From Clostridium sp. JN-9 (GTDB lineage: Bacteria > Bacillota > Clostridia > Clostridiales > Clostridiaceae), in assembly GCF_004103695.1 (NCBI RefSeq), contig NZ_CP035280.1, positions 434,001-498,000 of the forward strand: a stretch of DNA of 64,000 nucleotides. The letters are read 5' to 3'. The notes under the pieces are model-generated. The model saw nothing but the letters and a program-made list of their open reading frames with translations. It had not been told where the DNA came from and ran no database searches. Below, in pieces: positions 1 through 64,000 of this stretch (the stretch's first letter is position 1; the number at the start of each line of letters is the position of its first letter). The position numbers and the translations under genes were made by a program.

Positions 1-3000
1 TTTAATCAAATTTGGTTTTTATATAACCATACTGGAATGTAAATTCAAGAAAACTCCTCCTTTTATATATATCCATGTCGGTTTTTATATAACCATACTG
101 GAATGTAAATACGGGAACATCACAGAAAGAACAATTATATTTTGTAGTTTTTATATAACCATACTGGAATGTAAATATCTTAGTTCATAATGCTATCAGA
201 ATAGCTCAATCGTTTTTATATAACCATACTGGAATGTAAATGAAGCAGGGCCACAGAATCCAACTATTGCTCAATAGTTTTTATATAACCATACTGGAAT
301 GTAAATAAAGATTTATTAAGCAAAGAACCATTGCAATCAATAGTTTTTATATAACCATACTGGAATGTAAATTGTACTATCTACACTCATAGCATTTATT
401 TACCTCCTGTTTTTATATAACCATACTGGAATGTAAATTTTTATATTTTTCCATTGCTTCAGTATCACCATCAGTTTTTATATAACCATACTGGAATGTA
501 AATTTACCTTATATGTTATAACGTATTGATACCCCTTAGTTTTTATATAACCATACTGGAATGTAAATTTTGTTAAACTTCTTTGCTATCAACTTCGTTA
601 AACGTTTTTATATAACCATACTGGAATGTAAATACTTTATTTACATGTTCATGAATTTGATTAACCATGTTTTTATATAACCATACTGGAATGTAAATTG
701 ATATATCTACCCTTAACATGGTTACATAAACAGTGTTTTTATATAACCATACTGGAATGTAAATTTTGTCTACTCTTCCTTGTTGTCAACTTCGTTAAAG
801 TTTTTATATAACCATACTGGAATGTAAATGCAATTATTATTGGTCTGCTCAAATAGAAATTCTTTGTTTTTATATAACCATACTGGAATGTAAATCAACA
901 TGGCTGAATTGGCTAGAGCAAAAGAATCAACGTTTTTATATAACCATACTGGAATGTAAATCCATTACATTTGACACTATGCATAAAAATAAGCACGTTT
1001 TTATATAACCATACTGGAATGTAAATGCTTCTATCCAGTCGGTTACATCTTTGTTATCTCCGTTTTTATATAACCATACTGGAATGTAAATCTGGAAGAA
1101 TGTATTTAGAACTCTTCTAGTATTGTCGTTTTTATATAACCATACTGGAATGTAAATGTATGAGAAAGAACAGCAAATAGTCGAATGGTTGCAGTTTTTA
1201 TATAACCATACTGGAATGTAAATAGTATCACTCATGCCACTTTCTACAAGCTCAGCTACGTTTTTATATAACCATACTGGAATGTAAATTGGAAAGTTTA
1301 ACAGAAATTGAAAGATTGATTATTAGTTTTTATATAACCATACTGGAATGTAAATACTTGAAACTCTTGCTTGTGTTATTTGGAATAGCAAGGTTTTTAT
1401 ATAACCATACTGGAATGTAAATATGACAGAATTTTAGAGATGTGTACGCCAGTTCTTAGTTTTTATATAACCATACTGGAATGTAAATTGAAAATGCAGT
1501 AAAACATGGGTTTTGGGAAGATTGGTTTTTATATAACCATACTGGAATGTAAATGATTTCATAGCACCTATTATGCTTTGGTAAAACTTAGTTTTTATAT
1601 AACCATACTGGAATGTAAATTCCAAAACAACAGGAGTATTGGCTTTTAAGTTTTTAGTTTTTATATAACCATACTGGAATGTAAATTTTTTTAAGTTGTG
1701 TAGGACTATTAGGATTACTAAGCGTTTTTATATAACCATACTGGAATGTAAATAAAACTAGAAATTTACTATTTTTACATGGGGAATGAGTTTTTATATA
1801 ACCATACTGGAATGTAAATTGGGAAGATGGAGGGAACAAATCTTAGGAGGAGTTGTTTTTATATAACCATACTGGAATGTAAATTAATTATTATAACACA
1901 AATATTTATAAGGAACTAGGTTTTTATATAACCATACTGGAATGTAAATTTACAACATTGACAAGAATTTCTGAGGATAATTTTAGTTTTTATATAACCA
2001 TACTGGAATGTAAATAACTCTTGGAGACATTGACACTACAGATGGGCATATGTTTTTATATAACCATACTGGAATGTAAATTGGGAAGATGGAGGGAACA
2101 AATCTTAGGAGGAGTTCGTTTTTATATAACCATACTGGAATGTAAATAGTTTAAAAGACATTGTATTCTTGGGTTCTTAAGTGGGTTTTTATATAACCAT
2201 ACTGGAATGTAAATTGGGTATGGGTAATCGAGTTCGAAAGAGTTAAGTCAGTTTTTATATAACCATACTGGAATGTAAATGTCTGTGGAAATCCAAAACT
2301 GTTACATGCTCATGTGGTTTTTATATAACCATACTGGAATGTAAATAAGAGAGAGGCTATAGTTAATGCAGATGATGAATAGTTTTTATATAACCATACT
2401 GGAATGTAAATCAAACTAAAAAGTAACACACCTGGTGGACTGCCATCGTTTTTATATAACCATACTGGAATGTAAATCAATAAACCCTGTTGGCAATGTT
2501 TCCTTAGTATAACGTTTTTATATAACCATACTGGAATGTAAATCCAGTAAGTAGCCTTAATTTATACTGTTGGCCATCGTTTTTATATAACCATACTGGA
2601 ATGTAAATTGTCGCAATTTATTTCTTGTTGCATCCTTAAAATAAGTTTTTATATAACCATACTGGAATGTAAATATATCTTTCACGTCTTCTACTATTTT
2701 TATATAATAAAGTTTTTATATAACCATACTGGAATGTAAATTATTGCGATATAACAGCAGCTGTAAAAGGAACTAAGGTTTTTATATAACCATACTGGAA
2801 TGTAAATCAGTTCTTTTCTTTTATTTATAATGTCTTTTGCTGTGTTTTTATATAACCATACTGGAATGTAAATATGATATTGGAAGATGGACTTGATTTT
2901 CAGCAGTTTGTTTTTATATAACCATACTGGAATGTAAATTTGTGCAGGAGGCTTGATTATGATAGCTGGTGAAAAGTTTTTATATAACCATACTGGAATG

Positions 3001-3137
3001 TAAATGCAAAATAATCTATAATACTAGTACTATCAACATAGTTTTTATATAACCATACTGGAATGTAAATAGTACCAGAGAAATTACGCATGTTGTTAGA
3101 AACAGAGTTTTTATTATAACTATACCCCTGTGTAAAT
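1..3137 (+). CRISPR. CRISPR array, trailer part, type I-B-like repeat
   Basis: A 30-base direct repeat (begins GTTTTTATATAACC, ends GGAATGTAAAT) occurs 47 times, first at 15-44 and last canonical copy at 3041-3070, separated by unique spacers of about 35-37 bases. A 48th, degenerate copy closes the array at 3107-3137. The window opens inside a spacer, so the array extends to the left. The degenerate copy marks the right side as the trailer end, and the repeat ending ATGTAAAT resembles 5' handles of clostridial I-B crRNAs, so transcription is inferred left to right with the leader off the window. No cas gene is present here. Some spacers are duplicated or related (see findings). Open reading frames crossing the array are spurious. 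Confidence 0.99.
3107..3137 (+). repeat. Degenerate terminal CRISPR repeat
   Basis: This 31-base copy keeps the GTTTTTAT start and the TGTAAAT end of the repeat, but the centre has drifted (an extra T, and TATACCCCTG in place of CATACTGGAA). Terminal repeats at the oldest, leader-distal end typically decay this way. It sets array orientation and supplies the boundary between CRISPR and flanking DNA; the following 167 bases up to the regulator gene are AT-rich and show nothing I can name. Confidence 0.9.
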
Positions 3138-3307
3138 TCATTAGAATTTAAATTTTTACACTTACATATAGATTATAAGTGCCTTAGCCTTGACATGTGA
3201 TGTATTTAAATTTGTTATTATTAATTAAGCTAATATTATATATGGTAAGATATATATAACAAACAAGTGATATAATTGATATTTCTATTCGTGATTTCTG
3301 CTAATTG

Positions 3308-5986
3308 ATGAACTATGGAAAGGTTAAGATTGGGGGCTTTACATTGGGGGATTACTACTTTAAAGGCGATGGAAGACATAAACTTAATAGAAAAGAAAAG
3401 GTATACGAAAAGCTGAAAACGATAACAAGAACTCTAAAGATTAACAATGATAGCTATAGGGATGAAGTTGGATTTGATGCTGGTTATATAGCTAAAATGC
3501 TGAATATTTCAAGAAATAATGTAAGCAAGGAATTAAACTGTCTCTTAAATGAAGGAAAAGCTATTAAGATTTTAGGAAAGCCTGTACTATATCTAGATAA
3601 AATATACATTGAATCAAAATTCAATATTATTATTGATGATCCTATTATTGCAAATGCTGATAAATTAAAAAAATTAATATTTAAGGATTCATTTGATAAT
3701 TTAACTAAAGAAAATAGCAATAAAATTCTTTATGAAGAAGTATCTGATTCTAACAAAATAAGAAGGTCTGTTTTTGACAATATCATAGGCTCAGATGATA
3801 GCTTAAAAAAACAAGTAAATCAAGCTAAGGCAGCAATAATGTATCCACCAAAGGGATTACATACTTTACTTATTGGTCCCACAGGAACTGGAAAAACTAC
3901 TTTTGCAGAAGTTATGTATCGTTATGCTGTAGAAATTGGGAAATTAAAACCTAATGCACCTTATGTAATATTTAATTGTGCTGATTATGCTGAAAACTCA
4001 CAACTTTTAATTTCTCATCTTTTTGGTTATGTAAAAGGTGCATTTACTGGTGCTGATACAGAGAAAAAGGGACTGGTAGACCAAGCAAATGGTGGGATAT
4101 TCTTTTTAGATGAAGTTCATCGCCTGTCTCCTGAAGGCCAGGAAATGTTATTTACACTTATCGATAGAGGAAAATATCGCAGATTAGGGGAATCTGAAAA
4201 TACAAGAAGTGCGGATATACTTATAATTGCTGCCACCACAGAAAATCCAAAGTCAGCAATCTTAGGTACATTTCTTAGAAGAATACCTGTTGTAATTAAT
4301 CTCCCAAGTTTAAGTCAGCGTTCATTAAAGGAAAGAATGACACTTATTTGTAGATTTTTTAGAGATGAATCTTCAAAAATTAAGGAACCTGTAACTGTGC
4401 AAAAAGAGGTTTTAAAGGTTTTGTTATTATACAATTGTCCGGGAAATATTGGCCAATTGAAGAATGATATTCAATTAATTTGTGCAAATGCATTTCTAGA
4501 ATATGTTACAAAACAACAGGATTCCATAAATATTAAATTATCACAAATTTCTTATAGATTTAAAGAAGGATTATTTTCTATAGATAATAAAAGAGAAGAA
4601 TTAACTCAAAATTTTAATCTCAATGATTTTGAAAATATAACCTTTAATGGTATTACAGAAAGTTTAGATGACAATTTAAAGGATGTGATTCTTTATGATG
4701 AATATAAAACTGAAGAAGATTTTTATGATTTAATCTTAAAAAATGCACAAAAGTTTTATAATGAAGGCTTTTCTACAAATCAGATTATAGAAAATATAAA
4801 TAAGCAAATTGAAAATCGCTTTGATTCCACACCTTCTAAAGTAAAAAATGGAGGCGAAACAAAAGCTGATAAAGAAGTTATTCTTAAAATTGTAACTCCT
4901 GATATTATTAAGATTGTGAAGGATTCACTAATAGAAACTGTTGGTATACTAAATACGTCATATGAAAAAGTGGTATATAGCCTGGCATTGCACATTGAAA
5001 CCCTTATAGAAAGGCTTAAATCAGGGCATATTGTGATACATCCTAATATTCAAAAAGCCTATAAAGATCATAAAAATGAATATGCAATAGCCCAGAAAAT
5101 CAAATGCAAACTTGAGGAAAAATCCTCAATTAAAATACCAGATGATGAGGTAGCTTTTATAGCCACGTTTTTATATTCAGTAAATATGAAAAAGGAACAG
5201 GGAAATATTGAAGTGTTAGTTATTACTCATGGATACGCCACTGCAACTAATATGGTTCAAGTAGTAAAAACACTTTTAGGATATGATTGTATTCATGCTT
5301 TAGATATGCCATTAGAAGAAAAGGCTGAAGTGGCTTTAGAAAAAGCTACTAGCATAGTAAAAAAAATAGATAAAGGCAGAGGAGTCCTTTTATTAGTTGA
5401 CATGGGATCTCTTACTACGTTCTCAGAAATAATCACAGAAAAAACTGGGATACCAACAAGAACTATTAGAATGGTAAGTACACCTATGGTAATAGAGGCA
5501 GCCAGAAAAGCCATGATGCCTAATATGAATTTAGATTTATTAGTCCAAAGTGTATTAAACACCAGTTACTTAATTGGAGAAGGAGTAAAAGTCAACAATT
5601 CTGCAGCTAAAGTTCAATGCCCTCATCTTATTTATGAGGATCGCTCAATAAATATGCTGGAGGAGACGCTTACTTTTTTAAATGTAAAAAAGGCTCATAA
5701 AACTCTAAGTAAAGTATTAGAAAAGATTGCTTTAGCATGCAATAAAAGTATAGATGAGATAATATATATCAAATTTTTGTTTCATTGTTCATGTATGATT
5801 GAAAGAGTTATTAGGAATGAGCCGCTTCCATATAAAAAGATTCGTGAAATTAAGGACACAAAGAAAAATCTTTATAATATAATAAAAGATTCATTTACTT
5901 TAGTTGAAGAAGTTTTTGGCATTATCATTCCAGATAGTGAACTGGCTTATATTGTTGAAATGATTGATACACATTTCAATTTATAA
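3308..5986 (+). CDS. LevR-type sigma-54-dependent PTS operon activator
   Basis: Predicted cytoplasmic transcription activator that responds to PTS phosphorylation and opens sigma-54 promoters. An N-terminal helix-turn-helix region (about residues 25-85) is followed by an AAA+ domain with Walker A GPTGTGKT near residue 190, the sigma-54-contacting GAFTGA loop near 245 and Walker B FFLDEVHR near 268. A PRD-like helical domain, a mannose-type EIIA domain with ITHGYATAT near 638, and a C-terminal PRD follow. Unlike the second activator in this window, no EIIB-like domain is evident. The start is uncertain: TTG at 3305 and ATG at 3308 are adjacent and neither has a good ribosome binding site. It lies upstream of a sigma-54 promoter and a mannose-family PTS operon, its presumed target. 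Confidence 0.93.
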   Translation: MNYGKVKIGGFTLGDYYFKGDGRHKLNRKEKVYEKLKTITRTLKINNDSYRDEVGFDAGYIAKMLNISRNNVSKELNCLLNEGKAIKILGKPVLYLDKIYIESKFNIIIDDPIIANADKLKKLIFKDSFDNLTKENSNKILYEEVSDSNKIRRSVFDNIIGSDDSLKKQVNQAKAAIMYPPKGLHTLLIGPTGTGKTTFAEVMYRYAVEIGKLKPNAPYVIFNCADYAENSQLLISHLFGYVKGAFTGADTEKKGLVDQANGGIFFLDEVHRLSPEGQEMLFTLIDRGKYRRLGESENTRSADILIIAATTENPKSAILGTFLRRIPVVINLPSLSQRSLKERMTLICRFFRDESSKIKEPVTVQKEVLKVLLLYNCPGNIGQLKNDIQLICANAFLEYVTKQQDSINIKLSQISYRFKEGLFSIDNKREELTQNFNLNDFENITFNGITESLDDNLKDVILYDEYKTEEDFYDLILKNAQKFYNEGFSTNQIIENINKQIENRFDSTPSKVKNGGETKADKEVILKIVTPDIIKIVKDSLIETVGILNTSYEKVVYSLALHIETLIERLKSGHIVIHPNIQKAYKDHKNEYAIAQKIKCKLEEKSSIKIPDDEVAFIATFLYSVNMKKEQGNIEVLVITHGYATATNMVQVVKTLLGYDCIHALDMPLEEKAEVALEKATSIVKKIDKGRGVLLLVDMGSLTTFSEIITEKTGIPTRTIRMVSTPMVIEAARKAMMPNMNLDLLVQSVLNTSYLIGEGVKVNNSAAKVQCPHLIYEDRSINMLEETLTFLNVKKAHKTLSKVLEKIALACNKSIDEIIYIKFLFHCSCMIERVIRNEPLPYKKIREIKDTKKNLYNIIKDSFTLVEEVFGIIIPDSELAYIVEMIDTHFNL

Positions 5987-6458
5987 TTAAGGGTCAATTG
6001 AAAAAGTAAATTCCAGTTTGAAAAAGTAACTTCAACCTATAAAAGGGATTAAAAAGTATTGCATAAGAAAAGAGGTTTATTTTGCCTAATATCTGGAACA
6101 AAAATGCAATAATTAACTATTAAATAGACAGGATAACATAAATTTTGGTATACAAAACAAAGGTGAGAAATAATCCATCTATTTTGTAAAAGTAATTTCC
6201 ACCTCAGTATTTTCTTAACCATCTAGTCAACATTATAACTGTAATTGATCATATTATCAAGGATGCTTCGCACCGCATAGCGGCTCCGTCCTTGACAATC
6301 TGTCCAATTACAAATTAGGAGTAGTTAAGATGGTTAAGGATAGTTATGTGAATGAACTTTGCACAACTAAAATCCACCCATTAATTTGAAAAACTAACTT
6401 CCACATTGAAATTCTCATGGGTGGAATTTACTATTTCAATTAATAATTTATAATTAAG
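5980..6458. mobile_element. Non-autonomous insertion element relic (IS21-like or MITE)
   Basis: Terminal inverted repeats of 20 bases at 5996-6015 (AATTGAAAAAGTAAATTCCA) and 6422-6441 match at 19 of 20 positions. They are flanked by a 12-base direct repeat TTTATAATTAAG at 5980-5991 and 6447-6458, which may be a target duplication. Shorter variants of the end sequence (TTTGAAAAAGTAACTTC, AAAGTAATTTCCACC, TTTGAAAAACTAACTTCCAC) recur inside both ends, as in IS21-family termini. The interior has no gene but holds a nested inverted repeat (6214-6338). The family assignment is an inference from the multiple end repeats; no transposase remains. Confidence 0.6.
6214..6338. repeat. Long nested inverted repeat inside the element relic
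   Basis: Three nested arms pair: CTTAACCATCT (6214-6224) with AGATGGTTAAG (6328-6338), TGTAATTG (6240-6247) with CAATTACA (6305-6312), and TCAAGGA (6257-6263) with TCCTTGA (6289-6295), with CCGC/GCGG near the tip. The tip is strikingly GC-rich compared with the surroundings. This could be a structured RNA, a protein-binding hairpin or a second nested element; the sequence alone does not decide. Confidence 0.6.
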
Positions 6459-6482
6459 CAAGGATATTTTTAATACAGAAGC

Positions 6483-6533
6483 AATACACATTCAATTATT
6501 TTATTATAATGGAAGGAATGTGTATTTTTTTAT
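6483..6533 (+). terminator. Inverted repeat followed by T-run (terminator and/or activator site)
   Basis: AATACACATTC at 6483-6493 pairs with GAATGTGTATT at 6516-6526, followed by a T-rich run. This could end the regulator transcript. A third copy of the half-site, AATACACATTT at 6623-6633, lies just upstream of the sigma-54 promoter, so the same element may instead be the upstream activator sequence. Confidence 0.5.
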
Positions 6534-6643
6534 TCTAAAAATTTACGGATTGAATAAAAAAATACTACAAAGGCACTAAAAATGCAAGGCTTGTTAAGAA
6601 GAAATGAATAAAATTCAATAGTAATACACATTTATTTTAATAT

Positions 6644-6660
6644 TTGGCATGACCTTTGCT
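6644..6660 (+). promoter_or_regulatory. Sigma-54 (-24/-12) promoter of PTS operon 1
   Basis: TTGGCAT, five bases, TTGCT: the invariant GG (6646-6647) and GC (6658-6659) are exactly 12 bases apart, as required for RpoN holoenzyme. It lies 37 bases upstream of the true IIA start and downstream of a LevR-type activator gene. Transcription would start near 6670, which rules out the ATG at 6649 that overlaps the promoter. Confidence 0.88.
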
Positions 6661-6696
6661 ATATATTATTCTGTAAAACAAAGAGGGGGTGACTTA

Positions 6697-7122
6697 ATGA
6701 TAGGAGTATTGATAGCTACTCATGGAGATTTTGGAAAAGAAATTTTAAAAAGTTCCGAACTTATTCTTGGAAAACAAGATCACACTTTAACTTTAAGTCT
6801 TAATTATGGAGATAGCATTGAGAAATTTGGTGAGCAGATTGTGAATGCAATACAATCATTAGAGAATGGAAGTGGAGTTTTAGTATTTACTGATCTTCTC
6901 GGGGCTAGCCCGTATAATGCAACTGCATTGAATTCAAATAAAGTTAACAATGCCAGATTTAGATGCATATGCGGTGTTAATTTACCCATGGTATTGGAAG
7001 CTCTTACCATGAGAAATAATTATGATTTAGACAAATTAACAGAACAGTGCATGGAAGCGGGAATGTCAGGAATAAAAGAACTTTTCCAAGAATTAAATAT
7101 TTATAATAAAAAAAATAATTAA
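6697..7122 (+). CDS. PTS mannose-family EIIA component
   Basis: Cytoplasmic phosphocarrier that takes phosphate from HPr and passes it to IIB. The N-terminal strand and active-site motif MIGVLIATHGDFGKEI contains the phosphorylatable histidine at residue 9; LVFTDLLGASPYN is the second conserved loop. Its 141 residues match a stand-alone IIA domain. The start at 6697 follows a strong AGAGGGGGTG ribosome binding site and is the first start downstream of the sigma-54 promoter. First gene of a IIA-IIB-IIC-IID operon; the IIB start is 15 bases beyond its stop. Confidence 0.95.
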   Translation: MIGVLIATHGDFGKEILKSSELILGKQDHTLTLSLNYGDSIEKFGEQIVNAIQSLENGSGVLVFTDLLGASPYNATALNSNKVNNARFRCICGVNLPMVLEALTMRNNYDLDKLTEQCMEAGMSGIKELFQELNIYNKKNN

Positions 7123-7137
7123 GGTGGGGTGGTAATT

Positions 7138-7620
7138 ATGTTGAATATTGTGCTTACAAGGATAGACGATAGATTAATTCATGGACAGGTAATAACAGCA
7201 TGGTCAAAAGTTACAAAAGCAAACAGAATAATTATTGTTGATGATGCAGTAGCTAATGATTCATTTATGGTAAACGTTTTAAAGGCTGCGGCACCAACAT
7301 CACTTAAAGTTGAAATTTTTGGTACAGAAGAGGCTGTAAAGGTTATAAACGGAGGAACAAACAATGGTGATGCAGAGAGAGTGATTATTTTAGTTAAGAC
7401 ACCTAAAACTATTACAAAACTCGTAAGCCAAGGAGTTGCAATAAAAGAAGTAAATCTTGGCGGTATGGGTGCAACACAAGGACGAAAACAACTTTATAAG
7501 AATATATCGGCATCAGAAGAAGAAAGACAAGCATTTAAAGACCTTATGGATAAGGGAATAGACGTTTCAATAAAAATTGTTCCTGATGCAAAACAGGTTT
7601 CAATAAAAAAATTATTATAA
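7138..7620 (+). CDS. PTS mannose-family EIIB component
   Basis: Cytoplasmic domain that phosphorylates the incoming sugar. The motif TRIDDRLIHGQVITAW near the N-terminus carries the phosphorylatable histidine in the conserved RLIHGQV context, and GGMGATQGRKQLYKNI is the usual later loop. The protein has 160 residues, normal for the PTSIIB sorbose/mannose family. The start at 7138 is chosen over GTG 7129 because the GGTGGGG ribosome binding site lies 8 bases upstream. It sits between IIA and IIC in the sigma-54-driven operon. Confidence 0.95.
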   Translation: MLNIVLTRIDDRLIHGQVITAWSKVTKANRIIIVDDAVANDSFMVNVLKAAAPTSLKVEIFGTEEAVKVINGGTNNGDAERVIILVKTPKTITKLVSQGVAIKEVNLGGMGATQGRKQLYKNISASEEERQAFKDLMDKGIDVSIKIVPDAKQVSIKKLL

Positions 7621-7635
7621 AGGGAGGGAAGTAAA

Positions 7636-8403
7636 ATGCATGTTACATTCTTACAGGCTGCATTAATTGGTTTATTTTATTATATCTCATGGAGTCCTTG
7701 GTTTACTTATGCTGGTTTCTTTACATTTAACAGACCGCTGGTAGCAGGATTTATAACTGGAATCATTTTAGGAAAACCGCTAGAGGGAGCTTTAATTGGG
7801 GCAGGTATTAATGTTATTTACCTTGGATTCATTTCAGCTGGAGGAGCTCAAATGGGAGATCCTTCATTTGCTGGGTATGCTGGAACTGCACTTGCTTTAA
7901 TATCAAATTTAGATGTTAAAACTGCAATGGCAATTTCAGTACCTTTAGGAACAATAGCTACAGTTATATGGATTGCTAAGATGACAATAAATTCATTTTT
8001 CGTTCATTGGGCTGATAAGGAAGTTGAAAAAGGGAATATAGATGCTCTTCCTTTTATAGACGTAGTACCACCGCAAATTTTACTTTTCATAGTCAGCTTT
8101 ATACCAGCTACATTAGTTGTATACTATGGACCCAATGCTGTATCTGGATTACTTAGTGTTATGAGCCCAAATGTATTACATGTTTTTGATGTAATAGGCG
8201 AAATGCTACCAGCTTTAGGTATTGCAATGAACTTAAAATTAATAGGGAATTCGTTTACAATGCCATTCTTTGTATTAGGTATAATTTTATCTGTTTACTT
8301 TAAATTAGACATAGTTATTATTTCAATTATTGGAGCAATAATTGCATTAACAGTAACTAACATTAAAAATAGTTCTTCCACTGGGACTAGTGCAAGTGCA
8401 TAA
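7636..8403 (+). CDS. PTS mannose-family EIIC component
   Basis: Integral membrane subunit that forms the sugar path together with IID. At 255 residues it has many hydrophobic segments, and motifs typical of the EII-Sor family are visible: FNRPLVAGFITGIILGKPLEGALIGA near residues 30-55, a glycine-rich GAGINVIYLGFISAGGAQMGDPS stretch (broken here only by being one conserved loop) and GEMLPALGIAMNLK near 190. A GGAGGG ribosome binding site precedes the ATG by 8 bases. It lies 15 bases after IIB and 24 bases before IID, consistent with one transcript. Confidence 0.95.
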   Translation: MHVTFLQAALIGLFYYISWSPWFTYAGFFTFNRPLVAGFITGIILGKPLEGALIGAGINVIYLGFISAGGAQMGDPSFAGYAGTALALISNLDVKTAMAISVPLGTIATVIWIAKMTINSFFVHWADKEVEKGNIDALPFIDVVPPQILLFIVSFIPATLVVYYGPNAVSGLLSVMSPNVLHVFDVIGEMLPALGIAMNLKLIGNSFTMPFFVLGIILSVYFKLDIVIISIIGAIIALTVTNIKNSSSTGTSASA

Positions 8404-8427
8404 AATAATTGAAGGAGGAGTGTAAAA

Positions 8428-9288
8428 ATGGGAGAGGTTAAAACTTCTATAAATAAAAGTAACGTTGTAAATAATGAAGCAAAAAGAGTATTAACTAAAA
8501 GAGATATATTTAACTCATGGATCAGATGGTTTATGTTTGCTCAATCTAATTATAATTATGAAAGAATGCAAGCTACAGGTTTTGCGCATTCTATGTTGCC
8601 GGCAATTAAGAAGCTATACCCTGATAAAAATGATAGAAAAGCTGCAGTACAAAGACATTTAGCTTTTTTCAATACAGAACCTGTTTGTGGATCTGTAATT
8701 CATGGGATTACCTTAGCTATGGAAGAAGAAAAAGCTAATGGAAAACCAATAGCTGATGAGTCATTTAATGCTATAAAGACAGGATTAATGGGACCATTAG
8801 CTGGAATCGGAGATACCCTGACACAAGGAATAATAACACCTATTATGCTTTCAATTTGTATAGGGATTACAAACAATAAAAACATAGCAGGTCCTATAAT
8901 ATTTTTAATAGCTCAATATTCTATAATGATAGGTATTTCATTTAGTATGTGGACTAATGGCTATAAATTTGGGAAAAAGGCTGTGGAACAAATACTTCAA
9001 AGTGGGAAAATTAATAAAGTGATAGAGGGAGCATCACTGCTTGGTACTCTTGTTATGGGAGGACTTGTAGGTAGATTTGTTCCACTAAAAATGGCGGTAA
9101 ATTTAAATATTGGTCAAGTAAAATTTAATTTGCAAACAGATTTATTAGATAAGTTGATGCCAGGATTAATACCATTATTATTAACATTATTTGTGCTTAA
9201 AATGGTTAAGAAAGGTGTTTCACCAATAAAACTTATGGGAATTCTAATTGCTGCAGGTACAATTACAGGGATCTTAGGTATATTCTAA
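8428..9288 (+). CDS. PTS mannose-family EIID component
   Basis: Second membrane subunit of the permease. The family start LTKRDIFNSWIRWF, followed by NYERMQATGFAHSM, FFNTEP and GLMGPLAGIGDTLTQG, is diagnostic of EIID. It has 286 residues with C-terminal membrane segments. The start follows GAAGGAGGAG. A strong terminator (9297-9340) lies just after it, so the two metabolic genes beyond are reached by read-through or by their own promoter. Confidence 0.95.
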   Translation: MGEVKTSINKSNVVNNEAKRVLTKRDIFNSWIRWFMFAQSNYNYERMQATGFAHSMLPAIKKLYPDKNDRKAAVQRHLAFFNTEPVCGSVIHGITLAMEEEKANGKPIADESFNAIKTGLMGPLAGIGDTLTQGIITPIMLSICIGITNNKNIAGPIIFLIAQYSIMIGISFSMWTNGYKFGKKAVEQILQSGKINKVIEGASLLGTLVMGGLVGRFVPLKMAVNLNIGQVKFNLQTDLLDKLMPGLIPLLLTLFVLKMVKKGVSPIKLMGILIAAGTITGILGIF

Positions 9289-9296
9289 ATAATAAT

Positions 9297-9340
9297 GAGG
9301 ATTTTTTAAGAAACACAAATTTTTAAAGAATCCTCTTTTT
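9297..9340 (+). terminator. Rho-independent terminator after PTS operon 1
   Basis: GAGGATTTTTTAA (9297-9309) pairs with TTAAAGAATCCTC (9323-9335) over 13 bases with one G-U pair, followed by TTTTT. Confidence 0.85.
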
Positions 9341-9394
9341 CGATCAAGTATAAAAATTTAATTTAAATATAATATTGAGAAGGGAAAAATAAGA

Positions 9395-10777
9395 ATGGAT
9401 ATTAATTTAAAAAATATAGATGAATTTAGTATAAATGATTATCTTGGGAATGACTTACATTGCCAATGCGGAAAAGTGCATAAAGTTGAATTGAAAAAAG
9501 TTTTAATAGAAAAAGACGCAATAAAAAAGCTTCCAGATTTATTGAAGGAATTTGGTTATAAAAAAGCATTGATAGTGGAAGATACACATACATTTAAAGC
9601 TGCGGGATGTTTAGTAGAGGAAATTCTGACTAAGGCAAAGTTTAGTTATAATAAATTAGAATTCACAGTTAATAATGAGGATTTAGTACCAAATGAAGAG
9701 GCAGTTGGCAAACTATTGATTAACATTGAAAAAGATACCCAGGTGCTCATTGCAATTGGTACCGGTACAATAAATGATTTATGTAAGTTTGTTAGTGTTA
9801 AAGCAGGAATCGATACCATCATTGTAGCTACAGCTCCATCTATGGACGGGTTTGCATCTACAGGAGCAGCTTTAATAGTAGAAAATCTTAAAACAACCTT
9901 TGATGCAGCATGTCCAAAAGCAATTATTGGGGATATAAATATACTAAAAAATGCGCCAATGAAAATGATATTGGCTGGGTTTGGAGATATAATCGGCAAA
10001 TATTCTGCCTTAAACGACTGGGAATTAAGTAAAGTTATTAATGGAGAATATTATTGTGATGTAGTTGAAAAAATGGTAAGCAATTCTGTTAAAAAATGTA
10101 TTGATAATACAGAGGGTATTAAAAAAAGAGAAGATGCTGCTATTAATAACTTAATGGAAGCCTTAGTACTAACAGGGATTGCAATGAGTTTTGCAGGTAA
10201 CTCAAGGCCAGCTTCAGGATCTGAACATCATATAGCACATTATTGGGAAATGATGTTTTTATTTGATGGTAAGAAAGCAATCCTTCATGGAGCTAAAGTA
10301 GGAATTGCTACAGTTTTAATTTCTAAAATACATGAAATTTTTGCAGAAGAAAATATTGACTTTGATGAGGCAATCAAAAATGCAAATTCCTTTGATGAAG
10401 TTAAATGGCAGAAGGAAGTTAATAAATTTTATAAGAAAGCTGCACATGAAATTATAGATGTTAACAATAAAGAGAAAAGAAATTCAATTGATGAAAGGCT
10501 GAAGAGAATAAATACTATAAAGAATAATATAAATAAGATAAAGGAAATAATTTCAGATGTACCGTCTACGAAAGAAATAAAATTAATACTAAAAAAAGCT
10601 GGTGCACCGACAAATCCAAGAGAAATAGGAATCGATAAAGAAACAGTTGAAAATACAATTCTCATGGCAAAAGAAGTTAGAACAAGATATACAATTCTGC
10701 AATTTTTATGGGATTTAGGTTTGCTTGAAAAGTTTTCACATGAAATTGGTAATTATGTAGAGAAGGATGATATATAA
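9395..10777 (+). CDS. Glycerol-1-phosphate dehydrogenase-like (AraM/EgsA family) metal-dependent dehydrogenase
   Basis: Member of the iron-containing-alcohol-dehydrogenase-like superfamily that includes AraM/EgsA sn-glycerol-1-phosphate dehydrogenase. Visible features are the nucleotide-binding GTGTINDLCK near residue 124, ATAPSMDGFAS near 146, and metal-binding positions in GFGDIIGKY, SGSEHHIAHYW and ILHGAKVG. At 460 residues it is longer than AraM; the extra part is a lysine-rich helical stretch near 330-390. It sits between the PTS operon and a HAD phosphatase that starts at its stop codon, recalling the AraL-AraM pairing of Bacillus. It is inferred to oxidise or reduce the phosphorylated product of the PTS; the substrate is unknown. 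Confidence 0.85.
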   Translation: MDINLKNIDEFSINDYLGNDLHCQCGKVHKVELKKVLIEKDAIKKLPDLLKEFGYKKALIVEDTHTFKAAGCLVEEILTKAKFSYNKLEFTVNNEDLVPNEEAVGKLLINIEKDTQVLIAIGTGTINDLCKFVSVKAGIDTIIVATAPSMDGFASTGAALIVENLKTTFDAACPKAIIGDINILKNAPMKMILAGFGDIIGKYSALNDWELSKVINGEYYCDVVEKMVSNSVKKCIDNTEGIKKREDAAINNLMEALVLTGIAMSFAGNSRPASGSEHHIAHYWEMMFLFDGKKAILHGAKVGIATVLISKIHEIFAEENIDFDEAIKNANSFDEVKWQKEVNKFYKKAAHEIIDVNNKEKRNSIDERLKRINTIKNNINKIKEIISDVPSTKEIKLILKKAGAPTNPREIGIDKETVENTILMAKEVRTRYTILQFLWDLGLLEKFSHEIGNYVEKDDI

Positions 10778-11613
10778 TGAATAATTTAGCAAATAAATTA
10801 AATTATATAGAAGATGCAAGAAGTATTTTGAAAAATGTAAAGTGCTTTATATTGGATTTAGATGGTACCTTTTATTTAAGTGATAGAATTTTCGATGGGT
10901 CTATTGATTTTTTAAAAACCTTAGAGGCTAATAATATAGAATTTAGGTTTTTTACCAATAATTCATCAAAAAATACTCAATTCTATATAAATAAGATAAA
11001 GAACATGGGATATGATTTAGATGAAAATATGATGCTAATTTCTAATCAGGTTATAATTAGTTATATAAAAGATAAAATGCCAAGCAAGAGGATTTTTATT
11101 TTAGGAAATGAGTATTTAAAAAAGGACTTTAAAGAAGCTGATTTAAATCTGGTTGAAGATAATGCTGAGGTAGTAGTTGTTGGCTTTGATACATCACTAA
11201 AATATGATAATTTATCCAAGGCTTGCAGATTTATTAGAAATGGAGCAATCTTTTTAGGAGTAAATCCTGATTTTAACTGTCCTACTGTTGACGGATTTAT
11301 CCCCGATTGTGGATCAATATGTTCATTGATTACAGCTTCAACGGGAGTTAAGCCTGAATTCTTTGGTAAACCTTCAAAATACACTTTAGATTATGTGCTT
11401 AAAAATACTGGATATAAGGATAATGAAATTGCTTTTGTAGGAGATAGACTATATACAGATATAGCAATTGGAAAAGATAATAATTCAATTACTATTCTAG
11501 TATTATCTGGAGAAGCAAAAGTAAAGGACTTAGAAAAATCAGAGATACAACCAACTCTGGTATTTAATAACTTAAAAGAGGTTGGAGAAATACTAAAAAG
11601 TGGGAAACTCTAA
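10777..11613 (+). CDS. HAD-superfamily (NagD/AraL-type, class IIA) sugar phosphatase
   Basis: Cytoplasmic phosphatase of the NagD/p-nitrophenylphosphatase group. Motif I is FILDLDGTFYLSD, motif II FRFFTNNSS, motif III FFGKPSKYT and motif IV AFVGDRLYTDI, all in the expected order over 278 residues. The ATG overlaps the dehydrogenase stop by one base, so the two are translationally coupled. The pair AraL-like phosphatase plus AraM-like dehydrogenase next to a PTS suggests a catabolic route that handles a phosphorylated polyol or glycerol derivative and detoxifies or recycles the phosphate ester; this role is inference. Confidence 0.9.
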   Translation: MNNLANKLNYIEDARSILKNVKCFILDLDGTFYLSDRIFDGSIDFLKTLEANNIEFRFFTNNSSKNTQFYINKIKNMGYDLDENMMLISNQVIISYIKDKMPSKRIFILGNEYLKKDFKEADLNLVEDNAEVVVVGFDTSLKYDNLSKACRFIRNGAIFLGVNPDFNCPTVDGFIPDCGSICSLITASTGVKPEFFGKPSKYTLDYVLKNTGYKDNEIAFVGDRLYTDIAIGKDNNSITILVLSGEAKVKDLEKSEIQPTLVFNNLKEVGEILKSGKL

Positions 11614-11640
11614 TCAAAAAATATATTGTATTTTTTGATT
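11612..11640 (+). terminator. AT-rich hairpin after HAD gene
   Basis: AATCAAAAAATA pairs with TATTTTTTGATT, directly at the stop codon. The stem is AT-only apart from one pair, so it is a weak terminator; the T-run also supplies the -35 side of the next promoter candidate. Confidence 0.5.
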
Positions 11641-11737
11641 GATTTAATGTATAATATAAAAATATATGGCTAAAATTATTAAAAGAATGCCTATGGCAAC
11701 TGATCTACTTTGCACCTATTATGGTGCTATTTTTTTA
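11626..11737 (+). ncRNA. Candidate small RNA with own promoter and terminator
   Basis: A promoter-like TTGTAT (11626-11631), 18 bases, TATAAT (11650-11655) would start transcription near 11662. About 50 bases later GCACC (11712-11716) pairs with GGTGC (11723-11727), followed by a run of seven T. No open reading frame with a ribosome binding site lies between. The simplest reading is a short RNA of about 70-75 bases. It could also be a decayed leader whose gene has been lost. Confidence 0.35.
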
Positions 11738-11753
11738 TCAAAAGTTTGTATAA

Positions 11754-11792
11754 AAATATTGTTATATAAGAAAAATATATATAACAATATTT
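11754..11792 (+). promoter_or_regulatory. Perfect 15-base inverted repeat upstream of DUF1540 gene
   Basis: AAATATTGTTATATA (11754-11768) and TATATAACAATATTT (11778-11792) are exact reverse complements separated by nine bases, ending just before the AAAGGGG ribosome binding site. This is either an operator or a 5' hairpin controlling translation of the next gene. Confidence 0.6.
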
Positions 11793-11808
11793 GAAAGGGG
11801 ATATGCTC

Positions 11809-12168
11809 ATGGATGTAAGATTAACCTGCAATGCAGATAATTGTGTAAATAATGTTAATGGGTTATGTTCTGCTAATACAATAAAAGTAAAAGGTATGGA
11901 TTCTCACAGCAGCAGCGGTACTGAATGTGAAACCTTCGCTGTCAGGGGAGTGAAAAATGCCTTATCAAATCTGACAAACATGAATATTCCAGGAGAAATA
12001 AGACAGCTGTTTACAAATAACACTATAGAAATGAGTCCCTATGTTAAATGTGATGCAGATAACTGTGTTCATAATTCCGCTGGTAAATGCATTGCTGCTA
12101 ACATACAAATAACAGGACCAAAAGCAAATGTAAGTGCAGATACTAAATGTGAAACATTTATCGAATAA
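11809..12168 (+). CDS. DUF1540 protein, two cysteine-rich repeats
   Basis: Small cysteine-rich protein of about 119 residues with two copies of the DUF1540 unit: CNADNCVNNVNGLCSANTIK near the N-terminus and CDADNCVHNSAGKCIAANIQ near residue 80, each closing with a CETF motif. The cysteine spacing suggests metal or disulfide binding; the family is common in spore-forming Firmicutes but its function is not established. The start at 11809 is chosen because AAAGGGG lies 8 bases upstream; an ATG at 11803 is too close. A terminator follows. Confidence 0.85.
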   Translation: MDVRLTCNADNCVNNVNGLCSANTIKVKGMDSHSSSGTECETFAVRGVKNALSNLTNMNIPGEIRQLFTNNTIEMSPYVKCDADNCVHNSAGKCIAANIQITGPKANVSADTKCETFIE

Positions 12169-12177
12169 TAGTTATTC

Positions 12178-12210
12178 AAAAGCCTCTCTTTAAACAGGGA
12201 AGGCTTTTTA
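12178..12210 (+). terminator. Terminator after DUF1540 gene
   Basis: AAAAGCCT (12178-12185) pairs with AGGCTTTT (12201-12208) and the second arm runs into a T-rich stretch. Confidence 0.75.
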
Positions 12211-12294
12211 TTAATTACAGTAAATAATAAGTGAGTTTTTATCTCTTATAATATATAATAGAAATTGTTTATTAATTTATTGAAGGTGAATGTG

Positions 12295-13713
12295 ATGAAA
12301 CAAATTCCAGTAGAAAAAAATAAAGAATATATTTTAAATATAGATGGTTTTGGATATGAAGGTGAAGGTGTAGGCAAATTGGAGAACTATGCCATATTTG
12401 TCCCAGGAGCTTTATTAGGTGAAAAGGTGAAAGTGAAAATATTAAAAGTAAATAAGAATTATGCTTTTGGAAAACTAATGGCTGTAGTTGAGAAAAGTAA
12501 ACACAGAGTAAAAGCTGTTTGTCCTATTTATGAAAAGTGCGGAGGATGTCAGCTTCAGCATTTATCTTATGATGCACAGCTGAAATTTAAAAAGAATAGA
12601 GTTCATGACTGTCTTGAAAGAATCGGCGGCATCACAGTGATTTCAAAGAGCGACGAAGCTAAGAATAACAATGGGAACCAGGCTTTACTAAGGGATACCT
12701 TGGGCATGAAAGATCCCTATAGATACAGAAATAAGGTTCAGCTTCCTATAGGAACAGTAAAAGGTGAAGCGGTTATTGGATTTTACTCCCCAAGAAGCCA
12801 CAATATAATAGATACAGATAATTGCTTTATACAGGAGGAAACAGGGGATTTATTAATTAAGCTGACCAAAAGATGGATAAAGGATTATAATATTTCTACA
12901 TATGATGAGAAAACAGGTGAAGGCTCGCTTAGGCACATAATGATGAGAAAGGCTTTTAAAACCAATCAGGTTATGGTGGTAATAGTAACCAGTACCAATG
13001 AACTTCCTCATAAAAAAGAATTCATAGAAATTATAAAAGAAAATATCCCAGGCATAACAAGCATAATTCATAACATCAATAGTGAAAAAACCAATGTAAT
13101 TTTAAGCACCAAATGTATTACCCTATGGGGATCAGATACAATCTCTGATTACATAGGAAAATATAAATTTAATATATCGGCTTTATCCTTTTTTCAGGTT
13201 AATCCAGTACAAACTGAAGCACTGTATAATAAGGCATTGGAATTTGCAGATTTAAAAGGTAATGAGGTAGTGTTTGATGCATACTGCGGCACAGGCACTA
13301 TTTCATTATTCATAAGTGAAAAGGCAAAAAGGGTATATGGAGTAGAAATAATACCACAGGCTATAGAAAATGCAAAAATTAATGCAAAAGAAAATAATAT
13401 TCATAATGCAGAGTTCATTGTAGGAAAATCAGAAAAAGTCATACCCGATTTAATTAAAGAGGGAATAAAGGCTGATGTAGTTGTGGTAGATCCTCCAAGA
13501 AAGGGCTGTGAAAGGATTCTTCTTGAGGAAATATCAAAAATGTGCCCAGACAAGATTGTTTATGTTTCCTGTGACCCTGGAACTTTGGCAAGAGATCTGG
13601 CAATACTTAATGATTCAGGCTATAAAACTGTAGAAGTACAGCCAGTGGACATGTTCCCAATGACTTCACATATAGAAACAGTTGTGAAGATAGAACGTAG
13701 ATGTAGGCAATAA
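12295..13713 (+). CDS. rlmD: 23S rRNA (uracil-C5)-methyltransferase, RlmD/RumA family
   Basis: SAM-dependent enzyme that methylates a uracil of 23S rRNA. An N-terminal TRAM domain (residues about 5-65) is followed by the iron-sulfur cysteine cluster [14 protein letters not shown] near 81-94, then the methyltransferase core with [14 protein letters not shown] near 335, DPPRKGC near 405 and the catalytic [11 protein letters not shown] near 430. The length of 472 residues fits the family. The ATG at 12295 follows GAAGGTGA; the upstream extension to 12265 lacks a ribosome binding site. Which of the several RlmC/RlmD-type uracils it modifies cannot be told from sequence. Confidence 0.92.
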
Positions 13714-13755
13714 TTAAACCCATAAGCGATGGAAATAAGAAAGGAAGATTACATT

Positions 13756-14109
13756 ATGGATTTCTCAAATATGTTTGATGATTTGTATTATAGGAAGATA
13801 AAAGAAGAAAACATCCAGGAGCAGATGAAGAAAGTAATTAAGTTGGTTAATATTAACTTTAAAGATATAATTGAAAGCTCTTTTAAGAGGGGATTCGAGG
13901 AAGGGGAAAGGTATGGCAGAAATGATGAAAATCTTACTGTCAGAGGAAAGATTACAGGTAAATTATTTAGTAATACCACTATGATAGATGAAGAGATATT
14001 TGAAATCATAGGATTAGGACAAGAAAAGTGGAAAGAATATATACCATATCTTAGAAACAAGTATGAAGAAGGTGTAAAAGAGGGAAAATTAAGAGGAACG
14101 GAAGATTAA
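13756..14109 (+). CDS. Small hypothetical protein
   Basis: I do not recognise this 117-residue protein. It is hydrophilic and probably helical, with charged segments such as KEENIQEQMKKVIK and a repeated acidic-glycine pattern GFEEGERYG and YEEGVKEGKLRG at the C-terminus, the latter seen at the ends of some transposase/nuclease-like (Rpn) proteins. No membrane segment or signal peptide is seen. The start at 13756 follows AAAGGAAG; an in-frame ATG at 13729 lacks one. It lies 42 bases after the rRNA methyltransferase and is followed by a terminator hairpin, so it may be the last gene of that transcript. Confidence 0.6.
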   Translation: MDFSNMFDDLYYRKIKEENIQEQMKKVIKLVNINFKDIIESSFKRGFEEGERYGRNDENLTVRGKITGKLFSNTTMIDEEIFEIIGLGQEKWKEYIPYLRNKYEEGVKEGKLRGTED

Positions 14110-14166
14110 GTTATTCAAAGGAGCAAGAAAATTTATATAATATGTCTGTTTTAATTAAAAAAAGTG

Positions 14167-14208
14167 CCCTTGATATGCGTTTGTGGGAACATATCGAGGG
14201 TATATTTT
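14167..14208 (+). terminator. Terminator hairpin, member 1 of a repeated RNA hairpin
   Basis: CCCTTGATATG (14167-14177) pairs with CATATCGAGGG (14190-14200), followed by TATATTTTTG. A second copy of the whole element, with paired base changes, is at 51105-51145. The 160 bases after it lead to the ABC relic; no gene is seen there. Confidence 0.75.
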
Positions 14209-14366
14209 TGTATAAAATGTAACAGCATTGAACTGCTTGCTTTTAAAAAAACCGTATGGCTGTAGACTATTCTATTTTTTCGGGCGAAAAATAATTTAGA
14301 TCTCTTTAAGGATTCTTTAAACTTCTTCTTTATAGTAAGTATCAAACAAAAGAAAGGAAGATGTTT

Positions 14367-14842
14367 ATGAATTCGTATATTTTGCAAACAAAAGACTTAT
14401 GTAAAGACTTTAAAAAACAACGCGCAGTAAACAACATATCGCTGTCTATAATGGAAAATTCCGTTTATGGTTTACTGGGGCCAAACGGTGCAGGAAAATC
14501 CACTACCTTAAAGATGATTACTGGGATGCTCCATCCCACTTCGGGAAAAATAATATTTGAGGGACACCCATAGAGCCGGAACGACCTTACAGATATAGGT
14601 GCTCTGATTGAAGCTCCCCCGCTTTATGAAAACCTCACCGCAAGAGAAAATCTGAAGGTACGCACACTTCTTTTGGGGTTACCAGATCACCGAATCGATG
14701 AGGTCCTAAAAATTGTTGATTTGACGAATACAGGAAAAAAATGTGCTGGACAGTTTTCTATGGGAATGAAGCAGCGTCTTGGCATTGCAATTGCATTACT
14801 GAACCATCCGAAGCTGCTTATCCTGGATGAACCCACCACTTA
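14367..14842 (+). pseudogene. Broken ABC transporter ATPase (lantibiotic-immunity type)
   Basis: N-terminal two thirds of an ATPase of the BcrA/LanF group: Walker A GPNGAGKSTT near residue 40, the signature-like FSMGMKQRLGIA and Walker B LLILDEPT. An in-frame TAG at 14571-14573 interrupts it after GKIIFEGHP, and the reading continues in the same region from about 14590. After LDEPTT the sequence jumps without homology into a permease fragment, so the C-terminal third is deleted. A ribosome binding site AAAGGAAG precedes the ATG. It once exported a peptide antibiotic, judging by its family; it cannot work now. Confidence 0.85.
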
Positions 14843-15228
14843 TAGTGCTGCTTGCAGGTATTTCCGGCATGTACCTTGTACAAAACGGCTATAATTGGTG
14901 GTATACCATTATCCTGCCGGGTTTTATTACCCTTGCCACAGCGCTGGTTAATCAGATAGAAGAAAGAAAGCTGCATTATCGGACAGTTTTTGCACTTTCG
15001 GTTCCGCTTCAAAAAATCTGGATTTCCAAAGTTTTTCTGCTTACTGTGTATGTTTTGGCTGCCTATATTCTTCACCTTGCAGGGATGATTTTAGGGAAGT
15101 TTTTGATTAACCCTGCAGCCACCATCTCCATCATGCAAATGGTAACGGCAACGCTGATTTTAATTGTTGTCTCGCTCTGGCAGATTCTATTTTGCCTGTT
15201 TCTTTCAAAGAAATTTGGCCTAATGGCG
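14843..15228 (+). pseudogene. Internal fragment of a lantibiotic-immunity ABC permease
   Basis: About 130 codons of a membrane protein (GISGMYLVQNGYNWWYT, then several hydrophobic segments with VALIN/ATALVNQIEERKLHYRTVF between them) resembling MutE/EpiE-type permeases. It begins directly at the deletion junction inside the ATPase Walker B region and ends at a second junction where response-regulator sequence begins. No proper start or stop belongs to it. It forms part of the same decayed transporter locus. Confidence 0.75.
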
Positions 15229-15570
15229 GCGGCCATCTTATAACCACTGCTGAATCACCTGAAAAGGTGGAGCTAAGCAGCCTGAACCGGTTTAACTTAC
15301 TACTTTTGGATGTTATGATGCCGGATATTGATGGCTTTACCTATTGCCAAAGGGTGAGAAATCTGGTAGATTGTCCAATTCTGTTTCTGACTGCTAAAAC
15401 GCTGGAAGCTGATGTGATGTATGCCCTAGGTGTGGGTGCCGATGATTACATAAAAAAGCCATTTGGCATCGGAGAATTGCGGGCAAGGGTAAATGCACAT
15501 CTGCGCAGGGAAACTCGTGAAAAGCGGAATGTATTAGCTGTATCAGGCTTGGAATTTAATCTTATGGCAA
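15229..15570 (+). pseudogene. Response regulator fragment (OmpR type), both ends missing
   Basis: The reading frame contains GHLITTAESPEKVELSSLN, the phosphoacceptor LLLLDVMMPDIDG, FLTAKT and DDYIKKPFGIGELRARV, i.e. most of the receiver domain and the linker. The first 25 or so residues are lost at the junction with the permease fragment, and the DNA-binding domain is lost at a junction with the kinase gene near 15570. The missing N-terminus and C-terminal tail are preserved in a second relic at 43086-43340, to which this copy is nearly identical in the shared part. Confidence 0.85.
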
Positions 15571-16545
15571 AAGAAATAAAAATATCAAACTTAGAACATT
15601 TTTTATTCAGTATTTAATGGCTTTTTTATGGGCTTTATGTTAATTGTATTAATTGGCCTGGGACTGTTTTTTACTTCACTAAAAACAGGCTCCCTTATTT
15701 CTGTTAGAGATGTGGAAGCAAATATTGAAAGTAAAAAAACTAAGATTGCGTCTGCAAAAACCGTGAGTTTGGATCTAATTCCTGAAACCTGCGAATATGC
15801 CGTTGTAAGCACAAATGGGGAATTTTTGTCAGGGAGTATGACCAAGTCTGAAACTGATGCTGCATGGAACGTAATTCAAAGCGGAAGAAGAACCTCAGGA
15901 ATATCGCTTAAGATAGGCTTAAGTGCGAAGTGTTATTTCCTCATTGAACGGCAAAATGAGATTTGCATTGTTGAATACTCAGCCTTGTCCCAGTTTTCCG
16001 CCTTAGCCCATTATATTTTGAAAAACGCTGATTAAATGGAACAGTATGTTCAGATGTTGATTGAACTATCCAAAGCGGAGGCCGGCTATTTACTACAGCG
16101 GGAAAACGTCAATACTAGAGTTTTTTAGATGAACTATATAGTCAAATTTGTGCGCTTGTTTCAATAAAACACTTAAAAACTGAGTTTGAAGAAAAGGATT
16201 TGTCTGAGATTATCAATCTGGACAGTTCCTTGATGCAAAGAGCAATTATGAATATTGTATCCAATGTGGTGGATTATTCCCCGGATGGTGGATTGATTCA
16301 GTTTTCTATATCATCAGAAAAGCATAAATTTCGATTTGCCGTTGTGGACAGCGGAAAGGGATTTTCTGCGGAAGATTTGAAAAATGCGGCGATGCAGTTT
16401 TATCAGGGTGATTCCAGCCGCAGTTCCAAATCACATTACGGCATGGGACTATTTATTGCCGATTCTATTGTAAGGCAGCATGGTGGTTCCCCTAGCATAG
16501 CGAATTCTCCTGCCAAAGGCAGTTGAATGGTAACTATTGAATTTT
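15566..16545 (+). pseudogene. Sensor histidine kinase remains, frameshifted and deleted
   Basis: Pieces of one kinase in order: N-terminal KNIKLRTFF and first membrane segment (about 15566-15690, broken by a frameshift at a six-T run near 15622), an extracytoplasmic region with RDVEANIESKK and EFLSGSMTKSE, a segment IELSKAEAG near 16050, stops at 16033 and about 16126, and an ATPase domain with NIVSNVVDYSPDGG, VVDSGKGFS and YGMGLFIADSIV. The histidine box is deleted. The same frameshift is found in the second relic at about 43400. The ATPase domain is followed by a premature end at 16526. Confidence 0.85.
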
Positions 16546-16767
16546 AAGTATTAATCTGGTTCATTTAATAAGGGGATTATTCTAATTGAGTATGATTCTT
16601 GTTTGAGATGGTAAAGATGCTTACTATACAATTTCATTTAGTAAATCGTTATTTAAACGAGCAAAAATACTGATGCTTTTACAGTTTTTTGGTGGCGAGA
16701 AGATAAGATTGCTGTCAGGTGAGGATTGTATTGATAAAATTATTTAATAACTTACGCCATTTCAAGT

Positions 16768-16805
16768 TTGACTTTTATGCTCACTTATATTAAAATAATG
16801 AGCAT
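16768..16805 (+). promoter_or_regulatory. Promoter and overlapping inverted repeat of the AbiE pair
   Basis: TTGACT (16768-16773), 17 bases, TAAAAT (16791-16796). Inverted arms ATGCTCA (16777-16783) and TGAGCAT (16799-16805) straddle the -10 box, so a bound antitoxin would block RNA polymerase. AbiEi antitoxins are known to repress their own promoter through inverted repeats. The stretch 16546-16767 before it shows only short unassignable coding-like fragments. Confidence 0.65.
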
Positions 16806-16834
16806 AATTGTTTACTCCTGAAAGAAGGTGTATT

Positions 16835-17428
16835 ATGACAAACGCTGAAATAATCATGAAAATGGTAAAAGAGAATAATGGAATCATAACAAGCGCAGAG
16901 ATAACGAAAGCCGGACTACCACGATTTAGTCTCAAGACTCTTGTTGATAGTGGAAAGCTAGAACGATCTGCAAGAGGTGTTTATATTTTACCAGAAATAT
17001 GGGATGATGAGATGTATAATTTGCAGGTACAGTTTAAACGTGGAATCTTTTCAGGTGAAACAGCTCTATTTTTAAATGATTTAACGGATAGGACACCCAA
17101 TAGATATCAAATGACATTTCCTATTGGTTATAATGTTACATCATTAAAAAATGAAAATATTAAAGCCGTAAGGACGAAAGAAGAGTTCTATAAACTTGGA
17201 GTCATTACTGTTTTAACTCCTGCAGGTAATCCGGTAAGAACATATAGTAGAGAGAAAACCTTGTGTGATATTTTAAGAGGAATAAGTAATACAGATATTC
17301 AAATTGTTTCAGAGGCCTTTAAACAATATGCCAAAAATGACAATAAGAAGATACCTCTTCTTTCTGAATATGCAAAAATAATGGGAGTGAATAAAAAACT
17401 TCGTTCTTATCTGGAGGTATTGATATGA
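16835..17428 (+). CDS. abiEi: AbiEi-type antitoxin / transcriptional regulator
   Basis: Type IV antitoxin of the AbiE abortive-infection system, predicted to neutralise the downstream nucleotidyltransferase indirectly and to repress its own promoter. The N-terminal winged-helix domain (residues 1-55; EIIMKMVKENNGIITSAEI, LVDSGKLERSARGVYIL) is followed by the AbiEi antitoxin domain with FSGETALFLNDLTDRTPNRY and YSREKTLCDILRG. It has 197 residues. The start follows AGAAGGTG. Its stop overlaps the toxin start by four bases (ATGA), so the pair is translationally coupled. It lies between two decayed signalling loci, typical of a mobile defence module. Confidence 0.9.
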   Translation: MTNAEIIMKMVKENNGIITSAEITKAGLPRFSLKTLVDSGKLERSARGVYILPEIWDDEMYNLQVQFKRGIFSGETALFLNDLTDRTPNRYQMTFPIGYNVTSLKNENIKAVRTKEEFYKLGVITVLTPAGNPVRTYSREKTLCDILRGISNTDIQIVSEAFKQYAKNDNKKIPLLSEYAKIMGVNKKLRSYLEVLI

Positions 17429-18264
17429 AAAATGCTATGCAACTGAAAAGTATTATTAAGAATATGTCTAAGGAAAAAGGAATATCTGCACAGCTTGTAA
17501 TGCAAAATTTTATGTTGGAAAGATTACTTGAAAGAATATCTATTTCAAAATATCAACCACATTTTATTTTAAAAGGCGGGTTCCTTATTGCGGCAATGGT
17601 TGGATTGGATACAAGGGCTACTATGGATATGGATGCAACAATTAAGGGCTTACCTGTTACAGAAGAAATGATTATGCAGATGTTTTTAGATATTTGTGAT
17701 ATTCAAATTAAAGATGATGTACATTTTTCCTTTAATAGAATTGATGAAATTAGAGCTGAAGACGAATATTCGGGCTATCGTATATCATTGACGGCAAATT
17801 ACTCTCCTATGGCAGTTCCATTAAAGTTAGATATTACAACAGGAGATAAGATTACACCTAAGGAAATAACATATGAGTTTAAATTACTTTTAGAGGATAG
17901 AATTATAAAAATCCTAGCATATAATTTAGAAACAGTTATGGCTGAGAAAATTGAAACAGTTATTACGAGAGGGGACCAAAATACAAGACCAAGGGATTAT
18001 TATGATATCTATGTTTTGCATGAACTACAAGGAAAAAATATTGATTATACTTCCCTAAGGAAAGCTATACAAGCAACAACTAAAAAGAGAAATTCGACAG
18101 AGATAGTAAAAAATTATAAAGGAATAATTTCAGTTATTAGGAATAGTGATATTATGCAAAAACGTTGGAGGGATTACCAAAAGGATTTTGAATATACAAC
18201 GGATATAGAATTTCATGATACTCTAAAAGCATTAGAAGAAATTATGGGGTTGATTCAAATTTGA
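17425..18264 (+). CDS. abiEii: AbiEii-type nucleotidyltransferase toxin
   Basis: Toxin of the AbiE pair, a DUF1814-family nucleotidyltransferase that arrests growth, known in homologues to give phage resistance. The polymerase-beta-like active site is visible as FILKGGFLIAA followed by TRATMDMDATIKG near residues 55-72 (the K-GG and DMD elements), with LKLDITTGD near 135 and the late AEKIETVITRGDQNTRPRDYYDIYVL motif near 172-196. The length of 279 residues is normal. A GGAGGT ribosome binding site lies inside the antitoxin gene. There are no signs of decay. Confidence 0.9.
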   Translation: MKNAMQLKSIIKNMSKEKGISAQLVMQNFMLERLLERISISKYQPHFILKGGFLIAAMVGLDTRATMDMDATIKGLPVTEEMIMQMFLDICDIQIKDDVHFSFNRIDEIRAEDEYSGYRISLTANYSPMAVPLKLDITTGDKITPKEITYEFKLLLEDRIIKILAYNLETVMAEKIETVITRGDQNTRPRDYYDIYVLHELQGKNIDYTSLRKAIQATTKKRNSTEIVKNYKGIISVIRNSDIMQKRWRDYQKDFEYTTDIEFHDTLKALEEIMGLIQI

Positions 18265-18389
18265 TTCTGTAGTTTCTCTAAGTCCATCAAAATAAATCGA
18301 TATTAATCATATACGTTCTCTTGATTGACGGTTTTTCTTTTATAAATTGACTAAGGTTGGTAACGCATTATCAATAAGGAGTGGGCAAC

Positions 18390-18662
18390 ATGAGTGATGT
18401 TAACGAGCTATTAGAAGAAGCTATCATAGAACTAAAAATCTGAATGAAGATGAAGTCTTTCTTGTTAGGGATCTGTTTAAGGGTTATGTTTGGAATAGGA
18501 TACCAAGAAAGGATCGACTTCTGCTTGGAACTTTATTTCTTAACCAGATTAATAAGATGAATGGCAATCTAAAGGCTATTGAAAAGACTTCTTCTAACCA
18601 ACAGAGATATAAAAAGTCAAGGAGGTCTATGGACAAACGAGTAACGAGGAGCACTAAAAATG
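18390..18662 (+). pseudogene. Frameshifted DUF1413-like gene
   Basis: An ATG after AAGGAGTGGG opens MSDVNELLEEAIIELK, then hits TGA at 18441-18443. Allowing one missing base there restores NLNEDEVFLVRDLFKGYVWNRIPRKDRLLLGTLFLNQ in parts, the conserved core of DUF1413 proteins, and the frame runs on to the start of the next gene. One base is lost in an A-run, so this looks like a recent single-nucleotide inactivation. The function of DUF1413 proteins is not known to me. Confidence 0.65.
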
Positions 18663-19358
18663 GATAATAGAATTTTACTTTTAGAAGATGATTTAAGTTT
18701 GATAGACGGTTTGCAATACTCATTGAGGAAAAATGGCTTTGAGCTTGAAATTGCCCGTACCGTAAGTGAAGCTATGTGGTTAATTGCAAAAAATCAATAT
18801 GATTTATTGCTGCTTGATGTTACTTTACCGGATGGAACAGGCTTTACAGTATGCGAGCAGGTGCGAAAAAGCGGCAATCAGGTTCCAATTATTTTTTTGA
18901 CTGCTTTGGATGAGGAGGTCAATGTAATACGTGGATTAGACAGCGGTGGAGATGATTATATTACAAAGCCTTTTAAGCTTGGCGAACTATGCTCACGTAT
19001 CCGTGCATTGCTGCGCAGGGTTGAAGTCTCAAAGCAAACCCAATCATCCACACTTAATTGCGAAGATATCTCAATTGACATACTACATAACCGTGTTTTA
19101 CTTAAAGGAAAGCTTTTAGAATTAACAAGCGCAGAATATAGGCTGCTCTGCTTATTGGTTCGCAATGCCGGGCATATAGTCACACGAAACGCAATATTAG
19201 ATGAAATGTGGGACGGAACCGGAGAGTTTGTAGATGATAACACACTTTCCGTTTATGTTCGCCGTCTGCGTGAAAAGGTGGAGAAAGATCCGTCACATCC
19301 TGAACATCTTATAACAGTACGGGGCTTTGGTTACCAATGGGGAGAGGTGCTCAAATGA
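18660..19358 (+). CDS. OmpR/PhoB-family response regulator
   Basis: Two-component transcription factor. The receiver domain shows the acidic pair LLEDD at residues 6-10, phosphoacceptor LLLLDVTLPDGTG near 50-53, TALDE and DDYITKPF near 100. The C-terminal winged helix has LTSAEYRLLCLLVRNAG, DEMWDG and RRLREKVEKDP with RGFGYQW at the end. It has 232 residues, the normal length. The kinase start overlaps its last codons. It is followed by the kinase, an ABC ATPase and a large permease, an arrangement typical of peptide-antibiotic sensing and resistance, so its likely target is the inverted repeat and promoter before the ATPase gene. Confidence 0.93.
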   Translation: MDNRILLLEDDLSLIDGLQYSLRKNGFELEIARTVSEAMWLIAKNQYDLLLLDVTLPDGTGFTVCEQVRKSGNQVPIIFLTALDEEVNVIRGLDSGGDDYITKPFKLGELCSRIRALLRRVEVSKQTQSSTLNCEDISIDILHNRVLLKGKLLELTSAEYRLLCLLVRNAGHIVTRNAILDEMWDGTGEFVDDNTLSVYVRRLREKVEKDPSHPEHLITVRGFGYQWGEVLK

Positions 19359-20308
19359 GTTTTTTGAGAGAAAAGCAGTCACGTCATTTCTTCTTTAGTC
19401 TTATAGCTCTTTCTATATTCTTACTTGGATTTGGCGGATTATTTTGTATGGAACAGACACAAACTGTGAAAGAAATGTTGTTATCACATGATAGCGCCGT
19501 TGTCAGCTCTCTTTTGGAGCACGGCGTATCTCCGGATGTGATTGCTTCTGCTGTTGCCAGCTCACAAGACAATGGACAAGGGAAAAGCCTGATCACAAAG
19601 CTTGGGTATACAGAAAGAACCGCATATAAGTCAAAGGAATTTTTGAAAAATACTATTTCTGATATTTCCCATCAGCTAAAAACTCCACTAGCTGCACTTA
19701 ATATGTACAACGAGATTATTTCTGAAGAACCGGATAACACTAAGACTATTATGGAATTTTCACGGAAAACAACAACAGCACTTGACCGTATGGAACAATT
19801 GATACAATCACTTCTGAAAATTACACGCCTTGATGCTGGAAGTGTTACATTTGAAAAAATACCCCATCGGATTTCTGAAATTATAGCAAAGGCTATTGAA
19901 AATCTGACTACACGGGCTTTAAGTGAAGGAAAACAAATAATCGTAAGAGGACAGCAGGACGAACAAATCACATGTGATTTACAATGGACAAGTGAAGCTG
20001 TAGGAAACATTGTCAAGAATGCTTTGGATCACACTGGCATTGGCGGTCACATCTGCATTTCTTGGGAACGATCTCTTGCTATGATACGAATTTCAATTGC
20101 TGATGATGGGGTGGGGATTGCTCCAGAAGAGATACACCATATTTTCAAGCGTTTTTACCGAAGTAATAATTCCAAGGATACACAAGGAGTGGGGCTTGGA
20201 CTCTCCTTGGCAAAATCCATTATTGAGGGTCAAGGGGGAGTTATATCTGTCCAAAGCACCTTAAATTCTGGTACAACCTTTATCCTGTATTACCTTACAG
20301 AAATGTAA
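19355..20308 (+). CDS. Sensor histidine kinase, shortened (one membrane segment)
   Basis: Partner kinase of the preceding regulator. It has an N-terminal membrane helix (residues 12-32), a short outer region up to LGYTERTAYKSKEF, then the dimerisation box FLKNTISDISHQLKTPLAAL, the N box NIVKNALDHTG, the G1 box ISIADDGVGIA and the G2 box GVGLGLSLAK. The second membrane helix and HAMP-like linker that I would expect between LGYTERT and KSKEFLK are absent, so the protein (317 residues) appears to have an in-frame internal deletion of roughly 100 residues. It would place the kinase domain outside the membrane topologically unless re-threaded. Possibly non-functional as a transmembrane sensor. Confidence 0.85.
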   Translation: MSFLREKQSRHFFFSLIALSIFLLGFGGLFCMEQTQTVKEMLLSHDSAVVSSLLEHGVSPDVIASAVASSQDNGQGKSLITKLGYTERTAYKSKEFLKNTISDISHQLKTPLAALNMYNEIISEEPDNTKTIMEFSRKTTTALDRMEQLIQSLLKITRLDAGSVTFEKIPHRISEIIAKAIENLTTRALSEGKQIIVRGQQDEQITCDLQWTSEAVGNIVKNALDHTGIGGHICISWERSLAMIRISIADDGVGIAPEEIHHIFKRFYRSNNSKDTQGVGLGLSLAKSIIEGQGGVISVQSTLNSGTTFILYYLTEM

Positions 20309-20314
20309 GGTAAT
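20289..20314 (+). promoter_or_regulatory. Inverted repeat CTTACA-N4-TGTAAG before ABC operon
   Basis: ATTACCTTACA (20289-20299) and TGTAAGGTAAT (20304-20314) are exact reverse complements around GAAA, overlapping the kinase stop codon and lying 58 bases before the ATPase start. The core CTTACA...TGTAAG recurs ahead of the next ABC operon (23426-23442), which favours a response-regulator binding site over a terminator; no T-run follows. Confidence 0.55.
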
Positions 20315-20371
20315 ATTCATCTTGATGTAAGCTCCATCTGTTATATTTTCATGGAAGGAGGTAATTAAGCT

Positions 20372-21055
20372 ATGGAAATTTTAAAAGTTGAGAAGCTTTG
20401 TAAAACATATGGGAAGGGGGAAACTCAGGTCAATGCTCTAAAGGATGTTTCTTTTACCATGCAGAAAGGTGAATTTGCAGCGGTGGTGGGTGAATCTGGC
20501 TCCGGCAAAAGCACTTTATTAAATTGTATAGGAGGCTTGGATAACCCAACTTCAGGCAATGTATTTCTTGAGGGCAAGGATCTGTTCTCTATGAAGGAAG
20601 AAAACCGAACTGTTTTTAGGCGCAGAAATATTGGGTTTGTATTTCAGTCATTTCAATTAGTACCGGAATTAACAGTGGAGCAGAATATTGTTTTTCCTAT
20701 TCTCTTGGATTATCAAAAGCCTAATCCTGCCTCGGTAAATGAGGTTTTACAGGTTTTAGGATTATCTAAGCTCCGGAATCATCTGCCCAGTCAGCTTTCT
20801 GGAGGTCAACAGCAGCGTGTGGCAATTGGTCGTGCACTGATCACAAAGCCTATGCTGATTTTGGCCGATGAACCTACTGGCAATTTGGATAGTAAAAACA
20901 GCCAGGATGTAATGGACATACTTGTGAAAGCGTCCAGACATTATCAGCAGACTATTTTAATGATTACTCATAATGTGAATCTGACTTCCTCGGTAGATCG
21001 TGTTCTGCGAGTAACTGATGGGGTTCTCACAGATTTGGGAGGAGTTCGGGAATGA
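20372..21055 (+). CDS. ABC transporter ATP-binding protein (MacB/BceA type)
   Basis: Cytoplasmic ATPase that powers the next gene's permease. Walker A GESGSGKST near residue 42, Q-loop FVFQSFQL, signature LSGGQQQRVAIGRAL, Walker B LILADEPTGNLD and the H-loop MITHN are all present in 227 residues, the usual length of the lipoprotein/peptide-export ATPase family. A GGAGG ribosome binding site lies eight bases upstream. Its stop overlaps the permease start by four bases. Together with the two-component genes upstream it forms a self-contained resistance module. Confidence 0.95.
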   Translation: MEILKVEKLCKTYGKGETQVNALKDVSFTMQKGEFAAVVGESGSGKSTLLNCIGGLDNPTSGNVFLEGKDLFSMKEENRTVFRRRNIGFVFQSFQLVPELTVEQNIVFPILLDYQKPNPASVNEVLQVLGLSKLRNHLPSQLSGGQQQRVAIGRALITKPMLILADEPTGNLDSKNSQDVMDILVKASRHYQQTILMITHNVNLTSSVDRVLRVTDGVLTDLGGVRE

Positions 21056-23388
21056 AAAGTTATCTTGATCTTATCCCTATTTCCGCCAAAATCCATAAAA
21101 AGCAAAGCAGGATGACGAAGATCTGCATTGTGCTTGCGGTTTTTTTAGTTACCGCTATTTTCAGTATGGCAGATATGGAAATGCGCAGCCAAAAGCTGCA
21201 GGCCATTAAGGGCAATGGTAACTGGCATGTGATGTTTAACGGAATTGATGAGCAGGCTGCGGCTATGATTTCCGCAAGGCCGGAGGTTAAAGCCTCTGGG
21301 TGGTATACTTGCCTTAGTGAAGAAACCCAATATACCATTTCAGGAAAATCTGTCAGTGTGGCAGGAATGGATAAAAGTGTATTTCAAGCTATGTCACCCA
21401 CGAAAATCACCGAGGGGGTATACCCAGCAAAAAAAAAGGAGGTTGTCTTAACTGAAAATGCGAAAAGCGGTCTTGGCATCAATGTGGGCGATACAATCAC
21501 ACTAAAACATTCGGATTCAAAACCGGTACGGCTTTCTGTGGTTGGCTTTGCTCAGGGGACTTCTAAACTGTTAAAACAGGATACCTATGCTTTGCTGTTT
21601 ACAACAGAGGGATTTTGTTCAACAGTTCCAAAAGATCTGCGCACAAGTGAATATATGGTCCAGTTATCTGAGCATTGCAATATGCAAAAGGTAATTGCTG
21701 ACATTACACAAAAATATCAACTCACTGATAAGCAGGTTTCGCAGAATGGAAATTTGCTGGGGGTACTTGGTCAAAGCAGTACCAGCTATATGCTTCAGCT
21801 TTATAGCGTTGCAGCTGTCTTATTCATAGTAGTGCTGCTAGCAGGTATTTTGATGATTTCCAGCAGCCTGAACAGCAATGTCATGCAAAGGACGGAGTTT
21901 TTTGGCATGATGCGCTGCTTGGGAGCTACCAAAAAACAAATTATGCGGTTCGTCCGTTTGGAAGGACTGCAATGGTGTAAAACAGCAATTCCACTGGGAC
22001 TTGGCGTAGGTATAGTAGTTGTCTGGGTGCTATGTGCGGTTCTAAAGGTTTTAGTTCCCGGTTACTTTGCCGAAATGCCGACTTTTGAAATTAGCTTAAT
22101 TGGTATCCTTTCAGGTATTGCGGTGGGTATTTTTACAGTTTTCTTAGCTGCCAGAGCTCCAGCAAAAAAGGCTGCACGTGTTTCCCCCTTATCTGCAGTT
22201 TCAGGAAATGCTAACTCTGTTCAATCAATCCGTACAGCAGCAAATACAACAATTTTTAAAATAGACACTGCCCTTGGCATACATCATGCAACATCAAGCA
22301 GAAAGAATTTTTTATTAATGGTTGGGTCCTTCTCTCTTAGTATTATCCTGTTTCTTTGTTTTTTACCAACAGTTGATTTTATGCACCATGCAGCTAAGCC
22401 GTTAAAACCGTGGGCACCGGATATTTCTATTATAAGTCCCCATGATACTTGCTCTATATCAAGCAGCATTATTGAAAAGTTGAAAGACAATACAAAAGTA
22501 AAGCGGGTATTTGGTCGAATGTTTGCTTATAACATTCCAGCGAAAGTAAACGGACAAGACAGAGCTATTAACTTAATTTCTTATGAAGATTATCAATTTT
22601 CATGGGCAAAGGACAGTCTTATAAATGGCTCTATTGATGATGCAAGGCAGAAAGACAATCAGGTATTGGTGGTTTACGATTCCGAAAGCTCTATGCATGT
22701 GGGAGATACGCTTAAACTTGGTTCAGGAAATGGGAAAAAAGAAATCACTGTGGCAGGGCTGCTTTCTTCCAGTCCATTTAACAAGGTAAAAGGAGTAGAG
22801 ACGGTTATTTGCTCTGAAGCGACTTTCCGTGAATTAACTGGCGAAACAAACTACGCAGTTGTTGATATACAGCTTTTTAACAATGCAACAGATGATGATG
22901 TGAATGCCATACGTTCTCTGGCAGGCTCTAATATTCAATTCTCTGATTGTCGTGCAGGCAATAGTGAAGCAATAGGAGCTTTTTATTCAATGGCGTTGTT
23001 CATCTATGGCTTTCTGGTGATTATTGTATTGATCACCATATTCAATATTGTGAACAGCGTTTCTATGAGTGTTTCAGCTCGCATTAAACAGTATGGTGCA
23101 ATGCGTGCCATTGGCATGAGTAACCAGCAGCTTGTAAAAATGGTTAAGTCTGAGACTATTATGTATTCTGCAGTGGGAAGCATTGCAGGCTGCATTGTGG
23201 GGTTACCTCTGCATAAGCTATTATTCGAGAAAATGATAACTTCACATTGGGGTGATCCATGGCAGCTTCCACTTGGAGCGCTGGCAATGATTGTGGCCAT
23301 TGTTATTATCACATCTATTTTTGCTGTGCATGGTCCGGCAAAACGAATTCATAATATGTCTATTGTTGATACAATCAATGCGCAGTAG
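21052..23388 (+). CDS. ABC transporter permease, FtsX/MacB type, two FtsX domains
   Basis: Large membrane protein of 778 residues with an N-terminal membrane helix (about 24-42), an extracytoplasmic MacB-PCD-like domain, three helices forming the first FtsX domain (about 255-375), a further helix near 420, a second extracytoplasmic domain, and a last FtsX domain (about 645-775). Motifs such as MMRCLGATKKQIMRFV and MRAIGMSNQQLVKMV are the conserved cytoplasmic coupling helices that contact the ATPase. It starts at the ATGA overlap with the ATPase gene. Family knowledge suggests antimicrobial peptide export or shielding; the substrate is unknown. Confidence 0.93.
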   Translation: MKSYLDLIPISAKIHKKQSRMTKICIVLAVFLVTAIFSMADMEMRSQKLQAIKGNGNWHVMFNGIDEQAAAMISARPEVKASGWYTCLSEETQYTISGKSVSVAGMDKSVFQAMSPTKITEGVYPAKKKEVVLTENAKSGLGINVGDTITLKHSDSKPVRLSVVGFAQGTSKLLKQDTYALLFTTEGFCSTVPKDLRTSEYMVQLSEHCNMQKVIADITQKYQLTDKQVSQNGNLLGVLGQSSTSYMLQLYSVAAVLFIVVLLAGILMISSSLNSNVMQRTEFFGMMRCLGATKKQIMRFVRLEGLQWCKTAIPLGLGVGIVVVWVLCAVLKVLVPGYFAEMPTFEISLIGILSGIAVGIFTVFLAARAPAKKAARVSPLSAVSGNANSVQSIRTAANTTIFKIDTALGIHHATSSRKNFLLMVGSFSLSIILFLCFLPTVDFMHHAAKPLKPWAPDISIISPHDTCSISSSIIEKLKDNTKVKRVFGRMFAYNIPAKVNGQDRAINLISYEDYQFSWAKDSLINGSIDDARQKDNQVLVVYDSESSMHVGDTLKLGSGNGKKEITVAGLLSSSPFNKVKGVETVICSEATFRELTGETNYAVVDIQLFNNATDDDVNAIRSLAGSNIQFSDCRAGNSEAIGAFYSMALFIYGFLVIIVLITIFNIVNSVSMSVSARIKQYGAMRAIGMSNQQLVKMVKSETIMYSAVGSIAGCIVGLPLHKLLFEKMITSHWGDPWQLPLGALAMIVAIVIITSIFAVHGPAKRIHNMSIVDTINAQ

Positions 23389-23425
23389 AATATTAAATAA
23401 TAGTGATACCCCTCACTTGGCAAAC

Positions 23426-23480
23426 CTTACAACAACTGTAAGTGTTAATTAATAATATTATATTTTATAGTATTATTAAT
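23426..23480 (+). promoter_or_regulatory. Inverted repeats before the BceAB-type operon
   Basis: CTTACA (23426-23431), five bases, TGTAAG (23437-23442), matching the half-sites before the previous ABC operon. Just after it, ATTAATAATA (23448-23457) and TATTATTAAT (23471-23480) form a second inverted repeat over an AT-rich stretch likely to hold the -10 region. The first is a candidate response-regulator site. Confidence 0.55.
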
Positions 23481-23504
23481 AGGAAAGTGCAAGGAGGATA
23501 TAAT

Positions 23505-24287
23505 ATGAAAATTTCAGATAAGCTGCTTCAGGTTCAGGAAGTGCATAAGACATATGGTAAGAAACAAAATGAAACTGCTGCGTTAAAGGGAATTACCTTT
23601 GATGTTCTTCCAGGAGAATTTCTTGGAATCATGGGTGCAAGTGGATCAGGCAAGACCACATTGCTTAATTGCATTGCAACCATGCTTAAGCCAACATCAG
23701 GGCAAATTTTGTTAGATGGTCAGAATATTTCTTCATTTAAAGGATCACAATTAGCAAAATATAGAGGAAGTAAAATTGGATATTTATTTCAGGAGTTTGA
23801 ATTGTTAGATAATTTAACTGCTAGAGAAAATATTGTTTTACCATTGGCTATACATGGAGAGAATCCTAAAAAACAGGAGTTACAGCTTAAGCAACTTGCA
23901 AAGCAATTTGATATTGAAGATGTATTAAATAAATTTCCTTCCCAAATATCAGGAGGCCAGAAGCAGAGAGTGGCAGCTGCAAGAGCGCTGATTTCAAATC
24001 CAAGCATTGTACTGGCAGATGAGCCAACTGGTGCTTTGGATACCAAAAATGCAAAAAGCCTGATGCAAAAGCTATCTTCCGTCAATCAAACAGATGGAGC
24101 TGCCATTTTGATGGTTACTCATGATGCTAATGCAGCAAGCTTTTGCTCAAGAATTTTATTTATCCAGGATGGTGTGATATTTCATGAACTTCGAAAGAAA
24201 GTACCTGGAGAAACTCAGAGTTCCTTCTATGAACGTATCTTAACTGTTATGGCACAGCTTGGAGGAGGCAGCAGCAATGTTCTTTGA
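23505..24287 (+). CDS. Bacitracin-type ABC transporter ATPase (BceA-like)
   Basis: ATP-binding subunit of a BceAB-type detoxification transporter. Walker A GASGSGKTT near residue 44, Q-loop YLFQEFELLD, signature ISGGQKQRVAAARAL, Walker B IVLADEPTGALD and MVTHD are visible. It has 260 residues. The start at 23505 follows AAGGAGG, so the upstream in-frame extension from 23442 is rejected. The gene overlaps the permease start by 11 bases. BceAB-type transporters both remove peptide antibiotics from their lipid targets and act as co-sensors for their kinase. Confidence 0.93.
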   Translation: MKISDKLLQVQEVHKTYGKKQNETAALKGITFDVLPGEFLGIMGASGSGKTTLLNCIATMLKPTSGQILLDGQNISSFKGSQLAKYRGSKIGYLFQEFELLDNLTARENIVLPLAIHGENPKKQELQLKQLAKQFDIEDVLNKFPSQISGGQKQRVAAARALISNPSIVLADEPTGALDTKNAKSLMQKLSSVNQTDGAAILMVTHDANAASFCSRILFIQDGVIFHELRKKVPGETQSSFYERILTVMAQLGGGSSNVL

Positions 24288-26325
24288 TTTTATCAGGCGA
24301 AATAGCCGTAAGACCCGAAAAGAGAATGGAGTTTATTTTGCTTCACTTATTATTTCAATTGTAGCCTTTTATGTCATTCTTTCACTTGGTGAACAAGATG
24401 TTATGTTATATCTGAAGACCATTGAAAGTGATGCAGTAGCTAAGCTTTTGCTAATGATTCCCATGCTGTATGCGGTTTCATTATTCTTTGTTTTTTTCTT
24501 AGTTTATTTTGCAAATAAGTACCAATTACAACTTCGCAGTCACGAATTTGGATTGTATTTAATGATGGGTATGAAGCGAAGCAGGCTGTTTTCAATGATT
24601 ATGGGTGAAACACTGTGGAATGGCTTAGTTGCTTTGATTATTGGAGTTCCAGTTTCCCTATTTTTAACTGAGTTAATAAGTCTGGCAACTTCCAGGCTTA
24701 TTGGAATGGGTATTATCGGCCATCGATTTCGTGTCTCGTGGATTGGACTTGGTTTAACGGTAGTTGGTTTTATTATAGTTCAACTGGCAGCTGTGTTTAT
24801 TCTTAGCTTGAAAATGAGCAGGAAGGAACCTGTGGATTTGCTGAATGAGCAGAAAGAAGAAACGGAACGGGTTATTTCACCTGCATGGGAAATGACTGGT
24901 TTACTGACTGGAGCAATTTTTCTATGTGCAGCCTATGTATTGGCAATATTATATTTGCGTAGCCTTGACTATAGGATATTTGCATTAATACTCATTATAG
25001 GGATCAGTGGAACTTTCATACTGTTTCGTGGGTTGGGAAGTCTAATTGGAGCATGGATAAAACGTAAAGGTAGTTCTTCTACAGGTTTATTTGTATTTAC
25101 AGGAAGACAGCTTCAAGAAAATGTTCTAAACCAATGGGGCTCACTTGCTATATCATCACTGTTAATTCTTATGGCAATGGTTTGTTTTGCTTATGGTATT
25201 TCTACTGCACTAAATAACAGTGCGGCATCTGATAGAACTGTAGATTTCACTTTTAAAGGATCAGAAAAAGAAGTTGTTTCTGTACTGACCTCTGATAAAT
25301 TAAAGCCTTATGTAAAAGATTATTATACTATGAAACTAGGAAGTTTTCGGTCGTCCCATGCAGATGCGGCTGAAAATACGGCTTCACGTACTTTTTCCTG
25401 GTCAGGATTAGAAGAATCCATCTCCAGAGAAAAAAATTCAGATGAAAAATATAATCTATTAAGGGATTTGTCTTATCATGATAAGCCTTATTTAATTTCT
25501 CTTTCTAGTTTTAATGCGCTGCTTAAATCTATTAATAAAGCTCCTATTATATTGAAAAATGATGAAGCTGCAATGTATTCCGGTGAGACATTTTCATACT
25601 CTCATGATATACTGAGGAGAGCGCTGCAGTCTAATCCTACAGTTATTATGGGTGAAAAACAATATAAATTGGCATCGACACTATATACAAGTAATGTTGT
25701 TGCAGATAGAGCCATTACTCTTTCATATGCATTGATAGTTACCGATGATGTCTTTAATGCCTTCACAGGAGGTTCCCAGGATTCATACCTTTGGAATATG
25801 GTTCTAACTTATGATTTTGTCAAGGAAAAAGGTCTAATGCAGGCCATGCATCAAGTAGATGGGCTGCTGAGTACATCTGGCTTAGATTATGAAAGTTATC
25901 TTTCAAGTATGGGAAGGCAGTTGTTTTATACAGTGGCAGGAAGTTATACTACATTCTATTTAGGTATAATGTTCTTAATCATTGCAAACACGGTGCTTGG
26001 CTTAAAGTTTCTTATGCAGCAAAAAAGTACGATGCATAGATATTCCACAGCGGCTATGCTGGGAGCAAGTATTGAATCTTTATGTTCATCAGCAAGGACA
26101 CAGATTTGGTTATATTTTGGTTTAGCTGTCTTTGCAGCACTGATCAGTTCTATTTTTGGTATTTGGTCCATGCTGGATGCTTTTCCAAATTCAATAAGCA
26201 TAAATAAGAGGACTGGTACAGTATTGATTTCTATTATTGTATTTATAGTTTTTGAACTTTGTTATATTTGGATGATTCAGCGAAAGAGTGATGAAGAAAT
26301 TAACAAATTAAAAGAGATAGAATAG
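24277..26325 (+). CDS. BceB-type ABC permease with large extracellular loop
   Basis: Membrane subunit of 682 residues. The order is one N-terminal helix, an FtsX-type block with YLMMGMKRSRLFSMIMGETL, further paired helices to about residue 320, a roughly 220-residue extracytoplasmic region (about 320-545, containing SDRTVDFTFKGSEKEV and ALIVTDDVFNAF), and a terminal FtsX block. This layout is characteristic of BceB-type permeases in which the loop senses the antibiotic. A GGAGGCAGC ribosome binding site is inside the ATPase gene. The regulator and kinase follow within the same unit. Confidence 0.93.
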   Translation: MFFDFIRRNSRKTRKENGVYFASLIISIVAFYVILSLGEQDVMLYLKTIESDAVAKLLLMIPMLYAVSLFFVFFLVYFANKYQLQLRSHEFGLYLMMGMKRSRLFSMIMGETLWNGLVALIIGVPVSLFLTELISLATSRLIGMGIIGHRFRVSWIGLGLTVVGFIIVQLAAVFILSLKMSRKEPVDLLNEQKEETERVISPAWEMTGLLTGAIFLCAAYVLAILYLRSLDYRIFALILIIGISGTFILFRGLGSLIGAWIKRKGSSSTGLFVFTGRQLQENVLNQWGSLAISSLLILMAMVCFAYGISTALNNSAASDRTVDFTFKGSEKEVVSVLTSDKLKPYVKDYYTMKLGSFRSSHADAAENTASRTFSWSGLEESISREKNSDEKYNLLRDLSYHDKPYLISLSSFNALLKSINKAPIILKNDEAAMYSGETFSYSHDILRRALQSNPTVIMGEKQYKLASTLYTSNVVADRAITLSYALIVTDDVFNAFTGGSQDSYLWNMVLTYDFVKEKGLMQAMHQVDGLLSTSGLDYESYLSSMGRQLFYTVAGSYTTFYLGIMFLIIANTVLGLKFLMQQKSTMHRYSTAAMLGASIESLCSSARTQIWLYFGLAVFAALISSIFGIWSMLDAFPNSISINKRTGTVLISIIVFIVFELCYIWMIQRKSDEEINKLKEIE

Positions 26326-26336
26326 GGGGTGAATGC

Positions 26337-27023
26337 GTGGAAAAGATAGTTATTGTTGAGGACGATGTTTTTCTACGTGAAGAGCTGCAAAATATATTAG
26401 AGAAAGAGGGATACTCTGTAGAGTGTATCTCTTCTTTCAATACCCCCGTGGAAGATATTGTTTCAGCTTCTCCTTCCTTAATTTTATTGGATTTAAATTT
26501 ACCAAAGCTATCTGGATTTGATATTTGCCATGTACTAAAGGCCAGGGGAATAGGCCCCATTTTAGTACTAACTTCACGTAATCAGCTTCGTGACGAGCTG
26601 CATGCACTGGATTTAGGTGCAGATGATTATTTAACCAAGCCCTGCCATCCTAAACGGCTAACCGCTAGAATTCAAAAACTGCTTCACATATATTCAAATA
26701 TGTATGTTCTATTAGATGCTGGTGATTTTCAGATAGATGAGAAGGCAAATATATTGTATGTTGGTAAAAATTCTATTTTATTATCAGAGAATGAAGGAAT
26801 TATTATGAAGGCATTGGTGAAGGCTGCTCCCGCAGCAGTAAAAAAGGAAGAGCTTTTTAATCTGCTGTGGGGAAGCAGCAACTATGTAGATGAGAACATA
26901 CTACAAGTAAATATGACTAGATTGCGTAAAACTCTTGATGAAGTTGGATTATTTAATCGAATCAAGACTATCAGAGGAATTGGTTACCAGCTAATAGGAG
27001 GGATTGCCAATGAAACCAAGTGA
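26337..27023 (+). CDS. BceR-type response regulator
   Basis: OmpR-family regulator of 228 residues. The receiver shows VEDD at 7-10, LILLDLNLP with the phosphoacceptor near 50, LTSRN and DDYLTKPC near 102; the winged helix has LSENEGIIMKALVKAAP, LLWGSSNYVDENILQVNMTRLRKTL and IRGIGYQL. The GTG start at 26337 is supported by AGGGGGTG upstream. It is translationally linked to the kinase gene. The likely target is the inverted repeat ahead of the ABC genes (23426-23442). Confidence 0.93.
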   Translation: MEKIVIVEDDVFLREELQNILEKEGYSVECISSFNTPVEDIVSASPSLILLDLNLPKLSGFDICHVLKARGIGPILVLTSRNQLRDELHALDLGADDYLTKPCHPKRLTARIQKLLHIYSNMYVLLDAGDFQIDEKANILYVGKNSILLSENEGIIMKALVKAAPAAVKKEELFNLLWGSSNYVDENILQVNMTRLRKTLDEVGLFNRIKTIRGIGYQLIGGIANETK

Positions 27024-28044
27024 TTGTCTAAATATTCTAAAGGAATCACGCTTTTGGATATTACTTTTTTGTATAAGTGATGCCTTTTTTATTTTTCTGG
27101 CATGGGTGGCATATCCAGAAACATTCAGGCTCCTAGTTGGTATCATGATTGCTTTTTCTATAGCCAGCATTATTTTAGGTATGCTGTATACTTGGAAAAG
27201 GCAGGAGAATCAAGACAAAATCTTCTATGACTTTTTTAGAGAGCCATCATTGGAACATGAGAGCGAATTAATAAAAACCACTGGTGAATTACATAAAGAA
27301 AAGGTAAATTATCTGGCTGATAAATTACGTATGCTAAATGACCAGTTAGATGGGGCAAGGCTGCAAACTATAGATTACGAAGAATTTATTGAAAGCTGGG
27401 TTCATGAGATAAAGACGCCTATTTCTCTGGCAACTTTAGTTTTGGAAAACCGTAAAGAAGAAATGTCTCAATTGGTATATGAAAGACTTGAGCATGCAAG
27501 AATCAGCATCAGTGATGATGTTGAGCAGATACTATTTTATGCAAGATTACAAGCATCCCATGTTGACTATCGATTAGAGAGTATTTCCATTAGACACTGC
27601 TGTAAAGATGTAATGCTGGAGCTTCAGGCATTGCTGGATGAAAAAAAGGTTAAAGTTGTTTCTCAGGTGGAAGATATACCAATCGTATCAGACAAGAAGG
27701 CTCTCCAGTTTATTCTTACACAAATATTTGTTAATGCAGTTAAATACTCTAATGTAGAAATTGATAGTTTTATCTGGCTGAAAACTGGTTTTGATAGTTT
27801 AAAGAATCGATATTATTTAAGGATATGGGATAATGGTATGGGGGTCCTTAATTCTGATCTTCCTTTCATTTTTGACAAGGGATTTACAGGAGACAGTCCC
27901 AGCTTAAAGCAGTCTACTGGTATAGGCTTGTATCTTGTAAAGAAGTTATGCGATGAACTGCAGATTGGAATAGAAGTTGAGTCTGAGTATGGGAATGGAT
28001 TTGTAATTCAGTTGCTATTTCCAATAATTGAGGATCATAAATAG
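27010..28044 (+). CDS. BceS-type intramembrane-sensing histidine kinase
   Basis: Kinase of 344 residues with two closely spaced N-terminal membrane helices (about 12-32 and 38-58) and almost no extracytoplasmic loop, the layout of kinases that rely on their ABC transporter for input. The histidine box is ESWVHEIKTPISL near residue 135, followed by the N box FVNAVKYSN, G1 WDNGMGV, the F box FDKGFTGDS and G2 STGIGLYLVKKL. The ATG at 27010 follows GGAGGG within the end of the regulator gene. Last gene of the module; no terminator is obvious before the next activator gene. Confidence 0.93.
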   Translation: MKPSDCLNILKESRFWILLFCISDAFFIFLAWVAYPETFRLLVGIMIAFSIASIILGMLYTWKRQENQDKIFYDFFREPSLEHESELIKTTGELHKEKVNYLADKLRMLNDQLDGARLQTIDYEEFIESWVHEIKTPISLATLVLENRKEEMSQLVYERLEHARISISDDVEQILFYARLQASHVDYRLESISIRHCCKDVMLELQALLDEKKVKVVSQVEDIPIVSDKKALQFILTQIFVNAVKYSNVEIDSFIWLKTGFDSLKNRYYLRIWDNGMGVLNSDLPFIFDKGFTGDSPSLKQSTGIGLYLVKKLCDELQIGIEVESEYGNGFVIQLLFPIIEDHK

Positions 28045-28109
28045 CTGATTTACTTTGAAATCTATTTAGTAAAATATTAATAATTCAATAAAATCGAGGG
28101 TTAACACTA

Positions 28110-30860
28110 ATGACAAATAAAGAAAAGGTTAGTTCAAAATTAAAAGAGCTTTGCATTAAAATAGATGGTGCAAAAGAATATGGTATAACATCATCGGATA
28201 TTGCTAAGGACCTTGGACTTCAAAGGAACCTGGTCAGCCATCTGCTTAATGGGATGAACAGAGAAGGTAAAGCCATTAAAATCAATAAACGGCCTGTATA
28301 TTTTATGGATTCAGAAGTATATGAAAGCAGAAAGAGTGAACTTAATCTCATATCAGTATATTTAAATGACAGCAAAACAACTAATACTAATACTCTTAAG
28401 GATCCTTTTAAAGAATTAATAGGATCAAATGGCAGCCTAAAATATGTTGTGCAGCAATGTAAAGCAGCAGTGGCATATCCTCCTAACGGACTACCATTTT
28501 TACTTGTGGGCGAATCCGGAGTTGGGAAAAGTTTTCTAGCTCAATTAGTATTTGATTATGCAAGGTATTCTGGTTCTATAAAAGAAAATGCTCCTTTTAT
28601 AATATTTAATTGTGCTGAATATGCAAATAATCCAGAACTTTTTTCTGCTATATTGTTTGGAGCTTCCAAGGGATCTTATACTGGTGCAGATAAGGATAGA
28701 GAAGGCCTTATTGAAAAAGCAGATGGAGGTTATTTGTTTCTTGACGAAATTCATAGGCTGCCTCCAGAAGGACAGGAAAAACTTTTTCTATTCTTAGATA
28801 AAGGCATTTTTAGGAGAATAGGAGAGACTGAAAAAAGCAGAGAAGCAAATGTTAGGATGATTTTTGCAACAACAGAGGATCCGGAAAGCCAATTTCTTCA
28901 GACTTTTTTAAGAAGAATTCCACTAATAGTAAAGATTCCCACCTTTCAGGATAGACCATTAAAAGAGAAACTGGAGCTCATTAAGAGCTTTTATAAAAAG
29001 GAAGCTGTAAATATTAATAAAGATATATTGGTTAGCAGCCAAGTTATAAGCATTCTCATTAATAATAACAGCTATGGAAATATAGGAAAACTGACAAATG
29101 CCATAAAACTAAGCTGTGCCAGTGCCTTAAACAGTTATACTGATAAAAGTAAACCAGTTAAAATAAAGATAAATAATCTACCAAAGGAATTTATTAATAA
29201 AGATGATTCCATAATACTAAATAAAATTAATACAGGTGATATGATCTTAAGCTGTACTGGTAAAGATGACATTATTGATGAAAGCAATAATTCAAATAAG
29301 ATAGTGGACCTGACAAATAGAATTGTAAGCTTGATTAAAGATTTAAAAGGCGGGAAAAAAAGCAGTGAAGATTTTATGGCAGAAGGCACTGTTATTTTAA
29401 ATGATTTAATCGATGATATTATTTTTAAAAGGGAAGATGAGGATTCAAGGACTATAATTTTTAATTCTATCGAAAAGATTACAGAAAATACTTTAGCTTT
29501 CATGCACTCAAATTTTGGAATGAATTATTTTGGTAATAGTGCTGAAGTTCTTGCACATATTCTCACACACTTTATAGAAAGATATGATGAAAACTATATA
29601 TCAGATTTTCAAGAGTCAGTTGAGTATTTAAGTAAGTTATATTCTAAGGAGTATAAGGCAACCATTAGAATAATTGAAAATATAGAAAATAATTTGGATT
29701 TACAGGTTAGCAAAGCTGCAATTATATATGTGCTGATTTATATAAAGTCTAATAACAAGGAATCAAACCCAAATCAAATAAATGCTGTAATAATTACCCA
29801 TGGATATTCAACGGCAAGCAGCATTGCCGGAGTTGTAAACAGAATGCTTGAAAGATATATTTTTGAACCTTTTGATATGCCATTAGAAAGTTCTGTATTA
29901 GAAGTTTCTAACAAACTAAAAGATTATGTAAAAACAATTGATATATCAAAAGGATTGCTAATATTAGTAGACATGGGTTCCTTAGAAAATATATATACTA
30001 ATTTGGAAGATGAGCTTTATGGTGATATTGCAATAATAGATAATGTTTCTACTGGTTTAGCATTGGATGTAGGCACCAAAATATTTAAGTGCGAACCCCT
30101 TGAACAGATTGCCAGGGAAGCTGCAGAAAATAATATAAGCAGATATAATTTTATACCTTCAAGGAAAAGAAGGGAAGATGTAATTATAACTACTTGTGTA
30201 ACAGGTGTTGGAACTGCAGCAAAATTAAAGGAGTTATTAAACAGTTGTTTCAAAAATGAGAAAATTAAAGTTATAGCTTATGATTTTGATAGGTTAAAAG
30301 ATAATGGATGCGAGGATTTTATATTTAAACAATATGATGTAAGACTTATTATTGGAACAGATAATCCTAAGATAGATTCTATTCCATATATTTCATTAGA
30401 GGATTTAATTATGAGTAAAGGAAATGAAGTTTTAGCCAATACTTTAAGCGGACTTGTAGATGAAAAAATAATAGAAAAAATTAATAGAGAGACAGTTAAG
30501 TTATTTACACTGGAAAATGTTTTAAATTATTTAACCATACTTAATCCAGATAAAATTATTGACCAGGTAGAGCAGGCACTAATTACCCTTGAGAGAGGGA
30601 TAGGCTTTAAGTTTCAAAACGATCTTAAGATTAGTTTGTATATACACATAAGCTGCATGATAGAAAGATTAGTTATTAAAGATCCCATTATGACATATAA
30701 AGACACAACAGAACTTGAGCAGTGTCATGTACACTTTATAAATTTAGTAAAAGATGCATTTAGTGTAATAGAACAGTTTTATAAAGTGGAGATACCTATT
30801 TCAGAAATTGGATTTATTTATGACAGCATAAAGAATAAAACTGAGGATTTTCAGCTATAA
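28110..30860 (+). CDS. LevR-type sigma-54 activator with EIIA and EIIB domains
   Basis: Second PTS-controlled activator. Order: N-terminal helix-turn-helix (residues about 1-75), AAA+ domain with Walker A GESGVGKS near 133, a sigma-54 loop GSYTGA near 188 (GAFTGA variant with S and Y), Walker B YLFLDEIHRL near 207, a PRD-like domain, an EIIA-mannose domain with IITHGYSTAS near 560, an EIIB-like domain starting IITTCVTGVGTAAK near 690, and a C-terminal PRD. The length of 916 residues is close to LevR. It is followed by a terminator that overlaps the sigma-54 promoter of the IIB-IIC-IID-IIA operon, its presumed target. Confidence 0.93.
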   Translation: MTNKEKVSSKLKELCIKIDGAKEYGITSSDIAKDLGLQRNLVSHLLNGMNREGKAIKINKRPVYFMDSEVYESRKSELNLISVYLNDSKTTNTNTLKDPFKELIGSNGSLKYVVQQCKAAVAYPPNGLPFLLVGESGVGKSFLAQLVFDYARYSGSIKENAPFIIFNCAEYANNPELFSAILFGASKGSYTGADKDREGLIEKADGGYLFLDEIHRLPPEGQEKLFLFLDKGIFRRIGETEKSREANVRMIFATTEDPESQFLQTFLRRIPLIVKIPTFQDRPLKEKLELIKSFYKKEAVNINKDILVSSQVISILINNNSYGNIGKLTNAIKLSCASALNSYTDKSKPVKIKINNLPKEFINKDDSIILNKINTGDMILSCTGKDDIIDESNNSNKIVDLTNRIVSLIKDLKGGKKSSEDFMAEGTVILNDLIDDIIFKREDEDSRTIIFNSIEKITENTLAFMHSNFGMNYFGNSAEVLAHILTHFIERYDENYISDFQESVEYLSKLYSKEYKATIRIIENIENNLDLQVSKAAIIYVLIYIKSNNKESNPNQINAVIITHGYSTASSIAGVVNRMLERYIFEPFDMPLESSVLEVSNKLKDYVKTIDISKGLLILVDMGSLENIYTNLEDELYGDIAIIDNVSTGLALDVGTKIFKCEPLEQIAREAAENNISRYNFIPSRKRREDVIITTCVTGVGTAAKLKELLNSCFKNEKIKVIAYDFDRLKDNGCEDFIFKQYDVRLIIGTDNPKIDSIPYISLEDLIMSKGNEVLANTLSGLVDEKIIEKINRETVKLFTLENVLNYLTILNPDKIIDQVEQALITLERGIGFKFQNDLKISLYIHISCMIERLVIKDPIMTYKDTTELEQCHVHFINLVKDAFSVIEQFYKVEIPISEIGFIYDSIKNKTEDFQL

Positions 30861-30904
30861 GCTGTGCCAGGTAGTAAAGATGTACACTACTTGGCACAGC
30901 TTTT
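30860..30904 (+). terminator. Terminator of the second activator gene
   Basis: GCTGTGCCA with GTAGT (30861-30876) pairs with ACTAC and TGGCACAGC (30886-30900), then TTTT. It is one of the strongest hairpins in the window. Its right arm is also the -24 element of the next promoter. Confidence 0.85.
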
Positions 30905-30907
30905 GCT
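30891..30907 (+). promoter_or_regulatory. Sigma-54 (-24/-12) promoter of PTS operon 2
   Basis: TTGGCAC, AGCTT, TTGCT: GG at 30893-30894 and GC at 30905-30906 are 12 bases apart, a near-consensus RpoN promoter. It lies 41 bases upstream of the IIB start and directly after the activator gene. The -24 box is inside the right arm of the terminator hairpin. Confidence 0.88.
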
Positions 30908-30947
30908 ATATTTATAGATATAAAATAAAAATAAGGAGGACATAACA

Positions 30948-31418
30948 ATGGAACCAAATATTTTATTAACCAGAATTGATAATAGACTTGTTCATGGACA
31001 AGTAGGTGTTACCTGGACGACATCTTTAGGAGCTAATCTTCTTATAGTTGCAGATGATGCTGCTGCAAAGGATCCTATCCAACAGCAATTAATGTCTATG
31101 ACTGCTGAATCATCAGGTGTTGGCATTAGATTCTTTACAATAGAACATACAATGGAGATAATTCGTAAAGCTTCACCCAGACAAAAGATTTTTATTGTTT
31201 GTAAAACACCAAAGGAAGTAAGAAGACTTGTAGAGGGTAACGTTCCTTTAAAAAAAGTAAACGTTGGAAATATGCATTTTTCAGAAGGTAAAAGAGCTTT
31301 AACTAAAAAGGTATATGTAAACGATGAAGATATGGAAAACTTAAAATTCATTGCATCTAAGGGTATTAAAGTATATATACAAGACACCCCTGGAGATATA
31401 AAAACAAATATTGAATAA
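30948..31418 (+). CDS. PTS mannose-family EIIB component
   Basis: Sugar-phosphorylating domain of the second PTS. The active-site motif TRIDNRLVHGQVGVTW carries the histidine at residue 15; NVGNMHFSEGKRALTKKVYV is the usual later loop with GNMHFSEG typical of the N-acetylgalactosamine/galactosamine-like branch. It has 156 residues. An AAGGAGG ribosome binding site lies eight bases before the ATG. First gene after the sigma-54 promoter in the order IIB-IIC-IID-IIA, which differs from operon 1. Confidence 0.95.
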   Translation: MEPNILLTRIDNRLVHGQVGVTWTTSLGANLLIVADDAAAKDPIQQQLMSMTAESSGVGIRFFTIEHTMEIIRKASPRQKIFIVCKTPKEVRRLVEGNVPLKKVNVGNMHFSEGKRALTKKVYVNDEDMENLKFIASKGIKVYIQDTPGDIKTNIE

Positions 31419-31433
31419 AAAGGAGAAATTATT

Positions 31434-32234
31434 ATGCACAGTATTACATTAATGCAAGGTATTTTACTGTCTGTAATGGCAATTATAGTTGGTTTTGACT
31501 TTTGGCTGGAAGGTCTTTATATTTTTAGACCAATAATAGTATGTACACTAGCTGGGCTTATTTTAGGAGATTTAAAACTTGGATTAGTAGCTGGAGGGCT
31601 TACAGAACTGGCATTTACAGGATTAACACCAGTGGGAGGAACACAGCCGCCTAACCCAATTTTGGCAGGCATAATGACAACTGTTATAGCATACACTACA
31701 GGCTCTGATGTAAAGGCTACAATAGGACTTGCACTGCCATTTAGTTTTTTAATGCAATATATAATATTATTTTACTACTCAGTATTCTCCGTATTTATGA
31801 ATAAGGCAGAAAAATATGCAGATGAAGCTGATACAAAATCCTTTGCAAAATTAAATATAATTACAACTTTAATTGTTGGATTAACTTATGGAGTAGTTGT
31901 ATTCTTATGCACATATGTAGCTCAGGCTCCAATGCAATCATTAGTTCAAAGTATGCCTCAATGGTTAAAACATGGATTTGAAATAGCCGGAGGAATTTTA
32001 CCAGCAGTTGGATTTGGATTACTGCTAAAAGTAATGCTGAAAATAGAATATGTACCTTTTCTTATAATAGGATTTATAACAGCCTCATTCCTTAACTTCT
32101 CAAATTTATTACCAGTAGCTTTAATTGGTGCTGCATTTGCATTATATGTATACTTTAATGATAAAAATACAGCTGAAACTATTAAGGCTGAAAGCAATAA
32201 TCAAGGAGGCGAAGATTATGAAGACGGAATCTAA
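31434..32234 (+). CDS. PTS mannose-family EIIC component
   Basis: Membrane channel subunit of 266 residues. It shows the EII-Sor pattern: GLYIFRPIIVCTLAGLILGD near residue 25, GGLTELAFTGLTPVGGTQPP near 60 and GGILPAVGFGLLLKVM near 185. Several hydrophobic helices span most of the length, with a hydrophilic C-terminal tail. The GGTQPPNP loop resembles AgaW-type transporters for amino sugars, a weak hint only. Its 3' end overlaps the IID start by 17 bases. Confidence 0.94.
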   Translation: MHSITLMQGILLSVMAIIVGFDFWLEGLYIFRPIIVCTLAGLILGDLKLGLVAGGLTELAFTGLTPVGGTQPPNPILAGIMTTVIAYTTGSDVKATIGLALPFSFLMQYIILFYYSVFSVFMNKAEKYADEADTKSFAKLNIITTLIVGLTYGVVVFLCTYVAQAPMQSLVQSMPQWLKHGFEIAGGILPAVGFGLLLKVMLKIEYVPFLIIGFITASFLNFSNLLPVALIGAAFALYVYFNDKNTAETIKAESNNQGGEDYEDGI

Positions 32235-33021
32235 TAACAAAATGACAAAAAAAGACTTAAGAAATTTAGCTTTCAGGTCAGTTCTTCTTCAATCAGGTTT
32301 TAACTATGAAAGAATGCAAGCTAGCGGCTGGACATATGCTATGCTGCCTTTTTTAAAGAGAATTCATAAAGATGATAAAAAAGCATTGTCAGAATCAATG
32401 CATGATAATCTGGAATTTATTAATACAAATCCTACATTATCTGGATTTTTGATGGGCTTAATAATATCACTTGAAGAAAATAATGAAGACAGAAGCGTTG
32501 TAAAAGGGTTAAAGGTAGCTTTATTTGGACCTTTAGCTGGAATAGGCGATGCTTTACTTTGGTTTACATTATTACCTATAGTTGCAGGCATTTGTTCATC
32601 CTTTGCAATTGAAGGAAGTGTATTAGGACCAATATTATTCTTTGCAGTTTATGTTGGTGTATTTCTTTCACGTATTATATGGACAACAGCAGGATACAAT
32701 CTTGGTGTAAAAGCAATTAATATTTTAAGAGAAAATTCAAAGGCTATTTCAAAGGCAGCTACAATATTAGGAGTAACTGTTATAGGTGGATTAATAGCAT
32801 CTTATGTTCACATAGAGCTTGTTCTTAAAATACCTGTAAGTGCAGGCCATGTAATTTCACTGCAGAAAGATTTTATAGATAAGATACTGCCTAATATACT
32901 GCCTATGGCATATACTTTATTAATGTTCTATCTATTAAAAAAGAAGAACATTAATCCAACAATATTAATACTAATAACCTTTGCCGCTGCTATTCTATTA
33001 TCTTTATTGGGGGTTCTATAA
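32218..33021 (+). CDS. PTS mannose-family EIID component
   Basis: Second membrane subunit. MTKKDLRNLAFRSVLLQSGFNYERMQASGW near the N-terminus (in two adjoining motifs) and ALFGPLAGIGDALLWF are the family signatures; FINTNPTLSGFLMG replaces the FNTEP motif. The protein has 267 residues. The start at 32218 follows AGGAGGCGA inside the IIC gene; the upstream in-frame extension is discarded. Its stop shares one base with the IIA start, so the genes are coupled. Confidence 0.94.
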   Translation: MKTESNNKMTKKDLRNLAFRSVLLQSGFNYERMQASGWTYAMLPFLKRIHKDDKKALSESMHDNLEFINTNPTLSGFLMGLIISLEENNEDRSVVKGLKVALFGPLAGIGDALLWFTLLPIVAGICSSFAIEGSVLGPILFFAVYVGVFLSRIIWTTAGYNLGVKAINILRENSKAISKAATILGVTVIGGLIASYVHIELVLKIPVSAGHVISLQKDFIDKILPNILPMAYTLLMFYLLKKKNINPTILILITFAAAILLSLLGVL

Positions 33022-33461
33022 TGATGAAAACCAATATAATAATAACCGGACACGGAAATTATGCAACAGGGATAGAAAGTTCATTGAAATTATTAGCAGG
33101 GAATAGTGAAGGTGTAGAATTTATCGATTTTCTTGAAGAAGATAATGACACTTCATTAAAAGAAAAAATCTTAAAAGCTGTTTCGAAAAATTCAGATTCA
33201 CAATTTCTATTTGTATGTGATATGGTAGGCGGCACTCCATTTAAGGTATGTGCAATGATTGCCAATAGCTCAGATAATATGGAAGTTGCAGCTGGCTGTA
33301 ATGTAGGGGCCATTTTAGAAGCAGTATTGATAAAAGATACAATGCCTCTAAAAAATCTTGCTGATTCAATCATAGATTCTACTAAGAAAGGGGTTGCCAG
33401 ATTTAAGAAAATTAATGTAAGTAAAATTGATAATAATTTGGATTCGGAAGACGGTATTTAG
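33021..33461 (+). CDS. PTS mannose-family EIIA component (AgaF-like)
   Basis: Phosphocarrier of the second PTS. The active-site histidine lies in IIITGHGNYATGIESSL, the GHG(N/X)(Y/F)A form found in AgaF-type IIA proteins, and FVCDMVGGTPFK is the second conserved loop. It has 146 residues with a charged tail. It starts at the IID stop codon. This operon is followed by a hairpin and then by another complete set starting with its own IIA. Confidence 0.93.
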   Translation: MMKTNIIITGHGNYATGIESSLKLLAGNSEGVEFIDFLEEDNDTSLKEKILKAVSKNSDSQFLFVCDMVGGTPFKVCAMIANSSDNMEVAAGCNVGAILEAVLIKDTMPLKNLADSIIDSTKKGVARFKKINVSKIDNNLDSEDGI

Positions 33462-33471
33462 CATCTAAATA

Positions 33472-33513
33472 ATAAAAGCAGAGTGGTTAATAATAAAACG
33501 GCTCTGCTTTTAT
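33472..33513 (+). terminator. Hairpin between PTS operons 2 and 3
   Basis: ATAAAAGCAGAG (33472-33483) pairs with CTCTGCTTTTAT (33502-33513) across an 18-base loop. There is no long T-run after the stem, so read-through into the next PTS genes is likely; no convincing promoter is seen between here and 33583. Confidence 0.65.
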
Positions 33514-33582
33514 AGTTAACAAGGCGGCAGAAGGTGTGATAATATATAAGAAGTAATAATTAGAATCCAGAGGTGTATTTAT

Positions 33583-33996
33583 ATGGTTGGAATAATAGCA
33601 ATTTCTCATGGTAACTACGTAAAAGAACTAATAAATTCTGTAGAGTTAATATATGGGAAAATTGATGAAATTGAAGCTATTTGTCTCGAGAAAGCTGAAA
33701 GCATAGAAAGTTTAAATAGTAAGATAGAACTTAAGATTAAAGGGCTTGATGCAGATGAAATCTTAATATTGGTTGATTTGCTTGGAGGAACTCCATATAA
33801 TGCAAGCAGCCTTTGGATGAAAAATCCGAATATCAATGTAGTTACCGGTATAAATATGCCTATGCTGCTAGAAATTCTTCCACATAGAAATGAGGGACTT
33901 ATGAAAGTTTCGAAAATTGCCGAAGAATCAGCAAAAAATGGAATAATTAATGTTGGAGAAAAATATAAAACCTTAAACAAGCCAAAGATAATTTAA
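33583..33996 (+). CDS. PTS mannose-family EIIA component
   Basis: Phosphocarrier domain of the third PTS set. IIAISHGNYVKELINSVE carries the active histidine at residue 8, and ILVDLLGGTPYNASS is the second loop. The protein has 137 residues. A ribosome binding site AGAGGTG precedes the ATG by seven bases. Its presence right after another IIA gene (33021-33461) means two IIA proteins are made by adjacent operons and could cross-phosphorylate. Confidence 0.94.
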   Translation: MVGIIAISHGNYVKELINSVELIYGKIDEIEAICLEKAESIESLNSKIELKIKGLDADEILILVDLLGGTPYNASSLWMKNPNINVVTGINMPMLLEILPHRNEGLMKVSKIAEESAKNGIINVGEKYKTLNKPKII

Positions 33997-34025
33997 GAAT
34001 AATTCATGGAAGGAGAAGAATTACA

Positions 34026-34493
34026 TTGCTCAAAATAGTAAGATTAGACGATAGGTTAGTTCATGGACAGCTATTCAATAATTGGTGTACCTATGAAAAT
34101 ATTACAGAAATATTAGTAGTAAACAAGGAAGTAAACAATAATGAAATAAGAAAAACATTTATAGAAATATCTGCCCCTGAAAACATAAAAATTATATTTT
34201 GTGATGTTTCTAAGGCTCTGGAAATATATGAAGAAGAATGTAAATTTGAGAATGTAATTATTATTTTTGGCAATCCCTTTGAGCTTTTAGAGTTCATTGA
34301 ATATGGTGGGAAAGTAAAAAGCATAAATATAGGTGGAATGTCTTACAAAAAAGATAAAAAAAGAATTAGTACTACATTTTATGTTGACGAAGCTGAACTT
34401 AAGGCTTTAAAAAAAATAGCAGGCTATAATATTGAATTGGAAATAAGGATTCTGCCTACGGATAAAAAAATAGATTTCTTAAAATATTGCTAG
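34026..34493 (+). CDS. PTS mannose-family EIIB component, TTG start
   Basis: Sugar-phosphorylating domain. VRLDDRLVHGQLFNNW carries the active histidine near residue 15, and NIGGMSYKKDKKRIST is the later loop. It has 155 residues. The TTG at 34026 is the only start that keeps the conserved N-terminus, and GGAAGGAGAAG lies upstream. Compared with the other IIB proteins here it is more diverged (for example LFNNWCTYENI after the active site). The next gene begins 17 bases after its stop. Confidence 0.93.
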   Translation: MLKIVRLDDRLVHGQLFNNWCTYENITEILVVNKEVNNNEIRKTFIEISAPENIKIIFCDVSKALEIYEEECKFENVIIIFGNPFELLEFIEYGGKVKSINIGGMSYKKDKKRISTTFYVDEAELKALKKIAGYNIELEIRILPTDKKIDFLKYC

Positions 34494-34510
34494 TGTTAGG
34501 GGAGAACAAT

Positions 34511-36130
34511 ATGTCAATAAAGCAAACCGTACTATTAATTGTTTTCACTTCTATATCTGGAATTGGATCTTCTACAGAAGAATTTCAAACTCACAGGCCA
34601 TTAATTGCGGCTACTTTAATTGGTATAGCACTTGGAGATATAAAAAGTGGAGTAATAGTTGGTTCTCAGATGGAACTCATTGCACTTGGATGGATGACAA
34701 TAGGTGTAGCAACACCCTTAGATGCAACTTTATCATCAATAGTAGCTGCCATATTGGTAATCCTGGGGAAGCAGCAGATAGGTGTGGCAATAGGTATTGC
34801 AGTTCCTTTTAGCGCAGTAGGACAATTAATGTTCATTGTACAAAAAGGAATTATAGATGTAGCAATAATGCATTGGGCAGAAAATGGAGTTGAAAGAGGC
34901 CAATTATGGAAAGTTACAACAGCTCATTTTCTAACGGCAATTCCAAGCATTATAAGAATAACTGTACCTTCTTTAATAGTTGCATATTTTGCAAATATCA
35001 CTTCTATGCGGAATTTCTTAAATTTAATACCTAAGACCATAACAATTGGACTTCAAATTTCTTCAGGTTTTCTAGTTGTGGTGGGTTATGCCATGATACT
35101 TAGGATGCTTAATCAGAAAGAAATGCTGTCATTTTTCTTTATGGGATTTTTGGTAATGACTTTTTCTAATATAACATTGCTGGGACTCACACTTTTAGGC
35201 TTAAGTCTGGCAATGGTATACTATCAGATTTCAAATATGATAGATAAGGGTAATAATAGAAATAGAAGAACTGAAAACAATACTGCTAACTTAGAGAAAA
35301 AAGGCGAAAAAACTAAAATTGAAATAACAAAAAAAGATTTAATGAAGGTATTTTGGAGGAGCCAGTTTTTCCAGCTATCCTGGAACTATGAAAGACTTCA
35401 AAATTTATGTTATTGCTACTGCATTATGCCTATTTTAAAAAAGTTATATAAGCAAAAAGAAGAACTTCAATCAGCTGTAAAGTCTCATCTGGAATATTTT
35501 AATACCCAGCCTTTCTTTTCATCTGCTATTATTGGTGCAGACATAGCTTTTGAGGAAACTATGGTTAATGGGCAAGAGTTTGATACATCTAGTATAGCAC
35601 GGGTGAAATTAGCTTTAATGGGGCCTATGGCAGGCATAGGTGATCCAATAATATGGGGAATAGTTAGACCAGTTACTGCAGCTATTGGTGCTGGTATTGC
35701 ATCTAATGGAAATATATTAGGACCTATATTTTTCTTTGCAGCTATGAATACAGTAAGATTATTTATGAGATATAATGTTTTAATGATTGCATATAGGGAA
35801 GGTACGAATATTATTACTAAACTGAAAGGTATTCTTCCTAAACTAAAAAATTCTATGGCTGTATTAACTTATACAATAATAGGTGGATTAGTTGCAAAAT
35901 GGACGGTTATAAAGGTACCTTTTGTTTTATATTCTATTAACAGCAAAAATGGTGTAATTACTGCTACTGTTCAGCAGCAATTGGATTCTATAATGCCTAA
36001 TATACTACCGCTTATGTTAACCTTTTTTGTATATTGGCTGTTAAAGAAAAAAGTGTCCCCAATGATATGTATGTTTGGATTAATGATTTTAGGAATAGCT
36101 GGATATGCATTAGGATTTTTAGGCTTATAA
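34511..36130 (+). CDS. PTS EIIC-EIID fusion protein
   Basis: One uninterrupted frame of 539 residues joins the two membrane subunits that are separate in the other three PTS loci here. Residues about 1-240 are EIIC (FQTHRPLIAATLIGIALGD, GSQMELIALGWMTIG, LQISSGFLVVVGYAM). A hydrophilic linker of about 35 residues, rich in N, K, E and R, follows. Residues about 275-539 are EIID (ITKKDLMKVFWRSQFF, NYERLQNLCYCYC, EYFNTQPFF, ALMGPMAGIGDPI). The start at 34511 follows TAGGGGAG. It lies between IIB and a HAD phosphatase. I see no stop codon or frame break, so the fusion is real in this sequence. Confidence 0.93.
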   Translation: MSIKQTVLLIVFTSISGIGSSTEEFQTHRPLIAATLIGIALGDIKSGVIVGSQMELIALGWMTIGVATPLDATLSSIVAAILVILGKQQIGVAIGIAVPFSAVGQLMFIVQKGIIDVAIMHWAENGVERGQLWKVTTAHFLTAIPSIIRITVPSLIVAYFANITSMRNFLNLIPKTITIGLQISSGFLVVVGYAMILRMLNQKEMLSFFFMGFLVMTFSNITLLGLTLLGLSLAMVYYQISNMIDKGNNRNRRTENNTANLEKKGEKTKIEITKKDLMKVFWRSQFFQLSWNYERLQNLCYCYCIMPILKKLYKQKEELQSAVKSHLEYFNTQPFFSSAIIGADIAFEETMVNGQEFDTSSIARVKLALMGPMAGIGDPIIWGIVRPVTAAIGAGIASNGNILGPIFFFAAMNTVRLFMRYNVLMIAYREGTNIITKLKGILPKLKNSMAVLTYTIIGGLVAKWTVIKVPFVLYSINSKNGVITATVQQQLDSIMPNILPLMLTFFVYWLLKKKVSPMICMFGLMILGIAGYALGFLGL

Positions 36131-36157
36131 AATTTATTATAAAAAAAGAGGTTGGAT

Positions 36158-36778
36158 ATGTATAAAAGTATAATATTTGATGTTGATGGAACTCTTATTG
36201 ATACAGAGGAAGGAATACTTGTTCCTCTTCAAAGAGTTGTAAAAGAAGAATTAAACCAGGACAAGAAATTAGACGAACTTAAATTTTCTCTTGGTTTAAC
36301 TGACGACATAGCACTGGGCATGCTTAATATAAAAAATATTAAAGGTGCATCAGACAAGTGGAGAAAATACATAAAGGAATATTCTCATCTTATTAAGGTA
36401 TACAGCGGTATTGAAGAAGTGCTAAGGAAACTAAATGAATTAGATGTTTATACCGGCATAGTAACTTCAAGAACAAAGCAAGAGATAATTGATGATTTAT
36501 ATCCTTTTATGATTCATAGATACATGAAAACTATAATTTCAGCTGATGATTCAATAAAACATAAACCAGAACCTGATCCAATTCTGGAATTTATTAAAGT
36601 AAGCAGAATTGATCCATCTTCTGCAATATATATAGGGGATACTATATATGATATGAAATGTGCCAATAGTGCTGGAATTGATTTTGCATTAGCTTTATGG
36701 GGAGCTAAAACGGCAGAAGGAATTAATAATGCAAAATATATACTGAAAGACCCTTCTGATATTTTAAAAATTATATAG
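36158..36778 (+). CDS. HAD-superfamily phosphatase (PGP/beta-PGM-like, class IA)
   Basis: Cytoplasmic phosphatase or phosphomutase-like enzyme of 206 residues. Motif I SIIFDVDGTLIDTEEG, motif II GIVTSRT, motif III KHKPEPDPI and motif IV IYIGDTIYDMKCA are present, with a helical cap domain between motifs I and II. The ATG at 36158 follows GAGG by six bases. It is the last gene of the third PTS operon, so it probably acts on the phosphorylated sugar imported by that PTS; the substrate is unknown. Confidence 0.9.
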   Translation: MYKSIIFDVDGTLIDTEEGILVPLQRVVKEELNQDKKLDELKFSLGLTDDIALGMLNIKNIKGASDKWRKYIKEYSHLIKVYSGIEEVLRKLNELDVYTGIVTSRTKQEIIDDLYPFMIHRYMKTIISADDSIKHKPEPDPILEFIKVSRIDPSSAIYIGDTIYDMKCANSAGIDFALALWGAKTAEGINNAKYILKDPSDILKII

Positions 36779-36792
36779 AGAAAAAGGGAAAA

Positions 36793-36828
36793 GGATATAA
36801 TGAAATCGCAAAACAACTTCAAATATTA
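36793..36828 (+). pseudogene. Short relic of the acetyltransferase-like gene
   Basis: These 36 bases match 50450-50485, inside the broken gene at 50225-50773, at 33 of 36 positions, and would encode GYNEIAKQLQIL against GYTEIAKQLQIL. Flanking bases do not match. It is therefore a scrap of a related gene that once stood between the HAD gene and the transposase fragment. Confidence 0.6.
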
Positions 36829-36845
36829 CAGAGATTTCGCATCTA

Positions 36846-36878
36846 AATTCCAGTAAAAGATTTACTTTTACTGGAATT
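36846..36878. terminator. Strong bidirectional terminator
   Basis: AATTCCAGTAAAAG (36846-36859) pairs perfectly with CTTTTACTGGAATT (36865-36878) around a five-base loop, then GTATTTTATTG. It closes the HAD operon from the left and may also stop leftward transcripts from the transposase fragment. Confidence 0.85.
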
Positions 36879-36998
36879 GTATTTTATTGTACCTTCTTAC
36901 ATGGCTGGTAAATCAATAGACCGATAGGTCAGAAAAATAGTTATAATTATCCTTACCCTAAGAAATTTCAATGATAAATTTCCAATTTTATTTTTATA

Positions 36999-37754
36999 TT
37001 AAGTCTTTTTAAATATTGGATTATTCCAGTTGTCATCTATAGTAAATCTTTCATCTTTTATACCTTCAATAATATCTATTTGAAGCATCCGTTTCTTTCT
37101 AAAACCTCTGATACATCTAAAGAAATATAACTGCATCAGATTGAACGCTATAATTATAAACATCAGTACTGTCTCTACGCCCGTAGGGCTATGAAGAAAG
37201 CAATGGTCTAAATGCCATTCTGTTTTAAGCTGATGAAAGGCATTATTTTCTATATCCCACCTCTTATGCATTATCTTCCACAAGGTTTCTACTGAGGCAA
37301 ATTTGTCTGTTGTTATAATCCAGCCTTCCTTAATTTCCACATTATCTCCAGTATGAATTTCTTCTATAAACCTTATAAATCTAACTTTGATAGTCGAATC
37401 TGACATTTCAAAATTATCTTCATCCCAAGCTTTAATCTTGGTATAGTCTTTACTTCCATGCTTTACAATCCATTCCTTATTAGCCTCACGGCGCTTAAAT
37501 AGAGCTAATGCATCCTTTACAATGAGGAGCCTCTCATCTTTCACTCTTACTACTGCATTCATTCCTATTGAAAGGGCTTCTTTTATCCAAGTAGACTTAC
37601 AATATAAAGCATCGGCTACTATAATGTCGGCAAAATGGTAATATTTACGATATAATTTTCTTACTAATCTTATACCTCCGGTGATTTCACCTTCATCTTT
37701 ATTCGAACTATCTTTCTTAGGTTCAAGCATTTCTTGTCCTAAAATAATTTCCAA
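36999..37754 (-). pseudogene. N-terminally truncated IS4-like (DDE) transposase
   Basis: The C-terminal 250 residues of a DDE transposase: GIRLVRKLYRKYYHFADIIVADALYCKS holds one catalytic aspartate region, WIITTDKF a later strand, and HKRWDIENNAFHQLKTEWHLDHCF the R-x3-E...K signature of IS4-like enzymes. The expected 150-200 N-terminal residues are missing; in the bases upstream only a scrap reading NKNIVESDFYWKLF remains before a stop. No terminal inverted repeats could be found on both sides. It is an old remnant at the edge of the accessory region. Confidence 0.8.
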
Positions 37755-37933
37755 TAAAAATCGGATTCTACAATGTTTTTATTAAATACTAGCAAATCAA
37801 TATAAATCAGCGAGCTACGCCCTAAAACTTTTTTAGGTGTTAAACTTCTGCAAATATTAAACCATAATAGAAATCTTAAATGAAGTGTGATAAAATGGAG
37901 TATAATTAACAAATAATAAGGGAGAGATACAGC

Positions 37934-38908
37934 ATGATGAACAAAGAAATCTATCTTAAAAATGTGGCTGATAGTCTTGCTTTATTAAGTAAGCAGGTTG
38001 AACTTTTAAATGCTGTAGATCTTTATGACATAAATATTATTGCAGAGGATTTTTTTACAGGTTTACTGAATTTAATATTTGGTTACAAATTAAAAAATAC
38101 AAATGTTGTTGAGAAAAATGCACAAGCTATTGATTTAATAGATGAAGAAAATAAAATTTCAATTCAAGTAACTTCAGATAATTCTAGCACCAAAATAAAA
38201 CATACAATTCATGAATATATTGATAATAAGTCATATGAAAAGTATGATAGATTAATAGTATTAATTTTGACTAGGAAAAAGAAGTATTCAAGGTCATTTG
38301 ATACTAATAATACGTTTGTATTTGATAAGGGAAAAGATATATTAGATATAAAGGACTTAATAAAATCCATAAGAGGATTAGAAATAAAAAAGATAAGAGA
38401 AATTAATGATTTTTTAGAAATGGAATTATGTGATAGGGTATATTCAGCCAAGAAAACACAAGCTAATGAGATAGACACAATCATAGATTTAATTGAATAC
38501 ATATCTAAACATAAGGAAGTTAAAAAGAAAATAGATTCAGAAATTGATCCTGAATATAAAATATTTAAAAGATTTAAGGACTTCTCTGAAAGATTGATAT
38601 CAGAATATACAACACTGTATACTCTGTATGGAGATGCAATTGAGACAATTAATGAAATTATAGGAATAGATGAAGCACAGGATATAATAATAATGTTTTA
38701 TTTACAAGATATAAGTATGCAATTTTTAGATGAAACAAATGATAACCCCATTAAGGCATTGAATAAGCTGGTTGGTTATTTTGAAGATAAGCTAAGTTTA
38801 AATGGTAAAAAATATGATAGGGCGGCCATTAAATTTTATTTAGTTAATGAAATGATAAAATGTAGAGTATTTCCAAATGAAAGGAATGAGTATAATGGTG
38901 GCAAATAG
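37934..38908 (+). CDS. ABC-3C-type conflict system protein with SMEK-like domain
   Basis: First gene of a three-gene cassette. The N-terminal part (residues about 1-160) resembles SMEK domains, with FFTGLLNLIFGYKL and AIDLIDEENKISIQVTSDNSSTKIKHTI; the D...Q-x-T spacing is compatible with a restriction-endonuclease-like fold. The C-terminal half (about 190-324) is helical and of the sort found as the C-terminal domain of ABC-three-component proteins. It has 324 residues and a start after GGGAGAG. The small second gene overlaps its end. It is predicted to be the effector that is held in check by the ATPase pair; the enzymatic activity is unproven. Confidence 0.72.
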   Translation: MMNKEIYLKNVADSLALLSKQVELLNAVDLYDINIIAEDFFTGLLNLIFGYKLKNTNVVEKNAQAIDLIDEENKISIQVTSDNSSTKIKHTIHEYIDNKSYEKYDRLIVLILTRKKKYSRSFDTNNTFVFDKGKDILDIKDLIKSIRGLEIKKIREINDFLEMELCDRVYSAKKTQANEIDTIIDLIEYISKHKEVKKKIDSEIDPEYKIFKRFKDFSERLISEYTTLYTLYGDAIETINEIIGIDEAQDIIIMFYLQDISMQFLDETNDNPIKALNKLVGYFEDKLSLNGKKYDRAAIKFYLVNEMIKCRVFPNERNEYNGGK

Positions 38909-39122
38909 TAATAGTGTTAAGTCATCAGCAATGTATATTGGTTACCTTATACTAAAGGAAATCAAGGAGAAAAATTCGGAAAAAGTATCTATATATGACG
39001 TTTCAAGGATTCTTAAAAAGAAAGGAATAAACAGTAGTAGGCAATTAGTACTAGCCCTTTCTTTCCTATACTCTGTTGATATAGTGGAGTTTGAGGAGGC
39101 GAATGTATGGATAAAGAAGTAA
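38895..39122 (+). CDS. Small middle component of ABC-3C-like system
   Basis: A 75-residue protein encoded between effector-like and ATPase genes, overlapping both (14 bases with the first, 16 with the next). It looks like a small winged helix: MYIGYLILKEIKEKNSEKVSIYDVSRILKKKG in two helices, then INSSRQLVLALSFLYSVDIVEFEEANVWIKK. Small middle components of this kind are a defining part of ABC-3C cassettes. The start at 38895 is preferred because AAAGGA lies nine bases upstream; ATG 38877 and 38886 are alternatives. Confidence 0.7.
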   Translation: MVANSNSVKSSAMYIGYLILKEIKEKNSEKVSIYDVSRILKKKGINSSRQLVLALSFLYSVDIVEFEEANVWIKK

Positions 39123-40864
39123 ATAGAATTCGCATTAACAAACTTTATTCAGAAAATAATATTTTTGACGAAATAGAATTTCGTGATGGTGTAAATATTA
39201 TTTTGGGTGAAAAATATGATAATTCAACAATAAAGGGAAGAAAAACAAATGGTGTAGGAAAATCTATGAGCATTGAATTTTTGGATTTTTGCTTATTGAG
39301 TGATTATGAAAAATCTAGAATATGCAGAATACCTAAAGAAGTAATGCCATTAGAAGAAAAAATAATGTTAGATTTAGAAATTGGGAAAGAAGAAATTACA
39401 ATAAAACGAAGCCGAAAGGACTCTGAACAACCCGTTATAATAAGAAATGAGAAAAAGGTTTCTTTTGAAAAATTAGATGATGCACGTAATTACCTAGCGG
39501 AACTAATTTTTGCAAAATTAGATGGGAACAGTGTGCCAAGTTTTAGAAATTTATTCTCAATATTGATGAGAGATGAACGTTCGGAATTTACTGATATCTT
39601 AAAATGTCATGATTTATCTAAGCGTGTGCCAGATGATTTGACAGCACATTTATTTCTACTTGGAATGCCAGTTGAGTCTTATAGGAAAAGTATTAAGACA
39701 ATTAAAGAAATTGAAAGTATAACAACTATTATATCAAAAAATAAGAAAGAGCTGACAAATAATGGACAGAAAAAAATAGCTGATGTTAAAGCAGAATTAA
39801 ACTCCCTTGATGATGAATTAAATAAAATGGAAGCTGCTATAGAAAGTTTTAAAAGTAATGAAGCTTTTTATTCAATGGAATCAGAGCTGCTAGAATTAGA
39901 AACATTACTTGAACAGCTAAGAAAAAAACAAAAAGCATTAAGATATGATTATGATAAAATTAAAAGAATGCCAAAGCCCGAAGCAATAGATGATAACGAG
40001 ATTGAACTAGTGTATAATCAATTTAAGAATGATTTGGGAAGTGCGATTGTTAAGTCCCTTGATGAAGTAGTTGGCTTTAAGAATAAGGTTGAAGAATTTC
40101 AACGTATGCTTGTGAATCAGAAAGCAAAGGAACTTGAAATACAACTGAATGACATTGCAGAGCAAATTCGTGTTTTAGATGATGAGTATTCAGAAAAAAT
40201 GAAAATTATTGATGAAAAAGGTGTATTAAAGAATTTAAAAGCTAGTTTAAAGATATATGAAAGTAAAAAGGATTCTTGTGCACATACAAAGTTTCTTTTT
40301 GAACAGTATGAAAAAAATGCGAAAACAAAAAAAACATTAAAATTACGTAAAACACAAGAAATATTAGAGATAGATACTATTCTTGAGGAAAAAGAGGATA
40401 TAATAAATAAATTTATTAATACCTTACTTGATATTCATGAAGCTATTATGGGAAATAAGGAGTGCTCATTTACAATCCAGACTTTAGATAATGCTAGAAG
40501 TAAAACACCAGCTGAAATCAGCATGAGGATATACGATGATGGTAGCAGAAGTGTAAATAGGACCAAAGTTTTTATTTATGATATGGCGTTATTATTTAAT
40601 GATAATACTAGGAAGAGGCATCCTCTATTTTTAGTTCATGATAATATTTTTGATGTTGATCAGGATACGTTAGTTCAATGCCTAAATTATTTAAATAAAC
40701 AAGAAGAAAAGTATCAGGATTTTCAATATATATTAACTTTAAATAGAGATAAAATAGAAAACGAAGAACGTATAAAATTAATAAATATGGATATTGATAG
40801 TCATAGAGTAGCTGTTTATACAAAGGAAAATAAATTCTTAAAAAAGGATTATCAAGAAATATAA
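39107..40864 (+). CDS. DUF2326-type SMC/RecF-like ATPase of ABC-3C system
   Basis: A 585-residue ATPase with split ABC halves. The N-terminal half has INKLYSENNIFDEIEFRDGVN and Walker A GRKTNGVGKS near residue 50; a long coiled coil spans about 200-430 (EIESITTIISKNKKEL, DDELNKMEAAIES, QKAKELEIQLNDIAEQ); the C-terminal half has the signature region and Walker B HPLFLVHDNIFD near 510. This is the layout of DUF2326 proteins, the ATPase of ABC-three-component conflict systems. GAGGAGG precedes the ATG. It probably senses a DNA or phage cue and licenses the upstream effector, by analogy with published predictions for such cassettes. Confidence 0.8.
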   Translation: MDKEVNRIRINKLYSENNIFDEIEFRDGVNIILGEKYDNSTIKGRKTNGVGKSMSIEFLDFCLLSDYEKSRICRIPKEVMPLEEKIMLDLEIGKEEITIKRSRKDSEQPVIIRNEKKVSFEKLDDARNYLAELIFAKLDGNSVPSFRNLFSILMRDERSEFTDILKCHDLSKRVPDDLTAHLFLLGMPVESYRKSIKTIKEIESITTIISKNKKELTNNGQKKIADVKAELNSLDDELNKMEAAIESFKSNEAFYSMESELLELETLLEQLRKKQKALRYDYDKIKRMPKPEAIDDNEIELVYNQFKNDLGSAIVKSLDEVVGFKNKVEEFQRMLVNQKAKELEIQLNDIAEQIRVLDDEYSEKMKIIDEKGVLKNLKASLKIYESKKDSCAHTKFLFEQYEKNAKTKKTLKLRKTQEILEIDTILEEKEDIINKFINTLLDIHEAIMGNKECSFTIQTLDNARSKTPAEISMRIYDDGSRSVNRTKVFIYDMALLFNDNTRKRHPLFLVHDNIFDVDQDTLVQCLNYLNKQEEKYQDFQYILTLNRDKIENEERIKLINMDIDSHRVAVYTKENKFLKKDYQEI

Positions 40865-40966
40865 TAGTAGGGTTATCAGACTTGCAGACTTTACTATTTA
40901 TATATAGTAGTCGACTAGCCCCAGCCTATGTGAAAATGGTATCACTGCTGGTAAGAAAGTAAAATT

Positions 40967-41012
40967 AAAAGCCTATAGAGATGACTTGTTTTCGGCATTT
41001 CCATAGGCTTTT
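40967..41012 (+). terminator. Terminator after the ABC-3C-like cassette
   Basis: AAAAGCCTAT(A)G at 40967-40978 pairs with CCATAGGCTTTT at 41001-41012, followed by GTTATTTAG. It lies 100 bases beyond the ATPase stop and faces the convergent membrane-protein gene. Confidence 0.7.
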
Positions 41013-41083
41013 GTTATTTAGTAAGTGAAGGAATGGAAGCGGTGGAGGATTTTTACGCTCCTAAGGTCGTTCTATTATTAAAA

Positions 41084-41803
41084 CTATAGGCTGTCCACAT
41101 TATTCTTGTGCTTGAACATTAATTTTTCCAGCCAGTTTTTACCGTATTTAATAGACATATAACCTATTACACACATGACAAATGCACCAATACAGTCTAC
41201 CATCAAATCGGTCATTGTATCTGTTAGTGCATGGCGACCCAAGAACAATGCTCCGTCCTCTGCCCTGAATTTTTGCATATTGGTCCCCAATAATCCGTCT
41301 GCGGTATACTCATAAAATTCCCAAAAGACACCAGCAGTTACAGCAAAGCAAAAAGAGAAAAATGAGACAAATATAGGTGTGAGATAAACCGGCACCTTTT
41401 CTGATTTGTTAAGAAAACTTATTACGGTAAACCCTAATGCACCCAGCATAGCGCCACTGAAGGTGTGTAAAATTATATCCCAGTTAGGAATTCTGTAGTA
41501 AAAGTTCTTAACTTCCCCCAAATAAATTGCACAGTAAAGAAATGCAGAATAAACAAATATCATATTTGTTGGTATGCTTACCTTTAAACGCTTTTCTGTA
41601 AAGCCAGGAAGCAGCATTGCAAATGTGCCCAGTATACACTGCAAAAGCATCAAAAAATAATCACTCTTTACTCTTATACTAGGGTTATTAAGGGGTGCAA
41701 CTGTGGGTGCTTCAATCATTTTTATTATTACAAAAACAGAGGATAATACCATTGTTATAAAAACAAATTTTATAAAGTTTGTTTTGGTAAATATTTTTTT
41801 CAT
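41084..41803 (-). CDS. Integral membrane protein, YjdF/DUF2238-like
   Basis: A 239-residue membrane protein with about six hydrophobic helices. The conserved part is WDIILHTFSGAMLGALGF (about 110-128), AGVFWEFYEYTADGLLGTNMQ and DTMTDLMVDCIGAFVMC (about 158-218), as in the DUF2238/YjdF family; function unknown. It resembled VanZ at first sight, but it lacks that family's motifs. A partial, deleted second copy of this gene and its upstream region lies at 43627-43790, next to a two-component relic. Preceded by an untranslated AT-rich region of about 170 bases. Confidence 0.75.
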   Translation of the reverse strand: MKKIFTKTNFIKFVFITMVLSSVFVIIKMIEAPTVAPLNNPSIRVKSDYFLMLLQCILGTFAMLLPGFTEKRLKVSIPTNMIFVYSAFLYCAIYLGEVKNFYYRIPNWDIILHTFSGAMLGALGFTVISFLNKSEKVPVYLTPIFVSFFSFCFAVTAGVFWEFYEYTADGLLGTNMQKFRAEDGALFLGRHALTDTMTDLMVDCIGAFVMCVIGYMSIKYGKNWLEKLMFKHKNNVDSL

Positions 41804-41979
41804 TCTTTTGTTTCCTTCCTTAACTGCTGTTTAGCCTTGCCTGTATTACGATATTTTAAATTATATCACTTTTATACACTAAACGCATGTGGAAGTGCAT
41901 GGTATTGATAACAGGGAAAGTAAATAAAATAGCTATATATGTTTTGCAATTTTGTGAAAATAGGAGATGACTCAGAGAA

Positions 41980-42978
41980 ATGCAATTTCAATATCAAATA
42001 AATAAGCACAGTTACATACACAGTATCAGAGCAAATAATAAAAACAGTTTGATAAAAGAATTAATAGTAAACTCATTAAAGAAACCATTAAAATGGAATT
42101 TTGAAACTATTATGTATAATAACTCATATATGCAAAATCCACAAATAGAAGGCCTTAAAATTTCTATAAATGATGATGGTATTACTATTGTATCGGATAT
42201 ATCTAAAATATATATAGGATGGACAGCCATAAAAAGCATAAAACTTGAACCGAATTTCCTTTTATTGATTAAGTTTGGATTAAATAAAAAAATTACAATA
42301 CCATTGACTTCAAGTGATTTCAAGAATGAAGATGAAAAATTACAATTAATCAATGCATTAGAACATAAGATGATTGGCAAGAACAAGTATCCTATGCCAA
42401 TACCCTTACCGGAGGATACTTTCCTGAAGTTAAAGTTTATTTATTCTATAGAAGATGAAGAATATTTTTACATATATAATACAGAGAATAGTTTAAGAGG
42501 TAAGAAAATACATAAATTTTTGCAGTTTATATCCCCTGCTATATTTTCGATTTGCTGTATATGGTCATATATCATTGGCAGTATACCATATGCAGTAGTA
42601 TCACTTCTTGGGTTAGTATGTTCTCTATATATTAGTAAAACAAAACATAAGCACAGTAAAATGGATTTAAAAGGAATCAGTAAAATATACAAAAAAACAT
42701 TGGCTGATAATAAGGCTTATTATGATCCTAAATCAGAAAAAACTGTAATTTTATCGGATAAAGGAATTTTCCTTGAAAATAGCAATGTGACTATTTTTAT
42801 AGAGTGGAAAAAGATAAGTAATTTCGATATTATTGAAATTAATAACTATATAGGAATATGGAATAAAAATTCAGTGATTTTTTGGATTCCCAATAGTGCA
42901 TTTAGCAGCTTGGAAGATAAAGATAAATTTATTTTTAAGATATTACCTAAAAACAAGACTATGGTGGTGATTAATTGA
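41980..42978 (+). CDS. Membrane protein with two YcxB-like domains
   Basis: A 332-residue protein of unknown function. A cytoplasmic N-terminal part ends in a YcxB-like strand pattern (ISINDDGITIVSDISKIYIGWTAIKSI, PLTSSDFKNEDEKLQ); two membrane helices follow (about 182-220); and the C-terminal part repeats the pattern (VILSDKGIFLENSNVTIFIEW, IWNKNSVIFWIPNSAFSSLEDKDKF). The duplication of the YcxB-like unit around a central membrane hairpin is somewhat unusual. The ATG follows AGGAGATGA. It lies alone between the divergent YjdF-like gene and the two-component relic. Confidence 0.6.
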   Translation: MQFQYQINKHSYIHSIRANNKNSLIKELIVNSLKKPLKWNFETIMYNNSYMQNPQIEGLKISINDDGITIVSDISKIYIGWTAIKSIKLEPNFLLLIKFGLNKKITIPLTSSDFKNEDEKLQLINALEHKMIGKNKYPMPIPLPEDTFLKLKFIYSIEDEEYFYIYNTENSLRGKKIHKFLQFISPAIFSICCIWSYIIGSIPYAVVSLLGLVCSLYISKTKHKHSKMDLKGISKIYKKTLADNKAYYDPKSEKTVILSDKGIFLENSNVTIFIEWKKISNFDIIEINNYIGIWNKNSVIFWIPNSAFSSLEDKDKFIFKILPKNKTMVVIN

Positions 42979-43085
42979 TAAATTTAAGAGAGGTTAGGAT
43001 TTTTTTTATTCTAAATACCAATACCTAATGGTAAATATGAAGAAGCCCAAAAATATATTAAGGCACCACGGAGGGAGTGAAGCTT

Positions 43086-43340
43086 ATGCCCAAAATACTT
43101 GTCATTGATGATGAACCGGATATTTTGGCTCTCGTAAAAAATGCATTACAAAAAGACGGCCATCTTATAACCACTGCTGAATCACCTGAAAAGGTGGAGC
43201 TAAGCAGCCTGAACCAGTTTAACTTACTATTGCTGGATGTTATGATGCTGAAGGTGACAGCTTCACAATTGCTGTTCATATAAAGAATATAAGGGCAAAG
43301 CTTGCGCCCATTTCAACTGTATGGGGGATTGGATACAAAT
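43086..43340 (+). pseudogene. Response regulator relic (N-terminus plus C-terminal tail)
   Basis: It begins normally after GGAGGGA with MPKILVIDDEPDILALVKNA and runs through the shared sequence LITTAESPEKVELSSLNQFNLLLLDVMM, then jumps by deletion to the end of the DNA-binding domain (about 43245-43340: SFTIAVHIKNIRAKLAP, VWGIGYK in another frame). The part common with the relic at 15229-15570 is almost identical. Here the ends are kept and the middle is lost, whereas that copy keeps the middle. Confidence 0.85.
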
Positions 43341-43625
43341 GAGACTAAGAAATAAAAATATCAAACTTAGAACATTTTTTGTTCAGTATTTACTGACTTT
43401 TTTGTGGGCTTTATGTTAATTGTATTAATTGGAGTAGGATTGTTTTTTATTTCAATAAAAACAGGATCTATTATTCCTATCAGAGATGTGGAAGCCAATT
43501 TTGAAAGTAAAAAAAATGAGATTGCATCTGCAAAAACCGTAAGCTCAGATATTATTCTTGAAATCTGCAAATATGCTGTTGTAAGCAAAGATGGGGAATT
43601 TCTGTCAGGGAGTATGACCAAGTCT
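43339..43625 (+). pseudogene. Sensor kinase relic, N-terminal part only
   Basis: Starts MRLRNKNIKLRTFFVQYLLTF, shifts frame at a six-T run near 43396-43401 exactly as in the relic at 15566, then continues GFMLIVLIGVGLFF and RDVEANFESKKNEIASAKTV up to LSGSMTKSK, where it is cut and joined to a fragment of the YjdF-like gene. The kinase 3' end survives separately at 44801-44835. Confidence 0.85.
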
Positions 43626-43626
43626 A

Positions 43627-43790
43627 AAGCAGTTACGGCAAAGCAAAAAGAGAAAAATGAGACAAATATAGGTGTCAGATAAACTGGCACCTTTTCTGAT
43701 GTCTCCTTCTTTAACTGCTGTTTAGTTTACCTACATTACAACAGCATAACTATATTACTTTTATATATTATGCGCACATGAAAGGCAACA
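43627..43790 (-). pseudogene. Deleted second copy of the YjdF-like gene
   Basis: 43627-43700 matches 41340-41405 (middle of the YjdF-like gene, read on the minus strand) almost base for base, and 43703-43790 resembles the region upstream of that gene (about 41812-41900, including TAACTGCTGTTTAG). About 400 bases between these two parts are missing. The gene duplicate was therefore present and has been deleted. The 110 bases to 43898 show nothing else. Confidence 0.75.
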
Positions 43791-43898
43791 TTCAAAATAC
43801 CAGTTACATCGGAAAACATACCACTTATCTATAAGGGATTGTTCAAAAATTCATATGAAATATAATAAAAATATAAATAAGACAGGAGGAAACAAGTT

Positions 43899-44339
43899 GT
43901 GAAAATTGAAATTGCCATTAAGCCAGATTTGAAGGAACCACATGTGGTTGTATATACTAATGAAGTTACAGATGAAGTACAAAATATAGTTGACAGGCTT
44001 TCAAATCTGCAGATAAAAATAATAACGGGAACTCAGGATAGAAAAATATATCTCATTGAGTATGATGAAATCTATTGCTTTTACAGTGAAAACCAGAAGA
44101 TATATGCAAAAACAGATAAGGGAAGCTTTTGTGTAAAACAAAAACTTTACGAACTTGAAGAAATGCTTAAAGGGAGCTCCTTTTTAAGAATATCCAATTC
44201 ATGCATTGTAAATATGGATAAAGTAAAAAACCTGGATATTTCTTATTCAGGAAGTATAGATATTGTATTTAAAGATGAAAGCAAAGAATTTGTATCAAGA
44301 AGATATGTATCTAAAATTAAAAAATATTTAGGAATATGA
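43899..44339 (+). CDS. LytTR-family DNA-binding regulator
   Basis: A 146-residue transcription regulator without a receiver domain. The C-terminal LytTR domain (about 50-146) has IYLIEYDEIYCFYSENQKIYA, LEEMLKGSSFLRISNSCIVNMDKV and a final FVSRRYVSKIKKYL. The N-terminal 45 residues are a short unassigned segment. The GTG at 43899 lies nine bases after AGGAGG. The next gene is DUF3021, the usual partner of stand-alone LytTR regulators, and the pair is probably autoregulated. It lies within the footprint of the decayed kinase gene. Confidence 0.9.
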   Translation: MKIEIAIKPDLKEPHVVVYTNEVTDEVQNIVDRLSNLQIKIITGTQDRKIYLIEYDEIYCFYSENQKIYAKTDKGSFCVKQKLYELEEMLKGSSFLRISNSCIVNMDKVKNLDISYSGSIDIVFKDESKEFVSRRYVSKIKKYLGI

Positions 44340-44348
44340 GGTGATTTT

Positions 44349-44792
44349 ATGACATTTAAAAAAGCAGTTTTAAGAGGCTTTTTAGGTATACCACTAGGAG
44401 TTTTTATTAGTACAACGATTGGACTTATTTATTCATTAGTTTATGGAGAATTAATGGTTGTTCCTCCTGTAGATGGAGCTACCACTCCTTTAAAAGCATA
44501 TGTAATTCAATATATTGTGAGCATGGTTATAGGATTTGTTTTTGCATTTGGATCAGCAATATTTGAGGTAGATAAATGGAGCATTGCAAAGCAGACAACA
44601 ATGCATTTTCTCCTTACATCAATAGTATTTCTACCATGTTCCATAATGGCAGGATGGGTAGATTTTAATCTTATATCGATTTTAGTTTATTTCGTCATAT
44701 TCATTTTAATTTATGCAGCTATCTGGTTTATTCAATATTTTAGCTGGAAGAGTAAAATCATGAAGTTAAATAAAAAACTACGGGAAAAGTAA
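44349..44792 (+). CDS. DUF3021 membrane protein (LytTR partner)
   Basis: A 147-residue protein with four predicted membrane helices (about 10-30, 45-70, 78-100 and 108-130) and a basic C-terminus. DUF3021 proteins are typically encoded immediately after a LytTR regulator and are thought to bind and inhibit it; this is family knowledge, not visible in the sequence. The ATG follows GAGGTGATTTT, nine bases after the regulator stop. Only eight bases after its stop a remnant of a histidine kinase begins. Confidence 0.85.
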   Translation: MTFKKAVLRGFLGIPLGVFISTTIGLIYSLVYGELMVVPPVDGATTPLKAYVIQYIVSMVIGFVFAFGSAIFEVDKWSIAKQTTMHFLLTSIVFLPCSIMAGWVDFNLISILVYFVIFILIYAAIWFIQYFSWKSKIMKLNKKLREK

Positions 44793-44800
44793 ACAATAAA

Positions 44801-44835
44801 GCGGTATGGTGGTTTCCTTAGCATAGCAAATTCTC
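44801..44835 (+). pseudogene. Remnant of sensor kinase 3' end
   Basis: These 35 bases match 16474-16508, the end of the kinase relic (QHGGSPSIANS), at 30 of 35 positions. They lie 1.2 kb after the N-terminal remnant of the same kind of kinase, so the LytTR/DUF3021 pair occupies the space where the kinase body used to be. Confidence 0.7.
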
Positions 44836-44852
44836 ATATTTTAGCGTTTGTA

Positions 44853-44881
44853 TTGCTTTTGTAAATACAATAGCATATAAT
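44853..44881 (+). promoter_or_regulatory. Promoter of the RelB/RelE-type pair
   Basis: TTGCTT (44853-44858), 17 bases, TATAAT (44876-44881). Inverted arms TGTATT and AATACA lie between the boxes, and ATAGCATAT is directly repeated across the -10 box; either could bind the antitoxin for autorepression. Confidence 0.65.
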
Positions 44882-44905
44882 AGCATATGAAAGGAGTGAT
44901 TTGCA

Positions 44906-45211
44906 ATGGCAAAAACAACAAATCTATATGTAAGGCTTGAACCTGGACTTAAGGAACAGGCGGAATTGGTTTTAGGGAAATTAGGGATTCCAGTGTCTAA
45001 TGCAGTGAACATATTTTTAAAACAAGTTGTTATGCAAAGGGGAATTCCTTTTGATGTTAAGCTTCCTGCTTCAAAACCTATTGCACTTTCAGGTTTATCA
45101 GAAATAGAACTAAATGAGGAATTGAAAAAAGGATATACTGATTTTACTCAAGGAAATACAAAACCCGCTGAGGAAGCTTTTTCGGATATACGTAGGGATT
45201 TTGGTATATGA
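44906..45211 (+). CDS. RelB/DinJ-family antitoxin
   Basis: A 101-residue antitoxin. The ribbon-helix-helix N-terminus AKTTNLYVRLEPGLKEQAELVLGKLG and SNAVNIFLKQVVMQRGIPFDV is typical of RelB/DinJ proteins; the charged C-terminal part (LSEIELNEELKKGY, AEEAFSDIRRDFG) would wrap the toxin. AAGGAGTGAT precedes the ATG. It overlaps the toxin gene by four bases. It is predicted to repress its own promoter together with the toxin. Confidence 0.92.
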   Translation: MAKTTNLYVRLEPGLKEQAELVLGKLGIPVSNAVNIFLKQVVMQRGIPFDVKLPASKPIALSGLSEIELNEELKKGYTDFTQGNTKPAEEAFSDIRRDFGI

Positions 45212-45534
45212 AATATAAGATTGTATTAACAAAACAAGCTGATATTGATTTAAGGAGTATCTATGAATATATTGCATTTACATTATTTGAGCCTGAAACA
45301 GCAGCTAGACAATTGGATAGAATTGAAAAAGGTGTGCTGAGTCTGGATAAAATGCCAGAGCGATTTGGTGTATTTGAAAAAGATCCCTGGTTCAGCAGAG
45401 GGCTTAGAAAGATGCCAGTAGATAACTTCATTGTATTTTACATTTCAAATGTTGAAGATGAAACAGTTACTGTTATACGGGTTATGTATGGAGGAAGGGA
45501 TATTGATAAGCAGCTGAAAAAGACTAATCAGTAA
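45208..45534 (+). CDS. RelE/ParE-family toxin
   Basis: A 108-residue toxin: KYKIVLTKQADIDLRSIYEYIAF at the N-terminus, ERFGVFEKDPWFSRGLRKMPVDNFIVFY and VTVIRVMYGGRDID near the end follow the RelE/ParE fold. Whether it cuts mRNA (RelE) or poisons gyrase (ParE) cannot be told; the arrangement after a RelB/DinJ antitoxin favours the YafQ/RelE side. It starts at the ATGA overlap. A terminator follows at 45560. Confidence 0.9.
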   Translation: MKYKIVLTKQADIDLRSIYEYIAFTLFEPETAARQLDRIEKGVLSLDKMPERFGVFEKDPWFSRGLRKMPVDNFIVFYISNVEDETVTVIRVMYGGRDIDKQLKKTNQ

Positions 45535-45559
45535 GTATGTATATTCAAAGATATGAATC

Positions 45560-45590
45560 AAATAGCATCTACTATTGTAGGTGCTATTTT
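45560..45590 (+). terminator. Terminator after toxin gene
   Basis: AAATAGCATCTAC (45560-45572) pairs with GTAGGTGCTATTT (45577-45589) with one G-U pair and a four-base loop. Confidence 0.75.
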
Positions 45591-45683
45591 AGTATTTAAT
45601 TTATATTATACTGAAATTGATGTTATAATCAGTATAGAATAAAGCATAATTATGCAAAGGCCATATGAAAAAAGGAGTAAATT

Positions 45684-46046
45684 ATGAATTTTATTAAAAT
45701 AAAGAGAATATATGAGCCTAAGGATGAAAATGACGGGTATCGAGTACTGATAGACCGCTTGTGGCCTAGAGGAATTAGTAAGGAAAAGGTTGATATTGAC
45801 CAGTGGGCGAAATCAATAGCTCCAAGTACGGAATTAAGAAAAGAATTTCACCATGATCCAACTTTGATGAATAAATTTAAAGAAAAATATATAAATGAGC
45901 TGAATTACAATGAGTCTTCGGATGAGTTCACAGATTGTATTAAAGAAAAGCTTGAATATGGCAATGTTACATTAATTTATGCCGCAAAGAGCCAGACGAG
46001 CAATAACGCAGTGATTTTAAAGGAATGGCTGGAGGAACGTGTTTAA
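45684..46046 (+). CDS. DUF488 (YeaO-like) protein
   Basis: A 120-residue cytoplasmic protein of the DUF488 family. RIYEPKDENDGYRVLIDRLWPRGISKEK and WAKSIAPSTELRKEFHHDP are the signature of YeaO-like proteins; FKEKYINEL and VTLIYAAKSQTSNNAVIL follow. The function is not established. The start follows AAAAAAGGAGT. It has its own AT-rich upstream region after the toxin terminator and is followed on the right by the IS110 element. Confidence 0.85.
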   Translation: MNFIKIKRIYEPKDENDGYRVLIDRLWPRGISKEKVDIDQWAKSIAPSTELRKEFHHDPTLMNKFKEKYINELNYNESSDEFTDCIKEKLEYGNVTLIYAAKSQTSNNAVILKEWLEERV

Positions 46047-46165
46047 AGCAATTTGGTAATATGTCAAGAACAAAATAAAAAGAAAATGAAATGATTCTTC
46101 AAAAAAAGGGTAACCCTAATAAACATACAGTCAAATCAGAATGTATGTTCGTGTGTCTTATATAA

Positions 46166-47440
46166 TTAATCTACTCTATTTGAAGAGTAGAGTTGATTTT
46201 TAGCCAGCAATCCAAAAATCAAACGGATTAATTTACGAGAAGTTAGCGCGAGTGCTCGTTTATGCTGATGTGTAGTCACTTCAGCAAATTTCTTCTGGTA
46301 GAAAGCTTGATATTCAGGAACGTGTCTTATGACACTACCAGCGGCTTCTATCAGATAATAACGTAAATAACGGTTACCTGCTTTGTTCATTGGCGTATTT
46401 TCAGCCTTGAAATCACCAGATTGATTTTCTTTCCATACGATGCCAGCATATTTAGCAATAGCATCATTATTAGGGAATGCATGCACACTGCCTAATTCGG
46501 CAAGAATACCACTGGAATAAACAGGGCCAAAACCAGGGATTGACATGAGAATTTGATATTCCACAGGATTCATTCCCATAACCGCTTTCTCAATGGCTTT
46601 ATTAATAGTACTCAGTTCTTTTTCAAAAGCCTGAATACAGTTAAAAGAGCATGCAATTGAAGTCGTTAATGGCTCATACAAACATTTATCAAGGCGATAT
46701 GAATTACGAGCAGCTTGTTGAAGAATTTTAGCAGTCATCTGTGGATCAGAAATTCTCTTTCGACTCTTTGTATTGATGAATTCAACAAGTTCTTCTATGG
46801 AAGCATTTGCAATGTCTTCAGAAGATAAAAAATCCGTCAGGATAGAGGAAGCAGTGGCACCATATTTATTAGAAAAAGGATGTTCTTCACCATCTAACAA
46901 AGCAAATTCGCTAAACTTGAGAAATACATTTGATAGCATATATGTCTTCTCCCTGGTTAAGCATTCAACTATATGAAGCCTGTGTCTTGTAAGCCTTTGT
47001 AGGGCAAGGTATTGAGAACCACGCCAAGGCTCAGTATGAATCCTGCCGACTCTTGCAAAATCAGCAATAACAAAAGAGTCAATGCCATCATTTTTGTTAA
47101 GAGCATTAAAGGAATCTTTGTAGTTAGCAACTTCCTTAGGATTCAAACAGTAGACGTAGGGTTTATATGGCACAAGTTTTTCACTTGCAGATAAAAAATT
47201 AGCTATATGCACGCCATAAAATGAAGTAGACTCAAGACCAATAATAGTAACCTTAAATATATTATTTTCTAGTATCTTGACGAGCATGGATTCTAGTTGT
47301 TCTGCACCAGATTGTGTATTAGGAACAGGTTTCATTTTAATAAAAAATTCCTGTTCAAAGTTAATTGCAGAGACAACATTTTGTCTCGCACCAATATCGA
47401 TACCAACAAATAGAGTTGATAAGTAATCTACTTTCTTCAT
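46166..47440 (-). CDS. IS110-family transposase (DEDD)
   Basis: A 424-residue recombinase. The N-terminal DEDD/RuvC-like domain has FVGIDIGARQNVVSAIN with the first aspartate, IIGLESTSFYG with the glutamate, and NDGIDSFVIADFARVG with the paired aspartates; the C-terminal Transposase-20 domain has LMSIPGFGPVYSSGILAELG, AIAKYAGIVW and NRYLRYYLIEAA, containing the catalytic serine region. The ATG at 47440 follows AAAGGTGGTG; the in-frame extension to 47533 belongs to the leader. IS110 enzymes are guided by a bridge RNA encoded next to the gene. Confidence 0.93.
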   Translation of the reverse strand: MKKVDYLSTLFVGIDIGARQNVVSAINFEQEFFIKMKPVPNTQSGAEQLESMLVKILENNIFKVTIIGLESTSFYGVHIANFLSASEKLVPYKPYVYCLNPKEVANYKDSFNALNKNDGIDSFVIADFARVGRIHTEPWRGSQYLALQRLTRHRLHIVECLTREKTYMLSNVFLKFSEFALLDGEEHPFSNKYGATASSILTDFLSSEDIANASIEELVEFINTKSRKRISDPQMTAKILQQAARNSYRLDKCLYEPLTTSIACSFNCIQAFEKELSTINKAIEKAVMGMNPVEYQILMSIPGFGPVYSSGILAELGSVHAFPNNDAIAKYAGIVWKENQSGDFKAENTPMNKAGNRYLRYYLIEAAGSVIRHVPEYQAFYQKKFAEVTTHQHKRALALTSRKLIRLIFGLLAKNQLYSSNRVD

Positions 47441-47700
47441 GAAATCACCACCTTTCGAAAGTAATGAGGAAATTAGAAAAGGAATTATCCTAATCCAGAG
47501 TACTGACTGCAACCTCGCGTAATCAGCATTCAACCAAGCGAAATACCTTGCTGGTGGCTACGAATGGAGATGCAACATTTGTGTAAGCAGAATTTGATAC
47601 TCTGGTCAGGCTGCAAGCTTTCTAGGCAATAACAATATGTTTTGCAGGAGAATACAGCAGTAACCTTCGCTAAAGTCCGTTAGGACTATTTTAGCATTAG
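47441..47700 (-). ncRNA. Probable IS110 bridge-RNA region
   Basis: Non-coding stretch on the 5' side of the transposase, where IS110 bridge RNAs lie. It is structured: a 5' hairpin from GCTAAA-GTCC paired with GGAC...TTTAGC (47669-47695), and TACTCTGG (47598-47605) pairs with CCAGAGTA (47495-47502) to enclose a large loop region. It is richer in G+C than the flanks. The exact RNA ends and the two guide loops are not assigned. Confidence 0.5.
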
Positions 47701-47829
47701 GAAATTCCTTTATAAATAGTTAATGTAAGTTGTATAGATAGGAATGTAAAATAGATAGCAATAATGAATTGGGGGAATCCCCACAGAAAAACATAGATAC
47801 TTTCTTATCTATACTAAAATATAAAAATA

Positions 47830-47870
47830 AATAAGTTTATAGCAGTCATTTAACTGACTATAAACTTATT
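47830..47870 (+). promoter_or_regulatory. Inverted repeat in leader of SEC-C gene
   Basis: AATAAGTTTATAG with TCA (47830-47848, three-base bulge) pairs with TGACTATAAACTTATT (47855-47870), ending five bases before the GAGGAG ribosome binding site. It could be an operator or a leader hairpin. Confidence 0.5.
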
Positions 47871-47887
47871 ATACGAGGAGAATAGTT

Positions 47888-49126
47888 ATGGATAAAAAAA
47901 TTGATAAGAAAACAGAGGAACTTGCAATGAGGGCATTAGAAAATGCAAAGGCTTTTGGCCAGAAACTAGAGGAAAACAGAGAGAAGCGACTCTGGAAGAA
48001 GGTTCAGATTCCATGTAGTCTTTATGATGCAATTAAAGGATTAACGAAGAATGAAATGGATTCAATTCGAAAAACTTATGGCTTTAAAAACTTAAGTGCT
48101 CTTAAAAAAGCAGAATTGGCACCTGAGCTTGCTAAATTAATTCCTTCTAAATTTAAGGAGATTATTTACACATTGGATCAAAGCAGGTATGACCTTATTA
48201 AATTAATTATTAAAAATTCAGGAGTTATACCAGATGTGGGTATATCTATTTCTAAAGCTGAAACTTTCATAAATTATAGTATGATTTTCTGTGGATTACA
48301 AGATAATCAAAAGGTATTATTTATGCCTGATGAACTTATAAATGTTTTTACTCACATTGATGACAGTAAACTTAAAAATATTGTAAGACGAAATACAGAG
48401 TGGATACGCTTGACTCATGGGCTGCTTTATTACTATGGTGTTATGGACGCTTGGCCTATTACGAAGAAGATAAGTGAGCTTACAGGTGAGAATGTTGATA
48501 TTCTTGAATTTATGAATGTAATGTCTTTTGCCTGTGATTTCTATGATCAGGCCGATTTAACACCATATGGCTACGCAGATAGCAGAGTTTTCGATGTAAA
48601 GAAAATTGTTGAAGAACAGAAAATGAGAAAGCAGATTGATTATTATCCCATTACAAAAAATCATTTGCTAAAAGCCAGTGCTCCTAATTATTTTGATAAA
48701 ACGCAGGAGATGAGAAGCTTTATTAATTTCATTATAGAGTATTATGATCTATCAGATGAAGAAATAGATGAAATAGCCTTTCAGATGGTTACAATGATTA
48801 ATTTGGATTTTAGACCTGACATGATTATGGAATACCTGCAAAGCTATCTTGAGTTTCCGTCTTTTGAATTTGCACAGCAGTTAGTAGGAAAAGTAATGGA
48901 ATTATATAACAATACACGTCAATGGGTGCTAAAAGGGCATACTCCTAATGAGCTGTTTAAAGAAGAAAGAAAGTTTTTACAGCCACTGCCAGCAGAACCA
49001 CTTATAACAAACAAGCAACATTCCAGCGTAATTGATCTAAAAACTAAAAAAAAGATTGGTCGAAATGATCCGTGTCCTTGCGGAAGCGGTAAAAAGTTCA
49101 AAAATTGCTGCGGGAAAGTTAGGTGA
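47888..49126 (+). CDS. SEC-C motif protein of unknown function
   Basis: A 412-residue, mostly helical cytoplasmic protein ending in a zinc-binding SEC-C motif, [19 protein letters not shown] (last 22 residues). The rest is unassigned: [22 protein letters not shown] near 45-66 and [12 protein letters not shown] near 178 are notable but not diagnostic. SEC-C tails occur on SecA and on many proteins of phage-defence or stress loci. The ATG follows GAGGAG. The next gene (NERD/HRDC) starts nine bases after its stop, so the two probably form an operon. Confidence 0.8.
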
Positions 49127-49134
49127 GCAATTGA

Positions 49135-50181
49135 ATGGGATTATTTAATAGAATGAAAGAACCGGTTTTTCTTAAGGAAAGCAGTGATGCTGAAGTACAA
49201 TTAGAAAAGCTTAAAGCATTAGAACCATTACTAAATACAGAAGGGCAAAATGTTATAAAACAAGATATAAAATGCCTTGAATATGGAATTGTAGGAGAAA
49301 AGAATATTGAATTTGAACTAAAAAATAGTCATATGCCTATATATATTTTACATGATATCTATCTAAAGGATGGAGATCTGAGTGCCCAGATAGATTATCT
49401 TGTGTTTACAAAAAAAATTTGCTTTGTCATCGAATGTAAAAATCTTTATGGAGATATTGAAATTAATAGTTCAGGTGATTTTATTCGAACTATTGAATTT
49501 GGAGGCAGAAAGAAAAAAGAAGGCATTTATTCGCCTATCACACAGAATCAACGACATTTAGAATTAATGAAGAAAATCAAGACAGACAACAAAAATAATA
49601 TATTGACTAAATATATGGCAGGAAGATACTTTGAGGATTTTAATAAATCGGTAGTAGTTTTGGCTAATCCTAAGACTGTACTTAATGCAAAGTATGCAAA
49701 GAAAGAGGTAAAAGAGAAAGTTATTCGTGCTGATCAGTTGGTTAAATATATAAAAGAAGTGTATGAAAATTCTAAAGCAGCAGCTGATTCAGAAGATAGA
49801 TTGTTAGCCTGGGCTCAATCTTACTTGGATTTACATAAGGTTGTGGAGAAAGACTATACTGGGAAATATAATCAGTATAAAATAACACAACAGAATCCAG
49901 ACCAAGAAGTATCCACTCACGCAGCAGAGAAAAGCACAATAACAGTAGATGAAGTACCAGTAGAAGAAACAGATATTTTTAAAGAATTAAAGGCATACCG
50001 ATTATATAAGAGCCGTGAAGAAAAAATAAAACCTTATTTTATTTATAATAACAATCAGTTAAAAGATTTAATTTCTATAATGCCTGGAAACAAAGAAGAA
50101 CTGCAGACAGTTGCAGGGTTTGGTGAGGTAAAAGCGAATAAGTATGGCGATGATATCTTGAAAATTATAAAGAAATATTAG
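49135..50181 (+). CDS. NERD-domain nuclease-like protein with HRDC C-terminus
   Basis: A 348-residue protein. The NERD domain (about 50-190) has GEKNIEFELKNSH, SAQIDYLVFTKKICFVIECKNLYGDIEI (D and ECK of a PD-(D/E)XK-like core) and GIYSPITQNQRHL. The C-terminal HRDC domain (about 285-348) has FKELKAYRLYKSREEKIKPYFIYNN, LKDLISIMPGNKEEL and VAGFGEVKANKYG. NERD plus HRDC suggests a nuclease or DNA-processing role, with the HRDC part binding nucleic acid. It is coupled to the SEC-C gene. Substrate and role are unknown. Confidence 0.85.
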   Translation: MGLFNRMKEPVFLKESSDAEVQLEKLKALEPLLNTEGQNVIKQDIKCLEYGIVGEKNIEFELKNSHMPIYILHDIYLKDGDLSAQIDYLVFTKKICFVIECKNLYGDIEINSSGDFIRTIEFGGRKKKEGIYSPITQNQRHLELMKKIKTDNKNNILTKYMAGRYFEDFNKSVVVLANPKTVLNAKYAKKEVKEKVIRADQLVKYIKEVYENSKAAADSEDRLLAWAQSYLDLHKVVEKDYTGKYNQYKITQQNPDQEVSTHAAEKSTITVDEVPVEETDIFKELKAYRLYKSREEKIKPYFIYNNNQLKDLISIMPGNKEELQTVAGFGEVKANKYGDDILKIIKKY

Positions 50182-50224
50182 ATAGTTTCAAATAAAGCTG
50201 CTGGATACGATGGGGGGGAGATTA

Positions 50225-50773
50225 ATGAAGTATATTCCACTGATAAATGATGAATTTAAGAAAAAAATATTGGATTTTCTATATGAAGATGAACTGTTTA
50301 ATGTGTTTTCAATTCATTTTATAGAAAATCAAGTTGAAGATATAGGAGAACTTTATGTTGGAGAATCAAATGATAAGATTGATACCATCTTGCATATGAA
50401 ATTCGATGGTAATTCTTATTTTACAAACTTTTTTACTAAAAATGAAATAGGATATACTGAAATTGCAAAACAACTTCAAATACTAAACTATAATAGAGTT
50501 TTATTAGCAGGTAAAAGAAAAGAAGTATCAAAAGTATTATCATGCCTTGGTAAAAAAGTGAAATCTACTCCTGACATATATTACAAATTTGATGTAAATA
50601 GACACTGTAACCAAACCATACATCCTAATATTACATATAGAATGGCTACTTGTAGACAAGAAGATATGAGTAAAATCAGCGAATATATGATTAGTTTTTT
50701 TGAGCCTGCAAATGAGCAACAGATTTCAGATATAACTGATAAAAAGAAGTTAATTGAAGACATAAAAGTTTGA
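50225..50773 (+). pseudogene. Acetyltransferase-like gene, truncated
   Basis: The N-terminal 182 residues of a protein resembling the N-terminal domain of some GNAT acetyltransferases (ELYVGESNDKIDTILHMKFDGNSYF, YRMATCRQEDMSKISEYM). It stops at 50771-50773 after DKKKLIEDIKV; the following bases still read IYILISGESDEF in frame, the expected continuation, before homology ends. The catalytic acetyl-CoA-binding part is missing. The start follows GGGGGGGAGA. A 36-base scrap of a relative lies at 36793. The assignment to GNAT is tentative. Confidence 0.6.
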
Positions 50774-50815
50774 ATTTATATCCTAATTAGTGGTGAATCT
50801 GATGAATTCAGTTAC

Positions 50816-51055
50816 TTGCTAAATGCTAAGCTGAGATTATTGGTGGGCTTCATTATGAGAATTCAGTTTGTGCAAAATTTGCACAAACTGCGGATGATGG
50901 AAAAACTTATCAATATAAATTTTATTCTTTATCAGCCATTATTGCCGTTGGTTATCGTATCAAGAGCAGATCATAAAAAAGAACATATGGGATTAACTAC
51001 TTGGTTATACAAGAGTGATTTTGATAAATTAATGGAAGAAAGCGATATAAAGTAA
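50816..51055 (+). pseudogene. RhuM-family virulence-protein fragment
   Basis: In the proper frame the bases near 50851-50965 read ENSVCAKFAQTADDGKTYQY and then KFYSLSAIIAVGYRIKS, the conserved core of RhuM-type proteins, and further on RADHKKEHMGLTTW, another conserved RhuM segment, joined after an internal deletion and frame change. The first and last parts are missing. It is a relic fused to the truncated acetyltransferase-like gene. Confidence 0.6.
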
Positions 51056-51077
51056 GAAACTGTTGTGGGTTTATTCA

Positions 51078-51145
51078 CGAGAGCCGAAAAACTTAAAAAA
51101 ATTACTCTCGGCATGCATTCATGAGAACATATCGAGAGTATGTTT
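51078..51145 (+). terminator. Terminator hairpin, member 2 of a repeated RNA hairpin
   Basis: CTCTCGGCATG (51105-51115) pairs with CATATCGAGAG (51128-51138), then TATGTTTTTG. The left arm can alternatively pair with CGAGAG at 51078-51083, giving two mutually exclusive folds. The loop and flanks (GAGAACATATCGAG, TTTTTG) match the hairpin at 14167-14208, with compensating base pairs. Confidence 0.7.
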
Positions 51146-51179
51146 TTGACCCCTTGGAGTCACTCCAAGGTATCAGATG

Positions 51180-52538
51180 TTACTGAAAACTATGACCTAA
51201 TCTATAAAATAAGTTTCCATTGTTTTCTTTAGATAAGTGATTAAAATATTTTACTCCAAACCTTGTAAAAAACCAAAATGCAAGTCTTCGCACTCCTGCA
51301 TCAAATCCGAAGGTTTTAAGTATTTTTAATGCACCACTGAATGAGTAGAAACTTTTAGCAGCTTTAAAAAATTCTTTTTGTAAGCCAGAAGGCGATATTT
51401 TTAAAGGCTTAAAAACAACATTTGTCATATCATAATATTCCCATTCTTTTGTTAAAATTCTTCCTTCTTTTTCAAACTGATCAAATACAGGAGTACCAGG
51501 GAACGGTGTAAGTATAGCTGGTTGAAGCTGATATGCATTTATGTCTTTACAAAACTTTACTGATCTATCTATATCTGATATATTATCATAATCAAGCCCA
51601 AGTACTATGCTTGCAATAATCTTAATTTTATACTTGGCAAGTTTTTCACCGCATCTTTCAATATCTTTAATACTTTGTCTTTTGTTCACATAGTCCAGGG
51701 AATCCTGATTCAAAGATTCTATACCTATAAGAGTTCTTCTTAAATGAGCCCTGCTCAAGAGATCTAAGAGTTCCTCGTCATTTGCCATATCAGTTCTTCC
51801 AAAGAAAAAAGTTTCCTTGAATACAAGATTATTGTCTATCATTTTTCTTAATATTTCTTTGGCCCTTTTCTTATCTGCTGTGAAATTATCATCTTCGAAA
51901 TTTACATATTTAAAGCCTTCTTTTTTATAAATCTCTAATTCTTTAATTACATTGTCTGGTGTTCTGGTCCTATATGGATGAAACATTCTAGAAGTTGTAC
52001 AAAAATTACATGAAAATGGGCACCCTCTTGAAGTTATAACATTTGCTGCTTTTGCAGGTGTTTTTAACAGTGTATAATCAGGGAAAGGTATCTTATTAAG
52101 ATCTTCTACAGGAGATCCATAGACTATTTTATCTTTTATTTTGCCAGATACAACATCTTCAATTACATTTTCAGCTTCTCCAACTATTACCTGGTCTGCA
52201 TGGAAAAGCGCCTCTTCTGGCATTGCAGATGCATGCATACCCCCAATTAATACTCTTTTTTTTAATTCATTTCGGAAAAAGTCACCTATCTCATAGGCAC
52301 GTTTTGAATTACAAGTCATGGTGTATATACATATAACATCTGCATTGCTCATTTTTGAGTAATCCAGATCTACATATAATTCTTCATAACATTCTACATC
52401 ACAGCCTGAATTTTTCAAAATATGGCCTAATACTAAAGGACCTGTAATGTTGTTTTTGTGACCGTAGGCATTTCCTCCAAACCTATAAAATGGATTCCTC
52501 CTGATGTCTGCCGCAGGAGTTATAAAAATAACTTTCAT
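51180..52538 (-). CDS. B12-binding radical SAM protein
   Basis: A 452-residue enzyme. Residues 1-150 form a cobalamin-binding-type domain (GHILKNSGCDVECYE, LIGGMHASAMPEEAL); the radical SAM domain follows with the cluster-binding GCPFSCNFCTTS (C-x3-C-x2-C) near residue 177, FEDDNFTADKKRA, and a late GTPVFDQFEKEG. This order is typical of class B cobalamin-dependent radical SAM proteins that methylate or rearrange unactivated carbons. No precursor peptide or pathway gene accompanies it, so its substrate is unknown. It is divergent from the MFS gene and has GGGGGATG before the ATG. Confidence 0.9.
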   Translation of the reverse strand: MKVIFITPAADIRRNPFYRFGGNAYGHKNNITGPLVLGHILKNSGCDVECYEELYVDLDYSKMSNADVICIYTMTCNSKRAYEIGDFFRNELKKRVLIGGMHASAMPEEALFHADQVIVGEAENVIEDVVSGKIKDKIVYGSPVEDLNKIPFPDYTLLKTPAKAANVITSRGCPFSCNFCTTSRMFHPYRTRTPDNVIKELEIYKKEGFKYVNFEDDNFTADKKRAKEILRKMIDNNLVFKETFFFGRTDMANDEELLDLLSRAHLRRTLIGIESLNQDSLDYVNKRQSIKDIERCGEKLAKYKIKIIASIVLGLDYDNISDIDRSVKFCKDINAYQLQPAILTPFPGTPVFDQFEKEGRILTKEWEYYDMTNVVFKPLKISPSGLQKEFFKAAKSFYSFSGALKILKTFGFDAGVRRLAFWFFTRFGVKYFNHLSKENNGNLFYRLGHSFQ

Positions 52539-52688
52539 ATTATAACATCCCCCTTATGTTATGTAAAAGATTAATTAATTTTGTCTAATACATTATAATT
52601 CTTTTAAAATACAATACTATGACATAATAGTTAACTTTTAATAAACTTTATAAACCTTATAAAACTCATTATTATTTAAAAATTATTA

Positions 52689-52743
52689 TTGCATATTTTT
52701 AAAGATAGTATTATAATTAATCCATAAGATGAACGGCGTTCAT
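52689..52743 (+). promoter_or_regulatory. Promoter and palindromic operator of the efflux gene
   Basis: TTGCAT (52689-52694), 17 bases, TATAAT (52712-52717). ATGAACGGCGTTCAT (52729-52743), a perfect palindrome about a central G, sits at the expected transcription start, and a weaker TGAAC-ATG-GTTCA is at 52807-52819 near the ribosome binding site. This is the layout of a TetR-type repressor site, but no repressor gene lies in the window. Confidence 0.75.
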
Positions 52744-52833
52744 AAGAATGCAATTTAAATTATAATCTAAAGCTATTTATAAATGATAATTTTTTTTAAG
52801 CATTAATGAACATGGTTCAAAAGGAGGCAAAAA

Positions 52834-54540
52834 ATGAAGGATAATAAAAAAATACTACTAGTTATGTTCTTGCTTGGTATCTTTATTGGTGCTCTTGATT
52901 CCGGTATAGTTTCACCTGCAAGAACAATTATAGCAAACTCTTTATCAGTTTCTCAAAATAATAGTGTATGGGTAATTACAATTTATACCCTGGCTTATGC
53001 TGTGTCCATGCCTATATCAGGCAAATTATCTGATAGGTATGGTAAGAAGAAATTATATACCATAAGTATTTTTATTTTCGGTTTAGGATCACTATTATGT
53101 GGTTTATCAAATTATTTCGGAAGCTTTTCTTTACTTTTAACTTCAAGAGTAATTCAGGCCATAGGCGGTGGTGGAATAATGCCAATTGCTACTGCTTATA
53201 TAGGCGATAGTTTTCCAATAGAAAAGAAAGGCAGTGCTCTTGGTCTGGTTGGCGGTATATATGGTATTGCTAATATGCTTGGACCTACTATTGGCTCAGC
53301 AATATTAAGCCTTGTTGGACCTTCAAATTGGGGAGTATTGTTTTTCATTAATGTCCCAATAGTTATTGCAGTTGTAATCATATCTCTTTTAATTAAAGAA
53401 GAAAGTGTAGTAAAGACTCCTAAGAAGATGGATATTGGCGGAAGCGTTGTTGCAAGTTTATTGATTTTATCCATTATGTATTCATTAACTAATATGAATT
53501 TTCATGACTTTACTAAAAGTATAACTTCTATTCAGGTATATCCATATTTGATTTTATTTGTTGTACTTATTCCAGTATTCATAGCAATTGAAAAAAAAGC
53601 GGAAGATCCAATAATAAACTTAAAATTCTTTACTAATCGTGAGATTGCACTTACACTTATAATTGCCTTTACCACTGGTGCTGGTTTAATGGGAGTAGTA
53701 TTTGTACCTCAGTTTTGTGAAAATGTATTAAAAATGAAAACAGGTTCCGGGGGATATTTAGTAACATTAATGGCTATATTCACTGGAATATCTGCTCCAT
53801 TAGGCGGGAAATTAATTGATAAATATTCTGCAAAGTTTATATTAATTTTAGGCTTTTCATTTACTATAACAGGTTCATTAATTTTGGCACTATTAGCTGT
53901 GAAAATACCATCAATTTTCATATTATTAGCTGGTTTAGCTCTTATGGGACTAGGCATGGGCTTTACTATGGGAACACCCCTTAATTATTTAGTACAGACA
54001 AATGTTTCAGAGAATGAAACTGCTTCTGCACAATCTACATTGTCCTTAATTAGATCCATTGGAGTTGCAATTTCTCCAAATATATTAGTTAACTTTATAT
54101 CTGATGCAGCTAAAAATCTTGAAGGTAATTTAATGGCTGTAATGCCAAAGATATCAATGGGGCCAAATGCTCCGGCACAAAGCCTTGGAGGCAACAGCGT
54201 ATCACCAAATGCAATAGCAGGGCTTCAAAATGCTGATGTAACAACTATTGTTGATAGTTTAAAGAAATTTTCATCTTCAATTATAGACAATGTTGCACCA
54301 AATATAAAACAATCCATGGCTGGTAAACTTCCTCATGGAGTATCACCTGATGCAGCCGTAGCAAACCTAAAGGCAAATTATTTAAGCCAGATAGAATCAT
54401 CAAGAAAGGTATTGGAAACCACTTTCCAAAATACCATTAACAGTGGTTTTACCAAGTTATTCATATGTGCTGCAGTGATTGCTTTAGTAGGGTTAATATT
54501 ATCAATAGCGCTGAAAAATAAAACAAAATTGCAGTCATAA
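52834..54540 (+). CDS. MFS multidrug efflux transporter (DHA2, 14 helices)
   Basis: A 568-residue proton-driven exporter of the EmrB/QacA group. GALDSGIVSPARTIIANSL in helix 1, SGKLSDRYGKKKLY (motif A) near residue 62, GGIYGIANMLGPTIGSAI (motif C) near 145 and a second motif-A-like GGKLIDKYSAK are seen. Between helices 13 and 14 there is an unusually long outer loop (about 420-540) rich in Ala, Asn and Ser. The ATG follows AAGGAGG. Promoter and palindrome upstream suggest drug-inducible control. The terminator after it is shared with the converging deoC operon. Confidence 0.92.
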   Translation: MKDNKKILLVMFLLGIFIGALDSGIVSPARTIIANSLSVSQNNSVWVITIYTLAYAVSMPISGKLSDRYGKKKLYTISIFIFGLGSLLCGLSNYFGSFSLLLTSRVIQAIGGGGIMPIATAYIGDSFPIEKKGSALGLVGGIYGIANMLGPTIGSAILSLVGPSNWGVLFFINVPIVIAVVIISLLIKEESVVKTPKKMDIGGSVVASLLILSIMYSLTNMNFHDFTKSITSIQVYPYLILFVVLIPVFIAIEKKAEDPIINLKFFTNREIALTLIIAFTTGAGLMGVVFVPQFCENVLKMKTGSGGYLVTLMAIFTGISAPLGGKLIDKYSAKFILILGFSFTITGSLILALLAVKIPSIFILLAGLALMGLGMGFTMGTPLNYLVQTNVSENETASAQSTLSLIRSIGVAISPNILVNFISDAAKNLEGNLMAVMPKISMGPNAPAQSLGGNSVSPNAIAGLQNADVTTIVDSLKKFSSSIIDNVAPNIKQSMAGKLPHGVSPDAAVANLKANYLSQIESSRKVLETTFQNTINSGFTKLFICAAVIALVGLILSIALKNKTKLQS

Positions 54541-54558
54541 ACAAAAAGATATACAAAA

Positions 54559-54586
54559 ACTGCCTGTCCCACTTAGGACAGGCAGT
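54559..54586. terminator. Bidirectional terminator between converging genes
   Basis: ACTGCCTGTCC (54559-54569) pairs exactly with GGACAGGCAGT (54576-54586) around six bases. A-rich bases to the left and T-rich bases to the right let it act in both directions. Confidence 0.9.
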
Positions 54587-54605
54587 TGTATATAATAAAT
54601 ATTAT

Positions 54606-55280
54606 TTAGTCTTTTAAGCTATTAAATTCAGAAATTATTTTAACACTATTACTTGTACCAATTCTTTCAGCTCCAGCTTTAAGAAATTTGTATACCATAT
54701 CAAGGGATCTTATTCCGCCAGCCGCTTTTATTTTTATATCTTTTTCAGTATTGTTTCTCATTAAAATTACATCTTCAATAGTAGCTCCACCACTACCAAA
54801 TCCTGTAGAAGTTTTTATAAAGTCGGGTTTAACTTTATTTGCTATTTCGCAAAGCTTAATTTTTTCTGTTTCATTTAAATAACAGTTCTCAAAAATCACT
54901 TTACTTGTAACTTCATAATTCCTGCAAATATCTACTATACTTTCCATTTCATTTTTAATATAATCGTAATTTCTATTTTTCACTTCAGCTATATTAATAA
55001 CATAATCAACTTCACCAGCACCCTTATTTATGGCATCTTTTGTTTCAAAAAGTTTTGTCTGAAGAGTACATTGCCCCAGTGGAAAGCTTACTGCCGCGTC
55101 TATTAATATTTCCGAATTATATAAGTACTTTTTAGCTTTTTCAATGTTTGAATTATTAATTGCAACTGTTTTAAAATTATATTTTATTGCTTCATTACAG
55201 AGAGCTTTTATGCTTTCTTCATCGGCATATGGCTTTAGCAGCGTATGATCAAAGAGTTTAGAAAAATTATCAATATTCAA
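54606..55280 (-). CDS. deoC: Deoxyribose-phosphate aldolase
   Basis: Class I aldolase splitting 2-deoxyribose 5-phosphate into acetaldehyde and glyceraldehyde 3-phosphate. The catalytic lysine is in DFIKTSTGFGSGGATIEDV near residue 150; FDHTLLKPYA at the N-terminus and VSFPLGQ near 65, GEVDYVINI near 92 and IKAAGGIRSLDMV near 185 are family motifs. It has 224 residues, normal length. Last gene of a leftward operon after a TIM-barrel isomerase, GntR regulator and phosphomannose-isomerase-like gene. Its place in a sugar operon suggests that the pathway passes through a 2-deoxy or related aldol substrate. Confidence 0.95.
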   Translation of the reverse strand: MNIDNFSKLFDHTLLKPYADEESIKALCNEAIKYNFKTVAINNSNIEKAKKYLYNSEILIDAAVSFPLGQCTLQTKLFETKDAINKGAGEVDYVINIAEVKNRNYDYIKNEMESIVDICRNYEVTSKVIFENCYLNETEKIKLCEIANKVKPDFIKTSTGFGSGGATIEDVILMRNNTEKDIKIKAAGGIRSLDMVYKFLKAGAERIGTSNSVKIISEFNSLKD

Positions 55281-55285
55281 GTTAG

Positions 55286-56167
55286 TCAGTCCTTTCTATG
55301 AATATTTAAAATTTTATTTAAGTTTTCCATACTTTTTATAACATTATTGTAATCAACTTCTGGCTCTAGGCTTACAGAACCTGAATATTCAAGTAAGTTT
55401 AATTCTCTAAATAAGTCTTTAAAATCTATATTGCCTTCGCTAAATGTTATATGTGAAAATTTATTATTTTCTTTTATATAATCTTTTAAATGAACATGCC
55501 CTATACATTTGAATATAGTTTCTAATTCCTCGTGAAGAGAAACATTTCTATAATCCACAGGAAGCTTATCTATGGGAGCTCTAAAACTATTTCCAATATC
55601 CCATAATAATTTCAAATTAGGACTATTAATATTATCAATTACTTTTTTTGTCATTATACCTTTAGGTAAATGTGTATAGGGACAGTTTTCCAAAACTAAA
55701 GTTATATCCATTTCTTTGGCTAATCTTGAAGGTAACATTAGTTTTTCTGTAATGAGCTTAATGTCTTCATCTGTGCCTACTACTTTCTTTGCTTCGGATG
55801 CTCTGAAGGGAAATAATCTAACATATTTTGCATTTAATTTTTTTGCAGTTTCACAAGTCCTTTTTAATTTTTCTATATGATCTTCGTAATTACCTTGTGT
55901 AACTAGGAAAGTTGATTTGAAATTTTTAATTTCATAATTAGGATATAATGGACACATAAAAAATAAAGTAGAACTTAAACAGGATACTTCTAAATTATAC
56001 TTTCTTAAAAGCTTTAAAACTGTGTTTATTTCTTCATTGCTTAATTCTTCAATGGTTTTTCCCCAGAGGGAATGAATTTCTATATATTTATATCCATGAT
56101 TTACAATGTCAATTAAAGCTTTCTCAAAATCCATATTTAACTGATCAGTAATAATAGATTTAAACAT
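55286..56167 (-). CDS. Sugar phosphate isomerase/epimerase (xylose-isomerase-like TIM barrel)
   Basis: A 293-residue TIM-barrel enzyme of the AP-endonuclease-2/xylose-isomerase superfamily. Metal-binding positions are visible in TLVLENCPYTHLP, KLLWDIGNSFRAP, GHVHLKDYI and VSLEPEVDYNN, in the right order. The N-terminal HGYKYIEIHSLWG begins the barrel. A short GGAGA ribosome binding site precedes the ATG. It lies between GntR and DeoC and probably interconverts the ketose and aldose forms of the imported sugar phosphate; the sugar is unknown. Confidence 0.88.
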   Translation of the reverse strand: MFKSIITDQLNMDFEKALIDIVNHGYKYIEIHSLWGKTIEELSNEEINTVLKLLRKYNLEVSCLSSTLFFMCPLYPNYEIKNFKSTFLVTQGNYEDHIEKLKRTCETAKKLNAKYVRLFPFRASEAKKVVGTDEDIKLITEKLMLPSRLAKEMDITLVLENCPYTHLPKGIMTKKVIDNINSPNLKLLWDIGNSFRAPIDKLPVDYRNVSLHEELETIFKCIGHVHLKDYIKENNKFSHITFSEGNIDFKDLFRELNLLEYSGSVSLEPEVDYNNVIKSMENLNKILNIHRKD

Positions 56168-56197
56168 AATAATCTCCTTAATTAAAATAAATTAGTA

Positions 56198-56932
56198 TTA
56201 GTTTTCTTTATTTTCAATTTCTATATAGTATTCATATCTATCTGCTATATAATAGCTGATAGTATATTCGATTACATTATTATTTGTATCAAAGGATTGC
56301 CTTTTTAAAATTAGAATAGGTTCACCCACTCTAATGTTCAGAAGCTGACTTAATCTGCTATCTGCTATTGAAGCAGAAATACGCTGATTAACCTTTTTAA
56401 TTTTAATACCTTTGTTTTTATCTAAATATTCGTATAAAGAGCCATAATAGATTGTATTGTCTAGATCCATATTTATATTTTTCTTTATATAAGTTTCAAA
56501 TAAAACAATAGGAAGATTGTTTGCAGTACGTATTCTAGTAAGTTTATAAGCTTCGTCGCCATCATTTTGCAGTAAATACTTTGAGATTTCACCAAAAGAT
56601 TTAGTTATTACAATTTTAGCGCTTTTGGTTGAGGGGGTAATCCCGCGATCTTTCATTTCATCTGTAAAACTTTTAATTCTAATAAGTGGTTCTTCAATTT
56701 TAGGTGGTAAAATAATGGTTCCTTTTCCTCTTATTCGTTTAACATATCCTTTTAATACAAGTTCATTAATTGCTTGTCTTACGGTAATTCTACTGAGATT
56801 GTATTTTTCAATATAATCGAGTTCCTTTGGAAGCATATCACCTGGCTTGTATATGTCACTTAGTATTTCACTTTCCATTATTTCAGCTAATTGCAAATAT
56901 AAAGGTTTAGCTCCCTTACTTTTATCAAACAT
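56198..56932 (-). CDS. GntR/HutC-family transcription regulator
   Basis: A 244-residue regulator. The N-terminal winged helix has LYLQLAEIMESEILSDIYKPGDMLP, SRITVRQAINELVLKGYVKRIRGKGT, and the C-terminal UTRA sensor domain has ARI/SFTDEMKDRGITPSTK, IVLFETYI and EYTISYYIADRYEY. The ATG at 56932 has GGAGGG upstream; TTG 56944 would place the ribosome binding site inside the gene. UTRA domains bind sugar phosphates. Candidate operators are the ATATGT-N4-ACATAT palindromes at 58725 and 58926. Confidence 0.92.
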   Translation of the reverse strand: MFDKSKGAKPLYLQLAEIMESEILSDIYKPGDMLPKELDYIEKYNLSRITVRQAINELVLKGYVKRIRGKGTIILPPKIEEPLIRIKSFTDEMKDRGITPSTKSAKIVITKSFGEISKYLLQNDGDEAYKLTRIRTANNLPIVLFETYIKKNINMDLDNTIYYGSLYEYLDKNKGIKIKKVNQRISASIADSRLSQLLNIRVGEPILILKRQSFDTNNNVIEYTISYYIADRYEYYIEIENKEN

Positions 56933-56946
56933 TTTACCCTCCAAAA

Positions 56947-58680
56947 CTATCTTACATAAGCTTTAATGGTAGCAATTTTTTTACCTTCTGATATTCCATA
57001 GGGCCTAATTGTATATTCTTCAACACATGCTGGAATTATAAAGGTTTCTGCATAATGCACAATAAAAGGCTTAAATTTTCCAGTTGGACTTTCAACTATT
57101 GCTTCTTCCCCATCAATTAAGTTTAACATATTTACACTTCCATTTGTATTATGATGAACTGTTTTATTAAACCAATGACGTCTTGTTTCAATAAATTCTC
57201 TTTCGTGTAAGCCGGTTTTTTCTTCTATCCATCCATCACCTTCTCCAATTACTTCTACTTTATTAATTAAGTTTTCTTTTACCCAGCTGGTAGTTCTATT
57301 CCACTGTATTACCTTTGCACCATGCTCTATGTGAATGGGTCTTGGCTGCCCATCAAGACCAACTCTTGCCCAATCCCATAATTTAAAAGTAAATATGTAT
57401 GGAGTTGCACTTATTTCTAAAACCATTGTATTGGCCCCAGAGCAGTGGATTGTACCAGCAGGTATTAAAAAGTGGTCGTGTTTTTTTGCAGGGAAACTAT
57501 TTATATATTTTTCGTCTTCAAAAATAGTTTCTCCTCTGTTAGCTCTTTTTAAATCTTCTAACATCTCATTTTTGTCAATATTTTCTTTTGTGCCTAGGTA
57601 TACATGGGCTCCTTCTTTTGCATCTAAAATATAATAACTTTCATCTTGTGTATAATGCATACCAAAATTGTCTTGAATATATTCTGTTAAAGGATGTACC
57701 TGGAGTGATAAATTTTGTCCTCCCATAGTATCCAGAAAATCAAATCTGATAGGAAACTCTGTGCCAAAACGACCGTGGACTCGTTCCCCAAGTAACTTTT
57801 CAGGCTCATAAAATACTACATTTATTGATGGAATTTCTACTCTTATATTACCATATCTTAAGTATAAACTATTTTCTTCAGGTACTCCGTCAAAACTCCA
57901 TGCAAAATTAGGTTTGCTTTTGTCTAGATCGCAGACCTTTTTCATCCATTGTCCTCCCCATACCCCTGGATCAAAATAAGGAACAACTCTAAAGGGTCTT
58001 TGTGCTGTCTGACTAAGACCTTCTATAAAGGCTTTACCTGTTATCATCTTAGGTTTATCTTCAATATTAGTATCAAGAAGATAATCCAAGCTATCATATA
58101 AATCTTTTTTATGCCTGTCTGCAGCACGCCATTCTACAAAATATCCTCTTTTATACTTAGATAGTATGGGATCGTTATAATTTTTCATCTTCCAATTAGG
58201 CATACCATTTCTATAACGCATTTGTATTTCCCAGCGGGCAAGGTCTGCGTATATTAATATATCTCCTTTAGTAATTAAAGAAGCACCTACACCATAGATT
58301 AAAATAACTCCATTCTTAACAGAATTGATTTTAACTCTGGCATTATCTATTTTTTCTTTAACAAAGAATTCATTCAGTTTCTTTGTTGATAATACTCCAA
58401 AGACTCTGTCATCTGTAAGGGAGTCTTTAATCATATCAGTTATAACTGCACCATCATAGGAACAATCATCAGAATTTATTATTAATACAGGATGCAATTG
58501 ACTGAAAGCATTTAATATTTCATTTTCCCGAACACCAGGGTAGCAATCTATAACTATAATAGATTTACCTTTATTATTTATATCTTTACTAATTTTATTA
58601 ATTATATCAGAATAACCTTCCCATGCTGATTCATCAAATCCATTTATTTTGACTTCAGGAAATTTATCATAATTACACAT
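56947..58680 (-). CDS. Class I phosphomannose-isomerase-like protein with N-terminal extra domain
   Basis: A 577-residue protein, almost twice the usual ManA length. The C-terminal part (about 205-577) is a cupin-type isomerase with RVVPYFDPGVWGGQW, NLSLQVHPLTEY, DESYYILDAKEGAHVYLG and IPAGTIHCSGANTMVLEIS, containing the zinc-binding Q-x-H, E and H. The first 200 residues look like a degenerate P-loop kinase fold (SIIVIDCYPGVRENEI in place of a GK[ST] loop, LIYADLARWEIQMRYRNGMPNW). First gene of the leftward operon; divergent from the PTS operon. It may act as a sugar isomerase or as a binding protein coupled to a degenerate nucleotide-binding domain. Confidence 0.82.
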   Translation of the reverse strand: MCNYDKFPEVKINGFDESAWEGYSDIINKISKDINNKGKSIIVIDCYPGVRENEILNAFSQLHPVLIINSDDCSYDGAVITDMIKDSLTDDRVFGVLSTKKLNEFFVKEKIDNARVKINSVKNGVILIYGVGASLITKGDILIYADLARWEIQMRYRNGMPNWKMKNYNDPILSKYKRGYFVEWRAADRHKKDLYDSLDYLLDTNIEDKPKMITGKAFIEGLSQTAQRPFRVVPYFDPGVWGGQWMKKVCDLDKSKPNFAWSFDGVPEENSLYLRYGNIRVEIPSINVVFYEPEKLLGERVHGRFGTEFPIRFDFLDTMGGQNLSLQVHPLTEYIQDNFGMHYTQDESYYILDAKEGAHVYLGTKENIDKNEMLEDLKRANRGETIFEDEKYINSFPAKKHDHFLIPAGTIHCSGANTMVLEISATPYIFTFKLWDWARVGLDGQPRPIHIEHGAKVIQWNRTTSWVKENLINKVEVIGEGDGWIEEKTGLHEREFIETRRHWFNKTVHHNTNGSVNMLNLIDGEEAIVESPTGKFKPFIVHYAETFIIPACVEEYTIRPYGISEGKKIATIKAYVR

Positions 58681-58724
58681 TTTTCCACCGTCTCCTTTGT
58701 TATCACTTTTGATATAATATTATC

Positions 58725-58944
58725 ATATGTTATAACATATTGCAATATACAATGTAAATATACTGAATAAACCATAATGCCATTTTAAGTATGTTATAAT
58801 ATAACTTAAATAATCAATGCTAAGTGTAATATGTATGTAAAGCTAAAAAAAGTATTGACAACATTTACACTACAGTTTTATAATAAAAATATAGTAAAAC
58901 TTAAAAATAACAAATTCATAATGCAATATGTAATTACATATTGC
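58725..58944. promoter_or_regulatory. Divergent promoter region with palindromic operators
   Basis: Rightward promoter: TTGACA (58855-58860), 18 bases, TATAAT (58879-58884). Palindromes: ATATGTTATAACATAT (58725-58740, perfect), an imperfect TATGTTATAATATA-centred repeat (58786-58808), and a 22-base perfect palindrome (58923-58944) with core ATATGTAATTACATAT. The first and last share ATATGT-N4-ACATAT, lying near the leftward gene start and downstream of the rightward -10. They are candidate sites for one of the two GntR regulators. Confidence 0.75.
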
Positions 58945-58986
58945 AGCATGGTTTGTAAATTATTTCTATGAAAGGGGGAAAACTAA

Positions 58987-59418
58987 TTGGTTGGAATAGT
59001 AATTGCAACTCATGGAGATCTTGCAAATGGTTTTATGGACTCCATCAATATTATTATGGGTTCACCGGAAAATATATCTGTGGCAACACTGAAAAATGAC
59101 AAAGGAATAGAAGGATTTAATGTAGAATTAAGGGCATCCTTAAATAATGTTATATCAGATGATGGTATCCTTATTTTGTCAGACATTAAAGGAGGGACCC
59201 CGTATAACAGCAGCTGTTACTATGCTGGAAACGGAGAATTTAATGTAAATATAAAAGTGGTAAGTGGGATTAATTTACCAATGCTTTTAGAGGTACTGTC
59301 TATGAGGGAACATTCTAATTTAGATGAACTCGTAAAAATAGCATTAAATGCGGGAATAACAGGAATAGACATTCCAACACCTGTAGATGGATCTTTAGAG
59401 TATGAAGATGAATTATAA
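58987..59418 (+). CDS. PTS mannose-family EIIA component, TTG start
   Basis: Phosphocarrier of the fourth PTS. GIVIATHGDLANGFMDS carries the active histidine near residue 9, and ILILSDIKGGTPYNSS the second loop. It has 143 residues. The TTG at 58987 lies nine bases after GAAAGGGGG and gives the conserved N-terminus. First gene of the rightward operon with a sigma-A promoter, unlike the two sigma-54-driven PTS operons. Confidence 0.93.
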   Translation: MVGIVIATHGDLANGFMDSINIIMGSPENISVATLKNDKGIEGFNVELRASLNNVISDDGILILSDIKGGTPYNSSCYYAGNGEFNVNIKVVSGINLPMLLEVLSMREHSNLDELVKIALNAGITGIDIPTPVDGSLEYEDEL

Positions 59419-59441
59419 TTTGATTTAGGAGGAGAAATATT

Positions 59442-59933
59442 ATGGCAGTTACATTCGTAAGAGTAGACGACAGAGTAATACATGGTCAAGTATTAACACA
59501 GTGGACTAGGGTATATCCTTGTAATGGAATTATTGTAGTTAATGATAACTTAGCAAATAATGCTTCTTTGGGTAATGTTTATAGAGGTGCAGCACCATCA
59601 GGAATCAGGGTATATATTTATACATTAGAAAAGGCATTAACAAAATTAATTGAAGCAATAAATAGTTCAAAGAAGTATTTTTTAATAACTAAGTCACCAG
59701 TTGAATTAAATAAGTTAGCTGAAAATGGCATTGATTTTGGAAAGCATATTATTTATGGGCCATCAAGCTATAGGGACGATACTATAACTATTGGACCAAA
59801 TCAGTGTTTACTAAAAGAAGAAATGGATGCTTGTGAAGCGCTTTATAACAAACATATTGAAATTGAATTCAAACTCACTCCAGATAAAAGAGGATTTAAA
59901 TGGAGTGATATAAGAAATAAATATTATAAATAA
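59442..59933 (+). CDS. PTS mannose-family EIIB component
   Basis: Sugar-phosphorylating domain of 163 residues. VRVDDRVIHGQVLTQWTRVY carries the active histidine near residue 14. The later loop is KHIIYGPSSYRDDTITIGPNQ instead of the GGM-type loop of the other IIB proteins, so it is a distinct subfamily. AGGAGG precedes the ATG by eight bases. It is followed after 11 bases by IIC. Confidence 0.93.
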   Translation: MAVTFVRVDDRVIHGQVLTQWTRVYPCNGIIVVNDNLANNASLGNVYRGAAPSGIRVYIYTLEKALTKLIEAINSSKKYFLITKSPVELNKLAENGIDFGKHIIYGPSSYRDDTITIGPNQCLLKEEMDACEALYNKHIEIEFKLTPDKRGFKWSDIRNKYYK

Positions 59934-59944
59934 GGAGGGTTAAT

Positions 59945-60748
59945 ATGTTTTTTCAAGCTTTACTAATCGGATTATTTTGTTATCTTGCTAGTTTAGGTGT
60001 GCCATGGTTTTTTGGTACAACAGGTGGATTTTATTATCTAAGCAGGCCACTTATTTCAGGTATGATTGTAGGACTTATCCTGGGGGACATGAAAACAGGT
60101 ATTTTAATTGGTGCTGCTGTACAGGCCTTATACCTTTCATTAATAGTGCCAGGTGGAGTGGCATCAGCCGATATTACTTATGTTGCTTATCCAGCAATAG
60201 CCCTTGCCATGCTTTCAAAAGCTAATTCAGATTTTGCAGTTTCTCTTGCTGCTACAATTGGATTGCTTGGAGTAATATTATTTAATTTAATAGAAACAAT
60301 AAATACATTCTGGAATCATGTAGCCGATAAATATGCTGATAAAAATGACATGAAAGGTTTTTGGAGAGCAAATGCATTGTATCCACAAATTACAACGTTT
60401 ATAATAAGATTTGTACCAACCTTTTTAGCAGTATATTTTGGAGCACAATATGCCCAAAGCTTTATGAATTATATACCTGAGGTTCTAAAACATATCATGA
60501 CAGTACTTGGAGGAGTATTACCTGCAGTAGGAATAGGACTGTTATTGAGCCAGATTATGAAGAAAACTTCGCTTACTGTATATTTCCTTGTAGGATTTGT
60601 ATGTATAGTTTCATTAAAATTAAACATGATTTCACTAACTATAGTTGGAGCTGCTTTAGCAGTTATGCATTTTAACTACTCAGGGAACAATATGCCACCA
60701 TCACCAGCTAAAAATGCTGCAGTGAATGATGATGAGGAGGTGCTGTAA
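59945..60748 (+). CDS. PTS mannose-family EIIC component
   Basis: Membrane channel subunit of 267 residues. YYLSRPLISGMIVGLILGDMKT near 29-50, GAAVQALYLSLIVPGGVASADIT near 56-78 and GGVLPAVGIGLLLSQI near 190 are the EII-Sor motifs. It has a short hydrophilic C-terminus. AAGGAGG precedes the ATG. Its stop codon shares one base with the IID start. The sequence is about as different from the other three IIC proteins as they are from one another, suggesting separate substrates. Confidence 0.94.
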   Translation: MFFQALLIGLFCYLASLGVPWFFGTTGGFYYLSRPLISGMIVGLILGDMKTGILIGAAVQALYLSLIVPGGVASADITYVAYPAIALAMLSKANSDFAVSLAATIGLLGVILFNLIETINTFWNHVADKYADKNDMKGFWRANALYPQITTFIIRFVPTFLAVYFGAQYAQSFMNYIPEVLKHIMTVLGGVLPAVGIGLLLSQIMKKTSLTVYFLVGFVCIVSLKLNMISLTIVGAALAVMHFNYSGNNMPPSPAKNAAVNDDEEVL

Positions 60749-61575
60749 TGAGTGAAAAAAATAAGGATTTTAAAAAGAAGCTAACTAAAAAGGATTTAAA
60801 TAAAAGCTGGTTTTCATGGATACTCTTTAATTTATCTGCCATAAGTTTTGAAAGACTTGAAGGTACCTCATTTGGGCAATCAATGATTCCAATAATAAAT
60901 AGATTATATGATAGTAAAGAAGAAAGAGGAAAGGCTTTAAGAAGACATACTGTATTCTATAATACTGAACCACAGTTAGGATCAGTTGTAAATGGTATAG
61001 TTGCAGGGCTTGAAGAAGCAAAAGCTAATGGCCAGCCAGTACAAGATGAATTGATTGAAGGCATAAAAGTAGGACTTATGGGACCAATTGCAGGTGTTGG
61101 TGATGTGCTTATTCAAGGTATTACTGTACCATTACTATTGAGTATTGGTATGGGACTAGCTGCAAATGGAAGTATTTTAGGACCATTATTTTATACATTT
61201 ACCTGGATTCCATTATGTCTTCTAGTATCTTACTTCTTATATATGAAAGGCTATAGCCTTGGTGTAGATGCAGTAGATATTATTATAGGTGAAAAAGCCA
61301 ATAAACTTACTGAAGCATTTAAGATTTTAGGAATTACTGTAATGGGTGGAATTGCTGCAAGTTTTGTTAATTTGAATGTTGTTGCAGTATTCAATAATGG
61401 AAAAACTGTACTTGATTTTCAAAAATTAATTAATGGTATTTTCCCTAAATTATTACCGCTTATTATAACTTTATTTGCATGGAAGGCGCTTCAAAGAAAG
61501 AATATGACTCCTTTAAAATTAATGGGTTTATTTTTAGTAATTTGTGTTGCCGGGGTATTAATAGGAATATTCTAG
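60748..61575 (+). CDS. PTS mannose-family EIID component
   Basis: Second membrane subunit of 275 residues: KLTKKDLNKSWFSWILFN, FERLEGTSFGQSM, FYNTEPQLGSVVNG and GLMGPIAGVGDVLIQG are the EIID motifs in order. It ends with membrane segments and is followed by a hairpin. GAGGAGG lies in the end of IIC. It completes the rightward PTS set. Confidence 0.94.
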   Translation: MSEKNKDFKKKLTKKDLNKSWFSWILFNLSAISFERLEGTSFGQSMIPIINRLYDSKEERGKALRRHTVFYNTEPQLGSVVNGIVAGLEEAKANGQPVQDELIEGIKVGLMGPIAGVGDVLIQGITVPLLLSIGMGLAANGSILGPLFYTFTWIPLCLLVSYFLYMKGYSLGVDAVDIIIGEKANKLTEAFKILGITVMGGIAASFVNLNVVAVFNNGKTVLDFQKLINGIFPKLLPLIITLFAWKALQRKNMTPLKLMGLFLVICVAGVLIGIF

Positions 61576-61587
61576 TTTGTTTATGAA

Positions 61588-61619
61588 AACACCTTCAATT
61601 ATATTAAATTGAAGGTGTT
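61588..61619 (+). terminator. Hairpin after the PTS genes, before manA
   Basis: AACACCTTCAATT (61588-61600) pairs with AATTGAAGGTGTT (61607-61619) around six bases. The following bases are AAATTTATTTT, only moderately T-rich, so partial termination is likely and would lower manA relative to the transport genes. Confidence 0.7.
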
Positions 61620-61643
61620 AAATTTATTTTGATTGGAGGAATA

Positions 61644-62585
61644 ATGTTGTATCCTATGAAGTTTGAGCCAATTTATATTAAAAAAATATGGGCAGGAAAT
61701 AAGCTTAAAAAAATGAGACCAGCAAATTTAGAGGAATCTATAGGTATAAGCTGGGAAATAAGCGGGCACAAAAATGCTTTAACCAAGGTAAGCAATGGTA
61801 AATATAAAGGATTAAATCTAAAAGAATTAGTTCAAATGGATAAAACTAAAATGCTGGGTAAAAATGTCGATGAATCAGAAATATTGAGGGTAGCATATCT
61901 TGATGCAGCAGATGACCTTTCAATACAGGTTCATCCAACAGATGATTTTTCAAGGATACATGAGAATGATGGCGGGAAAACCGAGGCTTGGTATATACTT
62001 GAAGCTGATGAAGGAGCTTATATCACCGCTGAAACTACAGTTGACAATATAGATGTTATAAAGCAGGCTTTGAAAAAAGATAAATTAGAAGATTATGTGA
62101 TGAAAATTCCTGTGAAAAAAGGGGACTTTGTTATGATACCAGCAGGCCTTATCCATGCACTGGGGAAGGGTATTTTAGCAATTGAAATTGGTCAGAACAG
62201 TGATATAACCTATAGATTATATGATTATAACAGGGGTAGAAAATTAGATATAGAAAAATCATTTTCTGTTTTAGATCCCAAATTAAAATGTGAAAAATGT
62301 GAAATGGGAGAGCATTCATCACAGCATGGTAAGAAATATAAAAAGAGTATTTGCTTTAAAAGAAAAGAATTTGCATTAGAGGTAATAGATATAAACAGTG
62401 AATATGAGGATATTGCAAACGGTGAAAGATATCATATTTATTCATGTGTAGCAGGAAGATGTATAATTGAATTTAATTCAGGAAATGAAATATTAAATTA
62501 TGGAGAAAGTGTTTTTATTCCTGCAAAAATGGGAAACTACAAAATCAAAGGTACATGCCGTGTGTTAAAAAGCTATATCCCATAA
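61644..62585 (+). CDS. manA: Mannose-6-phosphate isomerase, class I (short type)
   Basis: Zinc enzyme interconverting mannose 6-phosphate and fructose 6-phosphate, or a relative acting on another sugar phosphate. MLYPMKFEPIYIKKIWAGNKL, LSIQVHPTDDF (Q-x-H), GKTEAWYILEA (E) and IPAGLIHALGKGILAIEIG (H) contain the zinc ligands. It has 313 residues, the normal Firmicute length. The ATG at 61644 follows TTGGAGGA. It gives the locus a second, conventional isomerase in addition to the long protein at 56947-58680. Confidence 0.92.
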   Translation: MLYPMKFEPIYIKKIWAGNKLKKMRPANLEESIGISWEISGHKNALTKVSNGKYKGLNLKELVQMDKTKMLGKNVDESEILRVAYLDAADDLSIQVHPTDDFSRIHENDGGKTEAWYILEADEGAYITAETTVDNIDVIKQALKKDKLEDYVMKIPVKKGDFVMIPAGLIHALGKGILAIEIGQNSDITYRLYDYNRGRKLDIEKSFSVLDPKLKCEKCEMGEHSSQHGKKYKKSICFKRKEFALEVIDINSEYEDIANGERYHIYSCVAGRCIIEFNSGNEILNYGESVFIPAKMGNYKIKGTCRVLKSYIP

Positions 62586-62651
62586 TTATGGAAGAGTTAA
62601 TTTTAGAAACATAAATGATAAATATGATGAGTTAAACTGTAGGAAAATTAT

Positions 62652-63446
62652 TTGATTGGAGAGATAGCCATAAGCATTAATAAACTTAAATTAGATAAAA
62701 GCAGTTCAGTACCATTATATCTTCAGCTGCAGAATTTTATTATCGAAGATATAAAAGCTGGTCAGATTAGGGAAGGTGATATGCTTCCCACTGAAATTGA
62801 ATTAAGTGAGGAGTTAGAAATTAGTAGACCTACAGTTCGTCAAGCTTTGAATAATCTTGTAAATGAAGGATATATATATAGAATAAAAGGCAGGGGTACT
62901 TTTGTAAAAAGACCAAAAATCGTTCAAGGATATACAAGCTTTATAGAAAGCTATACTGTGGATATGCGCAAAAAAGGATTTAGAACAAAAACTAAAGTTC
63001 TAGCACTTGATGTTATTGAAGCAGATGAAATTATTTCCACAAAGCTGCAGATAAAAAGAGATGATAAAGTAGTTAAGTTAAAAAGACTGAGGTTTGCTTC
63101 ACCTATGAATGAAAAAGAAAATAATCGTGGGGAAGATAAGCCTGTATTAGTTACTGTTGTATATGTACCTTATAAGCTACTTCCCGAGCTAGTATGCTAT
63201 GATTTTGAAGTGTTCTCTTTCTATGAGGTTTTAGACAAAAATAATCTTTCCGTTAAAAAAGTTAAAAGAGAGATAGAAGCGAAATTAGCAGATGAAGAAA
63301 TAGCTAAGTTACTGAAAATTGAGAAAGGGGACCCTATACATTTTATTACTTCTGTTGGTTTCCTTGAAAATAATGTACCTATAGAATATTCTGAAAGTAT
63401 TTATCCTGGGGAAAGAAATAAATTTGTTATAGAAATTTCCAGGTAA
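62652..63446 (+). CDS. GntR/HutC-family transcription regulator
   Basis: A 264-residue regulator. The winged helix has PLYLQLQNFIIEDIKAGQIREGDMLPTEIELSEELEISRPTVRQAL in consecutive parts, then GRGTFVKRPK, and the UTRA domain has SYTVDMRKKGFRTKTK, VTVVYVPY and PIEYSESIYPGERNKF. The TTG at 62652 is the only start upstream of the conserved part; AGGAAAA lies eight bases before it. It shares the winged-helix pattern with the GntR at 56198-56932 but is clearly different. It may sense the same or a later sugar phosphate. Confidence 0.9.
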   Translation: MIGEIAISINKLKLDKSSSVPLYLQLQNFIIEDIKAGQIREGDMLPTEIELSEELEISRPTVRQALNNLVNEGYIYRIKGRGTFVKRPKIVQGYTSFIESYTVDMRKKGFRTKTKVLALDVIEADEIISTKLQIKRDDKVVKLKRLRFASPMNEKENNRGEDKPVLVTVVYVPYKLLPELVCYDFEVFSFYEVLDKNNLSVKKVKREIEAKLADEEIAKLLKIEKGDPIHFITSVGFLENNVPIEYSESIYPGERNKFVIEISR

Positions 63447-63603
63447 GAAGTGTACATTAAATACATGTACGGCATTTGTCGATATATTCCAGATGATATC
63501 TGTTTTAGCCCATGTTATAATGAACACAGTCACATACATCAGTGTGATATAGTATTTTAAATCTATGGGCGAATCAAATGCCCGGTAAAGGAGAAACAGG
63601 GGA

Positions 63604-64000
63604 ATGAATAATTACAAAGATTCTTATTTTTCATATGATTCAAAGAATAAGAAAAAACATGGCAAGGCATTTAAAATATTTTTTTCCATTATTTTTTGTC
63701 TGGTTATATTGGCAGGATTTGTTTATGTAAAAAATTATAACACCATAAGGCTGGCAACAGGCAAAGGAAATATAAATGTGAATACAATTTCACAAGCTGA
63801 AAAATCTCTCTCAGATACAGGTAAGTTTAACAGCGCAGCCATAACAAACAGTTCTGATCAGGCTCAGGTGCTTACTAGCACCTCTAAGGACAATGCAGTT
63901 AAATTGACAGTGACACAGCAAAAAAGTGGCAAAGAAACCATAGATGCAAATATCAATGTTAAGAATTTAGACCTTAGCGGCATTGATAAGAAAGCTTTGC
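63604..64000 (+). CDS. Membrane-anchored protein, 3' end outside window
   Basis: The ATG at 63604 follows AAAGGAGAAACAGGGG. The protein starts with a basic, tyrosine-rich N-terminus (MNNYKDSYFSYDSKNKKKH), has one membrane helix (about residues 23-41, IFFSIIFCLVILAGFVYV), and continues as a Ser/Thr/Asn-rich outer domain with KLTVTQQKSGKETID and VNVKNL-type strands. The frame is open to the last base of the window. I do not recognise the family; it is probably exported or cell-wall facing. The 150 bases before it carry an unassigned GGGC/GCCC hairpin near 63567-63583. Confidence 0.7.
   Translation, partial: MNNYKDSYFSYDSKNKKKHGKAFKIFFSIIFCLVILAGFVYVKNYNTIRLATGKGNINVNTISQAEKSLSDTGKFNSAAITNSSDQAQVLTSTSKDNAVKLTVTQQKSGKETIDANINVKNLDLSGIDKKAL

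Follow-up and report, generated by a model that had tools for sequence, protein, structure and literature searches.

The stretch of Clostridium sp. JN-9 DNA analysed here (the window: 64,000 nucleotides, NZ_CP035280.1, 434,001 to 498,000, numbered from its first letter) contains a real, uncharacterised and partly mobile sugar module, in which a DeoC-family aldolase is joined to a mannose-family PTS. This aldolase belongs to a subfamily with alanine at position 47 that, as judged from aligned sequences, is distinct from ordinary deoxyribose-phosphate aldolase. The best explanation of the island, and on balance a probable one, is that it constitutes a single hexose regulon, combining PTS import, isomerisation, epimerisation, cleavage by the DeoC-subfamily enzyme and GntR control.

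The ten genes listed in the earlier note were all recovered as open frames, and all but longPMI were assigned to families by profile match (Table 1). They are arranged in two divergent operons separated by a 306-bp gap, longPMI-GntR1-TIM-DeoC on the minus strand, with 5 bp between TIM and DeoC, and IIA-IIB-IIC-IID-ManA-GntR2 on the plus strand. The hairpin closing the DeoC operon resembles an intrinsic terminator, such hairpins being overall no commoner than in shuffles. The host genome is a single contig of 3.22 Mb and, among the genomes compared, the sole representative of its genus.

Table 1 Features of the island, with positions in the window.
Feature	Position	Strand	Support
Terminator-like hairpin closing the DeoC operon	54558..54587	-	13-pair stem, loop 4, T tail
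DeoC-family class I aldolase, Cys47-to-Ala subfamily, TTG start	54606..55280	-	TIGR00126 230 bits, cut-off 117
TIM-barrel sugar isomerase/epimerase (AP_endonuc_2; TIM)	55286..56167	-	PF01261 103 bits
GntR/UTRA regulator 1 (GntR1)	56198..56944	-	PF00392, PF07702
Phosphomannose-isomerase-like protein, 577 aa (longPMI)	56947..58680	-	1qwr E 6e-12, residues 226-455
Operator-like palindrome TATGTTATAACATA ahead of the longPMI-GntR1-TIM-DeoC operon	58726..58739	.	Match to TATGTWATWACATA
Consensus promoter TTGACA-18-TATAAT ahead of the PTS operon	58855..58884	+	12/12 positions
24-bp perfect palindrome TGCAATATGTAATTACATATTGCA, holding the second operator-like site	58922..58945	.	Just downstream of the promoter
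Mannose-family PTS IIA	58987..59418	+	PF03610
Mannose-family PTS IIB	59442..59933	+	PF03830; clade-typical YGPSSYR loop
Mannose-family PTS IIC	59945..60748	+	PF03609; 81% to M. halophilus
Mannose-family PTS IID	60748..61575	+	PF03613; 80% to M. halophilus
Class I mannose-6-phosphate isomerase (ManA)	61629..62585	+	TIGR00218 126 bits, cut-off 116; Zn-ligand motifs kept
GntR/UTRA regulator 2 (GntR2)	62652..63446	+	PF00392, PF07702

The operator-like sites of the gap suggest that both operons are switched by a common DNA signal. A genome-wide search with the pattern TATGTWATWACATA gave two matches, which both fall in this gap, one ahead of each operon; the reversed-pattern control gave 0 matches. 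The second site lies next to the consensus promoter, promoter-like sites overall being not above shuffles. Across the DeoC-subfamily loci, the core motif (at most 1 mismatch, at most 200 bp ahead of deoC) was found in 8 of 11 loci with a mannose-family PTS, compared with 0.23 expected from shuffles, and in 7 of 77 other loci (among these FGGY kinase 5/32, two of these from the same species; fructose-family PTS 0/7; others 1/36). The Fisher p value of 1e-5 for this enrichment is overstated, the loci not being phylogenetically independent. Of 14 loci with a IIA gene, 10 have the motif upstream of IIA; loci with the motif upstream of deoC, IIA or both include those of Enterococcus, Zophobihabitans, Weissella, Sporolactobacillus and Clostridium. 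The lactobacillus plasmid copies carry no operator-like site at up to 1 mismatch, and the literature search returned no paper joining the sequence TGTAATTACA with GntR.

A survey of genomes for the same gene set, as the earlier note had proposed, revealed the complete island in a second genus. The ten genes of the island are all present in Maledivibacter halophilus, with order and orientation unchanged and identities of 73% for longPMI, 54% for TIM, 72% for DeoC, 81% for IIC, 80% for IID and 57% for ManA; the arrangement is therefore not due to chance. Two loci from the window's own family, L035 and L040, share longPMI, the PTS, the operator-like motif and both (L035) or one (L040) of the GntR genes; where the island has ManA, TIM and DeoC, they have a pair of cupin GPI genes.

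The PTS is complete, IIA, IIB, IIC and IID all scoring over the Pfam cut-offs, and three more mannose-family systems lie upstream within the window, so that its description as the fourth is correct. In the tree, the IIDs of the window and M. halophilus, of L035/L040 and of Enterococcus/Orbaceae form one clade (support 98/97), separate from the other three systems of the window. The GPSSYRDD loop of IIB, which had been called unusual, is not so, since M. halophilus has GPSSYRKK and relatives have GPMNTR or GPQSAR. The island shares IIA, IIB, IIC, IID and a class I phosphomannose isomerase with mannose-family PTS loci in general, while its clade has IIB features of its own (GP-loop, W..+K.KY tail) and the island adds GntR neighbours and DeoC.

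The DeoC protein exceeds the curated cut-off by a wide margin and has the IKTSTGF motif. It keeps K156, K185, D92 and K127, and presents A40 where E. coli has C47. With the subfamily alignment as query, bacterial and archaeal genomes yielded 494 relatives, of which 80 were kept, and the residue signature rests on 84 aligned of these 494. Positions follow what we take to be the E. coli DeoC sequence, its key residues having been checked by script. Lys167, Lys201, Asp102, Lys137 and Phe76 do not vary among the 84, and Leu20 hardly does. Position 47 is Ala in 84 of 84, compared with Cys in all eight housekeeping clostridial DeoCs used as the comparison set; position 103 is Tyr in 84 of 84, and most members have Ala at 72 and 73 (T72A, V73A) and Asn at 142. 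This signature is absent from the five best-matching PDB sequences, and no characterised member of the Ala47 subfamily was found. The genome encodes a separate housekeeping-type deoC (G000:C1:1441179), whose product is 41% identical to the window DeoC.

The earlier description as a true deoxyribose-phosphate aldolase holds for the catalytic residues, but it has to be corrected to membership of a divergent subfamily with several fixed differences. Compared with DERA/DeoC (TIGR00126, EC 4.1.2.4), the fold family, the Schiff-base and second lysines, the aspartate and L20/F76 are common, whereas Ala47, Y103 and, in most members, A72/A73 and N142 differ, and the window DeoC belongs to a sugar operon and not to nucleoside salvage. 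Cys47 is conserved in 91% of 3700 DERA orthologues and reported as non-essential for catalysis (PMC6016325), so that its loss is by itself no proof of a new substrate. Mutations of the L20/F76 donor gate widen the donor range of DERA (PMC11821518); a simple widening of this kind is ruled out, as both residues are unchanged in the window DeoC. Given the fixed differences, Cys47 to Ala among them, acetaldehyde should not be assumed to be the C2 product.

Three further proteins of the island would handle sugar phosphates. The island ManA presents the motifs LSIQVHP, TEAWY, IHA and YDYNR, and the metal-ligand motifs are kept in all ManAs of the shared cluster. It had been counted as a second ManA; it does follow the PTS and another ManA lies about 82 kb upstream, the genome total being three PMI-type proteins. 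The C-terminal half of longPMI matches B. subtilis ManA and, aligned with ManA and 1qwr, keeps the Zn-ligand motifs (LSLQVHP, DESYY, GTIH, R439). The protein has no Pfam or NCBIfam family match at E<=0.01 (PF20511, 13 bits against a cut-off of 22), and the search with its N-terminal region of about 220 residues found no relative; the AF2 model, built from two sequences, had a pLDDT of 31. In other genomes longPMI is also present without a PTS and, as read by eye and not by HMM, near GH38-type alpha-mannosidases.

TIM has candidate metal ligands, predicted by motif, at E160, D190, H226 and E268. Its best score, 42 bits, is below the curated equivalog cut-offs (at least 200) for any named epimerase, and its AF2 model (pLDDT 80) matches UlaE, Art22, D-tagatose/psicose 3-epimerases and xylose isomerases with tied Z scores of 26-22. 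The protein is rare: leaving aside the window's own copy, matches in the 391 genomes of the class did not exceed 33% identity. A single-protein scan of genome contigs gave no match, a limit of the pattern method, which missed the 54% orthologue of M. halophilus. The neighbours in L046 and L067-L069 (27-33% identity) are sugar isomerases of a generic kind and gave no information.

The pairing of the aldolase with a PTS is recurrent. Among 91 loci of the DeoC subfamily, an FGGY kinase lies near the DeoC in 32, a mannose-family PTS (defined by at least three of its subunits) in 12, a fructose-family PTS in 7 and a ManA without PTS in two; in others the DeoC stands alone. The L. kimbladii locus L166 was dropped from the mannose-family set, having an orphan IIA only. 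A gene of the ManA cluster is found in 8 of the 12 loci with a mannose-family PTS against 2 of the 79 without, and the gamma-type ManA of Gilliamella raises the former count to 9 of 12. The Weissella and Zophobihabitans loci present PTS, DeoC and GntR without a nearby ManA. A careful DeoC tree was built without the long-branched L139 and L155, and the DeoCs of loci with a mannose-family PTS are not monophyletic (AU p 9e-5); since they lie in separate parts of the tree, a related transporter was paired with DeoC, or its DeoC was replaced, more than once. Near the subfamily DeoC, genes of C3-epimerase type are repeatedly present and come from three families: D-psicose 3-epimerase equivalogs (L094, L101 and the clustered L153), RPE-type epimerases (L061, L108) and AP_endonuc_2 (the window, M. 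halophilus, L108).

Two published systems resemble the island, and our literature search found no other paper on a module of DeoC and mannose-family PTS. In Gilliamella, growth on mannose depends on a manA that has PTS EIIA-D and an 'aldolase' as its neighbours, the cluster lying between PDH and RF1 (PMC5090037); our Gilliamella locus (L142) has the same layout, with a subfamily DeoC. The Gilliamella apicola region thus has the mannose-family EIIA-D, the aldolase (DeoC in L142) and manA in common with the island, and differs in having neither longPMI nor TIM, one GntR and a manA of gammaproteobacterial type. The D-psicose locus of K. pneumoniae combines an allulose-6-phosphate 3-epimerase with an annotated deoxyribose-phosphate aldolase, and its permease mutant has a phenotype on psicose (PMC6020474). 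The likeness lies in an annotated DeoC next to a ketohexose-phosphate C3-epimerase; this locus has a permease and a ribokinase-type kinase instead of a PTS, its epimerase is RPE-type and no ManA is reported. The deoC of Superficieibacter, used as a DNA query, had no match in E. coli genomes.

The operator-like sites, the synteny in a second genus, the recurrent partnership and the plasmid cassettes together support that DeoC belongs to a sugar-catabolic unit, and make it unlikely that it acts only on nucleoside-derived substrate, an outcome that the earlier note had set against its own proposal. We infer every enzymatic step, the site-binding regulator and the substrate. The mannose-type PTS would import and phosphorylate mannose or a rare hexose close to it, ManA and longPMI would interconvert the aldose 6-phosphate and the ketose 6-phosphate, and TIM would probably epimerise the ketose phosphate. 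The DeoC-subfamily aldolase may then cleave one of the phosphorylated sugars to a glycolytic triose or tetrose phosphate and a small aldehyde or ketone, while GntR/UTRA repressors at ATGTWATWACAT sites would switch both operons together. Import, isomerisation and cleavage, the route first suggested, is plausible, its 2-deoxy-sugar version being the weaker form. ManA-type aldose-ketose isomerases need the C2 hydroxyl, so that a 2-deoxy sugar fits poorly and mannose or a rare hexose better. That the Ala47 DeoC is a distinct aldolase for a non-2-deoxy hexose or ketose phosphate, and the island an undescribed route of isomerisation, epimerisation and cleavage from a PTS hexose, is a tentative proposal, to which we give rather less than even weight.

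Several observations stand against the hexose regulon. L035 and L040 share the motif and longPMI, but have cupin GPIs and no DeoC; the Weissella and Zophobihabitans loci do without a nearby ManA; and, as the subfamily DeoC also occurs alone, with FGGY kinases or with a fructose-family PTS, its substrate need not be a PTS hexose. In a plain mannose island, PTS and ManA (with longPMI) would yield fructose 6-phosphate, DeoC and TIM being auxiliary, for instance for co-occurring deoxy or damaged sugars. ManA would suffice for plain mannose, leaving no obvious task for DeoC and TIM, and the Gilliamella manA of a similar cluster does point to this sugar (PMC5090037), so that the objection raised in the earlier note, induction by plain mannose, would be sustained in part; the alpha-mannosidases seen by eye near longPMI elsewhere agree with it. 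We nevertheless consider this reading unlikely, as DeoC is kept with PTS and ManA across separate lineages and plasmid cassettes, many sharing the operator-like motif, which is unexpected if it had no role.

A route of D-allose/D-allulose type, in which the PTS 6-phosphate is converted by a ManA-type isomerase to the ketose phosphate and passed through a C3-epimerase to DeoC, would account for the three recurrent epimerase families and for the pairing seen in K. pneumoniae (PMC6020474); it appears improbable, since an epimerase is found in few of the 91 loci and the tied TIM scores do not set 3-epimerases apart from xylose isomerase-like folds. Still more improbable is a PTS for 2-deoxyribose or a 2-deoxy-hexose, with DeoC acting directly to give glyceraldehyde 3-phosphate (or erythrose 4-phosphate) and acetaldehyde. 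The high TIGR00126 score and the ManA-free Weissella and Zophobihabitans loci would suit it, whereas isomerases requiring the C2 hydroxyl accompany DeoC in most loci with a mannose-family PTS, and C47A, T72A, V73A, Y103 and N142 separate the protein from ordinary DERA.

For the hexose regulon, the consequence concerns annotation. Proteins of the subfamily, well over the DeoC cut-off, are likely to be named deoxyribose-phosphate aldolase, although their genes lie in operons for sugars and on conjugative plasmids of food lactobacilli; if the substrate is a hexose or ketose phosphate, a widespread annotation is in error, and a route of sugar breakdown has gone unnoticed in gut, bee and food bacteria.

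The recurrence of the partnership in other bacteria and on transferable plasmids points to a probably real sugar-breakdown pathway, as yet uncharacterised, and, with a small cassette of PTS, ManA, DeoC and GntR available on plasmids, the question can be put to the test directly in ordinary lactobacilli. The cassette, a 5.36-kb unit ordered ManA-IID-IIC-IIB-IIA | deoC-GntR, occurs on conjugative plasmids of both L. plantarum and L. paracasei and is 99.8% identical between the two species. The annotated manA frame of the L. plantarum cassette is shorter (693 bases), IS6-family transposases lie on both sides of the L. paracasei cassette, and partial copies occur on Pediococcus plasmids.

Members of the DeoC subfamily with Ala in place of Cys47, to which the island aldolase belongs, stand beside an FGGY kinase, a zinc dehydrogenase and SMP-30-like proteins in the compared loci L081-L086 and in the FGGY-kinase loci among L091-L165, some of which also carry radical-SAM activase and glycyl-radical-like genes. 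This combination would constitute a second pathway. In Gilliamella, the 'aldolase' adjoining manA (PMC5090037) would, going by the layout of the L142 locus, be a DeoC-family protein.

The 324-aa and 585-aa gene pair near longPMI, the 577-aa phosphomannose-isomerase-like protein, is also found near it in a second genome of the family (L039), and perhaps marks an integration hotspot common to both genomes.

Besides the island PTS, three mannose-family PTS lie within the same 64 kb. In PTS 3, a single 547-aa ORF (34487-36130) joins IIC- and IID-homologous stretches. Both LevR-like regulators, read by eye, present AAA and PRD-like parts. A glycerol-1-phosphate dehydrogenase-like protein and a putative HAD phosphatase, unusual partners for a PTS, follow PTS 1 (9395-11613).

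Features of the window and of two compared loci
Feature	Location	Remark
Mannose-family PTS 1	window 6649-9288	
Mannose-family PTS 2	window 30948-33461	
Mannose-family PTS 3	window 33583-36130	
Large regulator, LevR-type sigma-54 activator-like	window 3305-5986	ahead of PTS 1; by eye
Large regulator, LevR-type sigma-54 activator-like	window 28110-30860	ahead of PTS 2; by eye
324-aa + 585-aa gene pair	window 37934-40864	
324-aa + 585-aa gene pair	L039 14987-17917	~2 kb from longPMI
Putative DeoC-family protein	L142 8929-9699	locus layout versus PMC5090037
AbiEi/AbiEii toxin-antitoxin-like gene pair	window 16808-18264	by eye
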